37,874 bases of DNA. Origin: Acidimicrobiales bacterium. Lineage in GTDB: Bacteria; Actinomycetota; Acidimicrobiia; Acidimicrobiales; MedAcidi-G1. The notes beneath the pieces were generated by a model. It searched no databases, was not told where the DNA came from, and saw only the letters and a program-made list of their open reading frames with translations. Of this stretch, positions 1-37,874 are shown piece after piece. The DNA lies in contig JASLKB010000002.1 in NCBI GenBank assembly GCA_030747775.1, positions 1 to 37,874 on the forward strand. Direction: 5' to 3'. The translations under genes and the position numbers were made by a program. Each line of letters starts with the position of its first letter. Within the stretch, counting starts at the first letter, position 1.

Positions 1-1
1 C

Positions 2-538
2 ATGGTTGAGTACGGAGAGGACGTGATGATCGTGTTGGACGGTATCACCCGCCTGTCCAGGGCCTACAACCTGGCTGCCCCGGCCACCGGCCGGATCATG
101 TCCGGCGGTGTGGACAGCGGTGCCCTGTACCCACCGAAGCGTTTCTTTGGTGCAGCCCGCAACCTCGAGGAGGGCGGTTCGCTGACCATCCTGGCTACGG
201 CGCTCGTCGACACCGGATCGAAGATGGACGAGGTGATATTCGAGGAGTTCAAGGGCACCGGCAACATGGAGCTGCGCCTGGACCGTCGCATCGCCGAACG
301 TCGCATCTATCCGGCAATCGACGTGGATGCCTCGTCGACCCGTCACGAGGAGCTCCTGTTCGAGCGCAAGCAACTCAACCAGGTGTGGAAACTACGCCGG
401 GTGCTCAACGGCCTGGCCAACGACAACGACACCGGTGCGGCGGCTGGCCTGGAACTACTTATCGACCGGCTCAAGACCTTCAACGACAACGACGAGTTTC
501 TGGTGGAAATCGCCAAGGGCCCGAACATGGGTGCCTGA
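2..538 (+). CDS. rho: Transcription termination factor Rho, C-terminal part (5' end outside window)
   Basis: Rho is a hexameric RNA helicase that ends transcription at Rho-dependent sites. The visible 178 residues are the C-terminal ATPase region. They show a Walker-B-like stretch ([15 protein letters not shown]), the arginine-rich [10 protein letters not shown] segment, EEGGSLTI, and the R-loop region with FKGTGNMEL. The usual LDSITRL is LDGITRL here. The frame is open from the first base of the window, so the ATG at base 2 is an internal methionine and not the start. The gene leads a housekeeping block with rpmE and prfA, an order common in actinobacteria. Confidence 0.97.
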
Positions 539-596
539 TCGGCCACACGTCACGCGGGTTGCTGAACCCTCGATCGCGCCGCAGACTGGACAAGTT

Positions 597-851
597 ATGA
601 AGCAGGACATCCACCCGAACTACCGCCCCGTTGTGTTCCAAGACCTCTCCGAGGGCACCAACTTCGTGATCCGGTCGACTGTTGAGACCGACGATGTGAT
701 CACCCTGGATGATGGCGTGGAGTACCCGCTGGTCAAGGTCGAGATTTCGTCGGCCAGTCACCCGTTCTTCACCGGCACGATGAAGATCGTGGACACGGCC
801 GGTCGCGTCGAGCGCTTCGAGCGCCGGTACGGCCAGCGCCGCAAGGGCTGA
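597..851 (+). CDS. rpmE: 50S ribosomal protein L31, cysteine-free (type B-like)
   Basis: This 84-residue L31 binds at the central protuberance and bridges the ribosomal subunits. The start MKQDIHPNYRPVVF and the ending FERRYGQRRKG are typical of the family. No cysteine is present, so the CxxC zinc ligands of the type A form are missing and this is the zinc-independent type. The frame is open well upstream into rho, but the ATG at 597 gives the family's normal N-terminus. It lies 58 bases after rho and is probably co-transcribed with it. The type A form usually occupies this place beside rho in mycobacteria, so a type B form here is a little unusual. Confidence 0.93.
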   Translation: MKQDIHPNYRPVVFQDLSEGTNFVIRSTVETDDVITLDDGVEYPLVKVEISSASHPFFTGTMKIVDTAGRVERFERRYGQRRKG

Positions 852-918
852 GCCGCCCGACGGCAAATTTCCGGCTGAGCTCCTTCCAGCCGGTCGATCG
901 ACACCCGATCGGGATCCC

Positions 919-1920
919 GTGGCCCTCGATCCCGAACGTCGCACCGCCCTTCGTGGAGCGAAGTTGCGCGCTTTGGTGGCCGATGCCGCCTCGGGGACTG
1001 CGGTCGGTGAGGCCGACGGCAACCATCTGTTCGACGGCACTCGACTGTGGACCCTGGCATCCGAGGACGAGCCGGCCACAGCCCTCGGTGCTGGACTGCT
1101 GCGGGCCGGTCGACATGGGGACTCGACCCCGCTGACCGTGTGCTTCGACGATCCATTCGAGGCCGCTCTGGCGGCCCGCAGGGTCGCCGCTCTGGAGCCT
1201 TCCCCCGAGGTCCGACTGGTCGACGGCCGCACCCTGGTCGAGGTCGATGCGGCGGGGGAGCCTGAACCGGCACCGGACATCTCGCCTACGGGGTTCGCCG
1301 ACCGGTTCGACGACCTATGCCGGGGCGTGGGCGTGGATCCGGTCCTAGAGCACGGCACTTGGCGTGGTGAGGTGCTTGGCCTGGAGGTAGCCCGCGCCGT
1401 GGATCTGTCCACCGCCGAGCCATCCGTCGAGGTGGGGGTGGGTCGGTTCGACCGAGAGGCCGGGGTCATGATGCGCGGTAATCGGTCCGATGCCGAGGCG
1501 TTGGCGGCAGCGGCCGACCTCGTGCGGGCACAACGTCGCCCCGGTGCCGGCGCCCACCCATTGGCCACCCTGGCCCGCGAGCGGTGGCTACGCCGTGACC
1601 TGTGTGTCCATCCCGACCGCCTGGACCTGACCGACCTCGAACCCGTCGATCCGGCCGACGAGCGATTGAACCTCCGGGATCCAGCGCCGGCCCCGGCGAT
1701 CGGTTCCGACGCCAACGGGAGGCGGGTACTGGTGGTCTGCTCGGTGGGTGCCGATCCCCGCCTCGTTCCGGCGATCGCCGAACTGGTGCTGCGCGAGTCG
1801 CCCGACCGGGTGCTAGTAGCGCTGCCGACCCGTGACGTGCTGGCGTCGGTGGGGCGGGCGATAGCCCGTCTGCGCGTGCCGACCACCGTTGTGGGCGTGG
1901 CCTGCAGCTGGGACGCCTGA
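919..1920 (+). CDS. Unrecognised 333-residue protein between rpmE and prfA
   Basis: I do not recognise this protein. It begins at a GTG (MALDPERRTALRGAKL) 67 bases after rpmE and ends 60 bases before prfA. It is soluble-looking, rich in Ala, Arg, Asp and Val, and has no signal peptide or membrane segment. The middle holds VGVGRFDREAGVMMRG. The C-terminus has a Rossmann-like alternation of strands and helices (RVLVVCSVGADPRLVPAI, then DRVLVALPTRDVL, then VPTTVVGVACSWDA). A remote link to the DUF1444/YtpQ type is possible but not shown. Codon use matches the neighbours. Its place inside a conserved translation block suggests a lineage-specific housekeeping gene; that is inference. Confidence 0.8.
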   Translation: MALDPERRTALRGAKLRALVADAASGTAVGEADGNHLFDGTRLWTLASEDEPATALGAGLLRAGRHGDSTPLTVCFDDPFEAALAARRVAALEPSPEVRLVDGRTLVEVDAAGEPEPAPDISPTGFADRFDDLCRGVGVDPVLEHGTWRGEVLGLEVARAVDLSTAEPSVEVGVGRFDREAGVMMRGNRSDAEALAAAADLVRAQRRPGAGAHPLATLARERWLRRDLCVHPDRLDLTDLEPVDPADERLNLRDPAPAPAIGSDANGRRVLVVCSVGADPRLVPAIAELVLRESPDRVLVALPTRDVLASVGRAIARLRVPTTVVGVACSWDA

Positions 1921-1967
1921 CCGGTTGCTCCGCTGGTGGTCGTCGGGGTCCGATCCGGGCCTCTCGC

Positions 1968-1973
1968 TAGCCT
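1968..1973 (+). promoter_or_regulatory. Leaderless -10 element of prfA
   Basis: TAGCCT ends seven bases before the ATG at 1981. This is the spacing expected if transcription starts at the A of the start codon. No Shine-Dalgarno sequence is visible before that ATG. The same hexamer is found before rpiB and before the gene at 32255. Confidence 0.55.
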
Positions 1974-1980
1974 TAGTCCG

Positions 1981-3063
1981 ATGCTGGACCAGGTGAAGGC
2001 CCTCGAGGCCGAGTACTCCGAGGTCGAGTCCCGGCTCGCCGATCCCCAGGTGATCGGCGACCCCGACCGTCTGCGGGTCGCCGGTCGCCGGTTCAAGGAA
2101 CTCGAGGAGGTCCTGGCCATTGGCCGTCCGCTGGCTGGCGCCCATGACGACCTCGAGGCGGCTCGCGAACTAGCCGACCTGGCTGAGGGAGACGACCGTG
2201 ACCAGCTGCGAATCGAGATATCACTACTGGAGGACGAAATCCTGCGCTTGGAGGGCGAGCTCCGTACCTTGCTGCTGCCTAGGGACCCAAACGACGGTCG
2301 GCCGGTGATCGTCGAGATTCGGGGAGCCGAGGGGGGTGAGGAGGCCAACCTTTTCGCTCGGGACCTACACGAGATGTACCTAGCCTTCGCTGCCAGCCAC
2401 GGCTGGTCGGTCGAGTCACTGGAGGCCCGGGAGTCCGACATGGGTGGGTTCAGCGAGGTGATGGTGCTGGTCAAGGGGGATGACGCCTGGACGCGCCTGA
2501 AGTACGAGGGCGGCGTTCACCGGGTCCAGCGCGTCCCGGTGACCGAGTCCCAGGGACGGGTCCACACCTCGTCGGCGACTGTCAGCGTGCTGCCCGAGGC
2601 CGAGGAGGTCGAGGTCGACGAGAACGACCTACAGGTCGACGTCTACCGAGCGTCCGGTCCGGGAGGCCAGTCGGTCAACACCACTGACTCGGCTGTCCGC
2701 ATCACCCACAAGCCCACCGGCCTGGTGGTGTCGATGCAGGACGAGAAGAGCCAGCTCCAGAACAAGGTGAAGGCCCTGCGGGTGCTGCGGTCGCGCCTGT
2801 TGCAGATCGAGCAGGAGCGGCAGCAGTCTGAGGCATCGGAGGCCCGTCGGGGCCAGATCGGTGGAGGCGGCCGGTCCGAGAAGATCCGGACCTACAACTT
2901 CAAGGAGAACCGGGTCACCGACCATCGCATCGGTCTCACCCTCCACAAGCTGGACCGGATCCTGGCTGGTGATCTGGACGCAGTGACCGACGGGCTCCTG
3001 GCCGAGGAGCGCAACCGGCAGCTAGCGGCTGGCCTCGAGGACGGGTCGACTGCCGGTGCCTGA
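1981..3063 (+). CDS. prfA: Peptide chain release factor 1
   Basis: RF1 recognises UAA and UAG and releases the finished peptide in the ribosome. The 360-residue protein has the normal family length. The tripeptide discriminator motif is PVT at residues 186-188, inside [17 protein letters not shown]. The catalytic GGQ is at 228-230 in [20 protein letters not shown] (PxT) rather than SPF marks it as RF1 and not RF2. The frame extends upstream to 1936, but the ATG at 1981 gives the expected [12 protein letters not shown] start and has a leaderless-type hexamer just before it. The 3' end overlaps prmC by eight bases, which suggests translational coupling with the methylase that modifies the GGQ glutamine. 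Confidence 0.97.
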
Positions 3064-3943
3064 TGAGGGCACCATCTCGTGGCGCGAGGTGCTGGTCGAG
3101 ACAGAGTCCCGGCTGGTCGGGTCCGGTCACGATCGGGCGACGGCGGTCCGGGAGGCCCGCTGGATCGTCGAGGAGGCCTCGGGGAGCACATCGGCTGCCG
3201 AGCTCGACCTGTTGGCCACCATGAGGGGCATGGCCCGCCACGACGCCATGGTGGAGCGCCGCCTGGGCGGTGAGCCTTTGCAGTACGTGCTCGGGCGATG
3301 GCCGTTCCGTACCTTGGACTTGATGGTGGATCGGCGGGTGCTGATCCCGCGTCCGGAGACCGAGGTGGTGGCTGGGCTGGTCCTGGACGAGGTGGATCGG
3401 CTGGCTGGGGGACGTGATCCGGTCGTTGAGCCGGTTCTGGTGGCTGACCTGGGGACCGGGTCGGGGGCTATCGGCCTGTCGGTGGCTGTCGAGCGGGTGG
3501 GAACCCGGGTGTGGTGCACAGACGTCTCGTCTGACGCCCTGGCTGTGGCCCGGGCTAATTGCGCCGGCCTCGGCAGCCCGGCCCAGCGGGTGACGGTGGC
3601 TGAGGGTCTGTGGTTCGACGCTCTACCGGTCGATCTACGGGGCCGGTTCGAGGTGATCGTATCTAACCCTCCCTACGTCGCTCCCGATGAGGACTTACCG
3701 GCCGAGGTGCTGGACTGGGAGCCTGGAGGAGCGCTGTTCTCCGATGATCGGGGTATGGCCGACTTGCGGGTGCTCGTCAGCGGGGCGCGGGACTGGTTGG
3801 CTCCGGGTGGTGCCCTGGTGTTGGAGATGGCGCCCGACCAGACTGGGCTGATAGCTGAACTGGCCCAGAGCGCTGGCTACGTCGAGGTGTCCGTCCGTCG
3901 CGACCTGACCGACCACAACAGGGCGCTGGTGGCCCGCCGGTGA
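3056..3943 (+). CDS. prmC: Release factor glutamine N5-methyltransferase PrmC
   Basis: PrmC methylates the glutamine of the GGQ motif in release factors, using S-adenosylmethionine. The 295-residue protein has a helical N-terminal domain that recognises the release factor (LGGEPLQYVLGRWPF and RVLIPRPETE). The SAM-binding motif starts at D131 (DLGTGSGAIGLS) and the catalytic NPPY is at 204-207. The start is a GTG at 3056 inside the end of prfA; the nearby ATG at 3063 is out of frame. Enzyme and substrate genes are adjacent, as in most bacteria. Confidence 0.96.
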   Translation: MPDEGTISWREVLVETESRLVGSGHDRATAVREARWIVEEASGSTSAAELDLLATMRGMARHDAMVERRLGGEPLQYVLGRWPFRTLDLMVDRRVLIPRPETEVVAGLVLDEVDRLAGGRDPVVEPVLVADLGTGSGAIGLSVAVERVGTRVWCTDVSSDALAVARANCAGLGSPAQRVTVAEGLWFDALPVDLRGRFEVIVSNPPYVAPDEDLPAEVLDWEPGGALFSDDRGMADLRVLVSGARDWLAPGGALVLEMAPDQTGLIAELAQSAGYVEVSVRRDLTDHNRALVARR

Positions 3944-3956
3944 TGAGGACCCTGTC

Positions 3957-4598
3957 GTGATCCTGGACGCGACAACAGATCCAACGGGTGCCGTGGAGGC
4001 CGCTGGGGCGTGTTTGCGGTCCGGCGGCGTGGTGGTGCTGCCGACCGAGACGGTCTACGGCGTGGCCGCCTTGGCCGCCGACCCAGAGGCCGTCGGGGAA
4101 CTGTTCGTTCTTAAGGGCCGGCCAGCGGATCGTCGGGTGGCCGTGCTTGTCGCCGATCTGGACCAGGCTCGGTTGCTGGCCGTGGTCGACGATCGGGCGG
4201 TGACGCTGGCCACCACCTATTGGCCGGGGCCGTTGACCATGGTGCTTCCAGCTCTGCCGGGGACCGAGGAGGCGACGGTGGGGGTGCGATGCCCCGATCA
4301 CGCCCTGGTGCGGGCTATCGCGGCGGCTGTGGGGCCGATCGCCACCACCTCGGCGAACCGGTCGGGTGACCCTACGCCAGCCGGCGCGGCCGCCGCCGCG
4401 GCCTCACTGGACCGTGGCTCGGGGAGTGAGCTTTTGGTTCTGGACGGCGGATCCTGTGGTGGAGTGCCGTCCACGGTGGTGGACCTCACTGTCGATCCGG
4501 CGGTTGTGCTACGTGCTGGACCTGTGACCATCGCTGACCTGGAGTCGGCGGGGATCAGGGTGAAACCGGGATCGGCCGGTTCGGAGGATGACAGCTAG
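3957..4598 (+). CDS. L-threonylcarbamoyladenylate synthase (Sua5/YrdC/YwlC family)
   Basis: This enzyme makes threonylcarbamoyl-AMP from threonine, bicarbonate and ATP, the first step of the t6A37 modification of ANN-decoding tRNAs. The 213-residue protein carries the family hallmarks: PTETVYGVAALA near residue 29, a KGRP segment, YWPGPLTMVLPA, TTSANRSGDPT and the final STVVDL strand. It is the short YrdC-like form without a separate Sua5 C-terminal domain. The start is the GTG at 3957, thirteen bases after prmC, with GAGG upstream. The prfA-prmC-ywlC order is a widely conserved translation cluster. The TAG stop overlaps the rpiB promoter hexamer. Confidence 0.94.
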   Translation: MILDATTDPTGAVEAAGACLRSGGVVVLPTETVYGVAALAADPEAVGELFVLKGRPADRRVAVLVADLDQARLLAVVDDRAVTLATTYWPGPLTMVLPALPGTEEATVGVRCPDHALVRAIAAAVGPIATTSANRSGDPTPAGAAAAAASLDRGSGSELLVLDGGSCGGVPSTVVDLTVDPAVVLRAGPVTIADLESAGIRVKPGSAGSEDDS

Positions 4599-4601
4599 CC
4601 T
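4596..4601 (+). promoter_or_regulatory. Leaderless -10 element of rpiB
   Basis: TAGCCT ends six bases before the rpiB ATG at 4608. The TAG of this hexamer is also the stop codon of the upstream Sua5-type gene, so promoter and stop share bases. No Shine-Dalgarno sequence is seen in the nine-base gap between the two genes. Confidence 0.55.
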
Positions 4602-4607
4602 CGCCTC

Positions 4608-5057
4608 ATGGCTACTATCGCCGTTGGGTCCGATCATGCCGGGTACGCGCTCAAGGAGCAGTTGGCTGGCGAACTGCACGACCTCGGCCACGAGGTGCTG
4701 GACTTGGGCGTTCACTCCACCGATCGGGTCGACTACCCGGACTTCGGTGCGGCGGTCGGTCGGGCGGTGGCCGGCGGCGACGCCGAGGCGGGCTTGTGTG
4801 TCTGCGGATCGGGCATCGGCATCGCAATGGCGGCCAACAAGATCCCGGGCGTACGGGCGGCCACTGTGCACGACGCCACGTCGGCTCGCCTGGCACGCCA
4901 GCACAACGATGCCAACGTGCTGTGCCTCGGGGAGCGTCTCACCGGACCTGAGGTGGCGTCCGAGTCCCTACGAGCGTGGTTGAACGCCGAGTTTGAGGGC
5001 GGACGCCACGTCGGACGGATCGAGAAACTGTCGGACCTCGACGGTTCGTTGTACTGA
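4608..5057 (+). CDS. rpiB: Ribose-5-phosphate isomerase B
   Basis: RpiB interconverts ribose 5-phosphate and ribulose 5-phosphate in the pentose phosphate pathway. The 149-residue protein begins [16 protein letters not shown]. It has the active-site loop [13 protein letters not shown] with the catalytic cysteine at position 66, the same position as in E. coli RpiB. The phosphate-binding region [19 protein letters not shown] and the ending LGERLTGPE also fit. The ATG follows a leaderless-type hexamer. The next gene begins eight bases after its stop. Confidence 0.95.
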
Positions 5058-5065
5058 TCGGCAGT

Positions 5066-5338
5066 TTGGCGGTGTATTCGGCGGTCCTGTCTGACCTCGA
5101 GACGTTCACCCCGGTCGATCCGCAACTGGATGGCCCGCTTCTCGATGACGGCGACCACGACCGGTTCTCGCACTACGCTCGGAAGTCCGACATCCTGAAG
5201 TCGGCGGTGACCGGCAAGCCGGTGGTCGCCTTGTGCGGGAAGGTCTGGGTGCCGGGACGCGACCCAGATCGCTATCAGGTATGTCCGACGTGTCGGGAGA
5301 TCTACGAGAGGAAGAAGGCTGACGAGATGGGCGGCTGA
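5066..5338 (+). CDS. DUF3039 small zinc-ribbon-like protein
   Basis: This 90-residue protein matches the actinobacterial DUF3039 family, whose function is unknown. The matching core is DDGDHDRFSHY followed by AVTGKPVVALCGKVWVPGRD and VCPTCREIYE. Cysteines at 57, 73 and 76, perhaps with H36, look like a metal site; that is inference. Start choice is uncertain: TTG at 5066 or GTG at 5072, and neither has a clear ribosome-binding site. It follows rpiB by eight bases and is probably co-transcribed. Confidence 0.85.
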   Translation: MAVYSAVLSDLETFTPVDPQLDGPLLDDGDHDRFSHYARKSDILKSAVTGKPVVALCGKVWVPGRDPDRYQVCPTCREIYERKKADEMGG

Positions 5339-5362
5339 CGCCCTCTGTCGACCGCTTTTGAC

Positions 5363-6583
5363 ATGGGCATGATCCGGACACTGCGGGCAGTGGTTCGCAT
5401 TCGTCGTCGCGAACGGGACCGGACTGCCCGCCGTTTACGGTCCGCGGCCAACGTCGACGACCTGCGCAGCATGGCCCGGCGACGTCTGCCGGCCGGGGTC
5501 TTCGACTACATCGACGGCGGTGCCGAGGACGAGTTGACGCTGGACCGCAACGTGCGGGCCTTTCGGGATGTGACGTTTCGACCGAGGGTGCTGCGTGGAC
5601 TGGGTGCGATAGACACGTCGACCACGCTGCTCGGTCACCCACTGGCCCTTCCGCTGGTGCTGGCGCCCACCGGCTTCACCCGAATCGCCGATCCGGCCGG
5701 TGAACTGGCCGTGGTACGGGCCGCTGGGCGGGCGGGTATCCCGTTCACCCTCTCGACCATGGGGACCCGGTCCATTGACGAGTGTGCGGCGGTTGCTGGG
5801 CCGGGAGCTCGGCTGTGGTTCCAAGTGTACGCCTGGCGGGATCGGAGTCTCATCAGTGGTCTCCTTGAGCGGGCTGCCGTTTCGGGGTTCGAAGCCATCT
5901 GTCTGACCGTGGACACCGCGATGCTGGGCCGTCGCGAACGTGACGTTCGCCGGGGCTTTACCCTCCCGCCCGAGATCGGACCGGGCACGTTTCTCGACGG
6001 TATGCGCCACCCGGGGTGGACGTGGCGGCTGCTGCGCTCCGACCCAATCCGGTTCTCCAGCGCTGAGGGACTGGTCGGTCAGGACGGGACCTCGGCCGTT
6101 GATCTAGCCGGGTATATGACTGAGCAGTTCGACCATGGGCTGTCGTGGGAGGACGTGGCCTGGCTGCGCACCGTGTGGGACGGGCCAATCTTGATTAAGG
6201 GCATCCAGACAGTGGTTGACGCCAAGTTGGCCGTTGAACATGGGGTTGAGGGGATCATCTTGTCCAACCACGGTGGTCGGCAACTCGATATGGCCCCGGC
6301 GCCGTTCGACTTGGTTCCGGCGGTGGCCGAGGCGGTGGCCGGGCGAATCGAGGTGATCTGTGATGGTGGGATCCGCCGGGGGTCCGACATCGTCAAGGCC
6401 GTGGCCGCGGGTGCGAATGCGGCGATGGGCGGTCGACTGTTCCTCTACGCACTAGCTGCGGCGGGTGAGCGGGGTGTGGATCACGTGTTGGACCTGCTGC
6501 GCACCGGGACCGAGCGCACCATGGCCCTGGTCGGGGCGTCCACGGTGGCTGACCTCGGCCCTGAACTGCTCGAACCCCGCTGA
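5363..6583 (+). CDS. lldD: FMN-dependent alpha-hydroxy-acid dehydrogenase, LldD2-like
   Basis: Members oxidise L-lactate or similar 2-hydroxy acids with FMN and pass electrons to a quinone or cytochrome. The 406-residue protein shows the family order: LPAGVFDYIDGGAEDELTL near residue 45, LVLAPTGFTRIADPAGELAV, the substrate region FQVYAWRDR, LTVDTAMLGRRERDVRRGF, and SNHGGRQLD with the catalytic base H303. The FMN-phosphate region VICDGGIRRGSDIVKAVAAGANA follows. The N-terminal and GRRERDVRRGF segments resemble mycobacterial LldD2 more than the mycofactocin enzyme MftD. The true substrate is not certain. The start is the ATG at 5363, with a second ATG at 5369. It is convergent with the phosphatase gene. 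Confidence 0.9.
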   Translation: MGMIRTLRAVVRIRRRERDRTARRLRSAANVDDLRSMARRRLPAGVFDYIDGGAEDELTLDRNVRAFRDVTFRPRVLRGLGAIDTSTTLLGHPLALPLVLAPTGFTRIADPAGELAVVRAAGRAGIPFTLSTMGTRSIDECAAVAGPGARLWFQVYAWRDRSLISGLLERAAVSGFEAICLTVDTAMLGRRERDVRRGFTLPPEIGPGTFLDGMRHPGWTWRLLRSDPIRFSSAEGLVGQDGTSAVDLAGYMTEQFDHGLSWEDVAWLRTVWDGPILIKGIQTVVDAKLAVEHGVEGIILSNHGGRQLDMAPAPFDLVPAVAEAVAGRIEVICDGGIRRGSDIVKAVAAGANAAMGGRLFLYALAAAGERGVDHVLDLLRTGTERTMALVGASTVADLGPELLEPR

Positions 6584-6616
6584 CGGGTCCCCGGCAGGGC
6601 CTCATTGAAAGCGCCG

Positions 6617-7357
6617 TCAGTTTTCACGGGGGGGCGTGGTCATTGGGGGACGGTTGGCGGTGGTGCCCGGGCGTTCGGCCCCCCGGAAGGCCCCAACCAC
6701 GGTGGTTCGCTCGGCGTCGAAGTGTGCGGTCTCGTTGGTGCTAGCCACCGAGCAGTAGGGGTCATTGGCTCCGTGGCCATCGATGCTGGGAGGCGTGACC
6801 TCTACACGGCTGATTGAGGTGTAGTCGAGGCGGAAGCCAGCTCCGGCGTTGCCGACCACGTGGGCGAGGATGGTTCGGATGGTGCCGCCGTGGCAGGCCA
6901 CCAGTACCCGTTCGCCCGGTGGGTTGCGGCACAGGTATTCCCAGGCAGCCACTACCCGGTCCCGGAACACCTCCGGGGTGTCCCAGCCGATCTCCTCGTA
7001 CCGCTTCTCACAGATGAGGTCCCAGTAGGTTCCGCCCTCGGTGGGGAGCAGTTCGGTGGGAAGGTAAGTGTGGGCTCCCCGGTCGATCTCGTCGAAGTCG
7101 TCGACGATCTGAGGGGTGATGCCTTGGCCAGCGCACGTTCCGGTAACAGTCTGGATGGCTCGGGCCTTGGGGCTGGTCACTACGGCGTCGATGGATTCGC
7201 ACGCCAACCAGGAGGTCAGGCGATCGGCCTGCCACCTGCCGATTTCATCCAAGCCGGGGTCTGCGATAGCGGGGGAGTTGACGACGTGTTCGGGGCGCCC
7301 ATGGCGGACGAGAATGACGTGCACGGTTGGCGACGGTATCCGGAGCGGGTCAGGCAC
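6617..7357 (-). CDS. Histidine phosphatase family protein (phosphoglycerate mutase-like)
   Basis: This enzyme class removes phosphate through a phosphohistidine intermediate. The RHG motif is in VHVILVRHGRPEHV near the N-terminus. The second half has LVACHGGTIRTILAHV, which carries the second active-site histidine, and SPKARAIQT fits the conserved arginine region. The substrate cannot be told from sequence. I chose the GTG at 7357 (246 residues) because it overlaps the TetR stop by a few bases, suggesting coupling. A GTG at 7324, just before the first strand, is the alternative. The longer frame to 7444 lies inside the TetR gene. It is the last gene of the luciferase-like/TetR operon. Confidence 0.85.
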   Translation of the reverse strand: MPDPLRIPSPTVHVILVRHGRPEHVVNSPAIADPGLDEIGRWQADRLTSWLACESIDAVVTSPKARAIQTVTGTCAGQGITPQIVDDFDEIDRGAHTYLPTELLPTEGGTYWDLICEKRYEEIGWDTPEVFRDRVVAAWEYLCRNPPGERVLVACHGGTIRTILAHVVGNAGAGFRLDYTSISRVEVTPPSIDGHGANDPYCSVASTNETAHFDAERTTVVGAFRGAERPGTTANRPPMTTPPREN

Positions 7358-7988
7358 CCGTTGGGCCGATGGGTTCGGTGCCAGAGGCGGTGAGCACGCC
7401 AACCAGGACGTCGACGAGGTGTCGCTCGTACGACGGGGCGTCAAGGTTGGGTTGGCCGTGGTCGAGTTCCCCGGCTCGGGCGGCCAAAGACACCGTCATG
7501 AGTTGGATCATGGCGAGCAGTCGAGCCTCTCGAATAGCGGCTTGATCACCGGAGGCAAGGCTCTCGAGGATGGTTAGTGCCCGCTCTAGGTGGGTCTGGT
7601 GCACACCAGTGGGTGCATCGCGCCACGCCGGGAACCGATCCGAGAGTTGGTTCACGATTCGGACGTATCGGCGACCCCCGGGGTCGTCCAGCACCTGAGT
7701 CATGGGGCGGACTAGGGCGTCGACCAGGTCCCGGATGCCTGGCGCGTCGGCGGAGATGTTGGCCAGCAGGTCGCCGCGATGGGCATCGATGGGGTTGCCA
7801 TGGTCGGCCAGGATGGCGTCCAGTACCCCTTGCCGGGAGCCGAAGTGGTACGTCAGCGCTGAGGCGTTGCGTTGGCCGGCCGCCCGGACGATGGCGCCGG
7901 TGGCCGCCTGCCACACCCCGACCTCAGCGAAGAGGCGCTCAGCCTCGACGAGGAGGCGCGCTCGGGTCTCCGAGCCGTCGCGGGCCAT
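7350..7988 (-). CDS. TetR/AcrR-family transcriptional regulator
   Basis: This 212-residue protein has the N-terminal TetR helix-turn-helix: TRARLLVEAERLFAEVG, then a recognition-helix region around RNASALTYHFGSRQGVLDAIL. The rest is a helical ligand-binding domain, whose ligand is unknown. ATG at 7988 gives the typical short N-terminus; the longer open frame to 8201 runs into the upstream gene. It lies 43 bases downstream of the luciferase-like gene and overlaps the phosphatase. As the only TetR gene in the window, it is the natural candidate to bind the 25-bp palindrome at 9259-9283 upstream of its own operon. That link is inference. Confidence 0.9.
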   Translation of the reverse strand: MARDGSETRARLLVEAERLFAEVGVWQAATGAIVRAAGQRNASALTYHFGSRQGVLDAILADHGNPIDAHRGDLLANISADAPGIRDLVDALVRPMTQVLDDPGGRRYVRIVNQLSDRFPAWRDAPTGVHQTHLERALTILESLASGDQAAIREARLLAMIQLMTVSLAARAGELDHGQPNLDAPSYERHLVDVLVGVLTASGTEPIGPTGA

Positions 7989-8031
7989 GGCCAGTTGGGT
8001 TTCCGGTCGGGCTCTGGGCCGAGTCTGGGAT

Positions 8032-9243
8032 CTAGCCCAGGGGGAGCAGGGCGGTGGTCGGGATGACCGACACGTCGATGCCCTCGGGCACCGAGTGCTG
8101 GAAGTCCGGGAAGCGGCGTTGGGCGGTGGCCCGGTAGCGGTCGGTGGAATGTGTGCGGTCGCGGTCGTACTCGGGGATGACCTGGTCGCCGAACAACTCA
8201 ATCATCTCAAGGGTCTGGTCGTGGGTCAGGCCTTCGGTGGGGAGGCCGAAGACAACCTGGTCGCAGCCCACCTCCTGGTAGCGCTTGACCTGTTCGCAGA
8301 CCTCCTCTGGGTTGCCGCACAGCATGTAGCCACCCTCGATGGCCATGTCCAGCAACTCATCGGTCCAGCCCGGGTCGATAGGGGCGTTCGGCCAGACGAT
8401 GGCGTCCGGGGACTTGGGCATGGTGTCGTGGTACATGTTGACCATGGTCACCAGGTAGCCGCGACCCTTCTCCATGGCCACCTTGCGGGCCTCGTCGCGG
8501 TCTTCCAGACAGATGCAGGCGTTGGTCATCATCACGTTGTCGTTCTTGTACTGGCCGATCTGTTCGACTGGGTCCTGGATGGCCTCTTTGTAGGCGTCGA
8601 CCCGACCCTTCAGGTTGTGGATGGGTTCGAAGTTGAAGGCGATGGCACCGATGCCCAGGGAGCCGGCTTTGGCGAAGGTAGGCGGGTTGCCACATGCCAC
8701 CCAGATCGGGGGGTGGCCCGGGCCGTACGGCTTTGGGAGGATGTTGTGAGGGGTGGGGACGGTGAAGAACTCGCCGTCGAAGTCATAGTCCTTCTGCTCC
8801 CACATGCGCGGAATCTCGCGGATGACCTCATCCCACTGGGCCTTGGTCTCGCTGGGATCCATGACGTTGAAGGTGCGCAGCTCGTGGCTGCCGGCGCCTC
8901 GGCCGGTGCCGAACTCGAACCTGTTGTTGGTGAAGTGGTCGAGCATGGCGGCCCGCTCGGCAATGCGGACTGGGTGTTCCTTCCTGGTCGGGAGACTGGT
9001 GATGGCCGAGCCGAGGTGGATGTAGTCGGTCTGGGCGGCTACCCAGCCCATCACCGGGGCCGGTGCCGACATGTGGCTGTACTCGGTCAGGCCGTGGTGC
9101 TCACCGAACCAGACGTACTTCCAGTTGTGTTTGTCGGCGAGGATGGCGTACTCAGCCTCGCGCAGGAGTTCGGTGTGCTCGCTCTCGCTGTCGTGGGCGG
9201 CCGGTCCCGGGGTGTAGCCATTGCTGAAGATGCCGAATTCCAT
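8032..9243 (-). CDS. LLM-class (luciferase-like) flavin-dependent oxidoreductase
   Basis: This is a 403-residue TIM-barrel protein of the bacterial luciferase superfamily, which uses reduced FMN or F420. Visible features are MEFGIFSNGYTPGP at the first strand, YVWFGEHHGLTEYSHMSAP, LGSAITSLPTRKEHPVR, FGTGRGAGSHELR and PIWVACGNPPT. These fit the alkanal-monooxygenase-like group. The ATG at 9243 has a strong GGAGG six bases upstream; longer in-frame versions lack that support. The substrate is unknown. The gene heads a minus-strand operon with TetR and phosphatase genes and is divergent from a malonyl-CoA-synthetase-like gene, so a role in oxidising an organic acid or acyl compound is plausible. 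Confidence 0.9.
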   Translation of the reverse strand: MEFGIFSNGYTPGPAAHDSESEHTELLREAEYAILADKHNWKYVWFGEHHGLTEYSHMSAPAPVMGWVAAQTDYIHLGSAITSLPTRKEHPVRIAERAAMLDHFTNNRFEFGTGRGAGSHELRTFNVMDPSETKAQWDEVIREIPRMWEQKDYDFDGEFFTVPTPHNILPKPYGPGHPPIWVACGNPPTFAKAGSLGIGAIAFNFEPIHNLKGRVDAYKEAIQDPVEQIGQYKNDNVMMTNACICLEDRDEARKVAMEKGRGYLVTMVNMYHDTMPKSPDAIVWPNAPIDPGWTDELLDMAIEGGYMLCGNPEEVCEQVKRYQEVGCDQVVFGLPTEGLTHDQTLEMIELFGDQVIPEYDRDRTHSTDRYRATAQRRFPDFQHSVPEGIDVSVIPTTALLPLG

Positions 9244-9258
9244 GGGTGCCCTCCGGAA

Positions 9259-9283
9259 CATACTAATGAGTCTCATTAGTATG
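9259..9283. promoter_or_regulatory. 25-bp perfect palindrome, likely TetR operator
   Basis: Two 12-base arms (half-site CATACTAATGAG) are exact reverse complements around a central T at 9271. The site sits 15 bases upstream of the luciferase-like start and 76 bases upstream of the divergent ligase start. Odd-length perfect palindromes of this size in a divergent region are typical TetR-family operators, and the downstream operon encodes a TetR protein. It is also strikingly AT-rich for this genome. Confidence 0.85.
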
Positions 9284-9346
9284 GAGGAACGATCGGTCAA
9301 GGTCAAGCCTTTTCGACCCAGTCCGGCCGGCTGGCCACCACGACGG

Positions 9347-9352
9347 TACGGT
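9347..9352 (+). promoter_or_regulatory. Leaderless -10 element of the malonyl-CoA-synthetase-like gene
   Basis: TACGGT ends seven bases before the ATG at 9360. No Shine-Dalgarno sequence is visible. It is the least consensus-like of the nine leaderless-type sites listed here, as all others begin TAG. Confidence 0.4.
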
Positions 9353-9359
9353 CCGGCCG

Positions 9360-10961
9360 ATGGATGGGCCCCAGCACTGGCGAACGCACTTGTCGGAGAG
9401 GTCCACCGGGTTTCTCGATCCCTCAGGATCTTTCCCCCTGCCCGAGCCGGGCACGTTGGCGGGGGCATGGACCGCGGCGCTTACCCCCGATCCTGATCGG
9501 CCCCTGCTCTGGGGTGTGGTCGGTGGGGGGCCGGCCCGCTGGGTGACCCGGGGCGAGTTCCTAGACCGCACCGTGGCTGCCGCCAGTCGGCTGTCCGCTG
9601 TCGGACTGGTGGCCGGTGACCGGGTTCTGGTCTCGGGCCCTTCGACGGTTGACCTGGCCGTGGCTCACGTGGCCTGCCTGCGGTCGGGACTGGTCGTGGT
9701 GCCGGCCAATGGGTCGTACCGCGAGGCCGAGTTGGCACACGTGCTCGCCGACTGCAGACCCCGGGCCGCACTGGTTGACCACGACCGATGGGCCGACCTG
9801 ATCGCCAACCTGCAGCCGAACCTGTTGGTGACCACCACCGACTTCCAGGGGCTGGAGGTTTCCGACGGCTTCGATGGGGTCGATGCCCCTATTCCGGAAC
9901 TGGACTCGGCGGGGCCCGACGATCCGGCGATCATCGGTTATACCTCGGGTACGACCGGCCGCCCCAAGGGTGCGGTGCTGACCCAGGCCAACTTGTTGGC
10001 CGGGGCCCATTCGGTGAGGGTGGCGTGGCGGTGGACCGACGCCGACCGACTGGTGCTCTGCCTGCCGCTATTCCACATGCACGGTCTGGGCGTGGGCTTG
10101 CACGGGACTCTCTTGGCTGCCGCATCGGCCATTCTCCAGCCGAGATTCGACCCCGACGCCGTCCTGGACGCCGTCGAGGTCCACGCTGCAACTCTCTTTT
10201 TCGGCGTACCTACCATGTACCACCGCCTCGCAGGACACGACCGGGTGAGCGGCCTGGGAAGCCTGAGACTGTGCGTATCTGGCTCCGCACCATTGACCGC
10301 CGACCTTCACGGACGCCTGGCCGATCGGGCCGGGGTGCCGGTCCTCGAGCGCTACGGCATGACCGAGACGGTGATGCTGGTCTCCAACCCGTACGAGGGC
10401 CACCGTCGTCCAGGATCGGTGGGCATCCCACTGCCGGGCGTCGACGTCCGCCTAGGGGGAGGGGATGACGAGATCGATGGCCCGTCCGGCGAGATCCTGG
10501 TTCGGGGTCCCAATGTGTTCGCGGGTTATTGGGAGCGCCCAGAGGCCACCGCTGAGGCGTTCGTGGCTGATCCAGACGGTGGTGACCCGTGGTTCCGGAC
10601 CGGGGACCTCGGGGCGGTGGACGACGACGGCTACCTGTCCATCGTGGGACGGGCCAAGGAGCTGATCATCAGCGGTGGTTTCAATGTGTACCCCCGAGAG
10701 GTCGACGACGTTTTGTCATTGCACCCGGCGGTGGCCGAGGTGGCCGTCGCTGGCCTCCCGTCCCCCGAGTGGGGTGAGGAGGTCGTGGCCTGGGTGGTGC
10801 CGGCCGTCGGGCATGAGTGTCCGGACGTGGACGAATTGCGGTCCTTTGCCCAAGACCACCTGGCTGCCTACAAGGTGCCCCGGCGAGTGGTGGCCGTGGA
10901 GGCCCTGCCCCGCAACGCCTTGGGCAAGGTCACCCGCCACGAACTCCAGCTTCCCGACTGA
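9360..10961 (+). CDS. Acyl-CoA synthetase, malonyl-CoA synthetase (MatB/ACSF3)-like
   Basis: ANL-family ligases join a carboxylic acid to CoA through an acyl-adenylate. The 533-residue protein has the P-loop YTSGTTGRPKG at 194-204, LPLFHMHGLGVGLHGTLL, the A5 motif RYGMTE at 331-336 followed by SNPYEG..RPGSVG, TGDLG, GRAKELIISGGFNVYP and the catalytic lysine region NALGKVTR. HMHGLGVGLHG and the RYGMTE-to-SNPY region resemble malonyl- and methylmalonyl-CoA synthetases, so a short dicarboxylic acid is the likeliest substrate. This rests on motif memory and not on a search. The start follows a possible leaderless promoter, and the palindrome at 9259-9283 lies upstream. Confidence 0.9.
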   Translation: MDGPQHWRTHLSERSTGFLDPSGSFPLPEPGTLAGAWTAALTPDPDRPLLWGVVGGGPARWVTRGEFLDRTVAAASRLSAVGLVAGDRVLVSGPSTVDLAVAHVACLRSGLVVVPANGSYREAELAHVLADCRPRAALVDHDRWADLIANLQPNLLVTTTDFQGLEVSDGFDGVDAPIPELDSAGPDDPAIIGYTSGTTGRPKGAVLTQANLLAGAHSVRVAWRWTDADRLVLCLPLFHMHGLGVGLHGTLLAAASAILQPRFDPDAVLDAVEVHAATLFFGVPTMYHRLAGHDRVSGLGSLRLCVSGSAPLTADLHGRLADRAGVPVLERYGMTETVMLVSNPYEGHRRPGSVGIPLPGVDVRLGGGDDEIDGPSGEILVRGPNVFAGYWERPEATAEAFVADPDGGDPWFRTGDLGAVDDDGYLSIVGRAKELIISGGFNVYPREVDDVLSLHPAVAEVAVAGLPSPEWGEEVVAWVVPAVGHECPDVDELRSFAQDHLAAYKVPRRVVAVEALPRNALGKVTRHELQLPD

Positions 10962-10994
10962 TTATGAGTAGCGGCGGTGCGCGAGGCTCGGTGT

Positions 10995-11693
10995 ATGAGT
11001 GATCACCTGCCTCCGACCCGGGTGGACTTCCACTTCGACGTGATCTGCCCGTGGGCCTACCAGACCTCGTTGTGGATGCGCGAGGTGCGTGACCGCCTTG
11101 ACTTGGAGGTCGACTGGCGGTTCTTCAGCCTGGAGGAGGTCAACCGGGTCGACGGTAAGAAGCATCCGTGGGAGCGGGAGTGGTCCTACGGATGGTCGAT
11201 GATGCGCATAGGCGCCCTGCTCAAGCGGGAGGACCCAGCACTCAACGATGCCTGGTACCTGCGTTCGGGGACCGCCTTGCATGTCGAGGGCCGCCAACCC
11301 CACCGCCCCGAGGTGGCCCGTGACCTGCTGAGGGAGATGGACCTCGACCCCGGTCTGGTCGATTTAGCTCTAGCCGACGAGACCACCCACGATGACGTCC
11401 GGATCGACCACGAACGGGTGGTCGCCATGGGCGGTTGGGGCGTGCCGACCTTGGTGTTCCCCGGTGTCGACACCGACGACTCTCGCAAACTGTTCGGGCC
11501 TGTCCTGATCGACCCACCGACCGGGGAAGCCGCCGAACGCCTGTGGTCGATGGTTCTGGGGTGGCTTGAGTTCCCTCACTTGTATGAACTTCAGCGCCCC
11601 AAGACCCCAGCCGACCTGCACGCAGTTAGCGAGGTGTTCAAGCCTTACCTCGAAGCCCGGGAGTGGAACACGGTGGCCAATCCGACCCCCTGA
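10995..11693 (+). CDS. DsbA-family oxidoreductase, Rv2466c-like with a single active-site cysteine
   Basis: This 232-residue thioredoxin-fold protein has the DsbA helical insertion. FHFDVICPWAY places the active site at C18-P-W-A21. The cis-proline loop is WGVPTLVFPG. The C-terminal stretch FGPVLIDPPTGEAAERLW then FPHLYELQRPKTP closely follows mycobacterial Rv2466c, a mycothiol-dependent reductase with a CPWC site. Here the second cysteine is alanine, so a monothiol mechanism with mycothiol is likely; that is inference. I chose the ATG at 10995; a GTG at 10977 is in frame. It follows the ligase gene by 33 bases. Confidence 0.85.
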   Translation: MSDHLPPTRVDFHFDVICPWAYQTSLWMREVRDRLDLEVDWRFFSLEEVNRVDGKKHPWEREWSYGWSMMRIGALLKREDPALNDAWYLRSGTALHVEGRQPHRPEVARDLLREMDLDPGLVDLALADETTHDDVRIDHERVVAMGGWGVPTLVFPGVDTDDSRKLFGPVLIDPPTGEAAERLWSMVLGWLEFPHLYELQRPKTPADLHAVSEVFKPYLEAREWNTVANPTP

Positions 11694-11778
11694 TGGCCTT
11701 GCCGCAAATGCGACAGGTCGCCTGGACTCGGACTAGTAATCCTCACCAGAGCAGGAATCCCCTAACACCAGGAGCGAC

Positions 11779-12597
11779 ATGAACATCGAACTGGACCGCG
11801 ACCACATCCTTGGCGGGTTGGCCGAGATCTGGACTGAGTGGTCCGATTGGGCCGAGGACTTGACTGAGGCTGACTGGGCCACGCCGAGCCGGTGTCCGGG
11901 GTGGACCGTCCAGGACAACCTGGCCCACATCATCGGTACCGAGCGGATGCTGCGGGGTGAGACGGCCCCTGATGTGGAGTTTCCGACTGACCACCTTAAG
12001 AACGCCATCGCTTCGGGCAACGAGCAGTGGGTGGAGTCGATGCGGTCGATGTCGGGAGCCGAGGTGCTGGCCGACTTCCGGACCGTGTCTGCCCAGCGCC
12101 TCGAGCATCTCAACGTCATGACCGACGAGGAGATCCTGAAGGTTGGCTGGTCACCCGTGGGCGAGGTGCCGTACCTCCGGTTCATGCACGTGCGGGTCTA
12201 CGACTCGTGGCTGCACCTTGAGGACTGTCGGGCACCGCTGGGTCACCAGCCCTCAACTGGTGGTCGACCAGCCGAAATGGCGGTAGCCGAGGTGACCACG
12301 GCCGCTGGGTTCGTCATCGGTAAGAAGGCTGGGGCACCTGATGGCAGCCGGGTCGAGGTCACCCTCACCGGTTCGGTCGAGGGCGTCATTCGGGTAGCTG
12401 TGGACGGACGAGCCGCGGTGGTCGAGCAACTGGATGGCGAGCCCACGGTGACCCTGGCCATGTCGTACCACGACTGGCTAGCGCTAACCGGCGGGCGAGT
12501 TGATCCGCAGCCGCTGCTGGATGACGGGCGGGTGGCGGTTGGCGGTGACGTGGATTTGGCCCGACAGATGGCCGTCCGCCTGGCGTTCACTATTTGA
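11779..12597 (+). CDS. Mycothiol-dependent DinB-like (maleylpyruvate isomerase family) protein
   Basis: The 272-residue protein fits the TIGR03083 group. It has an N-terminal four-helix DinB-type bundle with a metal site and a C-terminal SCP2-like domain. The first ligand is H50 in DNLAHIIG. The second motif is RFMHVRVYDSWLHLED, where D142 takes the place of the usual glutamate and H146 is the last ligand. Family members use mycothiol as cofactor in isomerase or transferase reactions; the substrate here is unknown. The ATG has CAGGAG upstream. It is convergent with the lipoprotein gene, and an inverted repeat separates the two stops. Confidence 0.87.
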   Translation: MNIELDRDHILGGLAEIWTEWSDWAEDLTEADWATPSRCPGWTVQDNLAHIIGTERMLRGETAPDVEFPTDHLKNAIASGNEQWVESMRSMSGAEVLADFRTVSAQRLEHLNVMTDEEILKVGWSPVGEVPYLRFMHVRVYDSWLHLEDCRAPLGHQPSTGGRPAEMAVAEVTTAAGFVIGKKAGAPDGSRVEVTLTGSVEGVIRVAVDGRAAVVEQLDGEPTVTLAMSYHDWLALTGGRVDPQPLLDDGRVAVGGDVDLARQMAVRLAFTI

Positions 12598-12607
12598 TCA
12601 TTCGCTA

Positions 12608-12623
12608 GTCCGACCTGTCGGAC
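12608..12623. terminator. Inverted repeat between convergent genes, possible bidirectional terminator
   Basis: Seven-base arms GTCCGAC and GTCGGAC flank CT, in the 36-base gap between two convergent stops. As RNA it would form a short GC-rich hairpin from either strand, most likely with a four-base loop. No U-run follows, so it is not a classical intrinsic terminator. Confidence 0.45.
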
Positions 12624-12633
12624 GAGATGGTGT

Positions 12634-14256
12634 TCAGTCGATCCGTAGGTGGCCCATGGGTATACCGGTTCCGCTTGCCGTGCCGAAGACCAGCAGGTCG
12701 CCGCCGCCGAGGTCCAACTTGTCCTGATGGCCGAAGCCTGTGCCGACCGACGATGCCCATTCGTTGAACTGGAGCCCGTCGGTCGATCCCACAACACAGG
12801 AATCGTCTCCCAGGGTGAAGCTCAGTAGGTATCCACCCGATGGTCGTCGCTCTACCGAAGAGAGGCTGATACGGGCTGGGGTTCGGAGTGGTCCGCCGTC
12901 ACCGCGGTCCCGGTCGGCGTCGGAGAAGCCGCGGACACCTGACGATGACCCAACCCGTTCACCGGGGTCCACGGTCCAGGTGAGCATGTCGGTCGACGAG
13001 GCGCTGTGGATCCTCGACGTGAAGTCGTCTCGATCCTCGTTTGACGGTGAGGCACCGTTTGGCCCGAATCCCAGCTGATAGTCCACGTATAGACGCCAGC
13101 CGTCGTCGGTGGCCACGATGTCGTAGCCGGCGAAGCCCACCTCAAAGCCCCGGAAGCTGGTCAGGCCAACGTCTGCCAGGGTGAGCCGCGTCCCCGCTTC
13201 CTGGGTGAACTGGAGTCCGTCGTCGGACAGGAAGGAGAAGATCGTCGACGTGGTTCGGGCGAACATGCGGGTCCGGCCGTCCGGCAGCGGGAAGATACGC
13301 CTCCAGGCGAGGTCGTGACGTGGTTGCCCATCGTCACCCAACAATTGGTAGCCAGCCTCTGGTTCGAAGTTGAGGGTCCCGTATGGGGACTGGGCCGGTG
13401 TGGTTGAGCGCCAGGCCTTGTCGCCGTCGCCTTCGAAGAAGAGGCGGACGTGGCCATCTGGCAATAGCACCGAGGTGGGGTCGGCGATGAACTTGATCCC
13501 CTGGTCCATGCCGTCCACCAGTGGGGTGAGGCCGTCAGGTAGGCCGGGTGTGGCGTAGGTGATGGGCCAACCGAGGTCTACGTAGGCCATCGAAATCGGC
13601 TCGCCTAAGCAGGGCCAGGCGTCGTCGGAGGGAGGAGGGGAGTTATCCGGATCGGGCTCGCCCTCGTCCGCTCGTCCCCGATCGTCGTCTGGGTCGTTGC
13701 GGTCTTCGGGCTTGCCCTCGTCCAGGCTGAGGCATCGGCCCACGATCTCCATCTCCTGGTGGGAGGGCCAGACCTCGCTTCGGGCCAGGCTCATGACCCG
13801 GCTGCCGCCCAGCCTGGAGTCGAGGCACTGGGTGACTGGTCCGGGGGTATTCGATAGGACCGAGGGATCCCAGCCTTCCGGCCGTTTGGGCGATCCAGAT
13901 TCCTCCGGGTACTCCCCAGGGGGGTCGCCCTGATCCTCCTCGTACAGGGGTTCGTCCGGAATCGGGGCGTTCGTGGTGGTTGGGGCGTTCGTGGTGGTTG
14001 GGGCGTTCGTGGTGGTTGGGGCGTTCGTGGTGGTTGGAGCGGTCGTGGTGGTTGGTGCGGTCGGGGTGGTTGGTGCGGTCGTGGTGGTTGGTGCGGTCGT
14101 GGTGGTTGGTGCGGTCGTGGTGGTTGGTGCGGTCGTGGTGGTTGGAGCGGTCGTGGTCTCAGCCACCGGCGTGGTCGCCTCTACTGGGTCGGGAGAACCG
14201 GTGGAGGAACAGGCTGACAGGAGGAGGAGTATCGCCGCCACAACTCGAATCCGCAT
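12634..14256 (-). CDS. Surface lipoprotein with Thr/Pro repeat stalk and beta-propeller-like domain
   Basis: The 540-residue protein begins MRIRVVAAILLLLSAC, a signal peptide with lipobox LSAC, so it should be lipid-anchored at C16. A low-complexity stalk follows, built of about ten hexapeptides of type TTTTAP or TTTNAP encoded by an 18-bp tandem repeat. Next comes an acidic, Pro-rich linker. The C-terminal domain of about 330 residues has blade-like repeats such as DPTSVLLPDGHVRLFF and SFLSDDGLQFTQEAGTR, reminiscent of sialidase or GH43/GH32-type propellers. No catalytic residues can be assigned. The ATG at 14256 is chosen over 14280 because it gives the clean signal peptide and sits seven bases after TAGAGT. 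Confidence 0.85.
   Translation of the reverse strand: MRIRVVAAILLLLSACSSTGSPDPVEATTPVAETTTAPTTTTAPTTTTAPTTTTAPTTTTAPTTPTAPTTTTAPTTTNAPTTTNAPTTTNAPTTTNAPIPDEPLYEEDQGDPPGEYPEESGSPKRPEGWDPSVLSNTPGPVTQCLDSRLGGSRVMSLARSEVWPSHQEMEIVGRCLSLDEGKPEDRNDPDDDRGRADEGEPDPDNSPPPSDDAWPCLGEPISMAYVDLGWPITYATPGLPDGLTPLVDGMDQGIKFIADPTSVLLPDGHVRLFFEGDGDKAWRSTTPAQSPYGTLNFEPEAGYQLLGDDGQPRHDLAWRRIFPLPDGRTRMFARTTSTIFSFLSDDGLQFTQEAGTRLTLADVGLTSFRGFEVGFAGYDIVATDDGWRLYVDYQLGFGPNGASPSNEDRDDFTSRIHSASSTDMLTWTVDPGERVGSSSGVRGFSDADRDRGDGGPLRTPARISLSSVERRPSGGYLLSFTLGDDSCVVGSTDGLQFNEWASSVGTGFGHQDKLDLGGGDLLVFGTASGTGIPMGHLRID
13964..14143. repeat. 18-bp tandem repeat array, ten units, inside the lipoprotein gene
   Basis: Ten contiguous 18-base units run from 13964 to 14143, with a partial eleventh to about 14157. 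The plus-strand consensus is GG(G/T/A)GCG(T/G)TCGTGGTGGTT. Four identical units at 13964-14035 encode TTTNAP; the rest encode TTTTAP, apart from one TTPTAP at 14054-14071. The unit is a multiple of three, so changes in copy number keep the frame and alter only stalk length. Confidence 0.95.
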
Positions 14257-14263
14257 TGGTCGG

Positions 14264-14269
14264 ACTCTA
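14264..14269 (-). promoter_or_regulatory. Leaderless -10 element of the lipoprotein gene
   Basis: On the minus strand TAGAGT ends seven bases before the ATG at 14256. The same hexamer and spacing serve the divergent msrA gene. It overlaps the place where the msrA -35 region should lie. Confidence 0.6.
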
Positions 14270-14290
14270 GGTCGGGACACGGGTCGGCCC

Positions 14291-14296
14291 TAGAGT
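14291..14296 (+). promoter_or_regulatory. Leaderless -10 element of msrA
   Basis: TAGAGT ends seven bases before the msrA ATG at 14304. The two predicted start sites of this divergent pair are 47 bases apart. A GAGGGG run also lies directly before the ATG but is too close for a normal ribosome-binding site. Confidence 0.6.
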
Positions 14297-14303
14297 CGAG
14301 GGG

Positions 14304-14948
14304 ATGTTCGGACAGCGACTGCTCACCATCCCTGATCCTGTTGACGCGTTGCCGGGCCGTAGTGAGGCCATGCCGGTCCCAGCCGCGCACCACGTGAACG
14401 GTCGGCCATTGGTCGGGCCGTACCCTGATGGCGTCGACACTGTCGTAGTAGGCATGGGTTGTTTCTGGGGTGCCGAGCGGATGTTCTGGGAGACGCCCGG
14501 CGTCTGGACCACCGCCGTGGGTTACGCCGGGGGCCACACGCCGAACGCCACATACGAGGAGGTCTGTACGGGTCTCACCGGGCACAACGAGGTTGTCCTG
14601 GTGGCCTGGGACTCCGGTGTGATCAGCCTGACTGACATATTCCGGGTGTTCTGGGAGGGCCACGATCCCACCCAGGTCATGCGCCAGGGAAATGACGTCG
14701 GCACCCAGTACCGGTCGGGCATCTACTTGGTCGATGGTGCCCAACGGGCGGTTGCCGAGGCCACCCGTGACGCCTTCGCCTCTGCGCTAGACAGAGCGGG
14801 TCATGGGGAGATCGCCACCGAGATCGTGGATGGCTCGGACTTCTTCTATGCCGAGGAGTACCACCAGCAGTACCTGGCCAAGAACCCCATGGGCTACTGC
14901 GGCCTGGGTGGCACCGGCGTGTCCTGTCCGGTCGGCACGTCCACCTGA
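14304..14948 (+). CDS. msrA: Peptide methionine-(S)-S-oxide reductase MsrA
   Basis: MsrA repairs methionine-S-sulfoxide in proteins using catalytic and resolving cysteines. The 214-residue protein has MGCFWG with catalytic C53, [51 protein letters not shown] and [12 protein letters not shown]. The tail [12 protein letters not shown] supplies C199 and C208 as resolving cysteines. An N-terminal extension of about 45 residues precedes the core, as in other actinobacterial MsrA proteins. The start is supported by a leaderless-type hexamer. It diverges from the lipoprotein gene. Confidence 0.96.
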
Positions 14949-14975
14949 GGGACCTGAATCTCCCGAACGACCTGG

Positions 14976-16718
14976 TCAGGCGTCGAGAACGGTGACCGTG
15001 CCAGCGGTGCCATCCACCTCAACCAGGGCGCCGTCGGGGATTCGACGGGTGGCACCGTCCACTGACACCACGCACGGGATGCCCAACTCGCGAGACACGA
15101 TTACCGCGTGGCTCATCAGGGCCCCCACGTCGACCACCACGGCCGCCGACGGCAGGAACAGTGGGGTCCACGCCGGGTCGGTAATGGGGGCCACCAGCAC
15201 CTCGCCCGGCTCCAGGTCCAACGCATCAGCGGGGTCCATCACGATGCGGGCCCGACCCCGGGCTACGCCCTGGCAGCCCGACGCCCCGGTGAGCACGTCT
15301 CCCGGACGGGCGACGGCGTCGACCGAACGTGCGGCCTGTTCGGCCTCCAGTTCCTCAATAGTGGGTACTTCGTCCTGGCTTGTGATGAAGAAACGGGGCT
15401 CGACTGCCGCGTACCGGTCGAACAACGCACCCCGTTCGGCCAGAACGTCAGCGAACGCCGATGGATTGACCAGGTAGGCCGGCAACTCATCCAGCGGATC
15501 CAGAAGAGCGACTCGCACTGGGTCTGGGTCACCGCCCTTCTCGGCGGCCCTCCGGACCAACTCTCGGTACACCTGCTTGGTGGGTGCGCCAATGCGTATG
15601 GCTCGGTCCCGGGTGGCCTCGCGGGCCTGGGCCCACCACCCGGTGGCGGCTAACGCCTTGTCGAAGTTCCGTCGATCCAGTCCCTTGACGTGGGGGCGGA
15701 CGACCGCTACGGCGGCCTCCCGCCTCGCCCCGTCGTCGGCCAGTCGGGCCGCGGGATCGAGGTCGTGGTCGGCCATACGCATGCGGTCGATGGCCACCAG
15801 AGCCAGTTCCGGGGTGTTTTCCCAGTTCCGGGACGAGAGCTCCCAGTCGTTGGGTCCCCGGTGGCCGTGATCGGAGGTGAACGCGGCGAAGTCGTCCAGG
15901 AACGTCGCCACTGCCTGGTCCCCGTCGCGCCGTGCGGCCAGTCGGTCCAATAGGCCGTCCATGCCGTCGTCGAAAGCGGTGGCCACCGATGGCCGCTCGC
16001 GGACTGTTCGAGCGATGGCGTATAGGTCCCGCGCGTACTCGGCCGACTTTACGTTCCCGGCCGACCCCAGGAGGTGGGTGACAAGGCCGGGTTGGCCAGC
16101 CGCCGCGCAGGCGTCGGCGAGGGCTCCGGCCACGATCGACGCCAGACCCGAGGAGAGCATGTGGTTATGGAAGGCCGGCCCGAAGGCCTCTGGAAAGGCG
16201 TGGAGGTAGGCCAGCAGGTCCTCGTCGGGGGCGTCCATTGGAGGGCAGGCGGCCCGGTGGGCGTCAGCCCGGGCAACGCTGTCGGCGACCATGGACGGCA
16301 TGGCTTTCGTGCCCAGCGCGCCCAGCACGGACCGCAGGATGCGCAGCGTAGACCCGAGGTTCCGGTCACCCTTCCGAGGCTCGTAGGGCGGAGGGTCGCC
16401 CTCGCCAAAGAAGGCTACGTCGATGGCCTCCGGTGACGAGCCGGGGGCCCGGACGCCGAGGATCCGCAGATACGAGAGGTTCAGGTAGGCGTAGCCTCCG
16501 TATAGACCGATGATCACCGGATCGTCATCGGTGAAGTCGCTCTTCACGGCTACTCCCAACTCGGCGTAGGCGTTCCGCCAAGCTCGCTCGGCGGCGATCA
16601 CTCCCAGCCGGTAGGACAGCGGGGTGAGGACCTCAGGGAACACCTCACCGACGTTGCCCCGGGTGTTGATGGGCCAACGGTCATCGACCGTGCCCTCGAT
16701 GATCCACGACGTTCCCAT
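14976..16718 (-). CDS. PEP-utilising-enzyme family protein lacking an ATP-binding domain
   Basis: The last 90 or so residues are the swivelling phosphohistidine domain of PEP synthase, PPDK and rifampicin phosphotransferase: GCQGVARGRARIV, PGEVLVAPITDPAWTPLF and GALMSHAVIVSRELGIPCVV with H537 as the phosphorylatable histidine. The preceding 450 residues are mostly helical (FTSDHGHRGPNDWELSS is notable), like the middle domain of rifampicin phosphotransferase. The N-terminal ATP-grasp domain of those enzymes is absent, and the 580-residue protein begins directly with this middle part. It may work with a separate ATP-binding partner, not seen in this window. ATG at 16718 has GGGGG upstream. It lies 83 bases after the acyl-CoA dehydrogenase gene on the same strand. 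Confidence 0.82.
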   Translation of the reverse strand: MGTSWIIEGTVDDRWPINTRGNVGEVFPEVLTPLSYRLGVIAAERAWRNAYAELGVAVKSDFTDDDPVIIGLYGGYAYLNLSYLRILGVRAPGSSPEAIDVAFFGEGDPPPYEPRKGDRNLGSTLRILRSVLGALGTKAMPSMVADSVARADAHRAACPPMDAPDEDLLAYLHAFPEAFGPAFHNHMLSSGLASIVAGALADACAAAGQPGLVTHLLGSAGNVKSAEYARDLYAIARTVRERPSVATAFDDGMDGLLDRLAARRDGDQAVATFLDDFAAFTSDHGHRGPNDWELSSRNWENTPELALVAIDRMRMADHDLDPAARLADDGARREAAVAVVRPHVKGLDRRNFDKALAATGWWAQAREATRDRAIRIGAPTKQVYRELVRRAAEKGGDPDPVRVALLDPLDELPAYLVNPSAFADVLAERGALFDRYAAVEPRFFITSQDEVPTIEELEAEQAARSVDAVARPGDVLTGASGCQGVARGRARIVMDPADALDLEPGEVLVAPITDPAWTPLFLPSAAVVVDVGALMSHAVIVSRELGIPCVVSVDGATRRIPDGALVEVDGTAGTVTVLDA

Positions 16719-16801
16719 GGTCCCCCTGCTGTTCCTACTGGATCGATCGTCCAGCGGGTTGACGTTAGGTCACGTCCAGTGGCCCGCTCCAGCCGCGGAT
16801 T

Positions 16802-17917
16802 TCAGTCCAAGACGGAGGCTGCGATCAGTTCCTCGAGGTGGTCGTCGTCGAACCAGTTGAGCTGCCAAGACTTGGCCCGACGGAAGTAGAGCTGGGCATC
16901 GCACTCCACGGTGAAGCCCATGCCTCCATGCACCTGGATAGCCACTCCGGTCACGTCCCGGCAGGTCTGGGTAGCGAACAGCTTGGCCATGGGGGCCAGC
17001 GTGGACACGTCACGGCCTTCGTCACGCGACCAGGCGGCCCGGTGCACCAGAACCCGTGCACCGTCGATGGCTGTAATGCCGTCGGCCAGGTAGTGGCTGA
17101 TCGACTGGAACGCCCCGATGGGCTTGTCGAACTGGTGGCGCTCCTTGGCGTACTGCGTGGTCAGGGCGTGGGTCGCCTCCGCTGCCCCCACGGCCTGGGC
17201 GGCCACCAGCACGATGGCGTCGGCCATGACCGTCGACCAGGTGGCCCAACCGGTGCCCGCGGGGCCGATGCGGTCCGTGGCCTCCACCCGGACGCGGTCG
17301 AGGTCCACTCGGTATTGGGTATCGCCGGCCACCGTCGGCTGGAGGGTCAGCGTCACGCCCTCGTCGGTGGGGTCGACCAGGAATAGGTCGACCGCCTCGG
17401 CGGCGCCGGTCCTAGCCAGGACGACCAGCCGGTCGGCCGACGAGGCGTAGGGCACGTGGCGCTTCGGTCCTGACAGGACGAACCCGTCTCCGTCGGCGAC
17501 GGCCGGCAGTCGCACGCCGGTCGGACCCGAGCCGTTGTCGGGCTCCAGCCAGGCCACCGACAGCACGGCCTCTCCCGAGGCGATGCGGGACAGCCAATCG
17601 GCCTGCTGGGCATCGGACCCGGCGGTGGCCAGCACGCCGCCAGCCACGACCGACGACGCCAGGTGGGGTGACGGTACGAGGCTGCGCCCCAGTTCTTCGT
17701 AGACCACCACGGCGTCCAGTAGGCCCATACCCGACCCCCCGAGGACCTCGGGGGTCATCAGGCCGGTCAGCCCCATGGCGGCCAGCCCCTGCCAGAAGGC
17801 TTCGTCGTAGCCCTTTGGGTCGTCCTCCAGTGCACGAACCGAGTCCGCGGCATCGGCGCAAAGGCCGCGGACGGCATCGCGGAGCATGTCCTGTTCCTCG
17901 GTGAAAGCCAGGTCCAC
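16802..17917 (-). CDS. Acyl-CoA dehydrogenase, second subunit type
   Basis: This 371-residue FAD-dependent acyl-CoA dehydrogenase homologue begins MDLAFTEEQDMLRDAVRGL. It has MGLTGLMTPEVLGGSGMGLLD, VLSVAWLEPDNGSG, YAKERHQFDKPIGAFQSISH and VAIQVHGGMGFTVECDAQLYFRR. The usual C-terminal GGT(S/N)E-QxNIIA segment is replaced by AKSWQLNWFDDDHLEE. This fits the subunits that form heterotetramers with a second dehydrogenase, as for ChsE1/ChsE2 in steroid side-chain degradation. The likely partner is the product of 20154-21347. GTG start at 17917 with AGGAG upstream; eight bases after the MaoC gene; last of the five core genes of this operon. Confidence 0.9.
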   Translation of the reverse strand: MDLAFTEEQDMLRDAVRGLCADAADSVRALEDDPKGYDEAFWQGLAAMGLTGLMTPEVLGGSGMGLLDAVVVYEELGRSLVPSPHLASSVVAGGVLATAGSDAQQADWLSRIASGEAVLSVAWLEPDNGSGPTGVRLPAVADGDGFVLSGPKRHVPYASSADRLVVLARTGAAEAVDLFLVDPTDEGVTLTLQPTVAGDTQYRVDLDRVRVEATDRIGPAGTGWATWSTVMADAIVLVAAQAVGAAEATHALTTQYAKERHQFDKPIGAFQSISHYLADGITAIDGARVLVHRAAWSRDEGRDVSTLAPMAKLFATQTCRDVTGVAIQVHGGMGFTVECDAQLYFRRAKSWQLNWFDDDHLEELIAASVLD

Positions 17918-17925
17918 GGGTTCTC

Positions 17926-18411
17926 CTATGGGCGCCAGGCGTCACCGCGGCGCGCCCAGGGGTTGTCGTCGTTGTCGAGGGGGAGGGCCACACGGGTAGC
18001 GCACGTGGTGGTGGCCACGTCTCCCACCATGAGGGCCACGTCCAAGTCGATCCAGCCGCAGCCGGTGTCGTCGACCTCGGTACCGGTCACCGTGGCCGTG
18101 AAGATCATGTGGTCGCCGGGGAACACGGGCGTGTTCATGCGGAAGGTCATGCGCCCCAGCCGACCGGTGGGTCCGGTCCAGTCGGTCACGTAGCGCTCGA
18201 ACCAGGCAGCCTGGTTCGGGGTGTTGAGGAAGATATCCCGCGTCCCATTGCGGTTGATGGCAAAGTCCCGGTCGTGGTGCATGGGGCGCCAGTCCCGTGA
18301 GGCGAGGGCACCAAGCACGACGGTGGTGGCCGTGACGTCGATGCCCAGCTCGGGCAGGACGTCGCCGACCGATACGTCTCCGTGGACCAGTCGCTCCATG
18401 GCCTCGCTCAC
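17926..18411 (-). CDS. MaoC-like enoyl-CoA hydratase subunit (catalytic hot-dog)
   Basis: This 161-residue single hot-dog protein is of the MaoC/R-specific hydratase type. ASRDWRPMHHDRDFA keeps the catalytic Asp and His pair (D40 and H45) of the family motif. RLGRMTFRMNTPVFPGDHMIFTATV is the second conserved part. It should hydrate an enoyl-CoA together with the non-identical hot-dog made by the next gene upstream, since stop and start overlap by four bases (GTGA). ChsH1 of mycobacteria is the closest functional parallel; that is inference from context. Confidence 0.88.
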   Translation of the reverse strand: MSEAMERLVHGDVSVGDVLPELGIDVTATTVVLGALASRDWRPMHHDRDFAINRNGTRDIFLNTPNQAAWFERYVTDWTGPTGRLGRMTFRMNTPVFPGDHMIFTATVTGTEVDDTGCGWIDLDVALMVGDVATTTCATRVALPLDNDDNPWARRGDAWRP

Positions 18412-18956
18412 GAGCCGGCCACCGTGGGTCGTCGGTAGCCAAAGGCGGTGTAGGACTCGACGCCAAGCAGGGCGTCGTTCTGGTTCAGGTACTCCACATC
18501 GATGGTCCAGAAGCGGCCGTGGCCTAGGCGGGTGGTCTTGGGCTCGCTGATCGATCTCAGGATCTGCCGGGACCTGACCTGGTCGCCGATCCGGACCGGG
18601 TCGTGGAAGGTGTTGGTATTCGACGAGATGATGGCCTCGGGGAGGTCCAGGTCGTCCTTGAGGTCGAAGTGGGCCTGGAGCGGCACGGCCGGTTCGGTTC
18701 GACCCGGCGACCAGTGGTGAGGGCGGAACCAGACCGAGAGCATGGTCGGCGGGGCGATGGGGCCGTCGGTCAGGGCATCTGCCACCTCGTCGTCCCAGAA
18801 CAGCGGGTTTCCGTTCTCGACAGATGCACAGGTCGTCCAGATGTAGCCGTGCTCGACGGGAAAGCCCCCCTCCTCCTCGTACTGGATGAGGCCGATGCGG
18901 TCAGTGACCGCCTCGGGGACGGGGGGAAGTTCCGGCGTGACGGCCTCGGCGTTCAT
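18408..18956 (-). CDS. FAS1-like dehydratase / MaoC N-terminal-type hot-dog subunit
   Basis: This 182-residue protein resembles the N-terminal hot-dog of MaoC-like dehydratases (PF13452 type), such as the hot-dog part of ChsH2. Conserved parts are CASVENGNPLFWDDE, GPIAPPTMLSVWFRPH and FHDPVRIGDQVRSRQILRSI. It lacks the DUF35 domain that ChsH2 carries at its C-terminus. It probably forms the heterodimeric hydratase with the MaoC-like partner and shapes a pocket for a bulky acyl-CoA. The ATG overlaps the TGA of the CaiB-type gene by four bases, and its own TGA overlaps the next GTG, so three genes are translationally coupled. Confidence 0.86.
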   Translation of the reverse strand: MNAEAVTPELPPVPEAVTDRIGLIQYEEEGGFPVEHGYIWTTCASVENGNPLFWDDEVADALTDGPIAPPTMLSVWFRPHHWSPGRTEPAVPLQAHFDLKDDLDLPEAIISSNTNTFHDPVRIGDQVRSRQILRSISEPKTTRLGHGRFWTIDVEYLNQNDALLGVESYTAFGYRRPTVAGS

Positions 18957-20122
18957 GCAATCGCCCCGTCGGCTCGCAGGTTGGCCAACTCCATTGCATC
19001 CAACCCGGCCCAGGTGAGGACTTCGTCGGTGGCCGGCTGGGCCATATCGTGCACCGGTAGGTCGGAGGCGTCCACCTGACCGGCCAGCGGGGCGGCCACC
19101 TGGGCGATGAGCCCGGCCGTCGGGTGGGTCACCTGGGTGAAGGCGCCCCGGGACTGGAACTGTTCGTCGGCCAATAGTTCAGGTACGTCCAGTACCGCGG
19201 TGACGCAGGTGTCGGCCGGCCCTAGGAGGTCCACCCACTCGTCACGGCCTCGGGCGGCGAAGGCTGCTGTGAAGTCGGCCCGCATGGCGTCCACGGCTTC
19301 GTCGTCGTACTGGTGGTCTGCCCACCGGTCACAGCCCAAGCTTCGGCAGAGGTTGGCGAAGAAGCGGGGTTCGATGGCACCCACGGCTAGCCAACCTCCG
19401 TCGGCCGCCTCGTAGAGGTCGTACCAGGCGTACCGGCCGGTGAGGAGGCCGTGGCGTGGCCCGGGCTCGGTACCGTCGGCCAGGTACTCGTCGACGGCTA
19501 GGGACATGAGCGATAGCACGCCGTCGGCGATGGATACGTCGAGGTGGGTGCCCTCGCCGGTGGTCGCCCGGGCAGTGAGGGCAGCGCAGATGGCGGCTAC
19601 CGCGTGCAGTCCGCCGCCGGCGCTGTCGGCCACTGTGGCACCGGGTAGAGCCGGCCCGCCGTCGGCGGTCCGGCCCGAGCAGTGGAGGTAGCCGCCGACG
19701 GCCAGGTAGTTGAGGTCGTGGCCCGCCCACTGGGCCCGGGGACCCGTCTGGCCAAAGCCGGTAGTCGAACACAGCACGATGCCCGGGTTGGCGGCCCGTA
19801 GCGCCTCGTAGCCGATGCCCAGGCGGTCCACGACACCCGGTCGGAAGCTCTCGATGACCACGTCGGCCTCGCTGGCCAGCCGCAGGAAAGCACTCCGACC
19901 ACCATCGGATTTGAGATCCAGGAGGACGCGACGCATCCCCCGGTGGGCGCTGTACGCATAGGTCGGTGGGGTGATCTGCACATCGGCGTCGCGAGGCACT
20001 GGACCCACCTTGATGACGTCGGCACCCCAGTCGGCCAGCCACCTGGCGGCACGCACCGCGGGCCCCACCGAGGCAAGGTCAAGCACGGTGATGCCGTCGA
20101 GGAGGGGGCGGTCGGTGGTCAT
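18953..20122 (-). CDS. CaiB/BaiF family III CoA-transferase or alpha-methylacyl-CoA racemase
   Basis: This 389-residue protein starts MTTDRPLLDGITVLDLASVGP. It has the family body: LADWGADVIKVG, RRVLLDLKS, ADVVIESFRPGVVDRLGIGYEAL, GFGQTGPRAQWAGHDLNYLAVGG and VADSAGGGLHA. H135 in GHDLNYLA and D166 in VADSAGG match the catalytic His and Asp of alpha-methylacyl-CoA racemase, which favours racemase over transferase. Such an enzyme would make the (2S)-methyl isomer needed by acyl-CoA dehydrogenases acting on branched or steroid side chains. ATG at 20122 is chosen; the frame to 20224 extends into the dehydrogenase gene. Confidence 0.88.
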   Translation of the reverse strand: MTTDRPLLDGITVLDLASVGPAVRAARWLADWGADVIKVGPVPRDADVQITPPTYAYSAHRGMRRVLLDLKSDGGRSAFLRLASEADVVIESFRPGVVDRLGIGYEALRAANPGIVLCSTTGFGQTGPRAQWAGHDLNYLAVGGYLHCSGRTADGGPALPGATVADSAGGGLHAVAAICAALTARATTGEGTHLDVSIADGVLSLMSLAVDEYLADGTEPGPRHGLLTGRYAWYDLYEAADGGWLAVGAIEPRFFANLCRSLGCDRWADHQYDDEAVDAMRADFTAAFAARGRDEWVDLLGPADTCVTAVLDVPELLADEQFQSRGAFTQVTHPTAGLIAQVAAPLAGQVDASDLPVHDMAQPATDEVLTWAGLDAMELANLRADGAIA

Positions 20123-20153
20123 GTCAGGGCCGGGTCGTTCTGGAGCATTCCGG

Positions 20154-21347
20154 TCAGAAGTTCTTGGGGAGGCCCAAGCCGCGGCGGGTGATGATGTTCT
20201 TCTGGACCTCGGAGGTGCCGCCACCGATGGTGTCCAGCACCGTGTAGCGGTAGGTCGACTCGGCTCGCCCGACCATCGGTGCCTCCTCGGTGCCCACCCT
20301 GAGTTGGGTGCCGGGGCCGCCCAGGTCCATTGAGGCGTCGGCTAGCACCTTGGAGAATTCGGTGGTGAATAGCTTGTACTCCGAGGCCTCGATTGTTGGG
20401 GGTGCACCACCGGTGGCCTCGGCCTTCACCGAGGCGTCCACGACCCTCAGGCCCATGCACCGGGCCACCTCGGCGGTGGTGGCGAGTCGGGCGATCCGGG
20501 ACCGGACTTTTGGGTCGTCCTTGAGTGGTTGGCCGTCGCGGGAGGCGGTGCGTACGTGCTCGACGAGCAGGTCGAGACGCTGCTTGACCGGCGAGAAGGT
20601 GAACATGGTGAACCGTTCGAGGTCCAGGGCCTGGGAGATGTATTGAAACCCGTGGTCCAACTGGCCGACCACGTACTCGTCAGGGACGAACACATCGTCG
20701 AAGAAGACGTCGTTGGTGCGCTCATCGCCCATCGTCCAGATGCCCTGCACGGTGATGCCGGGATGGTCCAGCGGTACCAGGAAAAGGGTGATGCCCGAGT
20801 GCTTGGGGGCGTCGGGGTTGGTTCGGGCGCCCACCCAGTACCACTCGGCGAAGTGGGCTGACGTAGTCCAGGTCTTCTGGCCGTTGAGGATCCAGCCGCC
20901 GCTGGTCTCGGTGGCCTTGAGCTTCATGGCCGCGGCGTCTGAGCCGGCCTCGGGTTCGCTGTAGCCGACCGCGAACTCCACCTCGTTGGCAAGGATCTTG
21001 GGCAGGAATTCCTCCTTGAGGAACTCTGAGCCGTGGGCGATCAGGGTCTTGCCGATGATGCCGACGCCCTTGCCGATCTGGGGGCCACCACGCGCGGCGA
21101 GGGCCTCGTTGAGGATGTACTCGTAGACGCCCTCGCCCTCCTGGCCGCCGTACTCTTTCGGCCAGGTGATGCCCAGCCAGCCCTGCTCGCCCATCTTCTT
21201 CATCAGCGCTCGGCGCTTGGGCGTGTCGACGATCTGGGCCATGTTCTCCCGGGTGGGGTCGAATACCTCGGGATCGTCATTGGCGTCGAGGAACGCCTCG
21301 ACCTCGGCCCGGAAGGCCTCTTGCTCGGGAGTGAAGTCGAAGTTCAT
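20154..21347 (-). CDS. Acyl-CoA dehydrogenase, FadE29/IGGGTSE type
   Basis: This 397-residue dehydrogenase is the first gene of the minus-strand operon. It begins MNFDFTPEQEAFRAEVEAFL and has GWLGITWPKEYGG, VGYSEPEAGSDAAAM, LNGQKTWTTSAHFAEWYW (FAD-contacting Thr/Ser region), DERTNDVFFDDVFVP and the end DTIGGGTSEVQKNIITRRGLG. The IGGGTSE ending is typical of steroid-linked and branched-chain FadE subunits. It should pair with the shorter subunit from 16802-17917. No strong ribosome-binding site precedes the ATG at 21347. A 19-bp palindrome lies 25 bases upstream, shared with the divergent pair. Confidence 0.92.
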   Translation of the reverse strand: MNFDFTPEQEAFRAEVEAFLDANDDPEVFDPTRENMAQIVDTPKRRALMKKMGEQGWLGITWPKEYGGQEGEGVYEYILNEALAARGGPQIGKGVGIIGKTLIAHGSEFLKEEFLPKILANEVEFAVGYSEPEAGSDAAAMKLKATETSGGWILNGQKTWTTSAHFAEWYWVGARTNPDAPKHSGITLFLVPLDHPGITVQGIWTMGDERTNDVFFDDVFVPDEYVVGQLDHGFQYISQALDLERFTMFTFSPVKQRLDLLVEHVRTASRDGQPLKDDPKVRSRIARLATTAEVARCMGLRVVDASVKAEATGGAPPTIEASEYKLFTTEFSKVLADASMDLGGPGTQLRVGTEEAPMVGRAESTYRYTVLDTIGGGTSEVQKNIITRRGLGLPKNF

Positions 21348-21371
21348 GGGCGTCTGCTCTGGAGGAAGGTA

Positions 21372-21390
21372 ATCTGACGGTCCGTCAGAT
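21372..21390. promoter_or_regulatory. 19-bp perfect palindrome between divergent lipid-catabolism genes
   Basis: Nine-base arms (half-site ATCTGACGG) are exact reverse complements around a central T at 21381. The site lies 25 bases from the acyl-CoA dehydrogenase start and 26 bases from the opposite start. TGACGGTCCGTCA-type cores are typical TetR-family operators in actinobacterial fatty-acid and steroid gene sets. No matching regulator gene is present nearby. Confidence 0.85.
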
Positions 21391-21415
21391 AAGAACGGTA
21401 TCGGAGGCGCAAGCC

Positions 21416-22822
21416 ATGAACACGACCAGGGGAATCCTCGCCTATGGCGCCCACGTCCCCTACTGGCGACTCGACCGGTCCGAGATCGCCTCGGTCATGG
21501 GCGGGACAGCTGACGGTGGCCACCGCGCCGTGGCCTCCTTCGACGAGGACACCACGACCATGGGAGTGGCCGCCGCCCGTCGGGCGTTGGCCACGACATC
21601 GGGACCGGCTCCCGACGCCCTCTGGTTCTCCACCGTGGCGCCGGCGTACCTCGACAAGACCAACGCCACGGTGGTGCACGCCGCTCTCCGACTCGACACC
21701 TCGATCCCGGCCCTGGACTTCGGTGGCGCACAGCGGTCGGCCGTGGGCGCCCTTCGGGCGGGCCTCACCGGCCCGGGCCGAACCCTGGTGGTGGCCTCTG
21801 ACATCCGGATCGGCCTGCCTACCGGACCCGAGGACGGCGGGGGCGGTGACGCCGCGGCAGCAATCCTCACCGGATCGTCTGACGACGGCCCACTGCTGGC
21901 CGAGTACCTGGGCGGCGCCACGGCTACCGGTGAGTTCACCGACCGCTGGCGTACACCGGGCAGCGCCCACTCCCGCACGTGGGAGGACCGCTTCGGCGAG
22001 CAGGCCTACGTGCCCCTGGTCAGACGGGCATGGGCCGACGCCCTGGCCGCCACTGGCTTGACCGCCGCCGACGTCACGGTCGCCGTGGTTACCGGGTTGC
22101 ACGACCGGGCTACCAAGAAGGCCGCTGCTGGCCTCGGGGTGGCCGTGACCGACGACCGGTCGGCCACCGTAGGCAACGCCGGGGCCGCCCATCCGGCCCT
22201 GCTGCTGGCCGACGTGCTGGACGGCGCCGAGGCCGGCGCCGTGGTGGCTCTCGTGGTGCTGGCCGACGGCTGTGAGGTGCTGTTGTTCCGGACCACCGAC
22301 GCCCTTCCGGCCGGCCGGCCGGCCCCCTCGGTGGCCGCTCAGTTGGAGGACCGGGCCGACGTGGCCTACGCCCGCTACCTGTCGTGGCGGGGCCTGCTGG
22401 AGGTCCAGCCCCCCAACCGGCCCGAGCCGAACAGACCGTCGTCGTCGGCTGCTCTGCGCCGCACCGACTGGAAGCACGGCTTCGTCGGGGCCACTGACCG
22501 CATGACCGGCATTACCCACCTTCCGCCTAGCCGGGTGGGCATCGCCGGTGGACAGGTGGACGACATGGACCAGGCACCGATGGCCGACGCCATCGGCACC
22601 ATTGCCACCTTCACCGTGGACCATCTCGTCTATTCCCAGAGTCCTCCTGTGGTCTTCGCGGTAGTCGACTTCGACGGGGGAGGCCGCATGCCCATCGAAC
22701 TGACCGACGTCGACACGGCCATGGTGGCCATTGGTGACCGGGTGGAGATGACCTTCCGCCGAATGTTCACCGCCGACGGTCTGCACAACTACTTCTGGAA
22801 GGCCCGCCCCACAGGGGGCTGA
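21416..22822 (+). CDS. HMG-CoA-synthase-like domain fused to a DUF35-type OB-fold
   Basis: This 468-residue protein has two parts. Residues 1 to about 310 follow archaeal HMG-CoA synthase and ketoacyl-synthase III folds (GILAYGAHVPYWRLDRSEI, FDEDTTTMGVAAARRAL, VTGLHDRATKKAAAGLG, VGNAGAAHPALLLADVL). Residues about 375-465 are an OB-fold of DUF35 type (PPVVFAVVDFDGGGRMPIELTDVD, GDRVEMTFRRMF, HNYFWKARP). The condensing cysteine expected near residue 103 is glycine (LDFGGAQRSAV), and the whole protein has one cysteine, elsewhere. The zinc-ribbon cysteines that normally precede a DUF35 OB-fold are also missing. It may be a scaffold or CoA-ester carrier for the thiolase encoded 31 bases downstream. 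GGAGG lies upstream of the ATG. Confidence 0.85.
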   Translation: MNTTRGILAYGAHVPYWRLDRSEIASVMGGTADGGHRAVASFDEDTTTMGVAAARRALATTSGPAPDALWFSTVAPAYLDKTNATVVHAALRLDTSIPALDFGGAQRSAVGALRAGLTGPGRTLVVASDIRIGLPTGPEDGGGGDAAAAILTGSSDDGPLLAEYLGGATATGEFTDRWRTPGSAHSRTWEDRFGEQAYVPLVRRAWADALAATGLTAADVTVAVVTGLHDRATKKAAAGLGVAVTDDRSATVGNAGAAHPALLLADVLDGAEAGAVVALVVLADGCEVLLFRTTDALPAGRPAPSVAAQLEDRADVAYARYLSWRGLLEVQPPNRPEPNRPSSSAALRRTDWKHGFVGATDRMTGITHLPPSRVGIAGGQVDDMDQAPMADAIGTIATFTVDHLVYSQSPPVVFAVVDFDGGGRMPIELTDVDTAMVAIGDRVEMTFRRMFTADGLHNYFWKARPTGG

Positions 22823-22853
22823 CCGGCCGCCGAGAGTCGAGGAGAGCACGAAC

Positions 22854-24050
22854 ATGGCATCGCACGGGATCCTGGATCGGGTGGCCATTGTCGGCATGGG
22901 GTGCACCCCATTTCGCGAGCACTGGGACAAGTCGCTGGACGATCTGCTCATCGACGCCCATGGACTGGCGCTGGACTCGGCGGGCATCGGCAAGGACGAT
23001 GTGGACGCCTACTGGTACGGCACGTCGCAGTCGTCGGCTTCGGGCATCTCCCTGGCCACCCCCCTCCGCCTGGACAACCGTCCCGTCACTCGGGTGGAGA
23101 ACTATTGCGTCACTGGGTCCGAGGCCCTGCGTCAGGCTTGTTACGCCGTGGCCTCCGGTGCCTACGACGTTGCTGTGGCTATCGGTGGCGAGAAGGTCAA
23201 GGACAGTGGCTACCAGGGTCTCAACGCCTTTCCCATCCCCACCGATGGGACCAACCGCACCCTGACCGCGGCGGCCATGTTCAGCCTGATGTTGCCGGCC
23301 TATGCCGAGCGGTACGGCGTGGATGAGGAGCGACTGCGGTACGTGGTGGCGAAGATCGCCGAGAAGAACCACTTCAACGGGGCGCGCAATGACCTGGCCC
23401 AGTTCCGACGCGAGATGTCGGCTGAGGCCATCTGCGACATGGCTGCCGTGGCCGGACGGCTGTCGGTCTTTGACTGTGCCGGCGTGGCCGACGGTGCCGC
23501 GGCGGCCGTCGTGGTTGCCGCTGACCGGGCTACCGACTACACCGACGCTCCGCTCTACGTGAAGGCTCTGTCGCTGGTGGCCGGCGATGGTTCAGGCCTC
23601 GTGGACCCGGCATTCGACTTCACCACGCTGCCCGAATGCGCCGCCGCTGCCACCGATGCCTACACCCAGGCTGGGATCACCGACCCTCGGACCGAGCTGG
23701 CCATGGCCGAGGTACATGACTGCTTCACCCCGACCGAGCTTGTCCTCATGGAGGACCTCGGATTTAGCGGTCGGGGCGAGGGCTGGAGCGACGTTCTGGA
23801 AGGACGGTTTGCCATCGATGGGGACATGCCTGTCAACACCGACGGTGGGCTAAAGAGCTTCGGCCATCCCGTGGGCGCCAGCGGTCTGCGCATGCACTAC
23901 GAGGCATGGCTCCAGCTTCGCGGCGAGGCGCCGGCCGAGCGCAGCGTGGCCACGTTGGACACCCGTAGCCGTGCCCTGGTGCACAACCTCGGTGGCTATC
24001 CGGGTGAGATGGTGTCCTTCGTCGGTATCTGGGGTACCGAGAAGGGTTAG
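22854..24050 (+). CDS. SCP2-type thiolase / Ltp2-like lipid-transfer thiolase
   Basis: This 398-residue protein is of the thiolase superfamily, SCP2-thiolase branch. The N-terminal half has VAIVGMGCTPFREHWDKSL and VENYCVTGSEALRQAC with C85 at the nucleophile region. The C-terminal half has EVHDCFTPTELVLMEDLGF (H288, D289, C290) and SFGHPVGASGLRM with H338. In steroid side-chain degradation a relative, Ltp2, works with a DUF35 domain as a retro-aldolase. Here the neighbour carries the OB-fold, so aldol cleavage or thiolysis are both possible. GAGGAG precedes the ATG. Its stop overlaps the stop of the convergent DinB gene by four bases. Confidence 0.9.
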   Translation: MASHGILDRVAIVGMGCTPFREHWDKSLDDLLIDAHGLALDSAGIGKDDVDAYWYGTSQSSASGISLATPLRLDNRPVTRVENYCVTGSEALRQACYAVASGAYDVAVAIGGEKVKDSGYQGLNAFPIPTDGTNRTLTAAAMFSLMLPAYAERYGVDEERLRYVVAKIAEKNHFNGARNDLAQFRREMSAEAICDMAAVAGRLSVFDCAGVADGAAAAVVVAADRATDYTDAPLYVKALSLVAGDGSGLVDPAFDFTTLPECAAAATDAYTQAGITDPRTELAMAEVHDCFTPTELVLMEDLGFSGRGEGWSDVLEGRFAIDGDMPVNTDGGLKSFGHPVGASGLRMHYEAWLQLRGEAPAERSVATLDTRSRALVHNLGGYPGEMVSFVGIWGTEKG

Positions 24051-24769
24051 GGCGATAGGGCCAGCCAGGCGTCGAGGACTGCCTCATCGCCGAATACCTC
24101 GAGGGTGGGCTGACGGCGGCCCCACACCAGCAGGGCGAGGTCTGAGGCACTACCCCTCGCCGCGGCGTCCCCCTTGGCGTGCTCGTGGCTGACTACCAGA
24201 CGGTCGTCCTGGGCTGACAGGAGCCATTCACCGTCACCGTCGGTGCGGTGCAGGTGCAGTGTCGACGTTGGGAAGTCGGTGACCGGGCCACGCATGTGGT
24301 GGCGCCACGCCACATCCAAGATCTCGGCGACCCCGTCGTGGGCCAGTTCGGCGTCGATCGGCTGGGGTTCACCAACGGCGTTCTCCGCATCCCAACGGTG
24401 GACAGCATTCTCGTGGGCCATGCGACGGACCACCCACGCCACCTTCCGGCCCTCTGGTTCACACCAGTTCCAGCACGGAGCCTCTGGATCGGAACTGGCT
24501 AGCAGGGCAACCAGCTTGCTGAGTCGATCGGCGGCCGTCGAATCGTCATCTCCGGGGCGGGTCAATTTGTCCGACGAGGCGGCCTCCACCTGAGTTGCCA
24601 TGAACAACCAGACACCGGCCATGTGGGAAACCAGACCATCAGCGTCCCAGTCCGGGCAGTGTTCAATGCGGGCGGTGGGGTTCCGGCCGGCAACGGCTAG
24701 CAGGGCGTGTCCTTCGCGTTCGACAGCGGTCAGCAGGGTGTCAAGGTCCATGGTCGGAGTCTCGCTCAC
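24047..24769 (-). CDS. Mycothiol-dependent DinB-like (maleylpyruvate isomerase family) protein, second copy
   Basis: This 240-residue relative of the protein at 11779-12597 keeps the full metal triad. With the GTG start at 24769 the ligands are H49 (GLVSHMAGVW), E120 and H124 (RRMAHENAVHRWDAE), matching the H-E-H pattern of mycothiol-dependent maleylpyruvate isomerase. The C-terminal part (STLHLHRTDGDGEWLL and GSASDLALLVWGR) is an SCP2-like domain. The substrate is unknown. ATG at 24751 is an alternative start. It lies nine bases after the PAC2 gene on the same strand and is convergent with the thiolase. Confidence 0.88.
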   Translation of the reverse strand: MSETPTMDLDTLLTAVEREGHALLAVAGRNPTARIEHCPDWDADGLVSHMAGVWLFMATQVEAASSDKLTRPGDDDSTAADRLSKLVALLASSDPEAPCWNWCEPEGRKVAWVVRRMAHENAVHRWDAENAVGEPQPIDAELAHDGVAEILDVAWRHHMRGPVTDFPTSTLHLHRTDGDGEWLLSAQDDRLVVSHEHAKGDAAARGSASDLALLVWGRRQPTLEVFGDEAVLDAWLALSP

Positions 24770-24778
24770 CGAGCTGAC

Positions 24779-25708
24779 CTATTCCTTGTTGGGTTCCGCA
24801 CCGGGATCGGCGGGGTCTTCGTTGGGGGCCTCAGCGCCCGGTGGGAGGCGCTGGTCCTGATCGCGCAGGAAGGCTTCCAACTCTGCGGCCAGATCGTCGC
24901 CGCGGGGCATCAGGTCCTCGATCTGGTCTAGCTGGGATTCGAGGCGGCGCACGTGGGCGGTCACCTCGGCATCGCCGGCCACCGCCTCGTCCACCCGCGA
25001 CTGCCACTCGCTGGCTGGGCCATCCAGATCGGCGAACTCCGTGTCCACCCCACTGACCTGCTCCAAGCGTCGCAGGAGGGACCGGGTTGCCTTCGGGTTG
25101 GGGGAGTCGGGCAGGTAGTAAGGCACTGACACCCGCAACGAGATCACCGGCATGCCGGCTCGGTCCAGCGTGTCGGTCAGCACCCCAACCACACCAGTCG
25201 GCCCTTGGTAGGACGGCCGGTCCAGGCCGAGTCGGTCGGCCAGGTCGCGGTTGGCACTGCTGGCCGTCACGGCGGGTGGCCGGGTATGGGGGGACATCCC
25301 GCTCATCGATCCGAGGGTTACCACCAGTTGCGACCCAGTGCGGGTCGCCGCGGTCCGTAGGGCCTCGGCGAAGGTTCGCCAGCGAAGGTGGGGTTCCACG
25401 CCGGTCACCACCACTAGGTCGCGTTGGCCGTCGGGGGTGCGGATGGCCAGTACCCGGTTGGATGGCCAGTGGACTTGCCGTTCTCCGCCGCTGTTGAATT
25501 TGACTATCGGCCGTTCCTGAGTGAAGTCGAAGAAGGTCTCTGGGTCTACGTCTCCCACTTCGGTGCTGTCAAGGCGCTCTGCTAGCCATTCCACGGCCGA
25601 GGTAGCCGATCCCGCCGCGTCGAATAGCCCCCTGAAGGCCACGACGAGGATTGGTCGGTCCAGTTGTTCGGCGAGCAGTGCGTCGGCCGTCCAGCGCAGT
25701 TCATCCAC
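24779..25708 (-). CDS. PAC2 family protein (proteasome-assembly-chaperone-like)
   Basis: This 309-residue protein matches actinobacterial PAC2 proteins: RPILVVAFRGLFDAAGSAT, FDFTQERPIVKF, RDLVVVTGVEPHLRW, VVTLGSMSGMSPHTRPPAVTASS, GPTGVVGVLTDTLDRAGMPVISL and VPYYLPDSPNPKATRSLL. The C-terminus has a likely coiled coil (about residues 235-285) and an acidic, proline-rich tail. The eukaryotic namesake helps assemble proteasomes, but the bacterial function is unproven. GTG start at 25708. It diverges from the MFS gene, with 79 bases between starts, and probably forms an operon with the DinB gene. Confidence 0.88.
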   Translation of the reverse strand: MDELRWTADALLAEQLDRPILVVAFRGLFDAAGSATSAVEWLAERLDSTEVGDVDPETFFDFTQERPIVKFNSGGERQVHWPSNRVLAIRTPDGQRDLVVVTGVEPHLRWRTFAEALRTAATRTGSQLVVTLGSMSGMSPHTRPPAVTASSANRDLADRLGLDRPSYQGPTGVVGVLTDTLDRAGMPVISLRVSVPYYLPDSPNPKATRSLLRRLEQVSGVDTEFADLDGPASEWQSRVDEAVAGDAEVTAHVRRLESQLDQIEDLMPRGDDLAAELEAFLRDQDQRLPPGAEAPNEDPADPGAEPNKE

Positions 25709-25787
25709 GGCGACAGGTTCGCAGATGGGACGCTGGAACCGGGGATCCAGTGAGTTCGCTCCCTGGAGGTCGTGGGAGTATCCGGAG

Positions 25788-27014
25788 ATGAAGCCGGCCG
25801 ACGACCTCCACCCTCCTTACCGGTGGCTACTTCTCAGCGGGGTTTGCAGCGTTTACTTCACTTTTGGGTTATTGGTTATGTCGATTCCCCCGCTAGTCAG
25901 CGAGATCAGAGCCGACCTCGGACTGAGCCGCAGCGCCATGGGTCTAGCTATTGGCGCTTGGCCACTTATCTACATTCTGAGTTCCCCCGCCTGCGGACAC
26001 CTGCTGGATCGCCTCGGCGTACGTCGAGGCATCGCGCTGGGGTCCCTTGTAATGGCGGCCAGTGGGTTCTTGCGTGCCTTTGCTGGAGGGTTGGGATCGT
26101 TCTGGTTAGCTATCGCGCTCTTTGGCCTCGGTGGACCACTCGTATCGGCTGGTGCTCCGAAAGTCGTTGGCCTCTGGTTTGTTGAAGAGCGAGAGCGACG
26201 TCTGGCTATTGGGGTCTACAGCGCTGTGCCGGCTATCGGGGGTATGGCTGCTTTAGTCCTGTCCAACTCAGTTCTTATGCCTCTCACTCGGTCTTGGCGA
26301 ACGACAATTGTGATCGAGACGGTGATGGTTGTATTGGCCCTAGTGGTTTGGTTGGTGATCTCAGGCCGCGGGCCGGAGCCACCACCGAGCGATCGGCCGG
26401 CCACCACGGAATCCAACAGTCCACGGTTTCTGCTGGCTAGTTCGGAGTTCCGGATCATTCTCCTACTAGGGGTCGGCGCATTTTTTATCTTCCATGGCCT
26501 AGCAGGTTGGATGCCTGAGGCCTTGCGGGAACACAGTGGGTTCTCGTCTATGGCAGCGGCTAACTGGGTTGCCCTGGGAGCATTCGTAGGAGTGGTTTGT
26601 GTGTTGTTTCTGCCGAGCCGGACAGAGCGGCAGAAACTTGCGACAACCATGGCCGTTGTTTTGGCACTACTCGCCGTGGCGGTCCTAGCCGTGGTGTGGT
26701 TACCCACCTGGTTGGTTCCCATCCCGGTGGCTATTGCCGGGGGGCGATCTGTCCTACTGCCCCTCATCCATGTAGCCCTGCTGGAATCAGAGCCCGTTGG
26801 GCCGAACAACACCGGGCTCGCCTCCGGTCTGTGGTTTGGGACAGCTGAGATAGGGGGGGTCGCCGGGCCGCTTGTGGTGGGCTGGGTAGCCGACACTTCC
26901 GCTGGTTTCGCGGGGGCCTTTGTCGTTATAGCTGCGGTGTCTGTAGCCATGCTCCTTCCGATTACCCGGCTCCACCGGTTCACCAGAGGAGGGGTAGGTT
27001 CAGTTACGCCCTGA
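25788..27014 (+). CDS. MFS transporter (CynX/NimT-like)
   Basis: This 408-residue protein has about twelve membrane segments. LLLSGVCSVYFTFGLLVMSIP is the first, and the signature loop is HLLDRLGVRRGIALGSL (the D-R-x-G-x-R/K type between helices 2 and 3). A Pro-rich cytoplasmic loop (GPEPPPSDRPATTES) separates the two six-helix halves. The late segment NNTGLASGLWFGTAEIGGVAGP fits CynX/NimT-like porters; the cargo is unknown. The ATG at 25788 has GGGAG upstream; the frame is open further upstream, but that part lies across the PAC2 promoter. The base composition is visibly more A/T-rich than in the neighbours. The sulfatase gene starts 40 bases later, so a sulfate-ester cargo is possible. Confidence 0.87.
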   Translation: MKPADDLHPPYRWLLLSGVCSVYFTFGLLVMSIPPLVSEIRADLGLSRSAMGLAIGAWPLIYILSSPACGHLLDRLGVRRGIALGSLVMAASGFLRAFAGGLGSFWLAIALFGLGGPLVSAGAPKVVGLWFVEERERRLAIGVYSAVPAIGGMAALVLSNSVLMPLTRSWRTTIVIETVMVVLALVVWLVISGRGPEPPPSDRPATTESNSPRFLLASSEFRIILLLGVGAFFIFHGLAGWMPEALREHSGFSSMAAANWVALGAFVGVVCVLFLPSRTERQKLATTMAVVLALLAVAVLAVVWLPTWLVPIPVAIAGGRSVLLPLIHVALLESEPVGPNNTGLASGLWFGTAEIGGVAGPLVVGWVADTSAGFAGAFVVIAAVSVAMLLPITRLHRFTRGGVGSVTP

Positions 27015-27054
27015 CCGCAGGTCGGGACTGGCGGCGGCCGCACCCAGGAGCACG

Positions 27055-29385
27055 ATGACCACTGACGAAACAGCGGCCGACTCGACAGCCGCCTACGCTG
27101 GATTCGCCGGCGAGGTCGGACGGATCATGTCGACCTCAACCCCGGCTTGGCCGCGCCCGCCTGTCCCTCCCACCGGGGCACCCAACGTCCTCGTCGTGCT
27201 GGTCGACGATTTGGGGTACAGCGACGTGGGTTGCTTCGGATCTGAGATCGATACGCCCAACGTCGACCGTCTGGCCGCCGAGGGCCTTCGCTACACCAAC
27301 TTTCACGTCAATCCAATGTGCTCACCGACCAGGGCGTCCCTGCTGACCGGGTTGAACCACCATCTGGCCGGGGTGGGCACCATCTGTCACATGGAGCCTG
27401 GCTTCCCCGGCTACGCGGCATCGATCCGTTCCGACGCGGTGACCATGGGGGAGGTGCTGCGAGGCGCCGGATGGTCCAGCCTCATGGTCGGTAAGTGGCA
27501 CCTGTGCCCGGACAGCGCTCTGACCGAGGCTGGTCCAAAGGACGGCTGGCCGCTGCAGACGGGGTTCGACCGTTTCTACGGGATCCTCGACGGGTTCACC
27601 AACTTTCACCAGCCGCACCGCCTCTACGAGGACAACCATGCGTTGGACATTGACGAGTATCCCGACGGCTACTACTTCACTGACGATCTGACCGATCGGG
27701 CGCTCGGCATGGTCCGTGAGGTACGCGATGGGCATCCCACGAAGCCGTGGTTCCTGTACTTCTCCCATGGTGCCGTCCACGCCCCGTTGCAGGCCCGGCC
27801 TACCGATCTGGAGAAGTACCGGGGCCGGTACGAAGCCGGGTGGGACGAGGTGCGGCGCCTCCGCTTCGAACGCCAGAAGGCATTGGGCATCTTCGACGAC
27901 GACGTGGTGCTGCCACCCCGCAACACCGAAGAGAACTACGCCGTGCGGGCATGGGACGAACTGACGGTCGCCGAGAAGGAGGTCTTCGCCCGGTATCAGG
28001 AGGTGTTCGCCGCCATGGTCGACAACGTCGACCAGAACCTCGGTCGCCTTCGCGACGGGCTGGAGGCCATGGGCGAGTGGGACAACACCGTGGTCGTATT
28101 CACCTCGGACAACGGCGGGAGCCGGGAGGGCCTGGACAACGGCACCTCGGCCTACCTCCGGACGCTCATTGGCCAGGTCCGGGAAAACCCGTTGGATTCG
28201 ATGGAGCTAGACCACTCCCGCATGGACCTGCTAGGCGGCCCGCAGACCCTGGCCCACTACCCGTCAGGGTGGGCCATGGTGTCGGGCACCCCGTTCCGGC
28301 TCTACAAGATCAACACCCACCAGGGCGGCCACCAGGTGCCGTTCATCGTGTCCAAGGGGCAGGGCCTCGATGACGGCGGGGGGATTCGCCGCCAGTACCA
28401 GCACGTCACCGACCTGCTTCCCACCGTGCTGGACCTCGTCGGGGTGGACATGCCCACCACGAAGCACGGGGTAACCGTCCCTCCGCCCGCCGGTGCCAGC
28501 TTCGCCCCGTCACTCGGCGACGCCGGGGCCGACAGCACCCACCCCGAGCAGTACTACGAGCAGATGGGCCACCGAGGCTTCTACCGCGACGGCTGGTCGG
28601 CAGTGACCTGCCGCCAGCCCCGGACGCCATTCTCCACCGAGGAGTGGGAACTCCACCACCTGGCCGTCGATCCCACCGAGTCCCGGGACCTGGCTGGCGA
28701 GCATCCCGAGCGGCTGGCCGATCTGGTCGACGCCTGGGAGCAGGCGGCCTGGGCTAACCAGGTGTTCCCGCTGGACGAGGGCAACAACGTCAAGAACCTG
28801 CTGCGGCCCCCGTGGGGTGATGACACGGTGGTCGACACCACGTTCCGGCCCGGGGCCCCCACCTCCGAGCGCTACCGGTCGCTGGCCCTCATCAACTTCA
28901 GGTCGTTCGAGGTGGAGGTGGCGCTGAAGTTCGCGGCCGGCGACAGGGGCACGCTGGTGGCCCACGGCGACCAGGGCGGGGGCTACGCCCTCCACGTGGT
29001 CGACGACCGGCTCTCGCTGGCCTGGAACGGATACGGCTCGATGACCGAGGTCGACGGCGGGGTATTGCCCGACGGGGCGACCTCGGTGGTACTCGCCGCC
29101 GAGGCGGTGGGCGACCTGCGACTCCACGTCGAACTCCGGGTTGACGGTGAGGTGGTGGGGGGTGCCCGGGACCTTCCCGTACTGATGGCCATGGCCCCCT
29201 TCCAGGGCATCGACGTGGGCATCGACCGGAAGTCGCCGGTGTCGTGGGCCATCAGTGAGCGCTTCGGTACCTTCCCGTGGACCGGCACGCTCTACGGCGT
29301 GACCTACCGTCCAGGGGAACCGGCGCCCGATGCTGGTGTCCGCTGGCTGGAGGTCTTGCGCGAGGCCGGCACGAAGTTCGAATGA
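27055..29385 (+). CDS. Type I (formylglycine) sulfatase
   Basis: This 776-residue sulfatase hydrolyses a sulfate ester. The N-terminus has the metal-binding VVLVDDLGYSDVGCFG. The modification motif CSPTRASLLTG starts at C89, which must be converted to formylglycine, with P91 and R93 as key residues. MVGKWHL, YFSHGAVHAPLQARP and FTSDNGGSREG complete the active site. It resembles mycobacterial AtsA/AtsD and has a C-terminal beta-rich region (from about residue 610, RSFEVEVALKFAAGDRGTLV). No signal peptide is seen, so it is probably cytoplasmic, or the substrate is imported first. CAGGAG lies upstream of the ATG. No formylglycine-generating enzyme is in the window. Confidence 0.94.
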   Translation: MTTDETAADSTAAYAGFAGEVGRIMSTSTPAWPRPPVPPTGAPNVLVVLVDDLGYSDVGCFGSEIDTPNVDRLAAEGLRYTNFHVNPMCSPTRASLLTGLNHHLAGVGTICHMEPGFPGYAASIRSDAVTMGEVLRGAGWSSLMVGKWHLCPDSALTEAGPKDGWPLQTGFDRFYGILDGFTNFHQPHRLYEDNHALDIDEYPDGYYFTDDLTDRALGMVREVRDGHPTKPWFLYFSHGAVHAPLQARPTDLEKYRGRYEAGWDEVRRLRFERQKALGIFDDDVVLPPRNTEENYAVRAWDELTVAEKEVFARYQEVFAAMVDNVDQNLGRLRDGLEAMGEWDNTVVVFTSDNGGSREGLDNGTSAYLRTLIGQVRENPLDSMELDHSRMDLLGGPQTLAHYPSGWAMVSGTPFRLYKINTHQGGHQVPFIVSKGQGLDDGGGIRRQYQHVTDLLPTVLDLVGVDMPTTKHGVTVPPPAGASFAPSLGDAGADSTHPEQYYEQMGHRGFYRDGWSAVTCRQPRTPFSTEEWELHHLAVDPTESRDLAGEHPERLADLVDAWEQAAWANQVFPLDEGNNVKNLLRPPWGDDTVVDTTFRPGAPTSERYRSLALINFRSFEVEVALKFAAGDRGTLVAHGDQGGGYALHVVDDRLSLAWNGYGSMTEVDGGVLPDGATSVVLAAEAVGDLRLHVELRVDGEVVGGARDLPVLMAMAPFQGIDVGIDRKSPVSWAISERFGTFPWTGTLYGVTYRPGEPAPDAGVRWLEVLREAGTKFE

Positions 29386-29415
29386 GCCCGGCGTCGCCGG
29401 GAGGAGGGTCGGCCG

Positions 29416-30063
29416 ATGGCTATTGATCTCCGGGATCTGGTGGAACCGACGCGCACCGCCTTGTGCGTCGTTGAGTGTCAGAACGGCGTAGTCGGTGAGG
29501 CATCCAGCATGCCTGCGTTAGCTGACGCCGTGGCAGCGGCTGACCTGCTGCCCCGGTTGGGGGACCTGGCGGGAGCCGCACGTTCAGCCGGAGTACGGGT
29601 CGTGCACTGCACGTTCAACGTCCACCCCGACCTGTGGGGCGGCAACCGCAACTCCCGCCTGTTTGTCGCTGGCCGACGGTCGGCAGTCCAGCAGTACGCG
29701 AACACCGATGCCACCGAACCGGCAGACGAGATCGGCTTCGTGGAGGGTGCCGACGTCGTCGTGCCCCGCTTTCACGGACTGTCGCCGGTGGCCGGGACCG
29801 AGCTGGCACCCATGCTGCGCAACGAGGGTGTGACGACGGTGGTGGTTGCCGGGGTGAGCCTCAACGTGGCTATCCCCAACACGGTGTTCGACCTGGTCAA
29901 CGGGGGTTTCCAGGTAGTGGTCCCTACTGACGGGTCCGTATCCACCGTCGCCGGGTACGGCGAGCAGGTGCTGGAACACACGTTGGCCTATGTGGCCACG
30001 TTGGCCGACGTAGCCACCCTCGTCGAGGCGTGGTCCCAGATGAGTCGGGAAGTGACCGGCTAG
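29416..30063 (+). CDS. Isochorismatase-fold protein lacking the canonical catalytic triad
   Basis: This 215-residue protein has the cysteine-hydrolase (isochorismatase) fold: TALCVVECQNGVVG, VRVVHCTFNVHPD, ADVVVPRFHGLSP, VVVAGVSLNVAIPNTVFDLVNGGFQVVVPTD. The family triad is Asp, Lys, Cys. Here E20 replaces Asp, R118 replaces Lys, and A152 stands where the nucleophilic cysteine belongs (GVSLNVAI instead of GVSTNVCV). It is therefore a divergent enzyme or a pseudoenzyme; similar sequences seem to occur in other actinobacteria. GGAGG lies before the ATG, 30 bases after the sulfatase. Its TAG stop overlaps the stop of the convergent SulP gene. Confidence 0.87.
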   Translation: MAIDLRDLVEPTRTALCVVECQNGVVGEASSMPALADAVAAADLLPRLGDLAGAARSAGVRVVHCTFNVHPDLWGGNRNSRLFVAGRRSAVQQYANTDATEPADEIGFVEGADVVVPRFHGLSPVAGTELAPMLRNEGVTTVVVAGVSLNVAIPNTVFDLVNGGFQVVVPTDGSVSTVAGYGEQVLEHTLAYVATLADVATLVEAWSQMSREVTG

Positions 30064-31346
30064 CCGGACCGGCGGGTCCGCAGGCCCACCGCTAGCGAGA
30101 GCAGGATCCCGATCAGCACGCCCCGCTCGACGTGCGGCTCCATTGTGAGGGTCACGACGAAGGTGGTCCACGCTACGAGCGCGTCGGTTGGTGACCGGCG
30201 GACAATGGAAACCAGTGCGACCGGTCGGACGAGCCCAACCACCGCGGCGACAACCACCCCGCCCAGGGTGGCCCGGGGGAGAGGGGCCAGGACGTCGGCG
30301 AACGGGAGGAAGGCCAGGACGGCCGCCCCGGTGACCAGTCCCGACCACCTGGTTTGGGCGCCGGCCAGGCGGTTCAACGAGGACCGGCTGAACGAGCCAC
30401 CCACCGGAAAGGCCCCGGAGACCGAGGCGGCCATGTTGGCCATCCCCTGACTCACGAACTCCCGGTCGGCACTCCAGCGCTGCCGGTCCTCATCGGCAAA
30501 CATCCGAGCAATGGACGCCGGTTCGGCGAAGCCCACCAGGGCTATAAGCACACCTCCCACCAGCAGCGATCCGGTGGAGCCCCATGGGAGGTCGAGCGAC
30601 AGGTCGGGAAGGCCGGTGTGTACCTCGCCGACCACTGGCCCGCCATAGTCGGCGATCCGGCTGACCACCACCCCGCCGACCACGGCCAGCAGCGCTCCCG
30701 GGAACAGGCGGTGTACGACACGGCGCCCGGCCAGGACCAGCAGCACTGTGACCGCAGCGATGCCCACCGACGCGATCTCCCAATGGTCCACGTGGCCCAG
30801 TGACCAGGCGGCCCGTGACAGGACGCCGTCCCCCTCGGCGGCGGCCACGCCGAGGGCCTTGGGAAGCTGTGAAGCCAGGATCAGGATGGCTGCCGCCGAC
30901 GTGAAGCCGGTGACGACGGGGTCGCGCATGAGGTAGGTGACCACTCCGAGGCGCAACACCCCGAGTAGCAGGCGGGTGCCTCCCACGATCATGGCCAGGA
31001 GGGCGGCCATGGCCACGTAGTCCGGGGTGCCGACATCGGCTGAACCAGCCGCCAGTACGCCGAACGTCAGCAAGCTCGTCAGGGCCACAGGCCCGGTCTG
31101 CAGGTAGGGCGACGAGGCGAAGAGTGCGGCAAGGATGGGCGGTAGGGCCGAGGCGAACAGGCCGAGGTGCGATGGGAGGCCGGCCAACTCCGCGTAGGCC
31201 ATGGACTGTGGGACCAGCACCATGGCCACGCTCAGACCTGCCAGTAGGTCCGCTGGAACCGGCCGTGATGGCGGTTCGGTCCATGGATCAGGCGGTGAGT
31301 CGGGCGTTGAGTCAGCCGGACGGTCGGTGGTCTGGTCGTCGGCCAT
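30060..31346 (-). CDS. SulP-family anion transporter without STAS domain
   Basis: This 428-residue membrane protein has the SulP core: PADLLAGLSVAMVLVPQSMAYAELAGLPSH at the first helices, YLQTGPVALTSLL, RDPVVTGFTSAAAILILASQLPK, FAEPASIARMFADED and FPVGGSFSRSSLN. The cytoplasmic STAS domain that usually follows is missing; the protein ends with LRTRRSG after the last helix. SulP proteins carry sulfate, bicarbonate or dicarboxylates. Closeness to a sulfatase makes sulfate handling possible, though it is in a separate convergent unit. The ATG at 31346 follows a leaderless-type hexamer; the longer frame to 31526 lies in the Nudix gene. The N-terminus is acidic and Pro-rich. Confidence 0.91.
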   Translation of the reverse strand: MADDQTTDRPADSTPDSPPDPWTEPPSRPVPADLLAGLSVAMVLVPQSMAYAELAGLPSHLGLFASALPPILAALFASSPYLQTGPVALTSLLTFGVLAAGSADVGTPDYVAMAALLAMIVGGTRLLLGVLRLGVVTYLMRDPVVTGFTSAAAILILASQLPKALGVAAAEGDGVLSRAAWSLGHVDHWEIASVGIAAVTVLLVLAGRRVVHRLFPGALLAVVGGVVVSRIADYGGPVVGEVHTGLPDLSLDLPWGSTGSLLVGGVLIALVGFAEPASIARMFADEDRQRWSADREFVSQGMANMAASVSGAFPVGGSFSRSSLNRLAGAQTRWSGLVTGAAVLAFLPFADVLAPLPRATLGGVVVAAVVGLVRPVALVSIVRRSPTDALVAWTTFVVTLTMEPHVERGVLIGILLSLAVGLRTRRSG

Positions 31347-31353
31347 GACCCCG

Positions 31354-31359
31354 ACCCTA
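31354..31359 (-). promoter_or_regulatory. Leaderless -10 element of the SulP gene
   Basis: On the minus strand TAGGGT ends seven bases before the ATG at 31346. It shares the two bases 31358-31359, inside a central CTAG, with the opposite-facing hexamer of the Nudix gene. Confidence 0.6.
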
Positions 31360-31363
31360 GGAT
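31358..31363 (+). promoter_or_regulatory. Leaderless -10 element of the Nudix gene
   Basis: TAGGAT ends six bases before the GTG at 31370. It overlaps the SulP hexamer on the other strand, so the two predicted start sites are only 23 bases apart. Confidence 0.58.
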
Positions 31364-31369
31364 CGTCGG

Positions 31370-32215
31370 GTGGTCGGCGGGGGATTGGAACAGCGAATGG
31401 CCGGTCCCCATCGTGACGACCTGCCCGTCGACGGGGTGCCGATCCGCTCGGCGGCCACCGTGGTGCTCCTCGACGACCGGCCCGACCTACACGTCCTGGC
31501 CCTTCGTCGAACCGACGACTCCACATTCGTGGCCGGCCACACGCTGTTCCCGGGCGGCGCCGTCGATGACGGTGACCGGGATCCCCGTTGGGTCGACCTT
31601 TCCTCAGGTGAGGTCGGTGACCTGCCGGGCATGGACGATCCCCGCTCGTATCGGATCGCCGCGGTGCGAGAGACCATCGAGGAGGTCGGGATGACCGTGG
31701 GGATCGGTGACCCGAAGGTGGCCGCCGATCTGGTGTCCCGGCGACGCGATCTGGAGTCAGGTGCCGTGTCGCTGGCCGACCTCGTGGCGGCCGCCGGGGT
31801 CCGGGTGGACCTGTCGGACCTGTGGCCGGTGGCCCGCTGGGTGACCCCCATGCCCAGCGTCAAGCGGTACGACACGGCCTTCTTCGTGGCCCGGGCACCG
31901 GTCGGGGCCGAGCCGGTTGTGGACGGTCGCGAGGCGGTGCATGCCGAGTGGTGCCGCCCGACAGACGCGCTGGCCCGTTGGGAGGCTGGTGAGCTCACGA
32001 TGATCAGTCCGACCATCGCCATGTTCCAGCGGTTGGCCTCCCACCGGACGGTCGACGAGGTATTGGATGCGGCCACCAGCGACGCTCCGGCCCTACACGT
32101 TCGGATCCTCGACGAAACCACCACCCCAGTCCGGTTCGCAGGCGACGAGGGGTATGACGCCCCCGGTACCCGCCCGGCACTCGGCTGGGTCTGGTTGCCG
32201 GCCGGTTCCCGATAG
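31370..32215 (+). CDS. Nudix hydrolase, NUDT19/NUDT7-like with inserted Nudix box
   Basis: This 281-residue protein hydrolyses a nucleoside diphosphate linked to another group, possibly CoA or acyl-CoA. LFPGGAVDDGDRDPRW begins the Nudix box, and RETIEEVG (R100, E101, E104, E105) ends it. About two dozen residues are inserted between the first glycine and the arginine, as in NUDT19-type enzymes. SAATVVLLDDRPDLHVLALRR is the first strand pair. The GTG at 31370 is chosen because of the promoter spacing; the ATG at 31397 would remove nine residues before the domain. The many acyl-CoA genes nearby fit a CoA-related substrate, which is inference. Confidence 0.87.
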   Translation: MVGGGLEQRMAGPHRDDLPVDGVPIRSAATVVLLDDRPDLHVLALRRTDDSTFVAGHTLFPGGAVDDGDRDPRWVDLSSGEVGDLPGMDDPRSYRIAAVRETIEEVGMTVGIGDPKVAADLVSRRRDLESGAVSLADLVAAAGVRVDLSDLWPVARWVTPMPSVKRYDTAFFVARAPVGAEPVVDGREAVHAEWCRPTDALARWEAGELTMISPTIAMFQRLASHRTVDEVLDAATSDAPALHVRILDETTTPVRFAGDEGYDAPGTRPALGWVWLPAGSR

Positions 32216-32242
32216 GTGGGCCCCTCGGATCGACGGGCGCCA

Positions 32243-32248
32243 TAGCCT
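32243..32248 (+). promoter_or_regulatory. Leaderless -10 element of the gene at 32255
   Basis: TAGCCT ends six bases before the ATG at 32255, the same sequence and spacing as for rpiB. No Shine-Dalgarno sequence is visible, and the upstream Nudix stop is 39 bases away. Confidence 0.58.
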
Positions 32249-32254
32249 GATTCC

Positions 32255-32755
32255 ATGGCTGCACCCAAGTACGTCCCCCAGCCGGCAGTCCGACCCACTG
32301 GTCGTGCCTACACGGGCCCACGGCGCCGGCTTGGTTCGTGGCACGCCGACCGACCCGGTGAGGTGGTGGGTGGTCAGCCGCGAGGCGACCGTCTGGGCAA
32401 CCAGGGTCCCGATCAGGGTTATGCGCTCCGCCTCGCTCGCGTTTTCATGACCCGCCTCCAGCTCGGTGCTGGCGAACACGTTGCCGACGTGGTGGCCGGT
32501 TGTGTCGGCGTGGCCCTGAAGCGGGCGGCTCTGTTCGGGCGTGCCCCGATGGTCGGCGACCTCGAGTTGGCCTTTTCGATCTTCGGGTTTCTTGACGAGC
32601 CGCCGACCGGCGACCGACTGGATAACCGTCGCCGGCTGTTCGCCGAGGCGTCCCACCACCACCACTACGCCGAGGTACGTCGGATTGCCGACCTGGTGCC
32701 CGAGGGCGTGTTGTCGCTGGGTTCGGTCGCCGCCCGCGATGCCTTCACCATCTGA
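32255..32755 (+). CDS. Unrecognised 166-residue protein
   Basis: I do not recognise this protein. The first 55 residues are rich in Pro, Arg and Gly (MAAPKYVPQPAVRPTGRAYT) and likely disordered. From about residue 58 the sequence becomes helical (YALRLARVFMTRLQLGAGEH) with a natural run of four histidines at 134-137 in EASHHHHYAEV. It has one cysteine and no convincing membrane segment. The start is supported by a leaderless-type hexamer. The last 17 bases overlap the following membrane-protein gene, so the two are probably translated together and may act together. Confidence 0.75.
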   Translation: MAAPKYVPQPAVRPTGRAYTGPRRRLGSWHADRPGEVVGGQPRGDRLGNQGPDQGYALRLARVFMTRLQLGAGEHVADVVAGCVGVALKRAALFGRAPMVGDLELAFSIFGFLDEPPTGDRLDNRRRLFAEASHHHHYAEVRRIADLVPEGVLSLGSVAARDAFTI

Positions 32756-33428
32756 TCCGATCCGGCCGGATCCCACCCGGCCCGATCGCACCCGGGTCCT
32801 GGACTCGGTTCTTCCAATTGCCCTGTTCATCGGGCTAGAACGCGCCTGGGGGCTAGCCGCGGGCGTAGCTGGAGCCACCCTGTGGAGCCTCAAGGCCGTG
32901 GTAGGTCGGCGGCGGCGGGGCGAGGCGGTCGGCCGCTACCTCCCGATCCTCGTGGCCTACCTGGTGGTGCGGGCCGTCATCGGCATCGTCACCGATTCCG
33001 AGGCCGTCTACTTCGGCATTGGCATCGGTACCAAGGCAGCTATAGGGGCGGCCCTAATCGGCACCGTGGTGGCCGGACGCCCCTTCCTGGCCCGTTACGC
33101 CCACCTCGCAGTTCCATTCGACCGGGCCACCCGGGATCACCCTCGGTACGTCCGGGTCATGGGCCACCTCACCGTTGGCCTGGGCCTCTACCAGTTCCTG
33201 ACCTCGGCGTGGGACATCTGGCTGTTCAACCAGACCTCGGCCAGCGGCTACTTGTTGATCCGTTTCCTGGTGGGTTGGCCCGCCGGGACGCTGGCCAGCC
33301 TGGTGGCCTTTGCGTGGGCAGACCGGGCCCTGCGGAGGGTCCCCAACTTCCCAGGGATCCTGGACCTCCTAGTCCCGCCAGGAGGCGTTTCGCCGAAAGA
33401 CGATCCAGAAGGCGACGACCGGGACTGA
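32739..33428 (+). CDS. Multi-pass membrane protein, VC0807/DUF3159-like
   Basis: This 229-residue protein has a short Pro/Asp/Arg-rich N-terminus and then about five or six hydrophobic helices: VLPIALFIGLERAWGLAAGV, YLPILVAYLVVRAVIGIV, AVYFGIGIGTKAAIGAALIG, LTVGLGLYQFLTSAW and LIRFLVGWPAGTLASLVAF. A VC0807-like or DUF3159-like assignment is tentative and comes from the pattern of helices with the FLARYAHLAVPFD segment; function is unknown. The ATG at 32739 overlaps the previous gene by 17 bases. The tail is highly charged. It is convergent with the P450 gene, with only 15 bases between stops. Confidence 0.8.
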   Translation: MPSPSDPIRPDPTRPDRTRVLDSVLPIALFIGLERAWGLAAGVAGATLWSLKAVVGRRRRGEAVGRYLPILVAYLVVRAVIGIVTDSEAVYFGIGIGTKAAIGAALIGTVVAGRPFLARYAHLAVPFDRATRDHPRYVRVMGHLTVGLGLYQFLTSAWDIWLFNQTSASGYLLIRFLVGWPAGTLASLVAFAWADRALRRVPNFPGILDLLVPPGGVSPKDDPEGDDRD

Positions 33429-33443
33429 CCGGAAGGTGTCGGC

Positions 33444-34667
33444 TCAGGCTGGGACCAGTTCCAGGTGGACTTCGCGAAGCCCGTGGACGAACGAGTTGGG
33501 CATCTCCACCGGCGTGGTCCCCGGGGCGAGGCGGACCTCGGCCACCCGGGCCACGAACTCCTCGAAGAACGAACGAATCTCTAGGCGAGCCAGGGCCGCC
33601 CCGAGGCAGAAGTGGGTGCCGAAGCCGAAGGCGATGTGGTGGTTCGGGTGCCGGGTCACGTCGAATGACTCGGGGTCGTCGAAGTGGGAGGGGTCCCGAT
33701 TGGCCGACGAGTACATGAGGACCAGCTGGTCGCCAGTGCGAATCGTGTGGCCGTGCATCTTGACGTCTGTGGTGGCTACCCGGCACATGTTGTGGATGGG
33801 TGTCACCCAGCGTATGAACTCCTCGACGGCCACGGTCAGGTCCGCGCCGTCTCGCAACAGCGCCCACTGGTCGGGTCGACCCGCCAACTCCACCAGCGTG
33901 CGGGCGATGACCGTTCGGGTGGTCTCCGCGCCCCCGTCCAGTAGCAGCAGGCTGTCCGAGATGATTTCGTCGAGGCCGAAGGCGTGACCGCTCATGGCGT
34001 CAGGCCCTTGGCGTTCCCGCTCGATCCAGACCGACATCATGTCGTCCATCGGGCAGCCCTCGACCACCATCGGCTGCTTGGACTCGTAGAGTTCGGCGCA
34101 CGCACCAGCGAACTCGATGGCGGCAGCCACGCCGTCGTGGTCGTGGTAACGGGGGCCGCCCCCAAGGGCGATGGTCCGCTCGGACCACTCCTGGAGCATG
34201 GGCCACATGTCGTGGCCGAAGCCCAGCAACAGGCCGATCATCTGCGCGGGTAACGGAGCGGCTAGTTCCCCGACGGCCTCCACTGCGCACGTCCCGTCAG
34301 GTTGCGGGGTGGACAGGGCGTCGTCGACCAACGCGGTGACAGTGTCGCGCACGTGGTCCTCCCAGCGACCCACGGCCCGGGGGGTGAACCGCCGTGACAC
34401 CACGTTGCGGCGCAGCACGTGGTGGGGGTCGTCCAACCCGATGATCGACCGGTCAGCTGGGATGTTGGGTCGATAGCCGCGGCGGCCTTCGCCGACATTG
34501 GAAAAGGTGACCTTGTCCTTCTCGATGGCAACGATGTCGTCATAGCGGGACACGCCCCACAGGTCGTTGACCTCGTCGCGGTGGAGAGGGTCCTCGTTGC
34601 GAAGGCGGGCGTAGACGGGGTACGGGTCCGAGACGTAGAAGTCGCCGTCCAGCAGGTCGATACCCAT
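33444..34667 (-). CDS. Cytochrome P450
   Basis: This 407-residue bacterial P450 inserts one oxygen atom from O2 into an organic substrate. The I-helix motif is DGGAETTRT (E248-T249). The heme-binding loop is FGFGTHFCLGAALARLE with C354 as iron ligand. VSRRFTPRAVGRWEDHV and DDPHHVLRRNVVS are typical of the CYP125/CYP142 neighbourhood of steroid and terpene P450s, but the family cannot be fixed by eye. No ferredoxin gene is adjacent. The ATG at 34667 follows a leaderless-type hexamer. It diverges from the zinc dehydrogenase. Confidence 0.93.
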   Translation of the reverse strand: MGIDLLDGDFYVSDPYPVYARLRNEDPLHRDEVNDLWGVSRYDDIVAIEKDKVTFSNVGEGRRGYRPNIPADRSIIGLDDPHHVLRRNVVSRRFTPRAVGRWEDHVRDTVTALVDDALSTPQPDGTCAVEAVGELAAPLPAQMIGLLLGFGHDMWPMLQEWSERTIALGGGPRYHDHDGVAAAIEFAGACAELYESKQPMVVEGCPMDDMMSVWIERERQGPDAMSGHAFGLDEIISDSLLLLDGGAETTRTVIARTLVELAGRPDQWALLRDGADLTVAVEEFIRWVTPIHNMCRVATTDVKMHGHTIRTGDQLVLMYSSANRDPSHFDDPESFDVTRHPNHHIAFGFGTHFCLGAALARLEIRSFFEEFVARVAEVRLAPGTTPVEMPNSFVHGLREVHLELVPA

Positions 34668-34673
34668 GGCTGG

Positions 34674-34679
34674 ACCCTA
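34674..34679 (-). promoter_or_regulatory. Leaderless -10 element of the P450 gene
   Basis: On the minus strand TAGGGT ends six bases before the ATG at 34667. No Shine-Dalgarno sequence lies in between. The divergent dehydrogenase gene has no matching hexamer. Confidence 0.58.
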
Positions 34680-34739
34680 CGGTCGGGTCAGAGGTGGCCC
34701 GAAGTCGGGACGCCCGGCGACGAGGCATCGGGGGTAGGG

Positions 34740-35714
34740 GTGCGAGCGGTACGGACGGTCGATGGGGTGTTTGACGTGGTGGAGGTTCCCGAGCCCGACG
34801 GCGACGGCGTGCTGGTGGAGGTGGCCTCGGCGGGCATCTGCGGGTCGGACCTGCACATGGAGGGATTCGGGCTGCCCACCACGTTCGGCCATGAGGTGGG
34901 GGGCCGGACCGCGGATGGCACAACGGTGGCCGTGCGCCCCACTCGGACGTGTGGTAGCTGTGACCGCTGTCTGGTCGGCGAGGTCCAGCAGTGTCGGGAT
35001 ATGGCCCTATACGGCCTGGCCATGGACGGGGGGATGGCCGACCGCCTGCTCGTCGACCCGACTTGTGTGCTGGACCTACCAGACGGCCTGTCAGCGGCCG
35101 ACGCCTGCCTGGTCGAACCGGTGGCCGTTTCAGTGCACGCGGTTGCTAGCGCTGGCGTGGAGTCCGGTCATCGGGTGCTGGTCGTCGGTGGAGGGACCAT
35201 CGGCCTGACCGCGGTGGCCGTTGCGCGGTCGGTGGGCGCCGATGTGGACATGTCGGCGCGGCACGCCCATCAGGTTGAGGCCGCTGAGCGACTGGGAGCT
35301 GGGGCGTCGCCATCGGGGGAGTACGACGTAGTGGTGGAGGCCGCGGGTACCGAGAGCGCCCTTGTCTTAGCGATCGACCACGCCCGTCCGGGGGGCACCG
35401 TGTCGTTGCCCGGTGTCTATTGGGACGGCTTGGCGCTTCCTAACGTGATGACGATGTTCCTGAAGGAGGTGCGATTGGTGCCGTCGTCCATGTACGGCTG
35501 CACACGTGGAGTGCACGTCCAGGGTGTCGGCCCGATAGACCAGGACGCCGACCCAGCCGGTGAGCTTCACGCGGCGGCCCGGTTGCTGGCCGACGAACCG
35601 GAGTTGGCCGCCGCGGTGGTGACCCATCGGTTCGGGCTGGACGAGGCTGCCGAGGCGTTCCGCGTAGCCGCTTGCCGGTCCGCTGGGGCCATCAAGGTGG
35701 TGCTCGAGCCCTAG
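34740..35714 (+). CDS. Zinc-dependent alcohol dehydrogenase (MDR superfamily)
   Basis: This 324-residue medium-chain dehydrogenase oxidises an alcohol with NAD(P). The catalytic zinc region is AGICGSDLHMEG (C34) and GHEVGG (H51, E52). Structural-zinc cysteines are C71, C74, C77 and C85 in TCGSCDRCLVGEVQQC. The nucleotide fold is RVLVVGGGTIGLTAVAVA. It is slightly short for the family because loops are trimmed. The GTG at 34740 gives MRAVRTVDGVFDVVEVPEP; the frame is open far upstream into the P450 gene, but that part is a shadow. Next to a P450, it could oxidise a hydroxylated product. Confidence 0.91.
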   Translation: MRAVRTVDGVFDVVEVPEPDGDGVLVEVASAGICGSDLHMEGFGLPTTFGHEVGGRTADGTTVAVRPTRTCGSCDRCLVGEVQQCRDMALYGLAMDGGMADRLLVDPTCVLDLPDGLSAADACLVEPVAVSVHAVASAGVESGHRVLVVGGGTIGLTAVAVARSVGADVDMSARHAHQVEAAERLGAGASPSGEYDVVVEAAGTESALVLAIDHARPGGTVSLPGVYWDGLALPNVMTMFLKEVRLVPSSMYGCTRGVHVQGVGPIDQDADPAGELHAAARLLADEPELAAAVVTHRFGLDEAAEAFRVAACRSAGAIKVVLEP

Positions 35715-35742
35715 GGCAAGTCAGATGTCCCATGTACCCCAA

Positions 35743-35755
35743 CGCGTTGAACGCG
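35743..35755. promoter_or_regulatory. Small palindrome before the secreted-protein gene
   Basis: CGCGTT and AACGCG flank one G, ending ten bases before the TTG at 35766. It could be a regulator site or chance; no second copy was seen. Confidence 0.25.
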
Positions 35756-35765
35756 GAACGAGAAA

Positions 35766-36581
35766 TTGAGTCCAGTGGCCATTAAAACGGCTCGGCCTAA
35801 GCGGAAGCCGGGCCGCCTGGGAGCACTGATCTTTCTCACCCTGCTCGCCGTCATTGTGTTGCCGACGGCAGCACAAGCCCATGACCCCCTCTTCCTCGAA
35901 GATCAACATGACGAGCCTGTGGATGGACCGTTGCTACCCGATGCCCGGATTTCTTTTGCTCTCTACGGGACCTTGCCTGCGCCCCAGGACCAAAGAGGGT
36001 TCCAGTTCGAGATTCCTCCGGGTGAGCGCCTGAACCTCTCATTGCTCGTACCTGATCTAGAACCGGAGAACGCCCTTCCCCGCGAGTCTCTTCCATCGCT
36101 GGTGCTCACGCGCCCGAACGAAACGGTCCTAGTCCTCGAACCGAGCATTCGGGAGCAGTTTGCAGAGCCCTATAGCAGGACCAACTACGTCCGGCTACTC
36201 GATCACAGCGAGGTTGGAAGCGAAGGGACCTACCAGGTCCGCATTACCGGAGCCAAGCCATCAAGATTCACTGTCTCCATCGGGTACATCGAAGCGTTCG
36301 GAACGCCGGTCGGCAACATGGCTAATCGGAGCTCAGGCACCGGAGCTCTGACCCAGTGGTACACAACTCCCCCTCCACCAGATCAAAATGCCGTCGAGTC
36401 GTCAGTCGTGGAACAACAGAAGTCCACAATCGAGACCATGCCTTCATCCACAACTTCATCTGTGGCAAGCACGGTTTCCTCGGAGGAGACCGGCGATCGG
36501 GATCGCAATCCACTGCTCGTAGTCGGCGGGCTAGTGGCGCTGGTTGTCATAGCACTCATTCCGCTAGTCCGACTCAGGTAA
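35766..36581 (+). CDS. Secreted, C-terminally membrane-anchored protein of unknown function
   Basis: I do not recognise this 271-residue protein. It has a basic N-terminus (KTARPKRKPGR), a hydrophobic core LGALIFLTLLAVIVLP and a likely signal-peptidase site after AQA at residue 38. The exported part is beta-rich (FQFEIPPGERLNLSLLVPDL, GTYQVRITGAKPSRFTVSIGY). A Ser/Thr-rich stalk (SSTTSSVASTVSSEETG) leads to a C-terminal helix, NPLLVVGGLVALVVIALIPL, and the tail VRLR. It is a single-pass protein facing outward. The start is TTG at 35766 or GTG at 35775. Its base composition is less GC-rich than the genes upstream. Confidence 0.8.
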   Translation: MSPVAIKTARPKRKPGRLGALIFLTLLAVIVLPTAAQAHDPLFLEDQHDEPVDGPLLPDARISFALYGTLPAPQDQRGFQFEIPPGERLNLSLLVPDLEPENALPRESLPSLVLTRPNETVLVLEPSIREQFAEPYSRTNYVRLLDHSEVGSEGTYQVRITGAKPSRFTVSIGYIEAFGTPVGNMANRSSGTGALTQWYTTPPPPDQNAVESSVVEQQKSTIETMPSSTTSSVASTVSSEETGDRDRNPLLVVGGLVALVVIALIPLVRLR

Positions 36582-36700
36582 CGCAGCGGTTTTCTTGTAC
36601 GCCCCCTAGGACGAGAGACCAATCCCATAAAGCCCCCGACACAACGAGGGACAGCCCCCCGCCGGCAGGGGCGGGCGTGGGTCTCACTCATGATGCGTCC
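36582..36700. other. Convergent intergenic region with a GC-rich hairpin
   Basis: No gene is seen. CCCGCC at 36658-36663 can pair with GGCGGG at 36670-36675 over a six-base loop, which could end transcription from both sides. No U-run follows. Confidence 0.35.
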
Positions 36701-37165
36701 CTACTCGAGCTCGACCTGGACCATGACCAGCGTTGGAGCGGCCTTGATGAGGCTCGCTTCGATCGGCACCTTGTTCTGGTCGAGCTTGATGCCGTAGACC
36801 TTGGCGTCGCGGGGTAGGGCGCACAGGTAGCGGCTCACATGTTCGCGAAGTTCGTCAGTGTCGCCGTCCCAGAGGCGAGCCGTTCCGTTCACCGTCTTCC
36901 TTGCGATCTCGATGGAGACTGGCACGTCGCCTTCACGGAAGTTCTTCCACCAGTTCGTGCTGTGGTTTGACAGGAACCACACGGTTTGGTCGTCCCTGAC
37001 GTAGCTGAGTGGTGTGACAAACTCGCGGCCGCTCGTGCGGCCGCGAAAGCGCAGCAGAGCGATGGTTCTGCTCGCTATGCGGTGAAGCGGCGAGCGAAGA
37101 ACGGTCTTCATGACGGGGTTGAGAACTCGGTAGAGCCCGTGCTCGATGGTGGTGGCAACGCTCAT
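36701..37165 (-). CDS. Deazaflavin (F420)-dependent nitroreductase-family protein (DUF385)
   Basis: This 154-residue protein is a split-barrel of the Ddn/FDOR type, which binds F420 and reduces varied substrates. The marks are LRFRGRTSGREFVTPLSYVRDDQTV at the cofactor phosphate region and WFLSNHSTNWWKNFREG. The N-terminal helix (VLNPVMKTVLRSPLHR) resembles membrane-associated Ddn proteins. I chose the ATG at 37165 because GGAG lies eight bases upstream; an ATG at 37189 is in frame. It sits beside decayed sequence but appears intact itself. Confidence 0.85.
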   Translation of the reverse strand: MSVATTIEHGLYRVLNPVMKTVLRSPLHRIASRTIALLRFRGRTSGREFVTPLSYVRDDQTVWFLSNHSTNWWKNFREGDVPVSIEIARKTVNGTARLWDGDTDELREHVSRYLCALPRDAKVYGIKLDQNKVPIEASLIKAAPTLVMVQVELE

Positions 37166-37204
37166 TTCATGTTCTCCGATGGTTTGCATGTCTGGTGCTG
37201 GTCG

Positions 37205-37339
37205 TTACCTACGGCTGTCGTCCCAACCGATGATCCGCTTGGCGAGTGCAAAGCCAGGGGTAAGAAGGCGCCCGGTGGGTACGCGCGTGAGCTTGCGGCC
37301 GATGATCCCGTCGAACGCCGTCAGGTGAGATCTGGATTT
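37205..37339 (-). pseudogene. Possible C-terminal remnant of an unidentified gene
   Basis: A short open stretch on the minus strand, just upstream of the nitroreductase-like gene, reads LTAFDGIIGRKLTRVPTGRL and then TPGFALAKRIIGWDDSRR before a TAA at 37205. It looks protein-like but has no start codon in context. An in-frame TAG precedes it near 37340. The same frame beyond that stop reads YPFHQGDGGGVLEVFLAPGG. This could be a broken gene or chance; I do not recognise a family. Confidence 0.3.
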
Positions 37340-37485
37340 TATCTATTTGGGTGCGCCCCCTGGGGCAAGGAACACTTCCAACACTCCACCTCCGTCTCCT
37401 TGATGGAACGGATACCGATCCACCACGGAGGGACACCTAAGGGCTTCGGTGTCGCCCCCGCCCCCTCAGGGCAGGGGTGACGCAG
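37340..37485. other. Stretch without a supported gene
   Basis: Neither strand shows a convincing gene here. Overlapping short frames are all small and of doubtful composition. A CCCCT/AGGGG hairpin near 37461-37477 is the only structure seen. Confidence 0.4.
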
Positions 37486-37788
37486 TCAGATTCCTATCTC
37501 GGCGAATGGGACCACTTCGGTGCCCAGGGGATCGATGTCGCCCTCGGCCAGGAAGAAACGGAAGAACAGGGTGCCAGAAGCCCGACCCTCAGTGTCGATC
37601 CAGTTGGGGATGCCGGGGTCGGCGTGGGCTACGACCATACGGAACGAGCCGTCGGCTTCGAGGGTAGTGGTGGCCCTATTTCTACTGACCGGCCGATTCA
37701 TGTAGTCAAGGGTCTGTTGGAACCGGTTCCAGGCGCAAACGCTGGCGAAAACACACTTGGGGCCTTTAAAGAGAATGGGGTGGGCCCA
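37486..37788 (-). pseudogene. 5'-truncated DUF1214-like C-terminal fragment
   Basis: The minus strand encodes WNRFQQTLDYMNRPVSRNRA, then LEADGSFRMVVAHADPGIPN and FFRFFLAEGDIDPLG before the stop at 37486. This resembles the C-terminal end of actinobacterial DUF1214-domain proteins, which are normally several hundred residues long. An in-frame TGA at 37789-37791 ends the open stretch upstream. The ATG inside MNRPVS is unlikely to be a true start because the homology runs through it. The gene is either broken here or disrupted by sequence error at the contig end. Confidence 0.6.
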
Positions 37789-37874
37789 TCACCTTTTACA
37801 TCCTGTATTGGAAGGGGTGGTAACAACTGCCTTTACATTACAGTTTGAATGGGAATGCTTCCACCACTTTGATA
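37789..37874. other. AT-richer terminal stretch
   Basis: The last 86 bases have no open frame of note and are clearly lower in GC than the rest of the window. They may be foreign or decayed DNA, or low-quality contig-end sequence. Confidence 0.45.

Follow-up and report, generated by a model that had tools for sequence, protein, structure and literature searches.

A putative beta-oxidation cluster of an Acidimicrobiales bacterium pairs a thiolase with a predicted catalytically dead HMGCS-fold/DUF35 protein

Introduction

Which reaction sequence is encoded by a gene cluster that places igr-like acyl-CoA dehydrogenase and hydratase genes next to a fusion of an HMG-CoA synthase (HMGCS) fold and a DUF35 domain? 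The cluster lies in a 37,874 nucleotide stretch of an Acidimicrobiales bacterium (contig JASLKB010000002.1, positions 1 to 37,874), hereafter the window. A first-pass annotation had described it as a single operon, an igr-like side-chain degradation module rearranged around the fusion. For the present analysis gene content, conservation, the presence or loss of catalytic residues, two protein folds, the phylogenetic placement of the thiolase, linkage and co-occurrence were computed. We propose, with a rough probability of 0.6, that the genes supply most steps of a single round of beta-oxidation acting on a bulky acyl-CoA that is probably 2-methyl-branched, the fusion being a dead scaffold of the thiolase.

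Results

Rather than one operon, two divergent units were found, which are linked in many genomes yet separable. The five-gene block (16802-21347, minus strand) comprises ACADA, MaoC1, MaoC2, a racemase and ACADB. According to the ORF map it is separated by a 68 bp intergenic region (21348..21415) from the divergent unit (21416-24050, plus strand), which encodes the HMGCS-fold/DUF35 fusion and a thiolase. Residues of the block proteins were counted after identical rows and rows of less than 75% length had been left out, leaving 37-44 rows per protein.

Pfam and PDB matches confirmed that the block encodes two dissimilar acyl-CoA dehydrogenases. The best PDB matches of ACADB (20154..21347, minus strand) are 4x28_A (1.3e-58) and 6wy8_B (2e-53), and Glu244, the counterpart of the LNHERV Glu of 4x28_A in the alignment, is present in 44/44 rows, making ACADB the predicted catalytic subunit. 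ACADA (16802..17917, minus strand) carries Pfam ACAD domains, and in a sequence search of the PDB 4x28_D and 6wy8_A ranked fourth and fifth. Its Glu254-type position is occupied by A or G in all 37 rows and the position of MCAD Glu376 by Trp in 35 of the 36 rows having a residue there, both positions having been placed by hand from pairwise alignments. ACADA is hence a predicted catalytically inert partner, and the sequences suggest a Chs-like pair of one catalytic and one inert subunit, predicted to form a heteromer, akin to the active/inert dehydrogenase pair of the igr module (ChsE1-ChsE2/ChsH1-ChsH2/Ltp2) and of 4X28 and 6WY8.

The two hot-dog subunits are likewise dissimilar, their best PDB matches being different chains of the ChsH1-ChsH2 complex. 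MaoC1 (17926..18411, minus strand) best matches the short chain (4.7e-18) and retains Asp40 and His45 in 41/41 rows, as predicted for the catalytic, ChsH1-like partner in a heteromeric enoyl-CoA hydratase. For MaoC2 (18408..18956, minus strand) the sequence search returned two PDB entries only, each of them the long ChsH1-ChsH2 chain (1.7e-6), and this chain also gave the highest fold scores (Z = 16.7 and 16.6; next entry 12.1). The His position of MaoC2 is Phe or Tyr in 42/42 rows, so that the protein is predicted to be inert. In the published ChsH1/ChsH2 work, ChsH1 is active and ChsH2 inert; a similar division of labour is predicted for MaoC1/MaoC2 from their sequences, in line with the active/inert MaoC pair of the igr module. 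Unlike the ChsH2 of that module, MaoC2 (182 aa) lacks DUF35, as the first-pass annotation had stated: the Pfam scan gave FAS1_DH_region as its single match and none to DUF35.

The assignment of a 2-methylacyl-CoA racemase-like protein, too, holds. The racemase (CaiB/BaiF family; 18953..20122, minus strand) has an open reading frame extending to 20224 (GTG), the ATG at 20122 being the probable start. Its best PDB matches are M. tuberculosis MCR and variants thereof (3.6e-57 to 3.9e-57). His137 and Asp168 (40/41 rows each) and Glu253 (41/41), numbered on the 391-aa query and equivalent to 135, 166 and 251 from the ATG, are conserved; we take them to be the catalytic residues of alpha-methylacyl-CoA racemase, and this activity is predicted. 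A CoA-transferase role of this CaiB protein is unlikely, since MCR scored 197 bits and matches not named racemases at most 148.

The fusion (21416..22822, plus strand) is a single open frame of 468 aa, with the HMGCS fold at about aa 1-330. As the first-pass annotation had claimed, an OB-fold is carried by this HMG-CoA-synthase-like protein, at its C-terminus (22592..22759, plus strand; PF01796, OB_ChsH2_C, 46.7 bits). The zinc-ribbon region ahead of the OB-fold contains no Cys in the window protein, while the CxxC motif is kept in part of the fusion family. Among curated families, three NCBIfam HMGCS models match best, all below their cut-offs. The structure model (pLDDT 92.2, pTM 0.93) most closely resembles HMGCS-type subunits of DUF35-thiolase complexes, with Z scores of 43.5 to 6esq_I, 41.8 to 9skh_A and 40.4 to 5m3k_A.

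Alignments point to a loss of catalysis. Once identical rows and rows of less than 85% length had been removed, 54 rows of the fusion and 53 of the thiolase remained from 70 class-level loci; the wider set, covering class and phylum, comprised 77 fusion rows. L068 dropped out of the fusion rows of a further set of 20 loci. The aligned HMGCS catalytic Cys, His and Glu are absent in 77/77 rows, and an active HMG-CoA synthase was rejected on these grounds. The Cys column corresponds to Gln106 of the window protein in the MAFFT alignment or to Gly104 when aligned by hand, neither being Cys. Within four columns of the respective catalytic column, Cys occurs in 3/77 rows (L029, L054, L056) and Glu in 4/77 (L017, L029, L050, L063). 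A His three residues downstream of the aligned catalytic His is found in 47/77 rows, including the window; among the 54 class-level rows it is found in 41. The case for a loss is therefore weaker for His than for Cys.

The thiolase (22854..24050, plus strand) scores 537 bits against NF004810 (cut-off 403). It carries a nucleophilic-type Cys85 together with HDCF and GHP motifs, and Cys, HDCF and GHP are present in 53/53 partner thiolases at class level. Its PDB matches include 7yvy (185 bits), 6esq_A (173), BbsB (97; 9e-27), PhlC (78) and Ltp2, 6ok1 (74).

HMGCS-DUF35 fusions as such are not put forward as new: in Krishna et al. 2010 (PMC2954200), DUF35 is already described as fused to thiolase-superfamily domains, and an inactive PhlA is contrasted with an active PhlC. 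The PhlABC system (PhlACB of Pseudomonas/Chromobacterium; 5M3K, 9SKH) consists, according to the literature, of an HMGCS-fold PhlA devoid of catalytic Cys and Glu, a DUF35/OB-fold protein and an active PhlC with a nucleophilic Cys. Complexes of this type are further characterised by an (A2C2)2B4-type hetero-oligomer and by C-acyl transfer to phenols that is CoA-free. The window locus is alike in that the HMGCS fold of the fusion lacks catalytic Cys and Glu and the thiolase carries a nucleophilic Cys and is predicted to be active. However, PhlABC comprises three polypeptides, whereas here HMGCS fold and DUF35 form one; the Cys4 zinc ribbon of its DUF35 protein has lost its Cys in the window fusion; the neighbours here are beta-oxidation genes; and the thiolase scores higher against 6esq_A than against PhlC. 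The archaeal AACT/HMGCS complex (6esq) provides both the best fold match of the fusion and the second-best PDB sequence match of the thiolase. Unlike the fusion, which lacks the aligned residues, its HMGCS is active (Cys114 and Glu82), and its DUF35 is a separate protein. The fusion is thus better viewed as related to the archaeal AACT/HMGCS and PhlABC complexes, in which DUF35 bridges an HMGCS fold and a thiolase, than as the product of an igr rearrangement.

This leads to the question of whether the two units belong together. The fusion occurs in several Actinomycetota families, and the thiolase adjoins the fusion in 40/40, 80/80 and 20/20 fetched loci (sets partly overlapping). Among 80 fusion relatives kept of at least 509, the igr-like five-gene block lies alongside in 23 loci; in the other 57, some of them ended by contig ends, it is absent. 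Within the class a fusion match was found in 98 of 296 genomes. Of the 40 genomes positive for MaoC2, 38 have a fusion match as well (Fisher p 8e-19, kinship ignored; exceptions G010 and G139), while in 60 of the 98 fusion-matching genomes the MaoC2 search gave nothing at E<=1e-40. Outside the class 4/5 MaoC2 genomes match the fusion (exception G502); the block order is kept in 5/5 loci, with block and fusion on different contigs. Of 296 Actinomycetota genomes sampled, 47 contain fusion relatives at E<=1e-10, at least one of which (in G417) is without the DUF35 part. The neighbourhood survey in Acidimicrobiia thus found the gene set conserved and its order kept in many genomes, and hence a chance neighbourhood is ruled out. 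A CoA-transferase gene, CaiB2, adjoins block and/or fusion in many loci, often between the two units; in the window's genome it is retained but unlinked. The survey of this linkage gave above-threshold matches in 127/134 loci. Yinghuangia soli, the single record among the 80 whose title gives a named strain and not a MAG or bin, carries the fusion/thiolase pair and CaiB2 (L116).

The fusion and thiolase could be an independent C-acyltransferase or condensing complex of the PhlABC or archaeal AACT type and a mere neighbour of the beta-oxidation operon. The nearest folds and the residue losses of PhlABC-type complexes fit this explanation, as do the 57 loci lacking the block (again, some at contig ends) and the separate contigs outside the class. 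We consider it unlikely, however, given the fusion matches in nearly all MaoC2 genomes inside and outside the class and the recurrent close divergent linkage, often with CaiB2 in between. Genome context instead suggests that the block and the fusion/thiolase pair work together; the lack of the block beside most fusion/thiolase pairs and the MaoC2 genomes without a fusion match (G010, G139, G502) speak against this.

The thiolase had been called Ltp2-like, which would make the cluster an igr-like module for steroid or bile-acid side chains, ending in a retro-aldol cleavage whose enzyme the fusion would activate through its DUF35. The Chs-like dehydrogenase and hydratase pairs and the presence of AMACR speak for such a module. 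An Ltp2-type aldolase, in published descriptions, is marked by a catalytic Tyr of the YDHF type and has no nucleophilic Cys. The Ltp2/Sal motif (YDHF/YDCY) is absent from the window thiolase, and the label fails because nucleophilic Cys and HDCF are kept and a branch with 100/100 support separates the module thiolases from Ltp2-type proteins. An Ltp2/Sal-type aldolase was rejected on motifs and tree. Moreover, a far nearer relative of Ltp2, which carries YDGF, lacks the Cys and adjoins a DUF35, is encoded elsewhere in the window's genome. Unlike the igr module, the locus combines an HMGCS-DUF35 fusion and a thiolase, has AMACR inside the operon and lacks an Ltp2-type aldolase and HsaA.

HsaA served as the sole marker of steroid-ring degradation (14 control genomes, 0 positive). 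It scored above cut-off in 1/296 class genomes, one without fusion or block, and thus in 0/98 fusion and 0/40 block genomes; weaker matches occurred in 8 and 3 of these, respectively. In the window's own genome (G000, 92% complete) there was no match at E<=1e-60. Full steroid catabolism by the 9,10-seco ring pathway, and with it the suggested steroid or bile-acid side chains, is therefore not supported, although the substrate may be steroid-like yet degraded without that pathway. Taken with the thiolase motifs and tree, this renders the retro-aldol module improbable.

Discussion

In the proposed beta-oxidation cycle the racemase would set the configuration at C2. The ACADB/ACADA pair would form the alpha,beta double bond, ACADB alone providing the catalytic Glu, and the MaoC1/MaoC2 pair would hydrate it, MaoC1 alone providing the catalytic Asp and His, while MaoC2 may shape an enlarged substrate pocket. 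An unlinked dehydrogenase would yield the 3-keto-acyl-CoA, which the thiolase would cleave with CoA via Cys85. The fusion, having no chemistry of its own, would serve as an inactive paralogue, bridging the thiolase complex and giving it its shape in the way that PhlA and PhlB do for PhlC. We infer the physical complexes, the direction of the reactions, the substrate class and the dehydrogenase step. Since the last step appears to differ from that of a cholesterol-type aldolase, probably another bulky branched molecule is degraded.

Tentatively, and with some doubt, the dead paralogues at dehydrogenation, hydration and thiolysis might together build a pocket that accommodates bulky isoprenoid acids, polycyclic or highly branched, such as those derived from hopanoids or triterpenoids, with the fused dead-HMGCS/DUF35 thiolase replacing the steroid-type retro-aldol step. 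The literature searched gave no description of such an active/dead-paralogue beta-oxidation route, and nothing on this cluster or on 'Hopanoidivorans'. If the proposal is true, the fusion genes should be named scaffold subunits of a thiolase complex, there is a testable route for bulky branched acids in marine and soil Acidimicrobiia, and the active/inert paralogue-pair design covers carbon-carbon bond cleavage in addition to the dehydrogenase and hydratase steps.

The bbs operon encodes a CoA-transferase, a dehydrogenase and a hydratase, followed by the benzoylsuccinyl-CoA thiolase BbsAB with its DUF35 partner. A pathway of the bbs type, acting on 2-substituted dicarboxylic or aromatic acids, would accommodate this order of functions, the match of the thiolase to BbsB and those of CaiB2 to family III CoA-transferases, including a benzylsuccinate CoA-transferase subunit (9e-45), but is very improbable, as BbsB is a much more distant thiolase than 7yvy or 6esq_A and we know of no HMGCS-fold partner, heteromeric hydratase of this kind or racemase in the bbs system.

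A single beta-oxidation cycle ending in thiolysis needs a 3-hydroxyacyl-CoA dehydrogenase, which an aldolase would not. None of the 30 window proteins scanned matched a 3-hydroxyacyl-CoA or short-chain dehydrogenase family, and in the flanks, read by Pfam or by eye, no 3-hydroxyacyl-CoA dehydrogenase could be linked to the module; this absence counts against our preferred explanation and would be permitted by the retro-aldol module. A zinc alcohol dehydrogenase is encoded at 34419-35714, 10 kb from the cluster.

Dehydrogenase, hydratase and racemase genes

The seven genes that the first-pass annotation placed within 16802-24050 were all recovered by ORF mapping and by Pfam, NCBIfam and PDB searches. 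Two acyl-CoA dehydrogenases (ACADA, ACADB), two hydratase subunits (MaoC1, MaoC2) and an AMACR-type CaiB racemase form a minus-strand block (16802-21347, in the order ACADA, MaoC1, MaoC2, racemase, ACADB), and an HMGCS-DUF35 fusion and a thiolase lie divergently on the plus strand (21416-24050). PDB matches upheld the proposed igr-like dehydrogenase and hydratase pairs, but not the assignment of the thiolase to the Ltp2 type. ACADB and ACADA each matched a different chain of 4x28 and 6wy8, which we take to be steroid-acting heteromeric dehydrogenases; with ACADA as query, 6fah, 4l1f and 5ol2, also dehydrogenases, slightly outscored 4x28_D. Among solved structures, MaoC1 came closest to the shorter chain of the ChsH1-ChsH2 complex and MaoC2 to its longer one. 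The chain labels of 4w78 and 4wnb are opposite; here, the short, Asp/His-bearing chain is presumed to be ChsH1, and PMC11321319 is in line with this.

Residues were counted across block orthologues, the window row included. Glu244 of ACADB, presumably the catalytic residue, is present in 44/44 rows; the Glu aligned with it in 4x28_A belongs to LNHERV. At the equivalent position ACADA carries Ala or Gly (37/37 rows), and at the position of Glu376 of MCAD it carries Trp in 35 of the 36 rows having a residue there; both positions were placed by hand from pairwise PDB alignments and by reference to MCAD. The racemase retains the MCR-like catalytic His (40/41), Asp (40/41) and Glu (41/41) residues. 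Asp40 and His45 of MaoC1 are found in 41/41 rows. In MaoC2, Phe or Tyr replaces the His of an active hydratase in 42/42 rows, akin to ChsH2, which has Tyr there according to PMC11321319.

The HMGCS-DUF35 fusion and its thiolase

Fusion sequences were aligned in 77 rows (54 class-level and 23 further), with the archaeal HMGCS 6esq_I and PhlA as references. In none of the 77 was the Cys, His or Glu of HMGCS found in its aligned column. Since a His lies three residues past the aligned catalytic His in 47/77 rows, the window's among them, the Cys loss is the firm part of the residue loss. This neighbouring His is fusion residue 229 (about 22100-22102 in the window) and occurs in 41/54 class-level fusions. 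The zinc-ribbon Cys residues, retained by part of the family, are gone from the window fusion too, and DUF35 is absent from one row (locus L206). The predicted structure (pLDDT 92.2, pTM 0.93) matched 6esq_I (Z 43.5), 9skh_A (41.8), 5m3k_A (40.4) and MucABC 9vbo_A (38.4), with ordinary HMG-CoA synthases ranking lower (Z 36.8 and below). In PhlABC, as described in PMC6392133, PhlC alone is catalytic, and neither the Cys nor the Glu of HMGCS is present in PhlA; PMC12955522 confirms Cys88.

The thiolase had been annotated as Ltp2-like, a reading that its motifs contradict. Cys, HDCF and GHP are all kept in 53/53 class-level fusion partners; in the phylum-wide set, the partner at L206 has EIYNSF in place of HDCF and keeps Cys and GHP. 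In contrast, PMC12329534 attributes Ltp2 catalysis to the Tyr of YDHF and a second Tyr, and gives Sal a YDCY motif and Gly where the nucleophilic Cys would be. In a 33-row tree, a 100/100 branch parts 17 module thiolases from Ltp2, 4u4e and 9myr. An Ltp2/Sal-type aldolase was therefore rejected on motifs and tree.

The window's own genome holds a closer Ltp2 relative at C266 (6ok1, 6.4e-57; YDGF, no Cys), on a long branch in the tree. It forms a pair (L165, 9088-10664) with an adjoining stand-alone DUF35 gene that has a full CxxC zinc ribbon, and P450-, acyl-CoA-ligase- and enoyl-CoA-hydratase-like genes lie nearby, as judged by eye. On C238 (L168, 2801-4458), another DUF35 gene is paired with a thiolase-fold protein (motif VYDLSS; best PDB match an SCP2-thiolase), with an ACADB-resembling dehydrogenase nearby by eye. 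A single open frame on C213 (L166, 2566-3600) has two tandem DUF35 OB-fold matches, and no adjoining thiolase was seen by eye.

Conservation and linkage

At E<=1e-10 the fusion query matched 98/296 class genomes, in four of them (G176, G189, G268, G274) by the DUF35 part only, and 47/296 phylum genomes. A thiolase adjoins the fusion in 40/40, 80/80 and 20/20 loci of three fetched sets, counts that are not independent because two collections contributed some of the same loci. In the 80-locus set, taken from at least 509 relatives, 78/80 of these thiolases score >300 bits and at least 23/80 loci have three or more strong block genes beside the fusion, a lower bound because contigs end.

MaoC2 orthologues (E<=1e-40) occur in 40/296 class genomes, 38 of which also match the fusion (Fisher p 8e-19; 1e-19 with the four DUF35-only genomes left out; kinship ignored); in 22/38, match coordinates put the two about 10 kb apart or less on a single contig. 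Outside the class, block order is kept in 5/5 loci, and the fusion was matched in 4/5 of these genomes, on contigs other than the block's. However, 60/98 fusion-matching class genomes have no MaoC2 at E<=1e-40, which counts against a tight bond.

A second CaiB gene, CaiB2, a family III CoA-transferase by PDB match, adjoins the fusion and/or the block. Among 134 loci examined (duplicates included, 14 picked for having the block), 127 had hits: block, fusion and CaiB2 in 22, fusion and CaiB2 in 33, block and CaiB2 in 4, block and fusion in 17, block alone in 2 and fusion alone in 49. The window's genome keeps CaiB2 unlinked on C237 (61% identity).

Proposed route and substrate

We propose a mechanism in which each of the three pairs would combine an active and an inert paralogue. 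CaiB2 would activate the substrate, AMACR epimerise it at C2, ACADB and ACADA dehydrogenate it and MaoC1 and MaoC2 hydrate the product, followed by oxidation by a putative unlinked enzyme and thiolysis by thiolase and fusion; we infer the complexes, reaction direction and substrate.

The suggested link to steroid degradation fared poorly. HsaA, the 9,10-seco steroid pathway marker, exceeded the cut-off in 1/296 class genomes, namely G285, a genome lacking both fusion and block; with 0/14 control genomes positive, G285 is the sole positive seen. At E<=1e-60 there was no HsaA match in the window's own genome, and weaker HsaA-like matches turned up in 8 genomes that match the fusion, of which 3 have the block. 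This pattern makes a complete steroid pathway unlikely; other bulky branched acids may be the substrates. One relative, L152, is titled 'Candidatus Hopanoidivorans', only a lead to substrate.

The individual parts have precedents in PhlABC/AACT-HMGCS-DUF35 complexes, Chs-type pairs and AMACR. DUF35 fused to thiolase-superfamily domains was already noted in 2010 (PMC2954200), and the Mycolicibacterium steroid aldolase Atf1 is served by a stand-alone DUF35 (PMC10398937). The combination of these parts, and a thiolase partner made of a dead HMGCS fused to DUF35 next to a Chs-like operon, did not turn up in the open-licence papers searched, a scope that makes this absence weak evidence.

Neighbouring genes and related records

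After the thiolase, window 24047-31526 encodes an MDMPI-like protein, PAC2, an MFS transporter, a type I sulfatase, an isochorismatase-like protein and a sulfate permease. The first four have relatives in 11-14/80 related loci (of at least 509), also where the block is missing (L098, L099, L102). With a sulfatase nearby, the module's substrates could be sulfated.

In L128 and L161, both recorded under the title 'Bifidobacterium breve' MAG, the locus is Acidimicrobiia-like, so these names are probably wrong, as probably is 'Acidobacteria bacterium' for L132, which has the whole module. The named strain Yinghuangia soli (L116) has the fusion/thiolase pair (61% identity to the query) together with CaiB2, possibly gained by transfer. 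Elsewhere in the window, 12634-14280 encodes a probable lipoprotein with a long Thr/Pro repeat (APTTTT units) near its N-terminus, and 14976-16718 a PEP-utiliser mobile domain protein that, by family search, is shorter than RedH/PigC-like and PEP-synthase-like proteins and resembles their C-terminal part.
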